Part shown: positions 1-28,987 of the stretch, one piece after another | Numbering within the stretch: position 1 is the stretch's first letter | How the letters are laid out: each line of letters opens with the position of its first letter | IMG/VR virus record: IMGVR_UViG_3300049629_000152 | Location: 1-28,987 of that record | From: a virus | Direction: 5' to 3' (one strand) | Length of the DNA: 28,987 nt | Notes under the pieces: model-generated | The model's database searches: none | Seen by the model: the letters and a program-made list of their open reading frames with translations, nothing else | What the model was told of the DNA's origin: nothing | Translations under genes and position numbers: made by a program

Positions 1-30
1 ATAAAACTAAGACAATTTTTTGAATTATGA
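1..30 (+). CDS. C-terminal end of an upstream gene (partial)
   Basis: Frame 1 is open from the first base and ends in TGA at 28-30, giving the tail IKLRQFFEL. That stop overlaps the ATG of the next gene as ATGA, the stop/start arrangement used repeatedly in this window, which is the main reason to call it the end of a real gene. The product cannot be identified from nine residues. Confidence 0.45.
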   Translation: MKLRQFFEL

Positions 31-404
31 TAGCAACACACAAAGAACTAAAATTTAAAGTTAAAGTAACTAGACTTAACAAAGACAAATTTACGGGTAC
101 AGTAATTGAAAGTAACACAATAGTATATCCACTTAATTATTATGGTACTTGCTTTGATAATAAACAGTTTAACTTTATAGAAGAAACAAGTGAAACGTAC
201 ATTAAAGATTCAATAGTAGAAAGCGTTATTAATCAATTTAAAGAACGTTCAGAGGTTGGAATTAAGAAATACAACACAACACTAGATAGAACAGATTTAA
301 GTACATTAGATTGGATAGAACACGCAAAACAAGAAGCAATGGATTTTATTTTGTACTTAGAAAAATTAAAATCACAATTTAATAACTTAAAAAATAGTTT
401 ATAG
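27..404 (+). CDS. MazG-like/NTP-pyrophosphohydrolase-like phage protein
   Basis: 125 residues. The first ~60 form a beta-rich segment I do not recognise. Residues ~62-115 are helical and carry the pattern RSEVGIKKYNTTLDR followed by DWIEHAKQEAMDFILYLEKL, an arrangement common in small phage proteins related in look to all-alpha NTP pyrophosphatases (MazG-like), in which helical acidic residues bind the metal and nucleotide. If active it would adjust the nucleotide pool. I do not see the full ExxE...ExxD signature, so the enzyme assignment is an inference from the C-terminal half. The start overlaps the previous stop, and a rho-independent terminator follows, so this is the last gene of its operon. 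Confidence 0.5.
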   Translation: MIATHKELKFKVKVTRLNKDKFTGTVIESNTIVYPLNYYGTCFDNKQFNFIEETSETYIKDSIVESVINQFKERSEVGIKKYNTTLDRTDLSTLDWIEHAKQEAMDFILYLEKLKSQFNNLKNSL

Positions 405-424
405 TTAATAAATATATTTAATTT

Positions 425-456
425 AGCAACGTTATTAATTTAGCGTTGCTTTTTTT
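425..456 (+). terminator. Rho-independent terminator after the MazG-like gene
   Basis: AGCAACG (425-431) pairs with CGTTGCT (444-450) around a 12-base loop and is followed by a run of T to 456. It lies between two genes reading the same way and closes the upstream operon. Confidence 0.8.
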
Positions 457-475
457 ATGTATTAATTTTTAATCT

Positions 476-1594
476 ATGGTTGAGAATATCGACAGAATAT
501 TGGAGTTATATAAGTCAAATAATTCAAAGCGAGAAGTGGCTCGTTTAATGTGTAAAGAACTAAATATTGAATTTAACGATAATGTTAGGCGAAATATTGC
601 AAGGCTAATTAGTAGCAGAGTCGATCAAGGTATATTAGACGAATGTGATAAAGTAGGAATAGACCCCGAAAAAGTGAAGCATTATTGGTATAAAGGAAAA
701 AACTACTCAATCAATGTTAAAGGAAGTGAAGATAAGTTTAACTATGAAGAGTTTAAAGATGACTTCATAAACTCAGTTAAAGAAATAAAACCTAACTACA
801 TTCTAATAAATCGAAACACTAGTAAACTAGATACTCATTGTTTATTTATAAATCCAGCGGATGTACATATTAATAAGTTATGTTCAGCATTTGAAACTGG
901 AGAAGAGTATAATTCACAAATAGCAGTTAAACGTGTTAAAGATGGAGTTGCTAGTATTATAGAAAAGTCAAAAGGTTTTAATATTGATAAAATTATTTTA
1001 ATAGTTGGTAATGATATATTAAACACCGATAACACTAAAAACCAAACGACTAAAGGCACTCAACAAGATACACACCTAAAATGGTTCGATGCTTTTATAA
1101 TGGCTAAGCAGTTATACATAGATATAATTGAAACATTAGTATTAATAGCAGATTTAGAAATAGTTTATAACGTTTCAAACCATGATGAAATGAGTGGATT
1201 CTTTTTAATGGATTCACTTTATAGTTGGTTTAATGACCATCCTAATATGTATTTTAATAGAACACCATCAAGTAGAAAATACAGTGTTTATGGTAGCAAT
1301 TTAATTGGAACAACTCACGGAGATACTGCAAAGATTAGTGATTTACCATTACTTATGTGCCACGAAGCAAGTGAAAATTGGCATAGATGTAAACACCGTT
1401 ATTGGTTTACGCACCACGTACACCATAAAACAAGTAAAGATGTTATGAGTGTTCAACTAGAATCTTTACGCTCACCAAGTCCAGCAGATAGTTGGCATCA
1501 TAAACAAGGTTATCAACATTCACCACTAGCTATTGAGGGTTTTATATTTCATAAATACTTCGGTCAGGTTGCACGATTAACAACAATTTTCTAA
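476..1594 (+). CDS. Phage metallophosphoesterase with N-terminal helix-turn-helix
   Basis: 372 residues. The C-terminal two thirds are a calcineurin-type metallophosphoesterase: D129-x-H131 (DVHINK), G178-N179-D180 with a downstream TD, N235-H236-D237 (NHDE), H281 (THGD) and the H313/H314/H316/H317 cluster. These are the expected five metal-binding blocks in order. The first ~50 residues (RILELYKSNNSKREVARLM) look like a helix-turn-helix or small helical DNA-binding domain, so the enzyme may act on nucleic acid ends or junctions, like SbcD/Mre11-type relatives; that substrate is inference. It follows a terminator and is the first gene ahead of the replication genes. No obvious promoter of either class is seen in the short 5' gap. 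Confidence 0.8.
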   Translation: MVENIDRILELYKSNNSKREVARLMCKELNIEFNDNVRRNIARLISSRVDQGILDECDKVGIDPEKVKHYWYKGKNYSINVKGSEDKFNYEEFKDDFINSVKEIKPNYILINRNTSKLDTHCLFINPADVHINKLCSAFETGEEYNSQIAVKRVKDGVASIIEKSKGFNIDKIILIVGNDILNTDNTKNQTTKGTQQDTHLKWFDAFIMAKQLYIDIIETLVLIADLEIVYNVSNHDEMSGFFLMDSLYSWFNDHPNMYFNRTPSSRKYSVYGSNLIGTTHGDTAKISDLPLLMCHEASENWHRCKHRYWFTHHVHHKTSKDVMSVQLESLRSPSPADSWHHKQGYQHSPLAIEGFIFHKYFGQVARLTTIF

Positions 1595-1597
1595 GAT

Positions 1598-1813
1598 ATG
1601 GCAAAAGTAATATTTGAATTTGATAAAATAGAAGAATCAGATGACATTAAAGACTGTTTAAATGGTTTTAAATGGCGAATGTTAGTTACTGAATTAGATA
1701 ACTATTATAGAAACATATATAAACATTCAGACGATGAAAATGAGGTTGTACTAGCTGAAAAAATAAGAACTAAATTACATGAGTTACTTTATGAAAACGA
1801 ATTATTTTTATAA
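1598..1813 (+). CDS. Conserved small phage protein (71 aa), function unknown
   Basis: Begins three bases after the metallophosphoesterase stop. The sequence is acidic and helical (FEFDKIEESDDIKDCLNGFKW, then a helix with LDNYYRNIYK and a final helix KIRTKLHELLYEN). Small proteins of this general look, an acidic start, an NG(F/W)KW segment and a C-terminal amphipathic helix, are frequent in phage replication modules, but I know of no demonstrated role. A promoter for the next transcription unit lies immediately downstream. Confidence 0.7.
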   Translation: MAKVIFEFDKIEESDDIKDCLNGFKWRMLVTELDNYYRNIYKHSDDENEVVLAEKIRTKLHELLYENELFL

Positions 1814-1819
1814 AAAGTA

Positions 1820-1847
1820 TTGTATTTAAAATAAATTATTATATTTG
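1820..1847 (+). promoter_or_regulatory. Bacteroidota-type (host sigma-A) promoter
   Basis: TTG at 1820-1822 and TATATTTG at 1840-1847, separated by 17 bases. This matches the flavobacterial consensus TTG-N17-23-TAnnTTTG. Start of transcription is expected near 1853, just ahead of a structured segment that ends in a terminator, so this promoter may drive a small RNA and, by readthrough, the replication genes. Confidence 0.75.
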
Positions 1848-1852
1848 CATAA

Positions 1853-1945
1853 CGAAGCGTAGGAAACTTCAAAAGACTTTATTTTAACAAACAAATAAGC
1901 TGAGTATAATTGGTAATCCTACGCACCAATTTACTCGGCTTTTTT
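1853..1945 (+). ncRNA. Putative ~93-nt small RNA or attenuator leader with loop-loop pairing
   Basis: The segment runs from the expected start of the 1820 promoter to the T-run of a strong terminator and holds no convincing reading frame. A small 5' hairpin (GAAG 1854-1857 with CTTC 1867-1870) presents CGTAGGA in its loop. The terminator hairpin presents TCCTACGC (1917-1924) in its loop. GCGTAGGA (1857-1864) and TCCTACGC are perfect 8-base reverse complements, so the molecule could form a kissing or pseudoknotted fold. It is either a stand-alone RNA or a leader controlling the genes from 1988 onward. Confidence 0.5.
1898..1945 (+). terminator. Strong rho-independent terminator with 16-bp stem
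   Basis: The left arm 1898-1914 pairs with the right arm 1925-1940 over 16 base pairs with one bulged T (1907) and one G-T pair. The loop is AATCCTACGC and the stem is followed by TTTTTT to 1945. It lies only ~50 bases downstream of a good promoter. Confidence 0.85.
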
Positions 1946-1987
1946 AATTTAAAAGTTACTGGTTATCTAAAAACCTTTATTAAAATT

Positions 1988-2182
1988 ATGGTAAGTTTAA
2001 AATTTCATGATAAACTTGAAGAAAAAGACTTTATAACAGTAAATGCAAATAAAGATGAGAACGATATAGTTTTAACTATGTATGATATAGACACAAAACG
2101 AAATTATTATCTATATTTAGATAAATCAACTGCTATTAAATTTAGCAAAGAACTACGTAAACAAATTGCTTTATTATATTAG
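1988..2182 (+). CDS. Small phage protein (64 aa), function unknown
   Basis: I chose ATG 1988 (MVSLKFHDKLEE). The frame is open back to a TTG at 1910, but that start lies inside the terminator hairpin, so it is rejected. The product looks like a small beta-sheet followed by a basic helix (DKSTAIKFSKELRKQIALL). It is three bases upstream of the replication initiator gene and probably cotranscribed with it. I do not recognise a family. Confidence 0.7.
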   Translation: MVSLKFHDKLEEKDFITVNANKDENDIVLTMYDIDTKRNYYLYLDKSTAIKFSKELRKQIALLY

Positions 2183-2184
2183 TT

Positions 2185-2928
2185 ATGAATATAGGTTGGA
2201 TAAAATTACACCGACAATTCAAAGATTGGGAGTGGTATAATAAGTCTGAAATGGTACACTTATTTATTCATTGTTTAATTAAATCTAATTTTAAAGAGGG
2301 TAACTTTCAAGGTATACCAGTTGAAAAAGGTTCGTTTATTACTTCTTTAAAACACTTATCAGATGAAACAAATATTTCAATTCAGACAATTAGGACTTGT
2401 TTAAAAAAGTTGCAGTTGACAAAAGAAATTGATGTAAAATCAACAAACAAACTAACAAAGATAACTATTTGTAAATATGATAGTTATCAGTTTGAAAGTG
2501 ATGAAGCTAACAAACAACTAACAAACAATCAACAAACAACTAACAAACAACTAACAACAATAGAAGAAAGAAAAGAAAGTAAAGAAGAAAAAGAAGATAT
2601 ACACCCGCTTTGTTCTTGGATTGAAAAAGATTTAAAAAGTGTTTATTCATTAAAAAATAAATTAACTAATGAACAAGCTGAAAAACTATTAAATGAATTT
2701 ACTAGAGAATCTATTAGGGAAATATTAGAATCTATGGAAAATAAAAAAGATTTAAGTAAAAATTATTCTTCTGTTAATTTAACCATTAGAAACTGGATAA
2801 GAACACGACAAAAAACAGATTCAAATTTTGGCATTAAAAAAGAAAATAATATACCTGATAATTTAACAGAGTACGAAAAGTATATGATTAAATCAACTGG
2901 TTTAACTTACGAACAACTTAAAGGATGA
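2185..2928 (+). CDS. Phage replication initiator / DnaD-like replisome organiser
   Basis: 247 residues. Residues ~1-105 read as a winged-helix domain of the kind at the N-terminus of phage replisome organisers (MNIGWIKLHRQFKDWEWY..., ending in KITICKYDSYQF). Residues ~108-140 are a polar Asn/Gln/Thr/Glu linker. Residues ~145-215 are helical, with SSVNLTIRNWIRTR resembling the end of a DnaD C-terminal domain. Such proteins bind the phage origin and recruit the replicative helicase. The next gene, overlapping by four bases, is that helicase, which supports the call. The linker is encoded by 11-bp DNA repeats that may be the origin itself. Protein-level homology is judged by eye, so the exact family is uncertain. 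Confidence 0.75.
   Translation: MNIGWIKLHRQFKDWEWYNKSEMVHLFIHCLIKSNFKEGNFQGIPVEKGSFITSLKHLSDETNISIQTIRTCLKKLQLTKEIDVKSTNKLTKITICKYDSYQFESDEANKQLTNNQQTTNKQLTTIEERKESKEEKEDIHPLCSWIEKDLKSVYSLKNKLTNEQAEKLLNEFTRESIREILESMENKKDLSKNYSSVNLTIRNWIRTRQKTDSNFGIKKENNIPDNLTEYEKYMIKSTGLTYEQLKG
2440..2560 (+). repeat. 11-bp direct repeats (iteron-like) inside the initiator gene
   Basis: Five tandem units at 2507-2560: CTAACAAACAA (2507), CTAACAAACAA (2518), TCAACAAACAA (2529), CTAACAAACAA (2540) and CTAACAACAA (2551). A further TCAACAAACAA lies upstream at 2440 followed by CTAACAAAG at 2452. Because 11 is not a multiple of 3, successive units are read in different frames, so the repeat is a property of the DNA rather than of the peptide. 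The period is about one helical turn. By analogy with lambda O and lactococcal phage rep genes this could be the replication origin. Confidence 0.55.
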
Positions 2929-3878
2929 TATTAGCAAAAGGAAGTATTACCGATTACGTTAACAAGGTTAAAAGCGGTAAGATAAAACAAGGTTTAGGAT
3001 TAAACAATGATTTTGTAGATGAGTACATTCGTTACAAACAAGGACAAATGAATATGATTCTAGGATTTGATAACGTAGGTAAGTCTTATTGGTTTCAATG
3101 GTATGCTTTAGCAGTTTCAAGCCACCACGATATTAAATGGACTATATGGATGGGAGAAGATGAAGTAGGCGAAACAATGATTAATTTAATTCAAATGTAT
3201 TCTGGTAAGAGATTAAACGAAATGGATGAAAGAGAATTACAACGAAACATTATTAAAATTGAATATTGGTTTTCATTTGTTGACCCTAGTAAAATTTACA
3301 CACCTAGTGAACTATTAACGATATTTAAAGAAAGTGATTCAGATGCTTTTTTTATTGACCCTTACACTGGTTTAAAACGTGGTTATGGTTTTAGTGATAA
3401 CTATGATTTTTTAAATGAGGTTAGACAATTTTGCAACGATAAGAATAAAACTGTTTATATATCTTTGCACCCAAGTACAGAGAGTGGACGTAATACAGGA
3501 TTACACGCAAAAGGTCATATGTTTGAGGGTTATATTAAACCACCAAAGAAAGCAGATGCAGAGGGAGGTCAATCATTCGCAAATAGAGCAGACGATTTTT
3601 ATATAATTCACAGATACAATTCACACCCTACACTTTCAACTACTACACAAGTACACGTTGTAAAGAACAAAAGAAATAGAACTGGAGGGAAACCAACTTT
3701 AAAAGATAATCCAGTTATGCTAGAATTTAATAACGGTTTTGGATTTACTTGTAATGGAATTGAATGTATAGCAAGAAAGAGTTTAGTAACAAAAGAAGAA
3801 ATAAAACCACTTTCAAGTGCTATGAGTGATTTTGATAAGCTTTTGAAATATGTTAAACCTGATGACGCCCCTTTCTGA
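2925..3878 (+). CDS. Replicative DNA helicase, DnaB/RecA-fold
   Basis: 317 residues with a RecA-like ATPase core. Walker A is GFDNVGKS at residues 47-54; Walker B ends in DAFFIDPYTGL with the aspartate at residue 145. Later segments include SLHPSTESGR and the FANRADDFYIIHRY region typical of DnaB-like and KaiC-like phage helicases, followed by a basic KNKRNRTGG motif. It lacks the N-terminal domain of full DnaB (~450 residues), so it is a short, helicase-domain-only form. It would unwind phage DNA at the fork after loading by the initiator encoded just upstream; the two genes overlap by four bases, which fits coordinated synthesis of loader and helicase. Confidence 0.8.
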   Translation: MILAKGSITDYVNKVKSGKIKQGLGLNNDFVDEYIRYKQGQMNMILGFDNVGKSYWFQWYALAVSSHHDIKWTIWMGEDEVGETMINLIQMYSGKRLNEMDERELQRNIIKIEYWFSFVDPSKIYTPSELLTIFKESDSDAFFIDPYTGLKRGYGFSDNYDFLNEVRQFCNDKNKTVYISLHPSTESGRNTGLHAKGHMFEGYIKPPKKADAEGGQSFANRADDFYIIHRYNSHPTLSTTTQVHVVKNKRNRTGGKPTLKDNPVMLEFNNGFGFTCNGIECIARKSLVTKEEIKPLSSAMSDFDKLLKYVKPDDAPF

Positions 3879-4168
3879 TGACACAAATAGAAATTAACTT
3901 AAATATTGTAAATTTACGAAGTTTACAAGCTACTTTAAAAATAATGTATTTAACGGCATTAAAAAAAGATAGTCAAGGTAATTATACTAAATTACTAGAA
4001 AGTTCTTTAAATGACATAAAAAACGCTTTAAATTGCATTATAGAGTTAGAGAAAGTATTAAGAAGTAACGAAACATTAATTTCAAGCTATCAAATAGCAT
4101 TAATGAGAGTAGATAAACAACTAGAAGAAGCAAAACAAGAAAACAAAAATTTAATAGAATTGTTATGA
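3878..4168 (+). CDS. Coiled-coil phage protein (96 aa), unknown
   Basis: Starts at an ATG sharing its first base with the end of the helicase gene. The product is almost wholly helical, with a heptad-rich C-terminal half (LEKVLRSNETLISSYQ and then VDKQLEEAKQENKNLIELL) likely to form a coiled coil. No enzyme motif is visible. Its place directly after the helicase suggests an accessory replication role, but that is only context. Confidence 0.65.
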   Translation: MTQIEINLNIVNLRSLQATLKIMYLTALKKDSQGNYTKLLESSLNDIKNALNCIIELEKVLRSNETLISSYQIALMRVDKQLEEAKQENKNLIELL

Positions 4169-4458
4169 TAAACAACGAAGTAAAACAAAGAGTAAAATAT
4201 ATTCTAGAAGTAAATAAAGATGCTAGAGATTGTGATAGATTATTAATTGCTTCAATATGGGAAGATGATGTATATTTTATAGATGGTTGTTCAGCATCAG
4301 ATATGCTTGATTTTTTAGTTGATGGAACATTGACAAGTACAGAAACTATTAGAAGATGTCGCCAACGCTTACAAGAGGAAAACGAACATTTAAGAGGTTT
4401 AAAATACAAAGTAAGACAAAAACTAGGTGAAGAAGTTAGAAACACAATAAGCAAATAA
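4165..4458 (+). CDS. Conserved phage protein (97 aa) with ETIRR-RQ-LQEEN motif
   Basis: Overlaps the previous gene by four bases. The protein begins with a helical region (VKYILEVNKDARDCDRLLIASIW) and ends with ETIRRCRQRLQEENEHLRG, a helix pair seen in many phage proteins of early and replication modules. The arrangement of an acidic front and an Arg-rich helix suggests nucleic acid or protein binding. I know of no assigned function and give none. Confidence 0.65.
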   Translation: MINNEVKQRVKYILEVNKDARDCDRLLIASIWEDDVYFIDGCSASDMLDFLVDGTLTSTETIRRCRQRLQEENEHLRGLKYKVRQKLGEEVRNTISK

Positions 4459-4459
4459 G

Positions 4460-4714
4460 ATGGCAACACCAAAACAAATAACAAAGTATAAAACACTACT
4501 TCACAAACTATTTAGCGAATGGGTAAGTATTGGATATAAAAACGGTATAGATGAACTAGATTCTATTTTAAAAAGTAATGCTAATTTAGATACAGAAATA
4601 AGTTGTAAGTTATACACTCACGAAGAAATGGAAGCATTGATTTGTGAAACTGAGGTATTATGTGTTGACTTTGGAATAGAGATAGTAAACCAAAACTTTA
4701 GAATAGATGATTAA
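4460..4714 (+). CDS. Small phage protein (84 aa), unknown
   Basis: Follows the previous stop directly (TAAGATGG) and overlaps the methyltransferase start by eight bases. The N-terminal MATPKQITKYKTLLHKLFSEW is an amphipathic helix; the rest is mixed and acidic (EEMEALICETEVLCVDFGIEI) with three cysteines that do not form a clear metal site. No family is recognised. Confidence 0.6.
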   Translation: MATPKQITKYKTLLHKLFSEWVSIGYKNGIDELDSILKSNANLDTEISCKLYTHEEMEALICETEVLCVDFGIEIVNQNFRIDD

Positions 4715-5393
4715 ATTTAAAGTATTAAACTTATATGCTTGTTTAGGAGGTAATCGATACAAGTGGGATGAAGTAGCAAGAGATGCAGGAATTGAAATCG
4801 AAGTAACTTCTGTTGAATGGGATGAAGAACTAGCAAAATTATATCAAGAAAGATTCCCAAATGACAACGTTATAGTTGCAGATGCACACCAATACTTATT
4901 AGACCATTATAAAGAGTTTGATTTTATATGGTCAAGTCCTCCATGCCCTACTCATTCAAGAGCAAGGTTTGCAGTTGCTAATAATTACGAAACAAATACG
5001 GAAGCAGTTTACCCTGAAATGGCTTTATATCAAGAAATATTATTTTTGCAACATTATTTTAAAGGTAAATATGTAATAGAAAATGTAATACCATATTATG
5101 AGCCATTAATCCAGGCACAAAAAAGAGGCAGACATTTATATTGGACAAACTTTAATTTACCAAATGAATTAAATGAAAGAAAAATACAAATAGGAGCAGG
5201 CAAAGATGAAGTAAATAAACTCTGTAAATTTCATGATTACGATTTTAGAAAATACAAAGGAGAGCAAAGAACAGATAAAATAGCACGTAACCTAGTAGAC
5301 TATGAAGCAGGTAGAACTATATTTGAAACTGCTTTAGGAATAATTAAAAAGAAAGATATTAAACAAACTTCAATATTTGATTATGAGATGTAA
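4707..5393 (+). CDS. C5-cytosine DNA methyltransferase (orphan, compact)
   Basis: 228 residues. Motif I is a diverged SAM-binding loop (LNLYACLGGNRY, residues ~7-18) followed by the acidic VEWDEEL at ~36-42. Motif IV is SSPPCP with catalytic Cys80; motif VI is IENV at 124-127. GRHLYWTNF probably corresponds to motif VIII. The enzyme methylates carbon 5 of cytosine in DNA. It is shorter than bacterial Dcm-type enzymes (over 300 residues) and has little room for a large target-recognition domain, as is common in phages. No restriction partner lies nearby, so self-protection against host restriction is the likely role. The stop overlaps the NinG-like start. Confidence 0.85.
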   Translation: MIKFKVLNLYACLGGNRYKWDEVARDAGIEIEVTSVEWDEELAKLYQERFPNDNVIVADAHQYLLDHYKEFDFIWSSPPCPTHSRARFAVANNYETNTEAVYPEMALYQEILFLQHYFKGKYVIENVIPYYEPLIQAQKRGRHLYWTNFNLPNELNERKIQIGAGKDEVNKLCKFHDYDFRKYKGEQRTDKIARNLVDYEAGRTIFETALGIIKKKDIKQTSIFDYEM

Positions 5394-5910
5394 AAACTGT
5401 CGAGAAAAGTTTATACCAAAGTATATGCTACAAAAATACTGCATGATAAACAATGAATGTATAAAACACTTTGCAGAACAAACAAAGTTGAAAGCATGGA
5501 ACGAAAAGAAAAAGAAAGTTAAAGAAGATTTATTAACTGTTCAAGACTATTTAAAACTAGCTCAACAAGTATTTAATAAATATATTAGATACCGTGATAA
5601 AGGAAAAAATTGTATAAGTTGTGATAAGAAAGCATTAAAAGAGAATGCAGGACATATGTATTCAGCTGGTGGACATTTTAATGTTAGATTTGATGAAAAC
5701 AACGTACATTTACAATGTGAATACTGCAATACATTCTTACATGGTAATCTTTTAAAGTATCGTGAAAACCTAGTTAAAAAAATAGGCTATGAAGCATTTG
5801 AAAAATTAACAGTTGATTCACAACTAACAAGAAAATTTACAGTAGACGAACTTAAACAAATAATAGAGAAGTATAAACAAAAGATAAAAGAATATGAAAA
5901 ACAAATGTAA
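5383..5910 (+). CDS. ninG: NinG/Rap-like recombination protein
   Basis: 175 residues starting at ATG 5383 (MRCKNC); an upstream in-frame TTG at 5377 is less likely. The N-terminus is a zinc ribbon (C-x2-C, then YC-x5-C). The body matches the lambda NinG (Rap) pattern: AQQVFNKYIRYRDKGKNCISC, then the aromatic/His segment GHMYSAGGHFNVRFDENNVHLQC and CNTFLHGN, followed by a basic helical tail. Rap binds branched DNA and promotes recombination at junctions, and is a structure-specific endonuclease in lambda. The gene overlaps the methyltransferase stop and itself overlaps a microprotein at its 3' end. Confidence 0.85.
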   Translation: MRCKNCREKFIPKYMLQKYCMINNECIKHFAEQTKLKAWNEKKKKVKEDLLTVQDYLKLAQQVFNKYIRYRDKGKNCISCDKKALKENAGHMYSAGGHFNVRFDENNVHLQCEYCNTFLHGNLLKYRENLVKKIGYEAFEKLTVDSQLTRKFTVDELKQIIEKYKQKIKEYEKQM

Positions 5911-5989
5911 AAAATGTAAAAAAGAATTTGAAGCAAGTACAAAAATAGCTTACTGTTCAAAAAATTGTGCTTATAATATAAAAAAATAA
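5894..5989 (+). CDS. Zinc-ribbon microprotein (31 aa)
   Basis: ATG 5894 lies inside the end of the NinG-like gene in another frame and reads 31 codons to TAA 5987. The protein is lysine-rich with four cysteines as C-x2-C...YC-x3-C (KCKKCKKEF, then AYCSKNCA). This is the same layout as the first ~25 residues of the NinG-like protein next door, so it may be a partial duplication of that zinc ribbon. The retained cysteine spacing in so short a frame supports a real product; expression is not shown. A promoter-like sequence begins inside its 3' end. Confidence 0.5.
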   Translation: MKNKCKKCKKEFEASTKIAYCSKNCAYNIKK

Positions 5990-5998
5990 TTATATTTG
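5965..5998 (+). promoter_or_regulatory. Bacteroidota-type promoter
   Basis: TTG at 5965-5967 and a perfect TATATTTG at 5991-5998, spacing 23 bases, at the long end of the flavobacterial range. The -7 box ends only three bases before the next ATG (6002), so a transcript would be leaderless or begin just inside the gene. It probably drives the small genes and the sigma-like gene downstream. Confidence 0.5.
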
Positions 5999-6001
5999 CG
6001 T

Positions 6002-6187
6002 ATGGAGAATAGAGAACTTCTTAAACAAATATTACAACTACCATTGCGTAAATGGGTAATAACGAAATATGGGACGTTTCAAGACTTTCATAAATCATGT
6101 ATGCTAATGTATGATGAGTCAGAATATACTAAAGAACTCTATTTGCATATTTTAAAGTTCTACAAAGATTTTAAAACAAAGAAATGA
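6002..6187 (+). CDS. Small phage protein (61 aa), unknown
   Basis: I chose ATG 6002 (MENRELLKQ); the frame is open from TTG 5996, but that codon is part of the promoter -7 box. The protein is basic and helical (QILQLPLRKWVITKYG, then LHILKFYKDFKTKK) with no recognised motif. Its stop overlaps the next start (ATGA at 6184-6187). The start may move downstream if the 5965 promoter is used. Confidence 0.5.
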   Translation: MENRELLKQILQLPLRKWVITKYGTFQDFHKSCMLMYDESEYTKELYLHILKFYKDFKTKK

Positions 6188-6297
6188 AACTAAGTAAGCA
6201 ACTACCAAAGAAAGTAAGACGTTTAATGTATGGAATGTATATTAAAGGGGCAAATAAAGCAATGTTGTTTGAACAATTTATTCAATTATTTTGGTAA
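6184..6297 (+). CDS. Basic microprotein (37 aa), unknown
   Basis: ATG 6184 overlaps the previous stop and reads 37 codons to TAA 6295, overlapping the proposed TTG start of the sigma-like gene. The product is strongly basic at the front (MKLSKQLPKKVRRLMYGMY) and hydrophobic at the end (LFEQFIQLFW). It fills what would otherwise be a 103-base gap with an open frame coupled on both sides, which is the main support. Translating it could carry ribosomes to the TTG start of the next gene. Confidence 0.45.
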   Translation: MKLSKQLPKKVRRLMYGMYIKGANKAMLFEQFIQLFW

Positions 6298-6830
6298 ATC
6301 AGATTAACATACTAGCAAGTAGCCACAAGCAATGGGTTGCAATAGTGGAAAACTTTGGAGAGCATACATTCTCAGAAGACATTGTACAAGAAATGTACTT
6401 AAAAGTTCTTAGAAATAACCATTTAGACAAATGTATAGTAAACGGTAAAGTAAATAGAAGTTATGTTTATATGATACTACGTACTTTACATGGAGATTTT
6501 GATAGATACAAGAAGAAACTAATCAAAAAAAAGATGTCAATTGATGAATGTAGATTCTTAACAAACGAAGAAAGTACAAATGAAGAACAAGAAGCATACG
6601 AAAACATTACAAGGTTAATTGAAGAGGAGAGTTTAACATGGGATGCATTCGACAAACTAACTTTTGATATTTACACACAAAAGAAATTAAGCATAAGAAA
6701 GATTGCTGATAAGTCAAACATTCATTACATGACTATATTTACAACGTTAAAGAGATGTAAACAGAAGTTAAGAAAGAATGTAGGCGAAAGCTACGAAGAT
6801 TACTTAAACAAGGATTTTGAACTAATATAA
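6291..6830 (+). CDS. ECF-like RNA polymerase sigma factor, probable late-gene activator
   Basis: 179 residues with two parts. Residues ~10-75 look like sigma region 2, with the hallmark SEDIVQEMYLKVL near residues 28-40. Residues ~125-165 look like region 4, a helix-turn-helix (LSIRKIADKSNIHYMTIFTTLKRCKQKLRK). No other sigma regions fit in this length, so it is of the ECF/group-IV type. It would redirect host RNA polymerase to phage promoters; the bipartite motifs at 9616, 16602, 18706 and 20994 are candidate targets. The start is probably TTG 6291: the nearest in-frame stop is just upstream and the first internal ATG (residue 35) would cut region 2. It sits directly before the terminase and structural genes. 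Confidence 0.7.
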   Translation: MVNQINILASSHKQWVAIVENFGEHTFSEDIVQEMYLKVLRNNHLDKCIVNGKVNRSYVYMILRTLHGDFDRYKKKLIKKKMSIDECRFLTNEESTNEEQEAYENITRLIEEESLTWDAFDKLTFDIYTQKKLSIRKIADKSNIHYMTIFTTLKRCKQKLRKNVGESYEDYLNKDFELI

Positions 6831-6835
6831 AACAA

Positions 6836-7225
6836 ATGGCAAAGAGAGTAAGAAGAACAAAAGCAGAAATAGAAGCATCAAAAGGTTTAGGAGACACTAT
6901 TGATAAGATAACAACTGCAACTGGAATAAAAGCATTAGTAAAGTTTATTGCTGGAGATGATTGCGGATGTGATGAACGTAAAGAGAAACTAAATAAATTA
7001 TTTCCTTACAAAAAATTAAGTTGCTTAGTAGAAGACGAATACAACTACTTAACAAACTTTTTTAAGGTAACACATAGAGAAGCAATTAAACCAAGTGAAC
7101 AAATTGAACTATTAACAATTTACAATAGAGTATTTGGAACAAACGAAGAACCAACTCAATGCGGTTCATGTTGGAGAGAATACATTAACAACTTACAAAA
7201 AGTATATAACGAATATGAAAACTAA
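6836..7225 (+). CDS. Conserved cysteine-containing phage protein (129 aa), unknown
   Basis: The front is basic (MAKRVRRTKAEIEASKG), then GLGDTIDKITTATGIKA and AGDDCGCDERKEKLNKLFPY, a helical middle, and a closing QCGSCWREY. The cysteines fall as CGC near residue 43 and C-x2-C near residue 110, suggesting a metal site or disulphide. The architecture is recurrent in Bacteroidota phages just upstream of terminase, as I recall, but no role is known. It lies six bases after the sigma-like gene and probably belongs to the same transcript. Confidence 0.65.
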   Translation: MAKRVRRTKAEIEASKGLGDTIDKITTATGIKALVKFIAGDDCGCDERKEKLNKLFPYKKLSCLVEDEYNYLTNFFKVTHREAIKPSEQIELLTIYNRVFGTNEEPTQCGSCWREYINNLQKVYNEYEN

Positions 7226-7472
7226 ACTATTAATATTTATTTCACTAATTGCATTAAGCTGCAAAAAAGATGAGATTAAACAAAGCACTCCATCAACTTG
7301 CAACTGTTACGAAAGACATGAGCAACAAGATTTTATACAAGGTACATTAAAAATGAGTTGGGTATTTAAATACAACACAACAACTCAGCCAGACCTATGT
7401 AGTAAACAAACTGGTGAATGGGTGTACAGTGGAAACGTTAACCAATATAGATACAAGGTGATATGTCAATAG
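7215..7472 (+). CDS. Phage-encoded lipoprotein, predicted surface-exposed
   Basis: I chose ATG 7215; the frame is open further upstream but the signal peptide starts here. The product (85 residues) begins with a lipoprotein signal sequence: two lysines, a hydrophobic core LLIFISLIAL and the lipobox ALSC, with the lipidated cysteine at residue ~16. Directly after it comes KKDE, which fits the lipoprotein export signal (K at +3, acidic at +4 and +5) described for Capnocytophaga and Flavobacterium that sends lipoproteins to the cell surface. The mature part has two C-x-C/C pairs and looks beta-rich. Blocking superinfection at the host surface is a reasonable role but is not shown. Confidence 0.7.
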   Translation: MKTKLLIFISLIALSCKKDEIKQSTPSTCNCYERHEQQDFIQGTLKMSWVFKYNTTTQPDLCSKQTGEWVYSGNVNQYRYKVICQ

Positions 7473-7729
7473 AAGTCGAAAGATTTAGAATAGTTAAAAC
7501 AATAGTAGAATCAGAAAAATCAACTGATACTTATTACAGTTTAGAGTACTTAAAAAGATTTACTACGGGTTTTCTATGGTGGAAAAAACAAAAAGAAGTT
7601 TGGGACATTGTTGGAGATAATGATACTCAATGGTATTTTAATTCATTACAAGAATTAGAAAAAACACATAAATATATATACTTTACAGATATTAATACTA
7701 TAAGAATAATTACAAGAACATGGGAGTAG
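7463..7729 (+). CDS. Small phage protein (88 aa), unknown
   Basis: Overlaps the lipoprotein stop by ten bases. Predicted beta-rich with a basic aromatic turn (FTTGFLWWKKQKEVWDIVG) followed by NSLQELEKTHKYI. No motif or family is recognised. Its last codons overlap the next gene (7720). Confidence 0.6.
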   Translation: MSIEVERFRIVKTIVESEKSTDTYYSLEYLKRFTTGFLWWKKQKEVWDIVGDNDTQWYFNSLQELEKTHKYIYFTDINTIRIITRTWE

Positions 7730-7956
7730 AAGTAGAGAGAGTATTCAAGAAGCTAATTAAAAAGATTCCACAAGACCAAAAGAATAAAGAATTTTATTTA
7801 CTATGTTTTGGTTTAGCATTCTACAATAAGGAAAAGTACAAGGGTTATAAAGTCTTTAACATAGAAAGCGAAAGGGATGAAGTAACAATAATATCAAAGG
7901 ATGACTTTGTAAGAATGTTTACAGAAGATATACCAGAAGCTAATGTCGTTAATTGA
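7720..7956 (+). CDS. Small phage protein (78 aa), unknown
   Basis: Begins within the end of the preceding gene and overlaps the next by 14 bases. The front is basic (VFKKLIKKIPQDQKNKEF), followed by a hydrophobic LLCFGLAFY, too short for a confident membrane segment, and an acidic end. No family is recognised. Confidence 0.55.
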   Translation: MGVEVERVFKKLIKKIPQDQKNKEFYLLCFGLAFYNKEKYKGYKVFNIESERDEVTIISKDDFVRMFTEDIPEANVVN

Positions 7957-8131
7957 ACTAATAGAGAGAGAAAGAGAAAGACACTCTTTACAAGGCTTTA
8001 AATTAAAAAGAGTACAAGCATCAACAATACATGAAAAAGATTCACAAATAGTTATAGACAAATATAATTGTGAAGTGTATTTTAATTTAAAGTATAAAGA
8101 TGATTTTGTAGTAACAGTTTGGAATAAATAA
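7943..8131 (+). CDS. Small phage protein (62 aa), unknown
   Basis: Starts inside the previous gene. It opens with a highly charged helix (LIELIERERERHSLQGFKLKR) and continues with beta-like segments (QIVIDKYNCEVYFNL). A 24-base gap separates it from the terminase small subunit. Function not recognised. Confidence 0.55.
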   Translation: MSLIELIERERERHSLQGFKLKRVQASTIHEKDSQIVIDKYNCEVYFNLKYKDDFVVTVWNK

Positions 8132-8155
8132 ATTGAATAATCAAGAGGTTTCAAA

Positions 8156-8422
8156 ATGAAAACACACGGAGGTAAAAGAGAGGGTGCAGGTCGTAAACCA
8201 ATTACAGAAGAAGTAAAAGGTTTTACATTAGCGTTACCACACGTTGAAGATGCTTTTAGAGTTATTGCTGAAATAATGCTAGATGAAACTAAAAGACCAA
8301 CAGATAGAATTGCAAGTGCAAAAATATTAATTGAATACGGTTGTGGTAAACCAAAAGAAACAGTAGACAATACTATAACTTTAAACGATATTAACTTAAA
8401 AGAACTTGTTAACTTTAAATAA
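8156..8422 (+). CDS. Terminase small subunit (probable)
   Basis: 88 residues opening with MKTHGGKREGAGRKP, an AT-hook-like basic motif found at the front of many Bacteroidota phage terminase small subunits and other DNA-binding phage proteins. The middle is helical (PTDRIASAKILIEYGCGKPKE), as expected for the DNA-binding and oligomerisation helices. It directly precedes and overlaps the large subunit by 17 bases. The small subunit recognises the packaging site and hands DNA to the motor. It is short for the family (usually 120-180 residues), so the call leans on the motif and its neighbour. Confidence 0.7.
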   Translation: MKTHGGKREGAGRKPITEEVKGFTLALPHVEDAFRVIAEIMLDETKRPTDRIASAKILIEYGCGKPKETVDNTITLNDINLKELVNFK

Positions 8423-9614
8423 AAAGTACATCCCATTATTTGCAAGTGATTCTCGATACTATGTTGTAACTGGTGGTCGTGGTAGTGGTAAATCATTTGG
8501 TATAACAGTATTTTTAGAGCTTCTAACGTACGAAGTCGGACACGTTATATTATTTACTAGATATACTTTAACGTCTGCTCACGTTTCTATTATTCCTGAG
8601 TTTATAGAAAAGATTGAATTGGCAGGATTACAAAACGATTTCTACATAACAAAGGATGAAATTATAAATTTAAAGACTGGTTCAAAGATATTGTTTAGAG
8701 GTATTAAAACAAGTAGCGGTAATCAAACGGCTAATCTTAAATCTTTATCAGGTGTTACAACGTGGGTGCTAGATGAAGCAGAGGAGTTAACAGACGAAGA
8801 TATATTTGATAAGATTGATTTATCTATTCGTAGTCAGATAAAACAGAATAGAGTAATTCTAGTATTAAATCCAGCAACAAAAGAGCATTTCATCTATCAA
8901 AAGTTTTTTGAAGCAAAAGGAGTTGAAGCTGGAAGCAATATTGAAAAAGGCGATACAACGTTTATACATACAACTTATGAGGATAATATAGAAAACCTTA
9001 GTGAAAGTTTCTTAAATCAAATAAAAGACGTACAGAAACGAAGACCAGAGAAGTATAAGCATACTATTTTAGGAGGTTGGTTAGATAAAGCAGAGGGTGT
9101 AATCTTTAACAATTGGAAAGTAGGCGAGTTTATAGAAGTAAGTCCAAGTATATTTGGTCAAGATTTTGGATTTAGCAATGACCCTACAACTTTAATTGAA
9201 ACTTCAATAGATAGTGCAAATAAAATTATCTATGTAAAACTACATATTTATCAAACACACTTAACTACTTCACAAGTTTACGAACTTAACAAAACATTTG
9301 CTAACGATTCACTTATAATTGCTGATTGTGCAGAGCCTAGATTAATAAACGAATTACAAGAACGAGGATTGAATATTGAACCAGCAGTTAAAGGTGCTGA
9401 TTCTGTACGTTATGGTATTGCACTATTACAAGATTACGACATGATAATAGATGAAAGTAGTATAGAGTTAATTAAAGAGTTAAATAATTATTGTTGGTTA
9501 GAGAAGAAATCAGAAACTCCGATAGATAAATATAATCACGCACTAGATGCTTTACGTTATGCAGTAACTTATCAGATAAACGAAAACCAAAATAACTTAC
9601 CATTCATTCGATAA
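8406..9614 (+). CDS. terL: Terminase large subunit
   Basis: 402 residues. ATPase domain: Walker A GGRGSGKS at 23-30, Walker B WVLDEAEE at ~120-127, coupling-type segment VLNPATKEHF. Nuclease domain with the expected acidic residues: D253 (FGQDFGFSNDP), D307 (IIADCAEP) and H378/D381 (YNHALDALRY). It pumps DNA into the prohead and cuts the concatemer; the sequence has the look of the PBSX/Terminase_3 group. The start must be non-ATG: an in-frame TAA lies three codons before TTG 8406 and the next methionine is near residue 345, so TTG 8406 is chosen. Translation is probably coupled to the small subunit through the overlap. Confidence 0.93.
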   Translation: MLTLNKKYIPLFASDSRYYVVTGGRGSGKSFGITVFLELLTYEVGHVILFTRYTLTSAHVSIIPEFIEKIELAGLQNDFYITKDEIINLKTGSKILFRGIKTSSGNQTANLKSLSGVTTWVLDEAEELTDEDIFDKIDLSIRSQIKQNRVILVLNPATKEHFIYQKFFEAKGVEAGSNIEKGDTTFIHTTYEDNIENLSESFLNQIKDVQKRRPEKYKHTILGGWLDKAEGVIFNNWKVGEFIEVSPSIFGQDFGFSNDPTTLIETSIDSANKIIYVKLHIYQTHLTTSQVYELNKTFANDSLIIADCAEPRLINELQERGLNIEPAVKGADSVRYGIALLQDYDMIIDESSIELIKELNNYCWLEKKSETPIDKYNHALDALRYAVTYQINENQNNLPFIR

Positions 9615-9615
9615 T

Positions 9616-9640
9616 ACAAATAATAAAAATAAACGTTTTA
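9616..9640 (+). promoter_or_regulatory. Putative phage late promoter 1 (ECF-like bipartite motif)
   Basis: ACAAA at 9616-9620, 11 bases, AACGTTTTA at 9632-9640, then five bases to ATG 9646. The same two boxes with the same 11-base spacing precede three other structural genes. Read as TAC-N16-CGT it has ECF-promoter geometry. It would start the tail operon with an almost leaderless mRNA. Confidence 0.55.
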
Positions 9641-9645
9641 ATATT

Positions 9646-10341
9646 ATGAAATTAGAGTTAATTATACCCGAAAGTCTTAATGAAGTTCCTTTGATGCACT
9701 ATCAACAGTTTGTAGATGATGTAAAAGGTAGTGAAGACGAAGATTACATAGGGCAAAAATTAGTCGAAAGGTTTTGTGGAATACAATTAAAAGATATAGT
9801 TACAATTAAACAAAAGGACATACTTAATTTAACTAATCATTTTAACGAACTATTCAAGAAAAAGAATGAGTTTAAAACTAGATTCAAGATACAAGGAGTT
9901 GAATTTGGATTTATAACCGATTTAGAGAACATTACAAGTGGCGAATACATAGATTTAGAAAAATACTTACAAGACGTTCAAACGCTTCATAAGGCTATGG
10001 CAGTAATGTATAGACCAATAGTTAAAGAGAAAGGCGATAAATACGAAATAGAACCTTATCAAAGTGCTTTAAACTATGCTGAGGTTATGAGATACGCTCC
10101 ACTAGATATTGTTTTAGCTTCTCAGGTTTTTTTTTGGACTTTAGGGCAACAATTGTTGAAAGCTATTCCTACCTTTTTGAATCAGGAGATGAAGAAAATG
10201 AGCAAGAAACAGCAGGCGACTTTAGTGGAGCGACTCAATTTGCAAAACAGTGGGGATGGTATACAAGTATATATGAACTCGCTCAGGGAGATGTTAGAAG
10301 ATTCGATGAAGTCACAAAACTTTCCATTCATCAATGCTTAA
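9646..10341 (+). CDS. Tail assembly chaperone (gpG-like, zero-frame product)
   Basis: 231 residues, starting five bases after the late-promoter-like motif. Mostly helical, with HKAMAVMYRPI at ~117-127 and FFWTLGQQLLKAIP after the T-run; this is the pattern of tail chaperones upstream of tape-measure genes in Bacteroidota phages. Such chaperones bind the tape measure while the tail tube forms. The gene contains a nine-T run (10127-10135). A -1 slip there leads into the overlapping frame 10134-10388, as in lambda G/GT. Both readings downstream of the slip look like protein: zero frame ends with VERLNLQNSGDGIQVYMNSL, while the -1 frame ends with a WGWYTSIYELAQGD segment. Confidence 0.75.
   Translation: MKLELIIPESLNEVPLMHYQQFVDDVKGSEDEDYIGQKLVERFCGIQLKDIVTIKQKDILNLTNHFNELFKKKNEFKTRFKIQGVEFGFITDLENITSGEYIDLEKYLQDVQTLHKAMAVMYRPIVKEKGDKYEIEPYQSALNYAEVMRYAPLDIVLASQVFFWTLGQQLLKAIPTFLNQEMKKMSKKQQATLVERLNLQNSGDGIQVYMNSLREMLEDSMKSQNFPFINA
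10128..10134 (+). promoter_or_regulatory. -1 ribosomal frameshift site (T TTT TTT)
   Basis: In the zero frame the codons are GTT TTT TTT TGG, giving a textbook X-XXY-YYZ heptamer T-TTT-TTT at 10128-10134. Slipping back one base enters the frame that ends at 10388. A short palindrome CAACAATTGTTG (10147-10158) lies 12 bases downstream, where a stimulatory structure would be expected, but its stem is only four base pairs. Confidence 0.6.
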
Positions 10342-10388
10342 CATGGTTAACATATAAGAAACAAAGACAAGAAATATTTAAGGAATGA
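10134..10388 (+). CDS. Tail assembly chaperone, -1 frame extension (gpGT-like)
   Basis: 84 codons open from the slippery run to TGA 10386. There is no ATG; the first codon after the slip is TTG 10134, so this is read as the C-terminal part of a frameshift fusion of ~247 residues (163 from the zero frame plus 84). The sequence is protein-like: an acidic linker (FESGDEENEQETAGD), then QFAKQWGWYTSIYELAQGD and VTKLSIHQCLTWLTYKKQRQE, a pattern typical of the second tail chaperone. Its stop overlaps the next ATG (10385), which supports translation through to this stop. The family role is to link the chaperone to tape measure and tube subunits. Confidence 0.7.
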   Translation: MDFRATIVESYSYLFESGDEENEQETAGDFSGATQFAKQWGWYTSIYELAQGDVRRFDEVTKLSIHQCLTWLTYKKQRQEIFKE

Positions 10389-10840
10389 AAGGACACTTAC
10401 AAATAATAGATGCAATTCGTACACAGTTAGAAAGTGAAGAATTTGTAAATACAATAAGCGAGGGTAGTTTATTTGATATAGATTTAAATAAGGTTACTAT
10501 ATTTCCTTTAGTTCATTTAATAGTTAACAACTACGCTTTTGAGGGTAAAGTTATAAAATGCAATATATCTATACTTTACTTAGATTTAGTTGATGTATCA
10601 AAAAAAGAGGTTACTGATATATTTGTAGGTAATGATAATAAACAATACGTACAAAATACTGCAGTACTTTTATTAAATAGAATCTATCAACAATTAGTGC
10701 ATGGTAGTTTATACGATTTAGGTTATCAATGTACAACAGAACCAACTGTAGAAATATGGGAGGAACGATTTGAAAACTATTTAGCAGGTGGAACTTTAAC
10801 AGTTGATATTACTTTCTTTCCTGATATGACAATATGTTAA
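10385..10840 (+). CDS. Tail completion/terminator-like protein (probable)
   Basis: 151 residues, start overlapping the -1 chaperone stop. The sequence alternates beta and alpha (IIDAIRTQLES, TIFPLVHLIVNN, NISILYLDLVD, TAVLLLNRIYQQL) and ends in beta strands with GGTLTVDITFFPDM. The size, fold pattern and position between tail chaperones and a gp10-like protein fit the tail terminator/completion group that caps the tail tube. No catalytic motif is expected or seen. The exact structural role is inferred from position. Confidence 0.5.
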   Translation: MKGHLQIIDAIRTQLESEEFVNTISEGSLFDIDLNKVTIFPLVHLIVNNYAFEGKVIKCNISILYLDLVDVSKKEVTDIFVGNDNKQYVQNTAVLLLNRIYQQLVHGSLYDLGYQCTTEPTVEIWEERFENYLAGGTLTVDITFFPDMTIC

Positions 10841-11355
10841 ATAACGAAATACAAAAAGACTTGCAGAAATTTACAGACTACGTAATTAAACAAGCGAAGT
10901 CAAACTTAACACGTCTAAAAAAGAATAGCACTAAGTCTTTATATGATAGCTTAAAAGGAAACGTGAAAGTAAGTAAGAACTCTTTTGAATTATCTATTGA
11001 GATGGAGGAGTACGGACACTTTCAAGATAAAGGTGTTAACGGATTAAAGAGAAGCCAAAACGCACCTTATTCATTTAGAAAGGGTGTACCAAGTAAAGCA
11101 ATGATTAATAGTCTAGATAAATGGATTATGACAAAAGGCATTGCACCACGTGGAAAGGATGGTAGATTTATTGACCGTAAAAGTTTAAAGTTTGCAATAG
11201 CACGAAGTATTTTTAACAAAGGAATTAAACCAAGTTTATTTTTAACTAAACCATTTGAACAAGCATTTAAAACTTTACCAGATGAACTAATTGAAAAGTT
11301 CGGATTAGAGGTTTTAGATTTATTTGATTTCACATTACAAACACCAAAGAAATGA
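10834..11355 (+). CDS. HK97 gp10-like head-tail/tail completion protein (probable)
   Basis: 173 residues. An N-terminal helix (IQKDLQKFTDYVIKQAKSNL) leads into a basic region (RLKKNSTKSLYDSLKGNV), beta strands (FELSIEMEEYGHFQDKGVNG) and a long C-terminal helix. The EYGHFQDKG segment resembles the Y(A/G)xxxExG stretch of HK97 gp10-type neck proteins. It overlaps both neighbours by a few bases. The assignment is by pattern and location. Confidence 0.5.
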   Translation: MLNNEIQKDLQKFTDYVIKQAKSNLTRLKKNSTKSLYDSLKGNVKVSKNSFELSIEMEEYGHFQDKGVNGLKRSQNAPYSFRKGVPSKAMINSLDKWIMTKGIAPRGKDGRFIDRKSLKFAIARSIFNKGIKPSLFLTKPFEQAFKTLPDELIEKFGLEVLDLFDFTLQTPKK

Positions 11356-12407
11356 GTAACAGAATTTTTTCAAGGTCGCCTTTCATTATAGAGGTTAACG
11401 AAGCATTACAAACGAGTAGTAAAATAGAGGTCTTTTTGTGGAACTCAGGAAGTGTGCCAAGTTCACCACAATACACACTTAGTAAAGCAATACCAAGTAG
11501 CACTAACTTGCAAACGTTGTATAATGTTTCACCATTAATTCGTGAATACATTAAGTTTATTAATCCATCTTTAAATTATAACTCAGTAGGTGGAACAGTA
11601 AACAGTAAAGCATTCTGTAACGTGCAAATTAAACGATATAAGAACACATCTACGTTATTAGATACAACTACATATTATGCGTTTGATGGTTATAGTGAAT
11701 ACGTACAAGGCTATAACTATGATAGAGGGCAATACTTACTAGATGAGGGTACGTATTATTATTACTATGATGATTCATCTACATTTTCATCTACTAAGGC
11801 AGGTGATATTACATTAGAGGTTACAAGTGGCGAGAAAGTTAAATATACTAATTTAGTTAGTGGTGTAACAAGTACATTTACTTTTGCAGTTACGGGTGTT
11901 AAAACGCTTCACAGAGTTAATGGAACATATTGGGCAGATGGTAATAAGTTAGAGATTCTTGATGCTTCAAATGTAGTTTTAAGAACTTACTATTTCAGAC
12001 CTATTGAGGAATGTAAATACACACCATTACCAATTGACTTTGTTAATAAGTACGGAGCATGGCAAAGAGAGTGGTTTTTTAAAGCAAGTTTCGACAATAT
12101 CGAAATTCAAAACACTGAATATAATTTAATGCCTGATGTTTTACCTAGTTATTCATATAGAGAGGGACAAACTAAAACGTTTAACACGAACGCAAAAGAA
12201 AGTATAAGAGTAAATACGGGTTGGGTTAATGAAAACTTTAAAAACACTATTCAAGAAATAATGCTTAGTGAAAGAATTTTATTAAATGATTTGCCAGTAA
12301 GGTTAAAAACTAAATCTATTGAGAAATTCAAGTCTATTAATTCAAAAACTATTAACTACACATTAGAATTTGATTACAACTACAACACTTTAAACAACGT
12401 TATCTAA
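11352..12407 (+). CDS. Large tail structural protein A (351 aa)
   Basis: Beta-rich throughout, aromatic and Thr/Ser-rich, with a Tyr-dense stretch near residues 120-140 (DEGTYYYYYDDSS) and a charged C-terminal region (IREIML-type helices followed by TINYTLEFDYNYN). There are no enzyme motifs. Located between tail completion genes and the 791-residue protein, with four-base and one-base overlaps, it is probably part of the tail tip or distal tail. The function is from position only. Confidence 0.55.
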   Translation: MSNRIFSRSPFIIEVNEALQTSSKIEVFLWNSGSVPSSPQYTLSKAIPSSTNLQTLYNVSPLIREYIKFINPSLNYNSVGGTVNSKAFCNVQIKRYKNTSTLLDTTTYYAFDGYSEYVQGYNYDRGQYLLDEGTYYYYYDDSSTFSSTKAGDITLEVTSGEKVKYTNLVSGVTSTFTFAVTGVKTLHRVNGTYWADGNKLEILDASNVVLRTYYFRPIEECKYTPLPIDFVNKYGAWQREWFFKASFDNIEIQNTEYNLMPDVLPSYSYREGQTKTFNTNAKESIRVNTGWVNENFKNTIQEIMLSERILLNDLPVRLKTKSIEKFKSINSKTINYTLEFDYNYNTLNNVI

Positions 12408-14782
12408 TGAGAAAGGTAGACTTATATATTGAAACGGTAGAGAATAGTGGAAACTACTCTAAAATAGAATTGTTTAACGATGAAGAAATTACAGTATCTA
12501 GTTCAATACAAAACATTAATGATATTAGTAAGATATTCACCGACTACTCTCAATCTTTTACTGTTCCATCAAGCGTTGTTAATAATGCAATATTTGAACA
12601 CTTTTACAATAATGATGTAGATACTTTACTAGACCATAACCTAAGAAGAAATGCTTATATAGAAATTGATTATATGCCATTTAGAACGGGTAAAATTCAA
12701 TTAGAAAAAGCAAGTGTAAAGAATAACCAAAACGAAAACTATTCGATTACTTTTTACGGTGAAGTTTTAAGCCTTAAAGATAAGTTTGGGGAAACTAAAC
12801 TAAAAGATTTAGATGTTACTTTTGTAGATGCTCCTTACACGGGTACTGATGTACAAACTGCAATAACAAATACTACTGATGTAGACGTACGATATCCGTT
12901 AATTACTTCACAAAGGCTGTGGACTTATGGAGATGCAACAAGTACTGATATAAGTACAACGGGTGGCAAGATAAACTACACAGAGTTATTTCCTGCTTTA
13001 AAGATTTCTAAGATATTTGAAGCTATTGAGTTAAGATGGTCGATTGATTTTCAAGGTTTGTTTTTATCTAATACTAGATTTACTAATTGTTTTTTATACC
13101 TAAAGAATAAAGAATCATTTGAGATTTTAACAGAAGCACAAAGGGTAAATGTAGTTACTTCAGACAATCATTTAGATAGTACAGCAGGTTTTCAAATAAT
13201 TAATCCTACTACTGATGTAGTTAATTTTAAATATTGGAATCAATACAGTTATTTCCTTTATGGAAACCAGTCATTAGAATTGGTTATTAGTGGGTGTTCC
13301 AATTTAAGTGCAACTTACTATATCGACATATACGAAAATAACACTTTAATAAACACTTTAACGGGGTCAGGTAACGCAACTTATAGTATAATTAACTATG
13401 CAACAGTTGTTGGATTAGACAAAGAAATTTACTGCACACTAAGAGCGAATCAAACCGTATCATTAACATTTAATTATAATTATACAGTTGAAGAAACTTA
13501 CGATTTCGGTTTAGCTTCAGGAGGTGCAAGTAATGTTATAACTGAAAGTGATATTGTTTACGGTATAGGTACGGCTCAAACACTTACAACTGCTTATATT
13601 GACTTGGCTTCATTCATGCCTGACATGACCGTATACGACTTTTTAAGTGGGATATTTAAAAACTTTAATTTAACGTGTTACGCTAAGAGTAAAACTATAT
13701 TTCAGATTGAGCCTTTAGATGATTGGTATAATAAGGGGCGAATTATAGATATAACTAAATATACAACAACAGAAGAAATAACAGTTTCAAGAATACCACT
13801 TTATAAGACTATTAAGTTTGAGCATGAGCAAAGTCAGTCTTTTATGAATAGAGAATTTGCTGAGTTATTTGGCAAAGAGTATGGCGACTTATTTAACACT
13901 TATGATTATGATGGTGGCGACTATGTGATTAAAGTACCTTTTGAAAACTTACTACATTCTGAGTTTGATGGTACAATGACACAAGTCGGATTCTGTTTAA
14001 CAAAAGCACCTGAACATAAACCGTACGTACCTAAACCAATTTTGCTTTATATGTATGAGCAACAAAGTACAAGTATTAAATTCTTTGATGGAACAACTAC
14101 AAATACTTTAACTACTTATATGCCATTTGGACAAGACATGAAACAGTTAAGCACTAACTATTCTTTAAATTGGGGTTCTGATAATTCAAGTCTTTTAAAT
14201 GTGCCTATTACTATGGGTAAATTTGCAACATATTACTATGGTTATTTATCTAACTTGTTTAACAAAAAGAATAGAGTTACAACGGTTAAAACTATCTTAC
14301 CATTAAGCATACTTACAAGGTTAAAGCTAAATGATAGGTTAGTAATAAGAGATAAGCGATATATCATTAATCAAATGAATAGCTCTTTAACTAGTGGTGA
14401 GGTCAACTTAGAATTGATAAACGACTTTAGAAGTATACAAGGTACAACGGTACAAGTAACGGGTAAACCTACAAGCGTAGTTAGTACACAAATACTATTT
14501 CCTAATTTCGTTAAGAGTGCTACTATAACAACAACTTCACCAGGAGTTACTATTTCACCAAGCACAATAACGAGTGAGCAGTATGTTGATATTACAACGG
14601 TAACAGATACAAATGTATACTACGGTAGAATTACAGAAGATGGTAACATCCGTGTTACTGAAACGTTTTCTAATAGAATAACAGAACAAGGATATAATAC
14701 AATTATTCCTATTGAAGTAGAATACACTTTTGAAGATGGCACAACAGACACTTATACACAATACATAATTCAACAACAATGA
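12407..14782 (+). CDS. Large tail tip/baseplate-like protein B (791 aa)
   Basis: The front ~130 residues (RKVDLYIETVENSGNYSKIELF through FRTGKIQLEKASV and YSITFYGEVLSLKDKFG) read like a distal-tail or hub domain that wraps the tube end. The middle is beta-rich with a candidate hub-like segment (MNREFAELFGKEYGDLF). The last ~110 residues look like an immunoglobulin-like beta-sandwich (ATITTTSPGVTISPS...), often used for surface contact. No peptidase or lysozyme motif was seen. Its stop overlaps a 52-residue gene that leads into the tape measure. The call is structural tail protein with moderate confidence; hub versus fibre cannot be decided by eye. Confidence 0.55.
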   Translation: MRKVDLYIETVENSGNYSKIELFNDEEITVSSSIQNINDISKIFTDYSQSFTVPSSVVNNAIFEHFYNNDVDTLLDHNLRRNAYIEIDYMPFRTGKIQLEKASVKNNQNENYSITFYGEVLSLKDKFGETKLKDLDVTFVDAPYTGTDVQTAITNTTDVDVRYPLITSQRLWTYGDATSTDISTTGGKINYTELFPALKISKIFEAIELRWSIDFQGLFLSNTRFTNCFLYLKNKESFEILTEAQRVNVVTSDNHLDSTAGFQIINPTTDVVNFKYWNQYSYFLYGNQSLELVISGCSNLSATYYIDIYENNTLINTLTGSGNATYSIINYATVVGLDKEIYCTLRANQTVSLTFNYNYTVEETYDFGLASGGASNVITESDIVYGIGTAQTLTTAYIDLASFMPDMTVYDFLSGIFKNFNLTCYAKSKTIFQIEPLDDWYNKGRIIDITKYTTTEEITVSRIPLYKTIKFEHEQSQSFMNREFAELFGKEYGDLFNTYDYDGGDYVIKVPFENLLHSEFDGTMTQVGFCLTKAPEHKPYVPKPILLYMYEQQSTSIKFFDGTTTNTLTTYMPFGQDMKQLSTNYSLNWGSDNSSLLNVPITMGKFATYYYGYLSNLFNKKNRVTTVKTILPLSILTRLKLNDRLVIRDKRYIINQMNSSLTSGEVNLELINDFRSIQGTTVQVTGKPTSVVSTQILFPNFVKSATITTTSPGVTISPSTITSEQYVDITTVTDTNVYYGRITEDGNIRVTETFSNRITEQGYNTIIPIEVEYTFEDGTTDTYTQYIIQQQ

Positions 14783-14937
14783 TAGCACAAATAATTCAAC
14801 TATTACAAATATCCGATTTCTACGGTGAAAGTAATTTAATTGATATTGCAAAAGGTAAGCATAAGATTGAAACTACTTGGAAAGGAAATATGAAGCAAGG
14901 AATTAGAAAAATAAAAGCAATTAAAAATGGCTATTAA
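14779..14937 (+). CDS. Small basic protein (52 aa) between tail protein B and tape measure
   Basis: ATG 14779 overlaps the previous stop (ATGA) and the frame runs 52 codons to TAA 14935, overlapping the tape measure start by 11 bases. It fills the whole gap between the two genes. The product is helical at the front (MIAQIIQLLQISDFYGE) and basic at the end (WKGNMKQGIRKIKAIKNGY). The overlap at both ends supports a translated gene; the role is unknown. Confidence 0.6.
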   Translation: MIAQIIQLLQISDFYGESNLIDIAKGKHKIETTWKGNMKQGIRKIKAIKNGY

Positions 14938-16627
14938 AAAGGAAATAGAATTAGACATTAAGGTTGAAAGTATAGGTAATCTTAAAAGTCAACTTAAAGC
15001 AGCACAAAGAGAAGTAGAAACACTTGCAGAAAAGTTTGGAGCAACATCAGAACAAGCAACAGAAGCAGCAAAAAAAGCAGCACAGTTAAAAGATGCTATT
15101 GGAGATGCAAAAGCGTTAACTGATGCCTTTAATCCTGATGCTAAATTTAATGCTTTTGGTGTAGCGTTACAAGGTGTTGCTGGTGGATTTAGTGCAGTAC
15201 AAGGTGCTATGGGTTTAGTAGGTGTAGAATCTAAAGACGTTGAAGCTACCTTATTGAAAGTTCAAAGTGCAATGGCATTAAGTGAGGGATTAAACTCGGT
15301 AATGGCTGCAAAAGATTCGTTTACAAACTTAGCTGCGGTAATTGGAAAAACTGCAATAGGTCAAAAACTTTTAACTGCTGCACAAATTGCTGGTGCTGCT
15401 GCAATGAGAGTGTTGAATGTTGTAATGGCTGCAAATCCTATAATGTTAATTGTTACAGGTGTTACGGCTTTAGTAGGTGCATTTTATTTACTTACTAGGT
15501 CAACAGATAAACAAGCACTAGCAGAAAAAGAATTAAATAGACAAAAGGAGTTATCTATTAAGTTAACTAAGATACAACAAGAGGATGCAGAAAACTATGT
15601 AAAAAGTTTACAAAAAAATTCAGCAAATAAAATAGCATTAAGAAAAGCAGAGGGTGCAAATGATGAAGAAATTTATCAATTAGAGAAAGCAAGGTTAGAG
15701 GAGCAAATTAGGTATATAAAATTACTACATGATTCAGGTGTAAAATTAACTGCTGAGCAATATGCAAATCAGAAACAAGCTAAATACGATTTAAAAATAT
15801 TAGAAGCACAACATCAAACAGATTTAAAAGAAATAAGAGATAAAGCAGAAGCAGAAAGAGATGCCAAAGATAAAGAACGTAAAAAACAAAAAGCAGAAGA
15901 TGATGCAATAGAAGCAGAAAGACGTGCTATGATGGCACAAGGCGAGATAGATGCAGATGCTGCTGCGTATGCTTATTTTGCAGAACAAGATAGAAAAAGA
16001 GCAGAAGAAAAAGAAGCTGCTAGATTAAAAGAATTAGAAGATGCTCAAATGTATGCAGATTTACATGAGCAAATAAGACTTAAAGACTTACAAAACGAAA
16101 AGGAAAAAGAAGAAGCTAAAAAACAATTAAGAGCAAATCAAATTCAAGGTGTAGAAAATACGCTTGCAATGATTTCAAATCTTACTGAGTTATTTGCTGG
16201 TAAAAGTGCAAAACAACAAGAGAGAGCATTTAAAATTCAAAAGGCTATCAATATAGCAAGTGCGGTTATAGATACTTATAAGGCTGCTAATATGGCATTA
16301 GCTTCTTCTCCTCCTCCATTTAGTTTTATTGCTGCTGGTGCTGCTATTACTGCGGGTTTATTAAACGTTAAAAAAATAGCTTCTCAACAGTTTCAAGGTG
16401 GTACTGCTTCAAGTGGTGGAGGCAGTTCATTTAGTGGAGGTGGCTCAATGGCTTCAAGTGGTGGAGGTACTGCTTCAAATGTAATAACTCCAAACTTTAA
16501 TATAGTTGGTAATAACGGACAAAATCAACTTGGACAAATTGCACCCGTTCAAGCGTATGTTGTAAGTAGCGAAATGACTACACAACAAGCACTAGATAGA
16601 AACAGATTAAGAAATGCAACGTTTTAG
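14927..16627 (+). CDS. Tape measure protein (short)
   Basis: 566 residues. An Ala-rich helical front (~1-75), a small-residue hydrophobic region with a likely membrane-spanning stretch near residues 160-190 (VVMAANPIMLIVTGVTALVGAF), a long charged coiled coil (~190-400: Lys/Glu/Ala/Gln-rich), a second hydrophobic segment near 450-475, and a Gly/Ser-rich tail. This is the classic tape-measure layout. The protein sets tail length and later exits into the host envelope. At about 1.5 angstrom per residue it implies a tail near 85 nm, an estimate only. Unusually, it follows rather than precedes the large tail-tip genes. Confidence 0.85.
   Translation: MAIKKEIELDIKVESIGNLKSQLKAAQREVETLAEKFGATSEQATEAAKKAAQLKDAIGDAKALTDAFNPDAKFNAFGVALQGVAGGFSAVQGAMGLVGVESKDVEATLLKVQSAMALSEGLNSVMAAKDSFTNLAAVIGKTAIGQKLLTAAQIAGAAAMRVLNVVMAANPIMLIVTGVTALVGAFYLLTRSTDKQALAEKELNRQKELSIKLTKIQQEDAENYVKSLQKNSANKIALRKAEGANDEEIYQLEKARLEEQIRYIKLLHDSGVKLTAEQYANQKQAKYDLKILEAQHQTDLKEIRDKAEAERDAKDKERKKQKAEDDAIEAERRAMMAQGEIDADAAAYAYFAEQDRKRAEEKEAARLKELEDAQMYADLHEQIRLKDLQNEKEKEEAKKQLRANQIQGVENTLAMISNLTELFAGKSAKQQERAFKIQKAINIASAVIDTYKAANMALASSPPPFSFIAAGAAITAGLLNVKKIASQQFQGGTASSGGGSSFSGGGSMASSGGGTASNVITPNFNIVGNNGQNQLGQIAPVQAYVVSSEMTTQQALDRNRLRNATF
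16602..16626 (+). promoter_or_regulatory. Putative phage late promoter 2 (ECF-like bipartite motif)
   Basis: ACAGA at 16602-16606, 11 bases, AACGTTTTA at 16618-16626, five bases to ATG 16632. It overlaps the last codons of the tape measure gene. AAC-N16-CGT geometry is retained. The match also supports ATG 16632 over 16614 as the protease start. Confidence 0.55.
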
Positions 16628-16631
16628 AATT

Positions 16632-17213
16632 ATGAAAAAGATACAAGATATTGAAATGATTATTAGTGATGAGTCCCAAGATGGGGTTTTCGCTATTTCG
16701 CTAGTTGATAAACCAGCAATTCAAGAAGATTTTATTTATTTGTCTAGTCATGAAATTGAATTAAAGGTAGTAAACGAAGAAAAAAGAGAGGTTGTAGGTA
16801 TTGCTTTAGTTCCTGATAAAAAGATTTACAGAAATGTAGATGGTCAAGAGTTTAATATTTACTTTACTTCACAAACTATTGAAAAGACAAATGAACTTTT
16901 CATGCGTAATCTAAACCTAAATAAAATTACTTCACAACATGAAAGAGATGTTGAGGGTGTAAGTGTTATTGAAAGTTGGATTGTTGAAGATTCTAAACAG
17001 GATAAATCTAATATATATAAGTTAAACGCTCCAGTAGGTAGTTGGGTTGTAAAGATGAAAGTTTACAACGATAGCGAGTGGGTACGTGTTAAGAATGGAG
17101 AGTACAAAGGTTTCTCAATTGAGGGCAAATATAAAGAAGCAGAAGTAAAAGCGAGTGAGCAAGTAGATGAAACTACTGAGCTAATAAATGAAATAGAAAA
17201 CTTAATTAAATGA
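16632..17213 (+). CDS. XkdF-like prohead maturation protease (putative)
   Basis: 193 residues from ATG 16632; ATG 16614 is in frame but lies inside the promoter-like motif. The sequence follows the XkdF-like pattern closely: GVFAISLVDKPAIQEDFIYL at ~18-37, VVGIALVPDKKIYR, SQHERDVEGVSVIESWIVED at ~101-120 and KNGEYKGFSIEG near 155-166. His103 and Ser115 are candidate catalytic residues by analogy with phage prohead serine proteases; the third residue is not identified. The enzyme would cut scaffold and capsid N-termini during head maturation. It opens the head module, ahead of scaffold and capsid genes. Confidence 0.8.
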   Translation: MKKIQDIEMIISDESQDGVFAISLVDKPAIQEDFIYLSSHEIELKVVNEEKREVVGIALVPDKKIYRNVDGQEFNIYFTSQTIEKTNELFMRNLNLNKITSQHERDVEGVSVIESWIVEDSKQDKSNIYKLNAPVGSWVVKMKVYNDSEWVRVKNGEYKGFSIEGKYKEAEVKASEQVDETTELINEIENLIK

Positions 17214-18496
17214 GTTTACCGTATTACGTAAGATATAAAGATTCAACTGCAATAAGCGGTACTAACTATTTATATTTTGACGATGGTAGCGAATATTTAA
17301 GACGTATTTTATTTAGTGACTTTTCAAACGAAGTAGGCACAAGTATTGCAAGTGGAAACATTGTATTTATTGCTAGTAAGTCAGATTTACCAACTGCTAG
17401 TGGTGGTGTTATTACTTTAGCTAATAATATTACTTATTTTATAACTGCAATTGTAGATTTAACTGGTGATAGGTTAGTGGCTGGGCAGAATACTGTAATA
17501 CTAGGGGCATCATCAGAAAACTGCTATTTAAAATCTACTGGTTTAAATTCATCTACTGCTTTAATTACGGGTAACTATTCTTTACCAATTAGAAATATAT
17601 CATTCACTCACGGTAAAGTATTTGATTTGGATGGTGATGGTGTAACTACGGCATTAGATTGGTTCGGTATTAACTTTGTAGATTGTCAAACAGTTGGAAC
17701 GATTAAAGACTATTCTAATTTTGTAATGACTGATTCTGCTTTCTTAAATGCAAGTGGTTTGACGTTTGATGGTACAATTGGAACAGTAGCTTTTGGAAAT
17801 TGTTTATTTGATAATTATGCAAGTGGTACGGCTATCACTATTCCAAGTACTGCAACTATATCAAGACGTTTTAGAATTATTTATTCATCATTTATTACTT
17901 CATCAGGTGAAACATCTATTAACGTTTCAAGTTCTGCAAGTATAGGAAATGAAAGATATATTTTAGATACCGTTAATTTCTCAGGTGGCGGAACTTATAT
18001 ATCAGGAGTTGACGATACAAGTAATAAATCATTATTCATTAATTGCGTAGGTATAACTAATACTGCAGTTAATGGTCAATTGTATATGCAAGGTAATGCT
18101 ACTGCAACGGTAGTAAGTGCTTCAAATACGTTTTATAAAGTATTAGGTACAACAACGGCTAGTTCAGATAATGCTAAATATACTCACTCAAATAACCGAT
18201 TAACAAACGATGCTAGTGTAAGTAGAAAATATCTAATTCAGTGTGTTTTATCGTTTACAAGTTCAGCAAATGACGTGTGCGAATTTGGTTTTTACGATAG
18301 TAAATTAAGTGCAGTTAGAACACCTAGTAGAACGAAAGCAACTGCAAATGCTGCTGGTCGTGCTGAAAACGTTTCTTTTAGTTGTGTAGTATCTCATATT
18401 CAAAACGACTATTTAGAGATTCATTGTAGAAATACATCAGGAGCAAGGAATATTACAGTAGACCAATTAAACTTCATAGTAACAGAAATAAAATAA
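17210..18496 (+). CDS. Right-handed beta-helix protein, putative spike or decoration
   Basis: 428 residues. After a ~45-residue front (MSLPYYVRYKDSTAISGTNY...) comes a long run of short hydrophobic strands broken by Asn/Gly/Ser turns (residues ~60-300), the look of a pectate-lyase-like parallel beta-helix, with FDLDGDGVTTALDWF at ~138-152 as a possible calcium-binding-like turn. The last ~120 residues (KYLIQCVLSFTSS... to VDQLNFIVTEIK) look like a jelly-roll or trimerisation domain. Such proteins serve as tail spikes, polysaccharide depolymerases or head fibres. The gene lies between the protease and scaffold genes and overlaps the protease stop by four bases. The biochemical activity cannot be read from sequence. 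Confidence 0.6.
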   Translation: MSLPYYVRYKDSTAISGTNYLYFDDGSEYLRRILFSDFSNEVGTSIASGNIVFIASKSDLPTASGGVITLANNITYFITAIVDLTGDRLVAGQNTVILGASSENCYLKSTGLNSSTALITGNYSLPIRNISFTHGKVFDLDGDGVTTALDWFGINFVDCQTVGTIKDYSNFVMTDSAFLNASGLTFDGTIGTVAFGNCLFDNYASGTAITIPSTATISRRFRIIYSSFITSSGETSINVSSSASIGNERYILDTVNFSGGGTYISGVDDTSNKSLFINCVGITNTAVNGQLYMQGNATATVVSASNTFYKVLGTTTASSDNAKYTHSNNRLTNDASVSRKYLIQCVLSFTSSANDVCEFGFYDSKLSAVRTPSRTKATANAAGRAENVSFSCVVSHIQNDYLEIHCRNTSGARNITVDQLNFIVTEIK

Positions 18497-18501
18497 ATAT
18501 A

Positions 18502-18699
18502 ATGGCAAAAAAGAAAACAGTTAGTCTAACAAGTCCACAAGGTGGAGATAGAGGTTGTTTATGTCCTGATGGTACATACTCTAAAGAATGTTGTGATGGT
18601 ACACTAGAAGCACAAGGAATTGGAGCATTACAAGGGCATACAATTTCAAATGTTACAAACACAAATGAACCACGTACAATTGTAACACAAAGAGGTTGA
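18502..18699 (+). CDS. Cysteine-rich small phage protein (65 aa)
   Basis: A basic front (MAKKKTVSLTSPQGG) is followed by GCLCPDGTYSKECCDGT, with four cysteines in twelve residues, and then a polar tail. The CxC...CC cluster is a candidate metal site or disulphide knot. It sits five bases after the beta-helix gene and before a late-promoter-like motif. I recall similar CLC-DGTYSxECC proteins in the structural regions of other Bacteroidota phages but know of no function. Confidence 0.65.
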   Translation: MAKKKTVSLTSPQGGDRGCLCPDGTYSKECCDGTLEAQGIGALQGHTISNVTNTNEPRTIVTQRG

Positions 18700-18705
18700 T
18701 ATATA

Positions 18706-18730
18706 ACAGAGTAATTAACTAAACGTTTCA
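18706..18730 (+). promoter_or_regulatory. Putative phage late promoter 3 (ECF-like bipartite motif)
   Basis: ACAGA at 18706-18710, 11 bases, AACGTTTCA at 18722-18730, six bases to ATG 18737. One C/T difference from the other boxes. It would drive the scaffold and major capsid genes, the highest-demand products. Confidence 0.5.
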
Positions 18731-18736
18731 AGTATA

Positions 18737-19342
18737 ATGAAAGATAAATTAAAAAGCGTTAGAGAGTTTTTAGAGCAAAAATTCAACGTGAAATTAAAGT
18801 TAGAACAAATGGAGGTAAAATTAGCACAAATGAAACTTGCTGATGGTGTTACTGTTTTAGAGTTCGATGCCTTAGAAGTTGGTAAAGAAATTTTCATTGT
18901 TTCAGAAAATGGAAATGTACCAATGCCTATTGGAGAGTACGAACTTGAGGATGGTAATATGTTGGAAATTTACGAAGATGGTATCATTGGAGAAATTAAA
19001 GCACCTGAGGCAAAAGAAGAAGAAGCACCAGCAGAAGCACCAGAAGCTGAAATGCCAGTTGAGGCATCAGTTGAAGCACCACAAGTAGCTAAGAAAACAG
19101 TTGAAACAGTATCTAAAGAAACGTATTTCTCAGAAATGGAAGAGTTAAAGAGAGAAATTACTGAACTTAAAGAACAGTTAAAACTAAAAGAGGAGGTTAA
19201 AGAGGTAGTATTGGAAGAAACTCCAAAACCTATAACTTTTAATCCTGAGAATGTTCAGAAAATAGAGCAAATTAAATTAACTGCTCAAAAAACACTATCA
19301 GCAAGAGATAGAATTTTAAACACTATTTACAACAACAAATAA
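18737..19342 (+). CDS. Capsid scaffolding protein (probable)
   Basis: 201 residues, directly upstream of the major capsid gene. The front is a coiled coil (LKSVREFLEQKFNVKLKLEQ), then a small beta unit (ADGVTVLEFDALEVGKEIFI with MPIGEYELEDGNML), a Pro/Glu/Ala-rich linker near residues 95-120, and a second coiled coil (SEMEELKREITELKEQLKLK) ending in a basic helix. Low complexity, high charge and helicity are typical of internal scaffolds that are removed by the protease. The C-terminal basic helix would contact the capsid protein. The role is inferred from position and composition. Confidence 0.7.
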   Translation: MKDKLKSVREFLEQKFNVKLKLEQMEVKLAQMKLADGVTVLEFDALEVGKEIFIVSENGNVPMPIGEYELEDGNMLEIYEDGIIGEIKAPEAKEEEAPAEAPEAEMPVEASVEAPQVAKKTVETVSKETYFSEMEELKREITELKEQLKLKEEVKEVVLEETPKPITFNPENVQKIEQIKLTAQKTLSARDRILNTIYNNK

Positions 19343-19356
19343 ATAATAAATAACAA

Positions 19357-20313
19357 ATGGCAACTACTGCATCAATTACAAGTACATATGCTGGAGAATC
19401 TTCAGGGAAATATGTTAAAGCTGCTTTATTAAGTGGTAACACTTTATCAAGTGGAAAAATTACTATTTTACCAAACGTTAAATACAAAACTGTACTTCAC
19501 AGATTGTTAACTGATGATTTGTTAAAAAATGCGTCATGTGATTTTACTGCTACTTCAACAGTAACTTTAAATGAGAAAGTATTAACTCCGAAAGAGTTAC
19601 AAGTAAATTTACAATTGTGTAAATCAGATTTTAAAGGTACATGGGAAGCGGAGTCAATGGGGATGTCTGCACATGATGTACTTCCTAAAAACTTCTCTGA
19701 TTTCTTAATTGCTTACGTTATCGAAAAAGTTGCTTCTCAAGTTGAGGTTGCTATTTGGAGAGGTGCAACAGGTACTTCTGGGTCTATTGATGGTTTCATG
19801 ACTCAATTGACTGTTGACGCTGCTTTACCAACTGCAAATGAGGTTGCTGGTACTACTGTTACTGCTTCAAACGTTATTACTGAGTTAGGGAAAATTGTTG
19901 ATGCAATTCCTGCTACACTTTACGGTCGTGAAGATTTATACTTATATGTTTCTCAAAACATCGCTAGAGCATACGTAAGAGCATTAGGTGGATTCGGAGC
20001 TTCTGGATTAGGTGCTAACGGTTCAAACGCACAAGGAACACAATGGTATCAAAACTTAGCAGACCTTTCTTTTGATGGTGTGAAAATCTTTGTTGCTAAT
20101 GGATTAGCTTCTAATACTGCTATCGCTACAACAGTAGACAACTTATTCTTCGCAACTGGATTGTTGAATGATTCAAACTTAGTTAAAGTATTGGACATGG
20201 CGGATTTGGATGGTTCTGAAAATGTAAGATTCGTTATGAGAGCAACTGCTGCGGTTGGTTACCATACAGTTGGAGATATCGTAACTTACGGAATTACTAA
20301 CGCTGCTAACTAA
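19357..20313 (+). CDS. Major capsid protein, HK97 fold
   Basis: 318 residues. Features consistent with an HK97-fold capsid: an N-terminal arm rich in Thr/Ser/Gly, an E-loop-like segment, a spine helix in FSDFLIAYVIEKVASQVEVAIWRG (~112-135), and A-domain strands (DLYLYVSQNIARAYVRALGG; FDGVKIFVANGL) with a final beta strand VRFVMRATAAVGYHTVGDIVTYG. Codons are noticeably enriched in C-ending forms (aac, ttc, atc) relative to neighbouring genes, as expected for a very highly translated protein. It follows the scaffold gene by 14 bases and is closed by a strong terminator. Confidence 0.85.
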   Translation: MATTASITSTYAGESSGKYVKAALLSGNTLSSGKITILPNVKYKTVLHRLLTDDLLKNASCDFTATSTVTLNEKVLTPKELQVNLQLCKSDFKGTWEAESMGMSAHDVLPKNFSDFLIAYVIEKVASQVEVAIWRGATGTSGSIDGFMTQLTVDAALPTANEVAGTTVTASNVITELGKIVDAIPATLYGREDLYLYVSQNIARAYVRALGGFGASGLGANGSNAQGTQWYQNLADLSFDGVKIFVANGLASNTAIATTVDNLFFATGLLNDSNLVKVLDMADLDGSENVRFVMRATAAVGYHTVGDIVTYGITNAAN

Positions 20314-20331
20314 TAATTAGCATACTTAATT

Positions 20332-20363
20332 AAAGGGTGGTGAGAGATACACCGCCCTTTTTT
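20332..20363 (+). terminator. Rho-independent terminator after the capsid gene
   Basis: AAAGGGTGGTG (20332-20342) pairs with CACCGCCCTTT (20350-20360), with one G-T pair and a seven-base loop, followed by T residues to 20363. It isolates capsid transcription from the next gene. Confidence 0.85.
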
Positions 20364-20388
20364 GTTTAACAAATAAAAATTTAAAATT

Positions 20389-20937
20389 ATGGCTTGTGAT
20401 TTAGCAAACGGTAGAGCAGAGAGTTGTAAAGATGCAGTAGGTGGTATTGACATCATTTACATTGCAAACTTCAATCCTACTATGCAAAGTGATTTAACGT
20501 ATGATGTAACGTCTACGGATATGATTACTGATGTAAACAATATTTCTAACCTTTATAAGTTTTCTTTAAAAGGTAATAACTCATTTAATCAAAAAGGTGT
20601 TTCTTCAAGGGAAAACGGAACAACTTACTTTGAACAAACTTTGACTATTGACTTGAAAAAACAAGACGTAGCTACGACTAAGATGGTTAAATTATTATCT
20701 TATGGTAGACCACATATTGTTGTAAGAAATAGACAAGGGCAATACTTCTTAGCTGGTTTAGAGTTCGGAATGGATGTTACAGAGTCTGGAATTGAAAACG
20801 GTGTTCAAATGGGAGATTTCAATGGATATAAACTTACATTTACTGGAATGGAAAGAATACCAGCAAATCATTTGAACTGTTCAACAGAAGCTGCTTTAGC
20901 AACTTTATTTAGTTCTGCTACTATTGTTACTTCTTAG
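20389..20937 (+). CDS. Probable major tail (tube) protein
   Basis: 182 residues beginning MACDLANGRAESCKDAVGG. The rest is an alternating beta fold with a central helix (LTIDLKKQDVATTKMVKLLSYG), then HIVVRNRQGQYFLAGLEFGMDV and GYKLTFTGMERIPA, consistent with a tail-tube or major tail fold. It is bracketed by two terminators, an arrangement suited to high, independent expression. No promoter of either class is recognised in the 25 bases after the upstream terminator, so it may depend on readthrough. Tail tube is preferred over a second capsid protein by size and fold pattern. Confidence 0.65.
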   Translation: MACDLANGRAESCKDAVGGIDIIYIANFNPTMQSDLTYDVTSTDMITDVNNISNLYKFSLKGNNSFNQKGVSSRENGTTYFEQTLTIDLKKQDVATTKMVKLLSYGRPHIVVRNRQGQYFLAGLEFGMDVTESGIENGVQMGDFNGYKLTFTGMERIPANHLNCSTEAALATLFSSATIVTS

Positions 20938-20957
20938 TAATTAACTACTACTACATG

Positions 20958-20988
20958 AAAGGCTATCTTTAATTAGGTAGCCTTTTTT
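20958..20988 (+). terminator. Rho-independent terminator after the tail-tube gene
   Basis: AAAGGCTATC (20958-20967) pairs with GGTAGCCTTT (20976-20985), one G-T pair, eight-base loop, then T residues to 20988. A late-promoter-like motif starts six bases later. Confidence 0.85.
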
Positions 20989-20993
20989 ATTTA

Positions 20994-21018
20994 ACAAATT
21001 ATTGATTTAAACGTTTTA
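20994..21018 (+). promoter_or_regulatory. Putative phage late promoter 4 (ECF-like bipartite motif)
   Basis: ACAAA at 20994-20998, 11 bases, AACGTTTTA at 21010-21018, five bases to ATG 21024. AAC-N16-CGT geometry is exact. Its position directly after a terminator is what a real promoter would need, because the downstream portal operon otherwise has none. Confidence 0.6.
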
Positions 21019-21023
21019 AAGAT

Positions 21024-21356
21024 ATGATAGTTTTAAGAGAACAAAATACTGCTCAAACATTTAGTTTCATTCCTCGTAGTGATACTTATACTACTATGAC
21101 TATAACGGATGAACAAACGAATGTAACTACTACGGTTGCCATTACAAGTTCAACGAATGTAAGCTATTACCATACGATTACGGCAACTTTCTCACTAATT
21201 GAGGAGCATACATATAGGTTAGAGGTTTTAAACTCAACTACACTAGTTTATATAGATAAAATATACTGTACTAATCAGACTATTTCAGACTATACAATAA
21301 ATAAAGATGTGTACACAAGTACAACTACATCAAATGACTTCATAATTTTAGATTAA
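21024..21356 (+). CDS. Small beta-sandwich structural protein (110 aa)
   Basis: Thr/Ser/Tyr-rich, with alternating strands (TFSFIPRSDTYTTMTITDEQ, YYHTITATFSLIEEHTYRLEVL) and an end segment KIYCTNQTISDYTINKDVY. It looks like one immunoglobulin-like or fibre-type beta-sandwich. It begins the operon that contains the portal and ends by sharing a base with the portal start. It may be a head or tail decoration; no firm function. Confidence 0.55.
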   Translation: MIVLREQNTAQTFSFIPRSDTYTTMTITDEQTNVTTTVAITSSTNVSYYHTITATFSLIEEHTYRLEVLNSTTLVYIDKIYCTNQTISDYTINKDVYTSTTTSNDFIILD

Positions 21357-23086
21357 TGGATAACGAAAAAATACAAGTAATCAACCTTGCTGAATATAAA
21401 GCACCGATTATTAACGAAAGTACTAGAGAGGATTGGGTTGAATACGGCGAGGATAACAACTATTTCCAATTCTTAATTGATAGACATATAAATAGTGCTA
21501 CAAATAACGCAGTAATTAATAATATTACTAGACTTATTTACGGTAAAGGGTTGACTGCATTAGACGCTAATAAAAAACCTAATGAATTTGCTCAATTAAT
21601 TACTTTGATTAGTTCGGAGGATTTAAGAAAAATTAGTGTTGAAGCGTATTTATTAGGTCAATGTGCTATTCAAGTACACTACGATAAAGGTAGAACTAAG
21701 ATATTAAAAGCGTATCATATACCTGTTCAATTATTACGTGCTGAAAAGTGCAATGAAGATGGAGAGATTACTGGTTATTACTATTCTGATAATTGGGAAG
21801 ATGTTAAAAAATACAAACCTAAAAGATTAGATGCTTTTGGTTTTGGTAAATCAGAAATTGAAATACTTTATGTTAAACCTTATTCAGTAGGCATGAAGTA
21901 TTACTCAAACGTTACTTATACGGGTGGTTTACCTTATACGATAATGGAGGAGGAAATTGCGGAGTATTTAATTAACGATGTTCAAAACGGGTTTAGTCCT
22001 ACAATGATAGTTAACTTTGTTGGAGGTACGGGAACGGAGGAGCAAAGAAGACAAATTGAAGCACAAGCGAATAAAAAGTTAACGGGAAGCAAAGGTAAAA
22101 AGATAGTTTATTCATTCAATAAAAATAAGGATAACGCTACTACGGTTGAATCTATTCCTTTGAATGATGCACCAGCACACTATCAATATTTGAGTGAGGA
22201 GTGTATGCGTAAGATATTACTTTCACATAATGTTACTTCGCCTTTATTATTTGGTATTGCAACAACAACTGGATTTTCTTCTAATGCAGACGAATTAAAA
22301 AACTCTTTATTAATATTTGATAACTTGGTAATTAAACCATATCAAAACTTAATTATAGATGCAATAGATAAGATTTTAGCAGTTAACGGAATTAGTTTAA
22401 AACTATACTTCGAGGGTTTAAATCCTTTTGAAGATATGTTTGCTAAAAAAGAAGAAGCAATTGTTCAAGATACAACTTTATCTAGTCAAGAATTAGACTT
22501 ATCAGAATTTGGAGAGGAGTTAAACGAAGATGAATGGATATTAATTGATTCGCATAAAGTTGATTATGATAATGAGGATGAATTAGATGCAAAAATAAAT
22601 GAGTTAAATAACCAAAAACCAACAAAATTAAAGCAAATAATTAACCTAGTTAAAACGGGTGTAGCAAATCCAAACGCTTCATCTAGTCAAGATGGCGAAA
22701 TATTCAAGTCAAGATATAGATATAGTGGTAATATAGGCGAAAATTCAAGAGCATTCTGTAAAGCAATGTTAAGTTCTAATAAAGTATATCGTAAAGAGGA
22801 TATTATTAGAATGGAGGCACAAGAAGTAAATAAAGGTTGGGGTCCCGAGGGAGCAGATAACTACTCTATTTGGTTATATAAAGGAGGAGGAGATTGCCAC
22901 CATTATTGGACTAGAGAAACCTATTTAAGAAAATCAGATGTTAACTCTCCATTAGCTAAAAAATTCACTCCAAGCGAAGCAAGAAAACAAGGAGAGATAT
23001 TACCAACAAATGATAATAGAGTATATCAAAAACCAAAAGATATGCCTTATAATGGATTTTTACCTACAAATAAACGCTTTAAATAA
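21356..23086 (+). CDS. Portal protein with C-terminal MuF-like extension
   Basis: 576 residues. Residues ~1-410 look like a portal: DWVEYGEDNNYFQFLIDRH near the front, NAVINNITRLIYGKGL, a wing and stem (IMEEEIAEYLINDVQNGFSPTM), then YLSEECMRKILLSHNVTSPLLFG and LLIFDNLVIKPYQNLIIDAI, matching the portal stem/clip order. Residues ~465-576 form a separate domain (SRYRYSG..., ENSRAFCKAML, KVYRKEDI, GADNYSIWLYKGGGDCHHYW), with a C-H-H-x-W cluster resembling the CRH segment of MuF/gp7 head-morphogenesis proteins. The portal forms the dodecameric DNA gate at the head vertex. It lies far from terminase, an unusual arrangement. Confidence 0.8.
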   Translation: MDNEKIQVINLAEYKAPIINESTREDWVEYGEDNNYFQFLIDRHINSATNNAVINNITRLIYGKGLTALDANKKPNEFAQLITLISSEDLRKISVEAYLLGQCAIQVHYDKGRTKILKAYHIPVQLLRAEKCNEDGEITGYYYSDNWEDVKKYKPKRLDAFGFGKSEIEILYVKPYSVGMKYYSNVTYTGGLPYTIMEEEIAEYLINDVQNGFSPTMIVNFVGGTGTEEQRRQIEAQANKKLTGSKGKKIVYSFNKNKDNATTVESIPLNDAPAHYQYLSEECMRKILLSHNVTSPLLFGIATTTGFSSNADELKNSLLIFDNLVIKPYQNLIIDAIDKILAVNGISLKLYFEGLNPFEDMFAKKEEAIVQDTTLSSQELDLSEFGEELNEDEWILIDSHKVDYDNEDELDAKINELNNQKPTKLKQIINLVKTGVANPNASSSQDGEIFKSRYRYSGNIGENSRAFCKAMLSSNKVYRKEDIIRMEAQEVNKGWGPEGADNYSIWLYKGGGDCHHYWTRETYLRKSDVNSPLAKKFTPSEARKQGEILPTNDNRVYQKPKDMPYNGFLPTNKRFK

Positions 23087-23586
23087 TGGCAGAAGCACTA
23101 TTAATTAATAGAACAGATTTAGTTAAGCACACTAGCTTAAATGGAAATATTGATACGGATATATTTATTCAGTACGTTAAAATAGCACAAGAAATTCATA
23201 TTGCTAATTATTTAGGCACTGATTTATTTAATAAGTTAAAAGCTGATATTGTAGCTGGCACTATTTCGGGTAACTATTTGACTTTATTAACTAACTATGT
23301 TAAACCGATGCTTATTCATTGGTCAATGGTTGAGTGGTTACCATTTGCAAGTTACACTATTAATGCTAAAGGTATATTCAAACATAGTTCTGAAAATGCT
23401 AGTAATGTAGAAAAAAACGAAATAGATTTTCTTATTGATAAAGAAACTAGTTTAGCTCAACACTATACTGAAAGGTTTATTAGATACATGAGTTTTAATC
23501 AATCTTCATTTCCTGAGTATAATAGTAATTCAAATGACGATACTTACCCAGACCATGATACTAATTTTACAAGTTGGTTAATATGA
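23086..23586 (+). CDS. Head-tail connector / adaptor protein (probable)
   Basis: 166 residues, start sharing a base with the portal stop. Helical, with the recognisable block YVKPMLIHWSMVEWLPFASYTINAKGIFKHSSEN near residues 65-98, a pattern frequent in neck or connector proteins just downstream of portal in Bacteroidota phages. The end is acidic and disordered (YNSNSNDDTYPDHD). It likely docks under the portal to join head and tail. Confidence 0.65.
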   Translation: MAEALLINRTDLVKHTSLNGNIDTDIFIQYVKIAQEIHIANYLGTDLFNKLKADIVAGTISGNYLTLLTNYVKPMLIHWSMVEWLPFASYTINAKGIFKHSSENASNVEKNEIDFLIDKETSLAQHYTERFIRYMSFNQSSFPEYNSNSNDDTYPDHDTNFTSWLI

Positions 23587-23672
23587 AAAAAGAGGCTAAA
23601 AATAACAACTTAAAGAAAATAACGTTATTATTAAAGAAGTTAGAAAAAGATGAGCAATCAAAGAATAAGTGA
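23583..23672 (+). CDS. Lysine-rich microprotein (29 aa)
   Basis: ATG 23583 overlaps the connector stop (ATGA) and the frame continues 29 codons to TGA 23670, overlapping the next start. The product is a single charged helix (KKITLLLKKLEKDEQSKNK). It fills the gap between two coupled genes, but a late-promoter-like element runs through the same bases, so it may not be a gene at all. Confidence 0.35.
   Translation: MKKEAKNNNLKKITLLLKKLEKDEQSKNK
23605..23629 (+). promoter_or_regulatory. Weaker candidate late promoter 5
   Basis: ACAAC at 23605-23609, 11 bases, AACGTTATT at 23621-23629. The AAC-N16-CGT skeleton (23604 and 23623) is exact, but both boxes carry mismatches and the next ATG (23650) is 20 bases away. 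It would serve the fibre and lysis genes. Confidence 0.3.
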
Positions 23673-24099
23673 ATTAACTGCAAAAAGTGCTATATTAGAA
23701 TCAAGTGATTTAATAGAGATTTCTGATTTAAGTGGTGGCTCATATTCAACTAAAAGTGTAACTGGTGCTAACATAAAAGAATACGTTTTAAAGTCTGCTA
23801 TAAACACAGAAACAACAAACTATACTTTAGCATTAAGAGAGCAAAGTAATTGGTTAGAAATTAATAGTGCTTCAAATAGAGATATAACAGTACCTAACAA
23901 TTCTAGTGTTGCTTTTACAGTTGGCACAGAAATAAACATATTTAATTTAGGTACGGGGTTACCTAGTTTATTAGCTGATACTGGAGTTACTATTTTAAGT
24001 GCTGGTAACAAGCTAAAATTAACAAGTCAATATAGTGTTGCAAAACTTTATAAAAAAGATACAAACACTTGGATATTATCAGGAGATTTAACAGTTTAA
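23650..24099 (+). CDS. Tail fibre-associated protein (149 aa)
   Basis: The front (RISELTAKSAILESSDLIEISD, then GGSYSTKSVTGANIKEYVL) is a short attachment-type region widely seen at the N-termini of phage fibre proteins. The rest (~50-149) is a beta domain with TNYTLALREQSNWLEINSAS, SSVAFTVGTEINIFNLG and TILSAGNKLKLTSQYSVAKLYK, resembling carbohydrate-binding or fibre head modules. Probably a structural component of the fibre or its adaptor. It precedes the receptor-binding candidate. Confidence 0.6.
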   Translation: MSNQRISELTAKSAILESSDLIEISDLSGGSYSTKSVTGANIKEYVLKSAINTETTNYTLALREQSNWLEINSASNRDITVPNNSSVAFTVGTEINIFNLGTGLPSLLADTGVTILSAGNKLKLTSQYSVAKLYKKDTNTWILSGDLTV

Positions 24100-24109
24100 A
24101 TAAAATAAA

Positions 24110-24379
24110 ATGAGTTTACCAAACATAGACAAATTAGTAGCAAGTAAAGGTGTTTACATTTGCAATGATACAACAGCAGTTACAAAAACAATTGCGGGTA
24201 TTTTAGTATTAGAAGATACAGTATTTAGTGCTATTCGTGTAGCTGGTACAGATGTTAAAGCTAGTTATATTTCAACTCCAGCAACGGCAGTAAAAGCTGG
24301 TGCTTATATTACGGGTTTAGGTGTATTGTTTAGCGGTGTAACGTTAACAAGTGGTAGTGTTGCTTTAGTTCTCGGATAA
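24110..24379 (+). CDS. Small fibre-module protein (89 aa)
   Basis: Hydrophobic and beta-rich with many Ala/Thr/Val (VTKTIAGILVLEDTVFSAIRV, then AVKAGAYITGLGVLF), ending GSVALVLG. No signal peptide. Its position between two fibre genes, with a one-base overlap to the next, suggests a structural or attachment role in the same assembly. Confidence 0.55.
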   Translation: MSLPNIDKLVASKGVYICNDTTAVTKTIAGILVLEDTVFSAIRVAGTDVKASYISTPATAVKAGAYITGLGVLFSGVTLTSGSVALVLG

Positions 24380-25209
24380 TGTACGGTGTAGGCTACGGAT
24401 ATAGTTCAATAGGTGCTACTACTAAATCGAGTGGTGGTGGTTCATCATACGATTCAGACGCTCAAAGTTATTTTACTGCAAATAGTACGTTAACAGATGT
24501 TGCTCAAAAGAATGCTATCAATCAATTCGTTTTAGATTTAAAATCTAATTCACTTTGGAGTAAAGGTAAGATTTTTCAATTTGCATTTTTAGGAGATTCA
24601 ACAAAAAATAAATATAACTTATTTAATCCTAGTAATGTATTTCTTTATACAAGCGGTTGGACTTTTGACGGTCAAGGTGAAACGGGTAACGGTACAAGTG
24701 CCTATATAGATACTAATACTCAATATACTTCTTTGATTACAGACCAAACTAGCGTATCAGGTGGTATTTATTCTCAAACTAATTCAGCATCTTCAGCTTG
24801 CGAGATAGGAATAACAGATGGAGGATATAGTGTTGGTATTCAATTTTTACCTAAAGAAGCTGATAATAAAACATATTGGGGTTTAGGCGACTATGTATTA
24901 AATGGTTCTGCTTCATTAATTGCTGATTCAAGAGGTAATTTAGGATTTTCAAGATTAAACAATACAACAAAAAAAGTATATAAAAACGGTACTTCTTTAG
25001 CTAGCCATTCATCAAGTGTTACAAATTATACAGATACCTTATCTTTGGTATTTGGTGCTAGAAGGACTGGTGCTTCTTCGTTTATAAGTTTTTCATCTAG
25101 AAAAATAACATTAAGATATTTATTTAGTGGTTTAAACGATACAGAAATGGCTAACTTAAATACTTGTATAAATACATTATTAACTACTTTAAGTATTCCA
25201 ACATGGTAG
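24379..25209 (+). CDS. Putative receptor-binding/tail fibre protein, lectin-like
   Basis: 276 residues. The front is Gly/Tyr-rich (MYGVGYGYSSIGATTKSSGGGSS), then DSDAQSYFTANSTLTDVAQKNAIN, a short helical segment. Residues ~60-260 look like a concanavalin/LamG-type beta-sandwich: LYTSGWTFDGQGETGNGTSAYID, IADSRGNLGFSRLN, YKNGTSLASH and LSLVFGARRTG. Similar architectures are carried by candidate adhesins at the fibre end of Bacteroidota phage genomes. It is the best candidate for host glycan recognition in the window. Assignment rests on fold impression and position next to fibre and lysis genes. Confidence 0.6.
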   Translation: MYGVGYGYSSIGATTKSSGGGSSYDSDAQSYFTANSTLTDVAQKNAINQFVLDLKSNSLWSKGKIFQFAFLGDSTKNKYNLFNPSNVFLYTSGWTFDGQGETGNGTSAYIDTNTQYTSLITDQTSVSGGIYSQTNSASSACEIGITDGGYSVGIQFLPKEADNKTYWGLGDYVLNGSASLIADSRGNLGFSRLNNTTKKVYKNGTSLASHSSSVTNYTDTLSLVFGARRTGASSFISFSSRKITLRYLFSGLNDTEMANLNTCINTLLTTLSIPTW

Positions 25210-25424
25210 GAATTAAACTAACAATAGAACAAAAGAACGCTATTCAAGGAGTTTTTTATAATGAAAATACTTTCTTTAATTGTGTTCAAGATATTAATAA
25301 CGATTGGTTTTTATTTTTAAGTGAAAGTGATAAAGCTGAATTAGTTAATACTAACTTTGATTACTTACTTAATTTAACTGAGTTTGAATACGTTCCACCA
25401 GTAATTGAAAATCCTTTTATCTAA
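25203..25424 (+). CDS. Small protein after the receptor-binding gene (73 aa)
   Basis: I chose ATG 25203 ([16 protein letters not shown]), overlapping the previous stop; the frame extends upstream inside the fibre gene but that would be pure overlap. The sequence has an N-terminal helix and an acidic, aromatic rest ([20 protein letters not shown], then [13 protein letters not shown]). A small acidic partner immediately after a fibre gene could be a fibre chaperone or structural tip, but there is no direct evidence. Confidence 0.6.
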
Positions 25425-25708
25425 TGAACGAATTTGAAAAAACAGTTATAGGTATAGTAAGTGCGGTTATAGTCGGTGCAATTGCTAGGTTATTTACTAG
25501 CCACGCTAAAAACCATGACAACTTAATCAAATTAGAAGTAGAGGTTAATCAAATTAAGGCATCTAAAGACCATAACCATGAGCAACTGGAAAAACTATTT
25601 GAAGAACGTTTTAAACGCTTTGAAGATAAGCTAACGCATATGGATAACACTATAAGAACTAACTCAGAATATTTTAAAATATTAGTTGACGAAATAAAAA
25701 AAAAATAA
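25424..25708 (+). CDS. Membrane-anchored coiled-coil protein, lysis-associated
   Basis: 94 residues. One likely membrane segment at ~8-24 ([17 protein letters not shown]) followed by a long charged coiled coil ([21 protein letters not shown]... to [20 protein letters not shown]). The topology fits either an inner-membrane spanin-like protein or a holin-associated protein of the XhlA kind. It starts where the preceding gene ends and precedes the holin candidate and endolysin. A partner outer-membrane spanin lipoprotein is not seen nearby. Confidence 0.55.
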
Positions 25709-25723
25709 TCAAAAAGAATAACT

Positions 25724-25930
25724 ATGAATATAATTGAAAACATTAAGAAGCCAACTCCACGCAAACACAAAATAGCTGGTCGAATTGCTACTGCTTTATC
25801 GGTTGCATCTTTAACAGTTGCAGAAAGTGGTATTGTAGATTCACGACCATTGATTAAAATAGCTTTACAAACGGTTAGTGCTATATTTGGTACTCAGGCA
25901 GTTTACCACGCACAAAAAACATTAAAATAA
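25724..25930 (+). CDS. Probable holin (68 aa)
   Basis: A basic front (KKPTPRKHKIAGR) and two moderately hydrophobic helices, ~16-33 (IAGRIATALSVASLTVAE) and ~43-60 (IKIALQTVSAIFGTQAVY), with a short charged tail. The size, charge distribution and location immediately before an M15 endolysin fit a small class II-like holin that permeabilises the inner membrane. Hydrophobicity of the helices is modest, so the call is not certain. Confidence 0.6.
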   Translation: MNIIENIKKPTPRKHKIAGRIATALSVASLTVAESGIVDSRPLIKIALQTVSAIFGTQAVYHAQKTLK

Positions 25931-26007
25931 TGGTTGAACTTATCGCAGTATTTTTAATATTAAGTACTGTAATGATACTTAAACAAATAGATAATGATAA
26001 CAATTAA
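25930..26007 (+). CDS. Single-span membrane microprotein (25 aa)
   Basis: ATG 25930 shares a base with the holin stop and reads 25 codons to TAA 26005, overlapping the endolysin start. The protein is one hydrophobic helix (VELIAVFLILSTVMIL) with a polar acidic end (KQIDNDNN). Its place in the lysis cassette and the overlaps at both ends support a real product, perhaps modulating the holin. Confidence 0.45.
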   Translation: MVELIAVFLILSTVMILKQIDNDNN

Positions 26008-26398
26008 AGAACTGTTAAGTAATCAAGCTAAATTTGAGGACTTAGATAAAGATGTTCAAGCTAACTTAAACGAATTATTTTTAAAGGTTAATATCGTACG
26101 TAAAGAATACGGTAAGCCAATGATAGTTACAAGTGGTTTAAGAACAAAAAAACATCATTTAGATATATACGCAAGGAAAGGAATTTACCCTCCTAAAGTT
26201 CCAATGAAATCAAATCATTTATTTGGTCGTGCGGTTGACTTTGCTGATGGTGATGGTAAGTTAAAGAAATGGATTTTAGCAAATATTAAACTTATGGAGG
26301 AAATAGGTTTATACATGGAAGATTTTAACGCAACTAAAACTTGGGTACACTTTCAAATAAATCCACCAAAATCAGGAAATAGATTTTTTAAACCGTAA
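25994..26398 (+). CDS. Endolysin, M15-type D-Ala-D-Ala peptidase
   Basis: 134 residues. The peptidase M15 zinc-site pattern is clear: SGLRTKKHHLDIY (~47-59), KSNHLFGRAVDFAD with His75 and Asp82, and TWVHFQINPPKSGNRFF with His119. These three residues would hold the catalytic zinc, and Arg50 is the conserved substrate-side arginine. It would cleave peptide cross-links of peptidoglycan at lysis. There is no signal peptide, so it depends on the holin to reach the wall. It ends the late operon before a terminator. Confidence 0.9.
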   Translation: MITIKELLSNQAKFEDLDKDVQANLNELFLKVNIVRKEYGKPMIVTSGLRTKKHHLDIYARKGIYPPKVPMKSNHLFGRAVDFADGDGKLKKWILANIKLMEEIGLYMEDFNATKTWVHFQINPPKSGNRFFKP

Positions 26399-26443
26399 AT
26401 AATAACTATCTTTACAACGCATATTTTCTATTTTAGTTTTAAG

Positions 26444-26469
26444 AGTGTAAAGAAATTTACACTTTTTTT
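26444..26469 (+). terminator. Rho-independent terminator after the endolysin
   Basis: AGTGTAAA (26444-26451) and TTTACACT (26456-26463) form a perfect stem around a GAAA loop, followed by T residues to 26469. It marks the end of the late region. Confidence 0.9.
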
Positions 26470-26480
26470 ATTAAATATAG

Positions 26481-26510
26481 TTTGTAATTAAATAAAATTA
26501 GTTACATTTG
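26481..26510 (+). promoter_or_regulatory. Bacteroidota-type promoter for the small-gene operon
   Basis: TTTG at 26481-26484 and TACATTTG at 26503-26510, spacing 18 bases. A close match to the host consensus directly after a terminator, 22 bases before ATG 26532. Confidence 0.8.
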
Positions 26511-26531
26511 TATAAACTAATAATAAGAAAT

Positions 26532-26687
26532 ATGGAATATGTAATGAGTTTACTAGAAAAAGAAAAAGAAATTTTAGAAAAATGCTTATCAGAATGGGAA
26601 TCAATAGAGTACGCACAAGCAAAAAAAGAACGTGAAAATAAGTTAGAAGAAATTAATAAGGCTATAAATATATTAATGTCTATATAA
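26532..26687 (+). CDS. Small coiled-coil protein (51 aa)
   Basis: ATG 26532, 51 codons to TAA 26685. It is one charged helical protein (MSLLEKEKEILEKCLSEWES, then KKERENKLEEINKAINIL), likely a coiled-coil dimer. It is the first gene after a strong host-type promoter, so it is expected to be expressed early. Function unknown. Confidence 0.65.
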   Translation: MEYVMSLLEKEKEILEKCLSEWESIEYAQAKKERENKLEEINKAINILMSI

Positions 26688-26732
26688 CGGCTACGGCTAC
26701 TCGAAGATTTTTTAACGACTAAATAAAAAGAA

Positions 26733-26993
26733 ATGGGAACAGAAAAAAGTAATTTGTATAGTAGATATAAACAAGATGCAAATGCTTGTAAAAATGGTTA
26801 TTATGGCTATGAATTATGGCTTGAAAATAAGTTGATGGAAGCAGAATCTGAGTTAAAAAAATTGCGAGTAACCGATGTTAGTGGGCGAAGCGAACTGTTA
26901 CCAAACTCTTGCGAGTGTGATAATGTAGAAACATTCAATGGATGGGGTAATGAAAAGTGTATTAGATGTATAGACTGTGGTAGAGTTTGGTGA
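26733..26993 (+). CDS. Zinc-ribbon protein (86 aa), possible cassette gene
   Basis: Residues ~1-45 are helical and charged (NKLMEAESELKKLRV), then a spacer (TDVSGRSELLPNS), and a C-terminal cluster CECDNVETFNGWGNEKCIRCIDCGRVW-like with a CxC pair and a C-x2-C-x2-C set near residues 60-82, a probable zinc site. Codon use from about 26865 (gcgagt, gggcgaagcgaa) is richer in G+C than neighbouring genes. Its stop is followed within seven bases by a long inverted repeat, and the 5' gap (26688-26732) begins with tandem CGGCTA repeats. The layout hints at a horizontally acquired single-gene cassette. Confidence 0.6.
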   Translation: MGTEKSNLYSRYKQDANACKNGYYGYELWLENKLMEAESELKKLRVTDVSGRSELLPNSCECDNVETFNGWGNEKCIRCIDCGRVW

Positions 26994-27009
26994 TTGCCAC
27001 TAACGTTTT

Positions 27010-27067
27010 GCAACTATACGCAGATGGCATAAGCAGAATGTACGTGTCGCCATTTGTGTATAATTGC
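27010..27067. repeat. 19-bp imperfect inverted repeat with 20-base loop
   Basis: The left arm at 27010-27028 (GCAACTATACGCAGATGGC) pairs with the right arm at 27049-27067 (GCCATTTGTGTATAATTGC) over 19 positions, with one mismatch and two G-T pairs. Outside it, TAAC (27001-27004) and GTTA (27069-27072) could extend the stem past a 5-base/1-base asymmetric bulge. There is no T-run, so it is not a normal terminator. It is locally richer in G+C than its surroundings. Confidence 0.7.
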
Positions 27068-27109
27068 TGTTATCTTTAGTTGCGAGTACACAGTTAATAA
27101 AATTACACA

Positions 27110-27307
27110 ATGAATTATAAACAAGAATCAAACGATTTAATTAAAGAATTTCAAGAAGTTGGTATTCACGAAGATTTTGCAAAAGAATGTGCTAAAATAT
27201 GTTTAAGTAAATTAATACAACATTCTAAAAATATATCTATGATTTACGACTTATCATTTGATGAATCAAAAAGTCTTTATACAAAAATTAAAAACGAAAT
27301 AAAATGA
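27110..27307 (+). CDS. Small phage protein (65 aa), unknown
   Basis: Helical throughout (SNDLIKEFQEVGIHEDFAKE, then AKICLSKLIQHSKNISMIYD) with two cysteines not arranged as a metal site. Overlaps the next gene by four bases. No family recognised. Confidence 0.6.
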   Translation: MNYKQESNDLIKEFQEVGIHEDFAKECAKICLSKLIQHSKNISMIYDLSFDESKSLYTKIKNEIK

Positions 27308-27492
27308 AATACAAAGAGGATACATTTATTTGCTTAGAATGTAAAAGTGATGTTAAAATAGATATTATAGACGAACAAGATTTTAAAAGACAATGTCTTA
27401 AAGATTTCATAGATTGGTTTTATGAATTAGATTCATCTACTAATATGAATAAGAAAAAAAGATTATTAGAGGAATATTTAAAATCGAAGTAA
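27304..27492 (+). CDS. Small phage protein with CxxC knuckle (62 aa)
   Basis: Starts with FICLECKSDVKI, a C-x2-C knuckle, but no second pair follows (only one later Cys), so a full zinc site is not evident. The rest is helical and charged (KDFIDWFYELDSS, KKRLLEEYLKSK). It is the last coding gene of this small operon before a structured untranslated region. Function unknown. Confidence 0.6.
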   Translation: MKYKEDTFICLECKSDVKIDIIDEQDFKRQCLKDFIDWFYELDSSTNMNKKKRLLEEYLKSK

Positions 27493-27517
27493 AAATTAAA
27501 AACTTTAAAGATTCATT

Positions 27518-27547
27518 CAGTTCGGAGCGATGTCCTCCGAGCAATTG
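27518..27547 (+). other. GC-rich hairpin in the 3' untranslated region
   Basis: CAGTTCGGAG (27518-27527) pairs with CTCCG (27535-27539) and, past an AGC bulge, AATTG (27543-27547). No dedicated promoter or reading frame is seen between 27493 and the terminator at 27581, so it is probably part of the 3' end of the small-gene transcript. Confidence 0.4.
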
Positions 27548-27580
27548 AAGATAACTAGCTGATAAGTCTACCATCAATTT

Positions 27581-27615
27581 AAAAGTGTTAATTATAACCT
27601 AGTTAACACTTTTTT
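27581..27615 (+). terminator. Rho-independent terminator of the small-gene operon
   Basis: AAAAGTGTTAA (27581-27591) pairs with TTAACACTTTT (27603-27613) around an 11-base loop and runs into T residues to 27615. Confidence 0.8.
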
Positions 27616-27659
27616 AGTAGAAAATTGTCCTATAATAGTTATATAACAAGAATTATTAC

Positions 27660-27667
27660 TATATTTG
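27660..27667 (+). promoter_or_regulatory. Promoter -7 element of the recombination operon
   Basis: A perfect TATATTTG, 21 bases before ATG 27689 and shortly after a terminator. The only nearby TTG (27625) is 32 bases upstream, too far for a standard -33 box, so the promoter may be weak or need an activator. Confidence 0.5.
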
Positions 27668-27688
27668 TAAAAATTAAATAATAGAAAT

Positions 27689-27871
27689 ATGGCAAAAGTA
27701 CAAGTAGAATTACCCGATAACATTTATAGTATCGGTGAAGAAATAGCTTTTAAAAACAAGCTAAAACCATCTAAGGTTAAAGTAAACGATTTACTTATTA
27801 AAATTGCATTAGACTGCATTAAATACCTAGACGATGAAGATTTCCAACAAATAACTGGTTTAAAAAAATAG
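27689..27871 (+). CDS. Small protein, possible ribbon-helix-helix regulator (60 aa)
   Basis: A single beta-strand-like start (KVQVELPDNIYSIGEEIA) followed by two helices (KPSKVKVNDLLIKIALDCIKYL and DDEDFQQITGLKK), the order of a ribbon-helix-helix DNA-binding protein, which dimerises through the strand. It is the first gene of the recombination operon, where a small autoregulator would make sense. The fold assignment is by eye; it could also be an unrelated helical protein. Confidence 0.5.
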   Translation: MAKVQVELPDNIYSIGEEIAFKNKLKPSKVKVNDLLIKIALDCIKYLDDEDFQQITGLKK

Positions 27872-27875
27872 AGAT

Positions 27876-28403
27876 ATGAATATTAAAGATTTACAAAAAC
27901 CGATTCCAATTGAAAATATTGATTTTAGAGTACAGTCAATCAATAAAGGTGGATTTGCTACAATATTAGCTTATAAAGATGCTAGAGTTGATATGCAACG
28001 TTTAGATGATGTTTGTGGTGCATTAGGTTGGAAACGTGAACATACAAGAGATAATGCTAACTGTATTGTTTCTATATGGGATGAAAAGACTAATCAATGG
28101 ATAAGTAAAGAAGATACTGGAACAGAAAGCAATACCGAAAAAGAGAAAGGTCAGGCATCAGATAGTTTTAAACGTGCTTGTTTTAATTGGGGTATTGGTA
28201 GAGAGTTATATGATTACCCATTGATTCAAGTTAAGTTAAATGATAGCGAGTTTGATAAAGCAACTGGAAAACCTACTTTTAACTTTAAACTAAAGGAGTG
28301 GAAATGGTTTACACAATTTACCGAAAGCGGTAAAATATCTTACTTAGGTGTAAAAGATAATAATGGAATAGTTAGATTTCAATACGGAACTTATCAAAAA
28401 TAG
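27876..28403 (+). CDS. Rad52-family single-strand annealing protein
   Basis: 175 residues with the Rad52/Sak-type core: AYKDARVDMQRLDDVCGALGW near 33-52, CIVSIWDEKTNQWISKEDTG, and the signature SDSFKRACFNWGIGRELYDYP near 90-110, the SDAxKRAxxxxGIGRxLY pattern. The protein anneals complementary single strands, supporting phage recombination and concatemer formation. An SSB gene follows two genes downstream, as is usual for annealing-based systems. No exonuclease partner lies in the window. Confidence 0.8.
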   Translation: MNIKDLQKPIPIENIDFRVQSINKGGFATILAYKDARVDMQRLDDVCGALGWKREHTRDNANCIVSIWDEKTNQWISKEDTGTESNTEKEKGQASDSFKRACFNWGIGRELYDYPLIQVKLNDSEFDKATGKPTFNFKLKEWKWFTQFTESGKISYLGVKDNNGIVRFQYGTYQK

Positions 28404-28408
28404 AAATT

Positions 28409-28885
28409 ATGCAAAATAGAGAAGAACAACAGTACATGGAAGAAAACTACAACGGTGTAACTTTAACCACAGATTCAATTAACGTTATTCAAAATCAAAT
28501 TGATTTAGTAATCAGAAACGTAGATTTAGGATTTACAAACTCATTAGAAGCGTTCGCAGTATTTAAAGAACTAGAGAAGCGTTTTAACGAAGCGAAAAAG
28601 CAAATAGATGAATTAGCTTACAACGAATCAGAAAAGTACGATAAAACGTTTAAAATAGGCTCTTATCAATTTACACGTGTTGAGGGTAGAAAACAATTCG
28701 ATTTTAAAAACATTGATGAGTGGAAAGTCGCAAAAGAAAACCTAGTTCAAATTGAGAATAAATATAAATCAGTTTACGAGAATAATAAAAACGGTATTAG
28801 TTCGCTTAATGAACAAACTGGAGAGGTATTACAAACTCCAATAGTAACGTTTAGCAAAAGTAGTTTATCAGTTAAAAATAAATAA
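28409..28885 (+). CDS. Recombination-operon coiled-coil protein (158 aa)
   Basis: Helical front and centre (VIQNQIDLVIRNVDLGFTNS, then ELEKRFNEAKKQIDELAYNE), then a beta-turn segment FKIGSYQFTRVEGRKQFDFKN and a second helix, ending TPIVTFSKSSLSVKNK. It lies between the annealing protein and SSB, so a role in recombination or replication is likely. Gam-like nuclease inhibition is one possibility given position and helicity, but I see no specific match. Confidence 0.6.
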   Translation: MQNREEQQYMEENYNGVTLTTDSINVIQNQIDLVIRNVDLGFTNSLEAFAVFKELEKRFNEAKKQIDELAYNESEKYDKTFKIGSYQFTRVEGRKQFDFKNIDEWKVAKENLVQIENKYKSVYENNKNGISSLNEQTGEVLQTPIVTFSKSSLSVKNK

Positions 28886-28894
28886 TAAATAAGT

Positions 28895-28987
28895 ATGTCA
28901 GTAAACAAAGTAATTTTAAAAGGTAGAATAGGTAAAGATTTAGAATCTATAACTGGTGGTGTTAAATTCTCAGTGGCAACAGATGAG
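28895..28987 (+). CDS. ssb: Single-stranded DNA-binding protein (N-terminal part)
   Basis: 31 codons before the window ends: MSVNKVILKGRIGKDLESI and then GGVKFSVATDE. This is the first OB-fold strand pair of bacterial-type SSB (NKVxLxGRxGxDxE, then xxKFSVATxE). It would coat single-stranded phage DNA and work with the annealing protein upstream. The C-terminal tail is outside the window. Confidence 0.85.
   Translation, partial: MSVNKVILKGRIGKDLESITGGVKFSVATDE

Follow-up and report, generated by a model that had tools for sequence, protein, structure and literature searches.

A phage-encoded ECF-type sigma factor and its predicted late promoters, set at a fixed distance from the start codon, in a group of Bacteroidota phages

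The sigma gene and its operon

The window, meaning the whole stretch of DNA analysed, is the complete IMG/VR virus record IMGVR_UViG_3300049629_000152 and is 28987 bases long. An ORF on its + strand at 6291..6830 encodes a protein of 179 aa from a TTG start and was identified as an ECF-type sigma gene from the ORF itself, from profile matches and from a predicted structure. The first Met after the TTG is located within the conserved region-2 motif. A small ORF upstream has its stop overlapped by this TTG, and the same layout recurs in near relatives. A 37-aa ORF (6184..6297, + strand), with a frame that near relatives largely preserve, overlaps the start of the sigma gene by 7 nt, and translational coupling of the two is possible.

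The terminase large subunit gene (TerL; 8406..9614, + strand) marks the start of the late block. The original prediction had put the sigma gene just before terminase and this is loosely right: small ORFs occupy the stretch from the end of the gene at 6830 to the start of TerL at 8406.

The host-type promoter of the sigma operon is followed first by a small ORF (6002..6187, + strand), the ATG of which is 3 nt past the -7 element, TATATTTG (5991..5998, + strand). This box was present in 7/7 window-clade records while its flanks had diverged. A TTG at 5965..5967 (+ strand) is a weak candidate for a -33 element; it is 23 nt from the -7 box and this part is doubtful because such a spacing is long. 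Thus, of the host-type promoter previously proposed at 5965-5998, the box stands and the TTG is in question. Several other branches have a host-type promoter 13–23 nt before the sigma gene. When 1.5 kb upstream of the sigma gene was searched for a strict host-type promoter, 19/48 records had one and the other 29/48 gave none, hence the early promoter is only partly documented. The next ATG lies 3–4 nt past the TATATTTG box in the window (5991-6004) and in relatives G001-G003 and G016-G018, so the early message of the sigma operon may also be near-leaderless; in F. johnsoniae the start comes 4–5 nt past the box.

The protein is an ECF sigma factor with regions 2 and 4

The protein is a member of the sigma-70 family of the ECF type (group 4), comprising only region 2 (about residues 1-81, including the sequence EDIVQEMY) and region 4 (about residues 98-169), without sigma1.1 or sigma3. 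The TIGR02937 sigma70-ECF model matched residues 25-163 with E 7e-10 and a score of 38.7 bits, which is below the curated cut-off of 42.9, a rule of the library rather than a biological criterion. In the alignment of relatives 20/20 members matched this model, with a best E of 1.5e-12. The PHROG 'RNA polymerase sigma factor' families also matched the window protein (E 4e-8 and 2e-4), as did the Bacteroidota ECF subfamily models Sig70_bacteroi1 and PG0214, and a Pfam search gave weak HTH matches only. Matches to sequences in the PDB included 1h3l (E 0.0026), which we take to be the SigR region-2 structure. The most conserved stretch of the 20 aligned sequences was EDIVQEMY, which corresponds to region 2.2, where sigma factors bind the polymerase, and the invariant columns included G23, D30, V32, Q33, E34, M35 and Y36. 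Beyond region 4 most relatives have a conserved tail, NVGEDYEDYxNxDYELI, which is absent from the branch containing Nonlabens phage P12024L.

An AlphaFold2 model built from the 20-row alignment gave a pLDDT of 84 and a pTM of 0.46. It contained both the sigma2 and the sigma4 fold, a lack of which had been named as grounds for rejecting the original prediction; the two-domain, ECF-size protein foreseen there is upheld by this model together with the TIGR02937 match. A Foldseek search with the model returned E. coli sigmaE first (E 2.8e-4), followed by Mtb SigL, SigH, AlgU and SigW, and the model aligned to sigmaE, SigL, SigH and AlgU across both domains. The large rmsd over both domains arises because their relative placement, as the pTM also indicates, is not fixed in the model. 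Taken singly, region 4 aligned to sigmaE region 4 with -35 DNA (2h27) over 69 residues with an rmsd of 1.8 and a Z of 9.5, and region 2 to sigmaE region 2 with -10 DNA (4lup) over 76 residues with an rmsd of 2.8 and a Z of 8.4.

Late promoters in the window

The original prediction also spoke of an ECF-like motif before the structural operons, giving no coordinates for it. Such a motif does exist. The pattern AACARA-N12-ACGTTTYA, with one mismatch allowed, was found four times in the window, always on the + strand, against 0.23 copies expected, and 0/100 shuffles reached four copies. The first putative late promoter, tACAAA-N12-ACGTTTTA (9615..9645, + strand), precedes the gene after TerL and its predicted +1 is the A of the ATG at 9646. 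The second, AACAGA-N12-ACGTTTTA (16601..16631, + strand), is situated within the end of the upstream gene and has its predicted +1 at the ATG at 16632 of a head maturation protease-like gene; the listed start of this gene at 16614 is probably wrong, since the promoter places the start at 16632. The third, AACAGA-N12-ACGTTTCA (18705..18736, + strand), has its predicted +1 one base before the ATG at 18737. The fourth, AACAAA-N12-ACGTTTTA (20993..21023, + strand), has its predicted +1 at the ATG at 21024 and fronts the operon containing the portal gene (21356-23086). It is abutted on its upstream side by a hairpin with a T run resembling an intrinsic terminator (20958..20992, + strand; -14.1 kcal/mol, z -4.9).

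The TAnnTTTG box of host promoters is absent from the late sites of the window. Clear copies of the motif were not found before several of the window's late genes, for example that at 20389. An apparently perfect element, ATAACAAC-N12-ACGTTATTAT at about 23605-23650 and 28 nt before an ATG, recurs in near relatives; it was not counted, being in a short stretch that appeared coding-like by eye.

Gene and motif among relatives

The sigma gene was confirmed in at least 532 uncultivated viral contigs. Among cultured phages Nonlabens phage P12024L is the closest (TerL 54%, portal 37%). When 50,697 phage records were searched by tblastn with the window protein, nothing matched at E<=1, a search which also missed the homolog in P12024L, and no DNA near-match was present in the phage collection. 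Searching 84,980 bacterial and archaeal species genomes gave 282 matches, none confirmed as a prophage relative, though the search rested on only two short patterns and a relative may have been missed.

By profile search 33 of 34 records carry one sigma gene. The exception, G022, has its contig end near TerL with only 648 nt upstream of that gene. An unbiased test of co-occurrence was provided by 80 loci picked by TerL alone. The sigma gene was upstream of TerL, at a median distance of 707 nt, in 46/46 of those loci with at least 2600 nt of upstream sequence and in 13/14 with 1300-2600 nt, hence in 59/60 with at least 1300 nt; it was seen in 3/20 loci with less than 1300 nt. The single miss, L084, has 1599 nt upstream, about the distance from sigma gene to TerL in its clade (1576 in the window), and is attributed to truncation by the contig end. 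Three Bacteroidota phages whose TerL is related and in which an HMM search found no sigma gene, RAP44, Harreka_1 and BS-TP2 (the last searched across 50000 of 57555 bases), had one site each, equal to their own background. A relative which keeps the motif and lacks the gene, the other finding that had been said to count against the prediction, was not encountered among these TerL-selected loci and sigma-less phages. By TerL, OQ791282.1, 'Shigella phage Henu10', clusters with Riemerella phages and its host label is possibly wrong.

A fixed distance from motif to start codon

The relation of the motif to the start codon was missed in the original prediction. In a loose search of 29 records a peak was observed at a G-to-A distance of 11, with 125 sites against 28-73 at other distances. 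An EM run in which the distance was left free gave 63/152 sites sharing one distance and 89/152 sharing one spacer. When 49 records were searched with a gene filter, 156 sites, a count which like the others includes homologous sites of close relatives, had a TT-to-ATG offset of 8, and the opposite strand gave 3. The 23 other offsets had 4 to 41 sites with a mean of 17.3, and the neighbouring offsets 7 and 9 were at background.

A pattern lacking any ATG found exactly seven sites in P12024L, all on the + strand. The predicted +1 coincided with the annotated start codon at six of these (179, 3031, 5412, 24771, 26011 and 27612) and was one base off the start at 22090 at the seventh. The same ATG-free search in the window gave a predicted +1 that was exact at 3/4 sites and off by one at 1/4. 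The -10 box of P12024L is CGTTAATA, compared with CGTTTYA in the window.

The start is predicted at or near the A of the ATG because the -10 box is found at one fixed distance from it. With the A taken as +1, AACA falls at -32 to -29 and GTT at -11 to -9 in most sites of P12024L, which is the register of SigH; the AACA box of the window is one base closer. In the available part of the account of the Mtb SigH open complex the -35 sequence GGAACA is at -34 to -29 and the -10 sequence is GTT with T-10 and T-9 (PMC6411747). Agreement with the geometry of published ECF promoters requires a transcription start at the A or within one base of it, from which leaderless late mRNAs are predicted. We consider such mRNAs somewhat more probable than not.

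The bases at -12/-11 change together within each phage

In the same register, AACA and the TT at -10/-9 define the search and are constant by construction, whereas -12/-11 were left free. These two bases were CG in the window clade, P12024L, G045, G046 and G047, AG in most phages, GG in G005 and G019, TG in G036, TA in G041, G044 and G050, and AA in G048; the motif is thus not uniform, A replacing G at -11 in some branches. Among 27 representatives of less than 80% identity, 26 of which had two or more sites (100 sites), the within-genome concordance of the pair was 0.545 compared with a permutation mean of 0.22 and a maximum of 0.36 in 5000 permutations. Agreement was strong for the pair and for -12 alone. 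It was weaker when -11 was taken by itself, at 0.64 compared with 0.54 for the null mean, a value that 0.64 being reached in 0.5% of shuffles. Since the promoters of one phage are not descended from each other, the agreement within each phage points to a shared trans-acting factor, presumably a single reader of all of them.

Covariation of columns of the sigma alignment with these bases, a check put forward with the original prediction, was not specific. The top columns for -12 included 124, 151, 80 and 72, and those for -11 included 164, 38, 126, 61 and 72. The top columns are spread over both domains, so relatedness probably dominates the signal.

Host-type and phage-type promoters are partitioned

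Host-type promoters, defined as TTG-N-TAnnTTTG in intergenic regions, were compared with phage-type promoters in 46 of 49 records, the three having no match to the window TerL being left out. When contig ends were ignored, 102 phage-type promoters were late and 40 were other, and 1 host-type promoter was late and 69 were other; this split takes no account of the differing cut points of the contigs. Wrapping around the contig ends gave 135 late and 11 other for the phage type and 14 late and 60 other for the host type, and is the looser split, in which those 14 host-type promoters were counted as late. The early-to-late switch put forward in the original prediction is supported in silico by the motif, by its co-occurrence with the gene and by this partition of promoters.

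Discussion

The above results make it probable, on the evidence of sequence, that the phage-encoded ECF-type sigma factor acts on the late promoters of its own phage. The host housekeeping sigma would read the TATATTTG promoter early in infection and the sigma operon would be made. The phage sigma would then join the host RNA polymerase core and direct it to the late promoters, where it would recognise two boxes, AACAAA near -31 and NGTT at roughly -12 to -9. The promoters it would read front the packaging, head and tail operons. From the geometry, transcription would start at the A of the ATG or within one base of it, giving leaderless late mRNAs, and the phage sigma would fix both the promoter and the start codon. 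That an entire lineage of Bacteroidota phages joins promoter to start codon, uses a single ECF sigma to begin late transcription at the A of the ATG in most late operons, has its structural genes translated from leaderless mRNAs in a phylum most of whose own messages carry leaders, and lets sigma and -12/-11 bases drift together is a generalisation that we lean towards with some reservation.

Bacteroidota encode many ECF sigmas, and one of these might read the motif while the phage protein has another function, for instance the redirection of host promoters. The match of the phage protein to the Bacteroidota models Sig70_bacteroi1 and PG0214 would fit with this. However, the three sigma-less Bacteroidota phages do not have the element above background, the bases at -12/-11 shift in concert in any one phage, and gene and element travel together, and a host reader appears improbable. 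The phage protein might instead be an activator of the Xpf/ArpU type, which aids the host holoenzyme and does not replace its sigma. It has a weak match at residues 73-167 to PRK06930, a positive control sigma-like factor, and its gene is upstream of terminase as in PBSX. Set against these are a complete region 2, in which the polymerase-facing EDIVQEMY is the most conserved part of the protein, and late sites in the window which have no host TAnnTTTG box, and we regard such an activator as decidedly improbable.

An element at a fixed distance from the ATG could be a Kozak-like signal for the initiation of translation instead of a promoter. Bacteroidota, according to the portion of PMC6847099 available, have no Shine-Dalgarno sites and use upstream bases. 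The determinants named in that portion are A-3 and A-6 (PMC6847099), whereas the element has two boxes, some 31 and 11 nt before the ATG and spaced like the -35 and -10 boxes of ECF promoters, and late promoter 4 adjoins a terminator-like hairpin; we therefore give very little credence to a translation signal. The protein could also be a true late sigma with messages that carry short leaders or begin slightly away from the A, by a few bases, the fixed spacing being a result of genome compaction. Phage genomes are compact, and of the predicted transcripts of F. johnsoniae 87% have leaders of more than 10 nt, with a mean of 33, in the same part of that source (PMC6847099). Compaction, however, predicts a range of distances, and offsets 7 and 9 had 13 and 19 sites against 156 at offset 8, so that this variant is somewhat unlikely and a start on or beside the A of the ATG is preferred.

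Late sigmas of the ECF type are already known from phages. The phages phiEco32 and 7-11 and the Kuravirus group likewise have an ECF-type sigma, and in phages of the phiEco32 kind phage-specific promoters are at structural genes and host promoters at early genes, a division with which the in silico partition agrees. The late consensus of this kind, TAATGTATA, does not have the AACAAA box of the present element, and the available portions of these papers report no locking to the start codon (PMC4331800, PMC7881722).

The gene for Xpf of PBSX, a prophage of a Firmicute and not of a member of the Bacteroidota, is upstream of terminase like the sigma gene here. The window protein has only a weak profile match to this type of factor (PRK06930, residues 73-167, E 0.002, 17.9 bits). 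As far as the accessible text of the source goes, Xpf also has sigma2 and sigma4, belongs to group IV and is a phage-linked positive control factor (PMC10141391). The present system would resemble those of phiEco32 and Xpf in how it operates; this is not a statement of membership by sequence. SigH of Mycobacterium tuberculosis and SigR of Streptomyces are stress sigmas with an anti-sigma. They are bacterial sigmas of a GC-rich host with GG in the -35 box, unlike the phage system. Their promoters, in the part of the source available, have an AACA -35 and a GTT -10 at the same positions relative to +1 as the phage element (PMC6411747).

The homolog in P12024L, P12024L_35 (JQ823123.1), has 24% identity, is in the same place and is annotated 'Sigma-70 region 2'; it is shorter than the window protein, does not have the conserved C-terminal tail and is accompanied by the same element at the seven sites described above. 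No paper on the sigma or the late promoters of P12024-like phages was found in the open-licence literature, and in the available parts of PMC8776804 and PMC7077304 P12024 appears in reference lists only. Four things are new: the lineage of phages, an element made up of AACAAA and NGTT, the fixed position of this element relative to the start codon, and the concerted drift of its bases. Phage mRNAs without a leader are known in themselves, phage transcripts being often leaderless according to the part of the AR9 paper available (PMC5312081).

The late switch of a widespread group of Bacteroidota phages can thus be read from sequence, and the cultured P12024L permits testing. If late messages do lack leaders, the phage bypasses the initiation signals of its host that depend on a leader, and it would offer a natural model for leaderless translation in Bacteroidota, which is little documented in the literature consulted. 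Sigmas with differing -12/-11 preferences and otherwise constant promoters form a natural series for the study of ECF promoter specificity, and the sigma/promoter set might supply orthogonal promoters for use in Bacteroidota.

Elsewhere in the window, at 2507-2572, tandem 11-nt repeats (CTAACAAACAA) were observed within a DnaD-like helicase loader gene and may be origin iterons.

Follow-up and report, generated by a model that had tools for sequence, protein, structure and literature searches.

We analysed a 28,987-base window from an uncultured virus record and found a bipartite motif in front of four virion operons. These sites are very probably late promoters read by the host core RNA polymerase together with a phage ECF-type sigma factor (encoded at 6291–6830, plus strand), whose mRNAs would be leaderless or nearly so. 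A phage family infecting Bacteroidota-type bacteria apparently activates its virion genes through a sigma factor of its own. Phage late sigma factors with bipartite promoters are already known (gp47 of phage 7-11); what would be new here is a transcription start set by the boxes at or near the ATG, from which leaderless late mRNAs are predicted, an implication of an 11-nt lock to the start codon that the preliminary description had left undeveloped. The open-licence literature yielded no account of late promoters in this phage group or of a start-codon-locked late promoter class. With moderate confidence, we propose that late promoters and start codons have become fused throughout this Bacteroidota phage lineage, such that nearly all virion operons are expressed as leaderless mRNAs via a phage ECF sigma, while early mRNAs mostly carry leaders.

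The strict motif, ACARA-N11-AACGTTTYA, occurs exactly four times in the window, all on the plus strand as are the genes below, whereas 0.01 would be expected by chance from dinucleotide shuffles of the window. Specifically, candidate promoter P1 (9616..9640; −35 box ACAAA, −10 box AACGTTTTA) lies 5 nt before the ATG at 9646 and heads the tail operon, the first gene of which (9646..10341) matches phrog_32199 of unknown function; the terminase large subunit (8406..9614; PF04466, E 2.8e-29) ends just upstream. Candidate P2 (16602..16626) overlaps the tape-measure gene at its 3′ end and is followed, after 5 nt, by the ATG at 16632; it heads the protease operon, which begins with an XkdF-like prohead protease (16632..17213; PF14550, E 1.9e-18). 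Candidate P3 (18706..18730) stands 6 nt before the ATG at 18737 and heads the scaffold/capsid operon; its first gene (18737..19342) matches the C-terminal part of phrog_24921 and is called scaffold-like from its position. Candidate P4 (20994..21018), 5 nt before the ATG at 21024, heads the operon of a pre-portal gene (21024..21356) and the portal (21356–23086; phrog_33693, E 1.4e-112). The positions, the 11-base spacing and the 5, 5, 6 and 5 nt to the ATGs are those reported in the preliminary description. Its ECF-like geometry also recurs in our analysis: (A/T)AC-N16-CGT is present in all four sites, in line with ECF-type promoters, in which an AAC-like −35 and a CGT-like −10 box lie 15–17 nt apart. 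Its statement that AACGTTTTA occurs at only one other place (about 25606) needs correction, since besides the copy at 25605 the minus strand carries two more (12173 and 28642). Three of the four sites contain the 8-bp palindrome AAACGTTT.

Four IMG/VR scans gave more than 300 loci, which were reduced to 89 non-redundant ones (1.24 Mb). The strict form recurs in close relatives, with an ATG 5 or 6 nt downstream at every match, and a broader motif, ACA-N15..17-[ACG]GTT[AT], is found in a wider set upstream of homologues of the four downstream genes, even where the proteins share only 35–60% identity. The strict consensus is a clade-specific version of this broader motif. Absence from relatives had been named as an argument against promoters; the motif instead persists at the corresponding genes amid variation of other bases. 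In the 89 loci, 128 sites precede genes, and the distance from the G of GTT to the ATG of an open frame is exactly 11 nt in 116 of them, 10 nt in 4 and 12 nt in 8, compared with 4 sites at 11 nt for a reversed-order motif pattern used as control in the same loci. The spacing between ACA and GTT is 16 nt in 98 sites, 15 in 18 and 17 in 12. In a held-out set, comprising 32 additional non-redundant loci retrieved by way of the portal and sigma of P12024L, 31 of 33 sites are at exactly 11 nt (control, 0). As exceptions to the lock, the scaffold promoter of one subclade sits 18–20 nt from the ATG, so leaderlessness would not be universal, and some sites lie at 12–13. A generic matrix without the ATG was rejected as a detector, being unspecific in A-rich DNA with many matches in coding sequence; the loose-matrix matches that recur 22–26 nt ahead of starts seem to reflect conserved C-termini of the upstream genes.

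The motif precedes 41/51 protease, 29/35 pre-portal and 15/36 scaffold homologues, and its generic form 17/53 homologues of the tail gene, where the upstream gene overlaps in many relatives. It is absent upstream of homologues of the portal (0/37), capsid (0/37), tape measure (0/56), gene 10834 (0/48) and gene 20389 (0/46). The motif is thus found at the heads of virion operons and not inside them, the distribution of a late promoter class. Several motif matches that have no window homologue stand before short genes in the scaffold position. The protease site of the window overlaps the last tape-measure codons (NRLRNATF-stop), and in relatives with the same NRLRNAT C-terminus the motif is shifted downstream of that stop, still 11 nt from the ATG. 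Because the motif moves relative to the C-terminus and stays fixed to the ATG, its conservation here is not coding conservation. Additionally, an intrinsic terminator (20957..20986, plus strand; 12-bp stem, −15.8 kcal/mol, z −5.3) lies directly upstream of P4 and ends 7 nt before the motif; terminators upstream of P1, P2 and P3 in the window were looked for and not found. Across the relatives, a terminator directly precedes 29/29 pre-portal sites versus 22/1683 other gene starts. Transcription must therefore restart at the pre-portal sites, something that a translation signal would not bring about.

The protein encoded at 6291–6830 matches phrog_1740 (RNA polymerase sigma factor, E 4e-8), and a profile of its 39 homologues matches the Mycobacterium tuberculosis ECF sigma SigL (E 4.5e-4). 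Sigma70_r2 is matched by 12 of the 39 homologues; the window protein itself has no Sigma70 match in Pfam. The AlphaFold2 model of its 179 residues consists of two helical domains connected by a low-confidence linker (mean pLDDT 85), for which the best solved structures in Foldseek are E. coli sigmaE and M. tuberculosis SigL (both with probability 1.0; SigH also 1.0). Its C-terminal domain aligns structurally with region 4 of sigmaE in complex with −35 DNA (TMt 0.84, 1.7 Å); the global TM-scores are low (0.3–0.4), as expected, because the two domains are misplaced relative to each other. With sigma2 and sigma4 but without sigma3, a length of about 180 residues and recognisable sequence similarity to sigma families, the protein has the make-up of group IV, and it and its homologues upstream of the terminase are, by profile and predicted fold, ECF-type sigma factors. 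A sigma gene lies no more than 6 kb upstream of the terminase in 27 of 29 testable loci, and the remaining two, L036 and L070, also carry one, further away. In two flavobacterial phages with related terminases, Riemerella phage RAP44 and Olleya phage Harreka_1, the ATG-linked motif is absent and so, as judged by annotation only, is the sigma. A short operon including the sigma gene is preceded by a host-type sigmaA −7 box, TATATTTG (5991..5998, plus strand), a candidate early promoter by consensus match only.

Within a phage, the boxes resemble each other. The −10 flavour, that is, the bases around GTT, agrees within a phage at 0.66, compared with 0.51 (sd 0.018) after permutation of sites between phages inside each gene family (0/2000 permutations). 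For the base triplet preceding ACA, promoters of one phage are 98% identical in the held-out loci, compared with 44% between phages and a reference value of 0.46 (0/5000 permutations). Boxes with AAAACA, GTCACA or GGGACA are examples of the variants in different phages. This −35 flank concordance is also seen in the first locus set, where it is weaker; the four window sites agree at the −10 box and not in the −35 flank. Concordance within and difference between phages are as expected for a co-evolving trans-acting factor, and we infer the pairing of this sigma with these sites from co-occurrence and concordance. Comparing the sigma column by column with the base before GTT, we found R72 in 5/5 C-type sigmas and also in two A-type ones; such co-variation gives leads only, since the sequences are too few and too related. 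Together, operon-head specificity, the upstream terminator, ECF geometry, box concordance and the ECF-type sigma gene upstream of the terminase support the initial proposal of promoters for a phage sigma.

Known phage-sigma promoters, those of phages 7-11 and phiEco32, start transcription 6–9 bp after the promoter element (PMC8948821). GTT occupies −11 to −9 when the A of the ATG is numbered +1, and counting 7–9 nt from GTT puts the start at −2 to +1. With transcription beginning at the ATG or no more than about 3 nt away from it, the late mRNAs should be leaderless or nearly so; we infer both the start positions and the lateness of expression at these sites. A pyrimidine at −1, in 75/76 deduplicated late sites versus 23/30 host-type starts, fits the usual pyrimidine/purine start dinucleotide, here Y(−1)/A(+1), and is modest evidence. 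An A at −3 was dropped as a discriminator of late sites, being common to all genes. It is a favourable translation context in this phylum (PMC6847099), and since genes with host-type promoters often share both this A and a T at −1, the bases next to the start codon cannot by themselves tell where transcription begins. Intergenic host-type boxes (TAnnTTTG) in the same phages mostly end 15–25 nt before the ATG, a distance that implies leaders; a few end 3–4 nt from it, including the box before the sigma operon in the window clade. Leaderless mRNAs make up only 5.5% in a flavobacterial host (PMC9723704), and 87% of predicted transcripts in flavobacteria have leaders of more than 10 nt (PMC6847099). 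Given this rarity and the distance of most host-type boxes, the lock is therefore a peculiarity of the late promoters. Leaderless expression of single phage genes has precedent, as frequent lack of leaders in phage transcripts is noted by the AR9 authors (PMC5312081).

In the mechanism we propose, host sigmaA promoters of the TAnnTTTG type (candidate box 5991) would express the early genes, including the sigma. Region 4 of the sigma would then read the ACA (−35) box and region 2 the (A/C)GTTWA (−10) box, 16 nt beyond ACA. Host core RNA polymerase carrying the phage sigma would transcribe the virion operons from about 7–9 nt after GTT, at or within about 3 nt of the start-codon A, and the late mRNAs would begin at or beside the AUG. 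The lock may save space, or it may serve to choose leaderless initiation late in infection.

The same late promoters for a phage sigma could give mRNAs with short 5′ leaders or processed ends, the lock to the ATG being a matter of compact packing. Such leaders would agree with the kept A at −3 and T at −1, a translation-favourable context (A at −3: PMC6847099), and with the subclade at 18–20 nt. However, −10 boxes 6–9 bp before the start, as in the known phage-sigma promoters of phages 7-11 and phiEco32 (PMC8948821), leave no room for a leader at a distance of 11; the 116/128 and 31/33 sites at exactly 11 nt are far tighter than packing needs, and the host-type promoters of the same genomes scatter, mostly over 15–25 nt. 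We therefore regard short leaders as unlikely. If the motif were a translation signal in the mRNA, bringing ribosomes to the gene at the head of each operon, its constant distance to the ATG would be natural. The ACA box, however, lies 30 nt upstream at a fixed spacing to GTT that is kept even where the ATG distance becomes 18–20; moreover, the motif is missing before capsid and portal genes and directly follows the terminator at all 29 pre-portal sites, which makes a ribosome signal highly improbable.

The sigma factor involved could also be the host's own. ECF promoters of Flavobacterium psychrophilum indeed have a CGT −10 box (PMC9723704), but the testable contigs encode an ECF sigma near the terminase, the box variants are specific to each phage and agree among its sites, and phages with a related terminase and no annotated sigma are without ATG-linked sites, so that we consider a host ECF sigma very unlikely. 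The palindrome in three of the four window sites might instead mark an operator or another DNA-binding site, or a packaging or methylation site. It is not kept in relatives, which have AGTTATA or CGTTAATA, and the motif has a direction, two parts and a set distance to the ATG; this explanation is scarcely credible. Late promoters read by the phage ECF-type sigma account for these observations in our preferred reading.

The nearest cultured relatives of the window are the Nonlabens phages P12024L and P12024S (Inhavirus; terminase 54% identity, portal 37%), which belong to the same phage group and have homologous portal, terminase and protease. Both encode a sigma-70 region 2 protein before the terminase and have seven ATG-locked sites each, with the ATG at 10–11 nt for all; they differ from the window in a spacer of mostly 17 and the −10 box CGTTAATA. 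In P12024L, the predicted late starts fall at the A of the ATGs at 179, 3031, 5412, 24771, 26011 and 27612, and near 22090. The deposited annotation of both phages names no promoters. The tie to cultured phages came via portal and terminase and not via the sigma: tblastn of the single window sigma sequence against isolated phages gave no match, and a search with P12024L gp35 found only itself and the sister phage. A bacterial genome scan returned only two weak matches, in MAGs, and did not narrow the host beyond Bacteroidia.

In Bacillus subtilis, Xpf is encoded beside a PBSX-type terminase and drives the late operon. It is likewise a small ECF-like group IV sigma (sigma2 and sigma4) controlling a prophage, PBSX (PMC10141391), although from a Firmicute. 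The late sigma gp47 of Salmonella phage 7-11 is a phage sigma that works with the host core on eight bipartite late promoters (GTAAtg-16-aCTA), with the same 16-nt spacing, a start 6–9 bp away and host-type early promoters; it is of another sigma lineage with other boxes, and the cited parts of the source describe no lock between promoter and start codon (PMC8948821). In phiEco32, gp36 also directs late transcription, but its middle/late promoters are single-element (tAATGTAtA) and gp36 is without region 4 homology (PMC8948821). Host flavobacterial ECF promoters (motif SM6) share the CGT-type −10 box, but belong to a host regulon, in the host with 5.5% leaderless mRNAs (PMC9723704).

If the late-promoter reading is true, late expression would also change the mode of translation initiation. 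Ribosomes of these hosts do not use Shine-Dalgarno pairing, and leaderless virion mRNAs would be a clear test of translation start on such ribosomes. The phage-specific box variants would represent a natural panel of co-evolved sigma–promoter pairs with separate specificities, and the cultured P12024L and P12024S offer direct test systems. For many uncultured phages, the motif is also a simple aid to the annotation of late operons and of the true start codons; in the program-made ORF list of the window, for example, the protease start at 16614 falls inside the motif, and the homologues align from 16632.

The proposed reader of the late-promoter motif is the phage ECF-type sigma factor (window 6291-6830). 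The P12024-type sigmas (loci L401, L403, L404 and L407), named after the cultured Nonlabens phage P12024L, all have the region 4 recognition helix SAYKLWSK and share the -35 box AAAACA, whereas L365 has the helix SRMYVHRQ and the box GGGACA. In the held-out loci L332, L336, L346, L352, L353, L357 and L379, the triplet 5' of ACA differs by phage (GTC, GTT, GTA, ATA, TAA and TGA), while promoters of the same phage are near-identical in this triplet; in L363 and L364 it is GGG. These phage-specific triplets provide a natural panel of -35 specificities. For the -10 box, residue 72 of region 2 (numbered as in the window sigma) is Arg in 5/5 sigma types whose sites have C before GTT and Lys in 12 of the 14 sigmas whose sites have A, a putative co-variation that can be taken as a lead only, since the sequences are few and related.

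The lock of the motif 11 nt before ATG has an exception at the scaffold gene. In L298, L300, L301, L302, L307, L310 and L313, a good motif lies 18-20 nt from the scaffold start codon, separated from it by an A-rich stretch, and this distance implies a short leader. Just 3' of the capsid gene, a second strong terminator-like hairpin is found at window 20332-20360, which is possibly a partial terminator favouring capsid expression; the next gene (start 20389) has no motif upstream.

The intergenic host-type TAnnTTTG boxes of the window (1840, 5991, 26503 and 27660) all lie outside the late region, with none seen within it; 3 nt separate the 5991 box from an ATG. Between the sigma and terminase genes, window 6836-7225 encodes a small conserved protein (KGLGDTI...), whose homologue in P12024L, gp37, has its own ATG-locked predicted late promoter.
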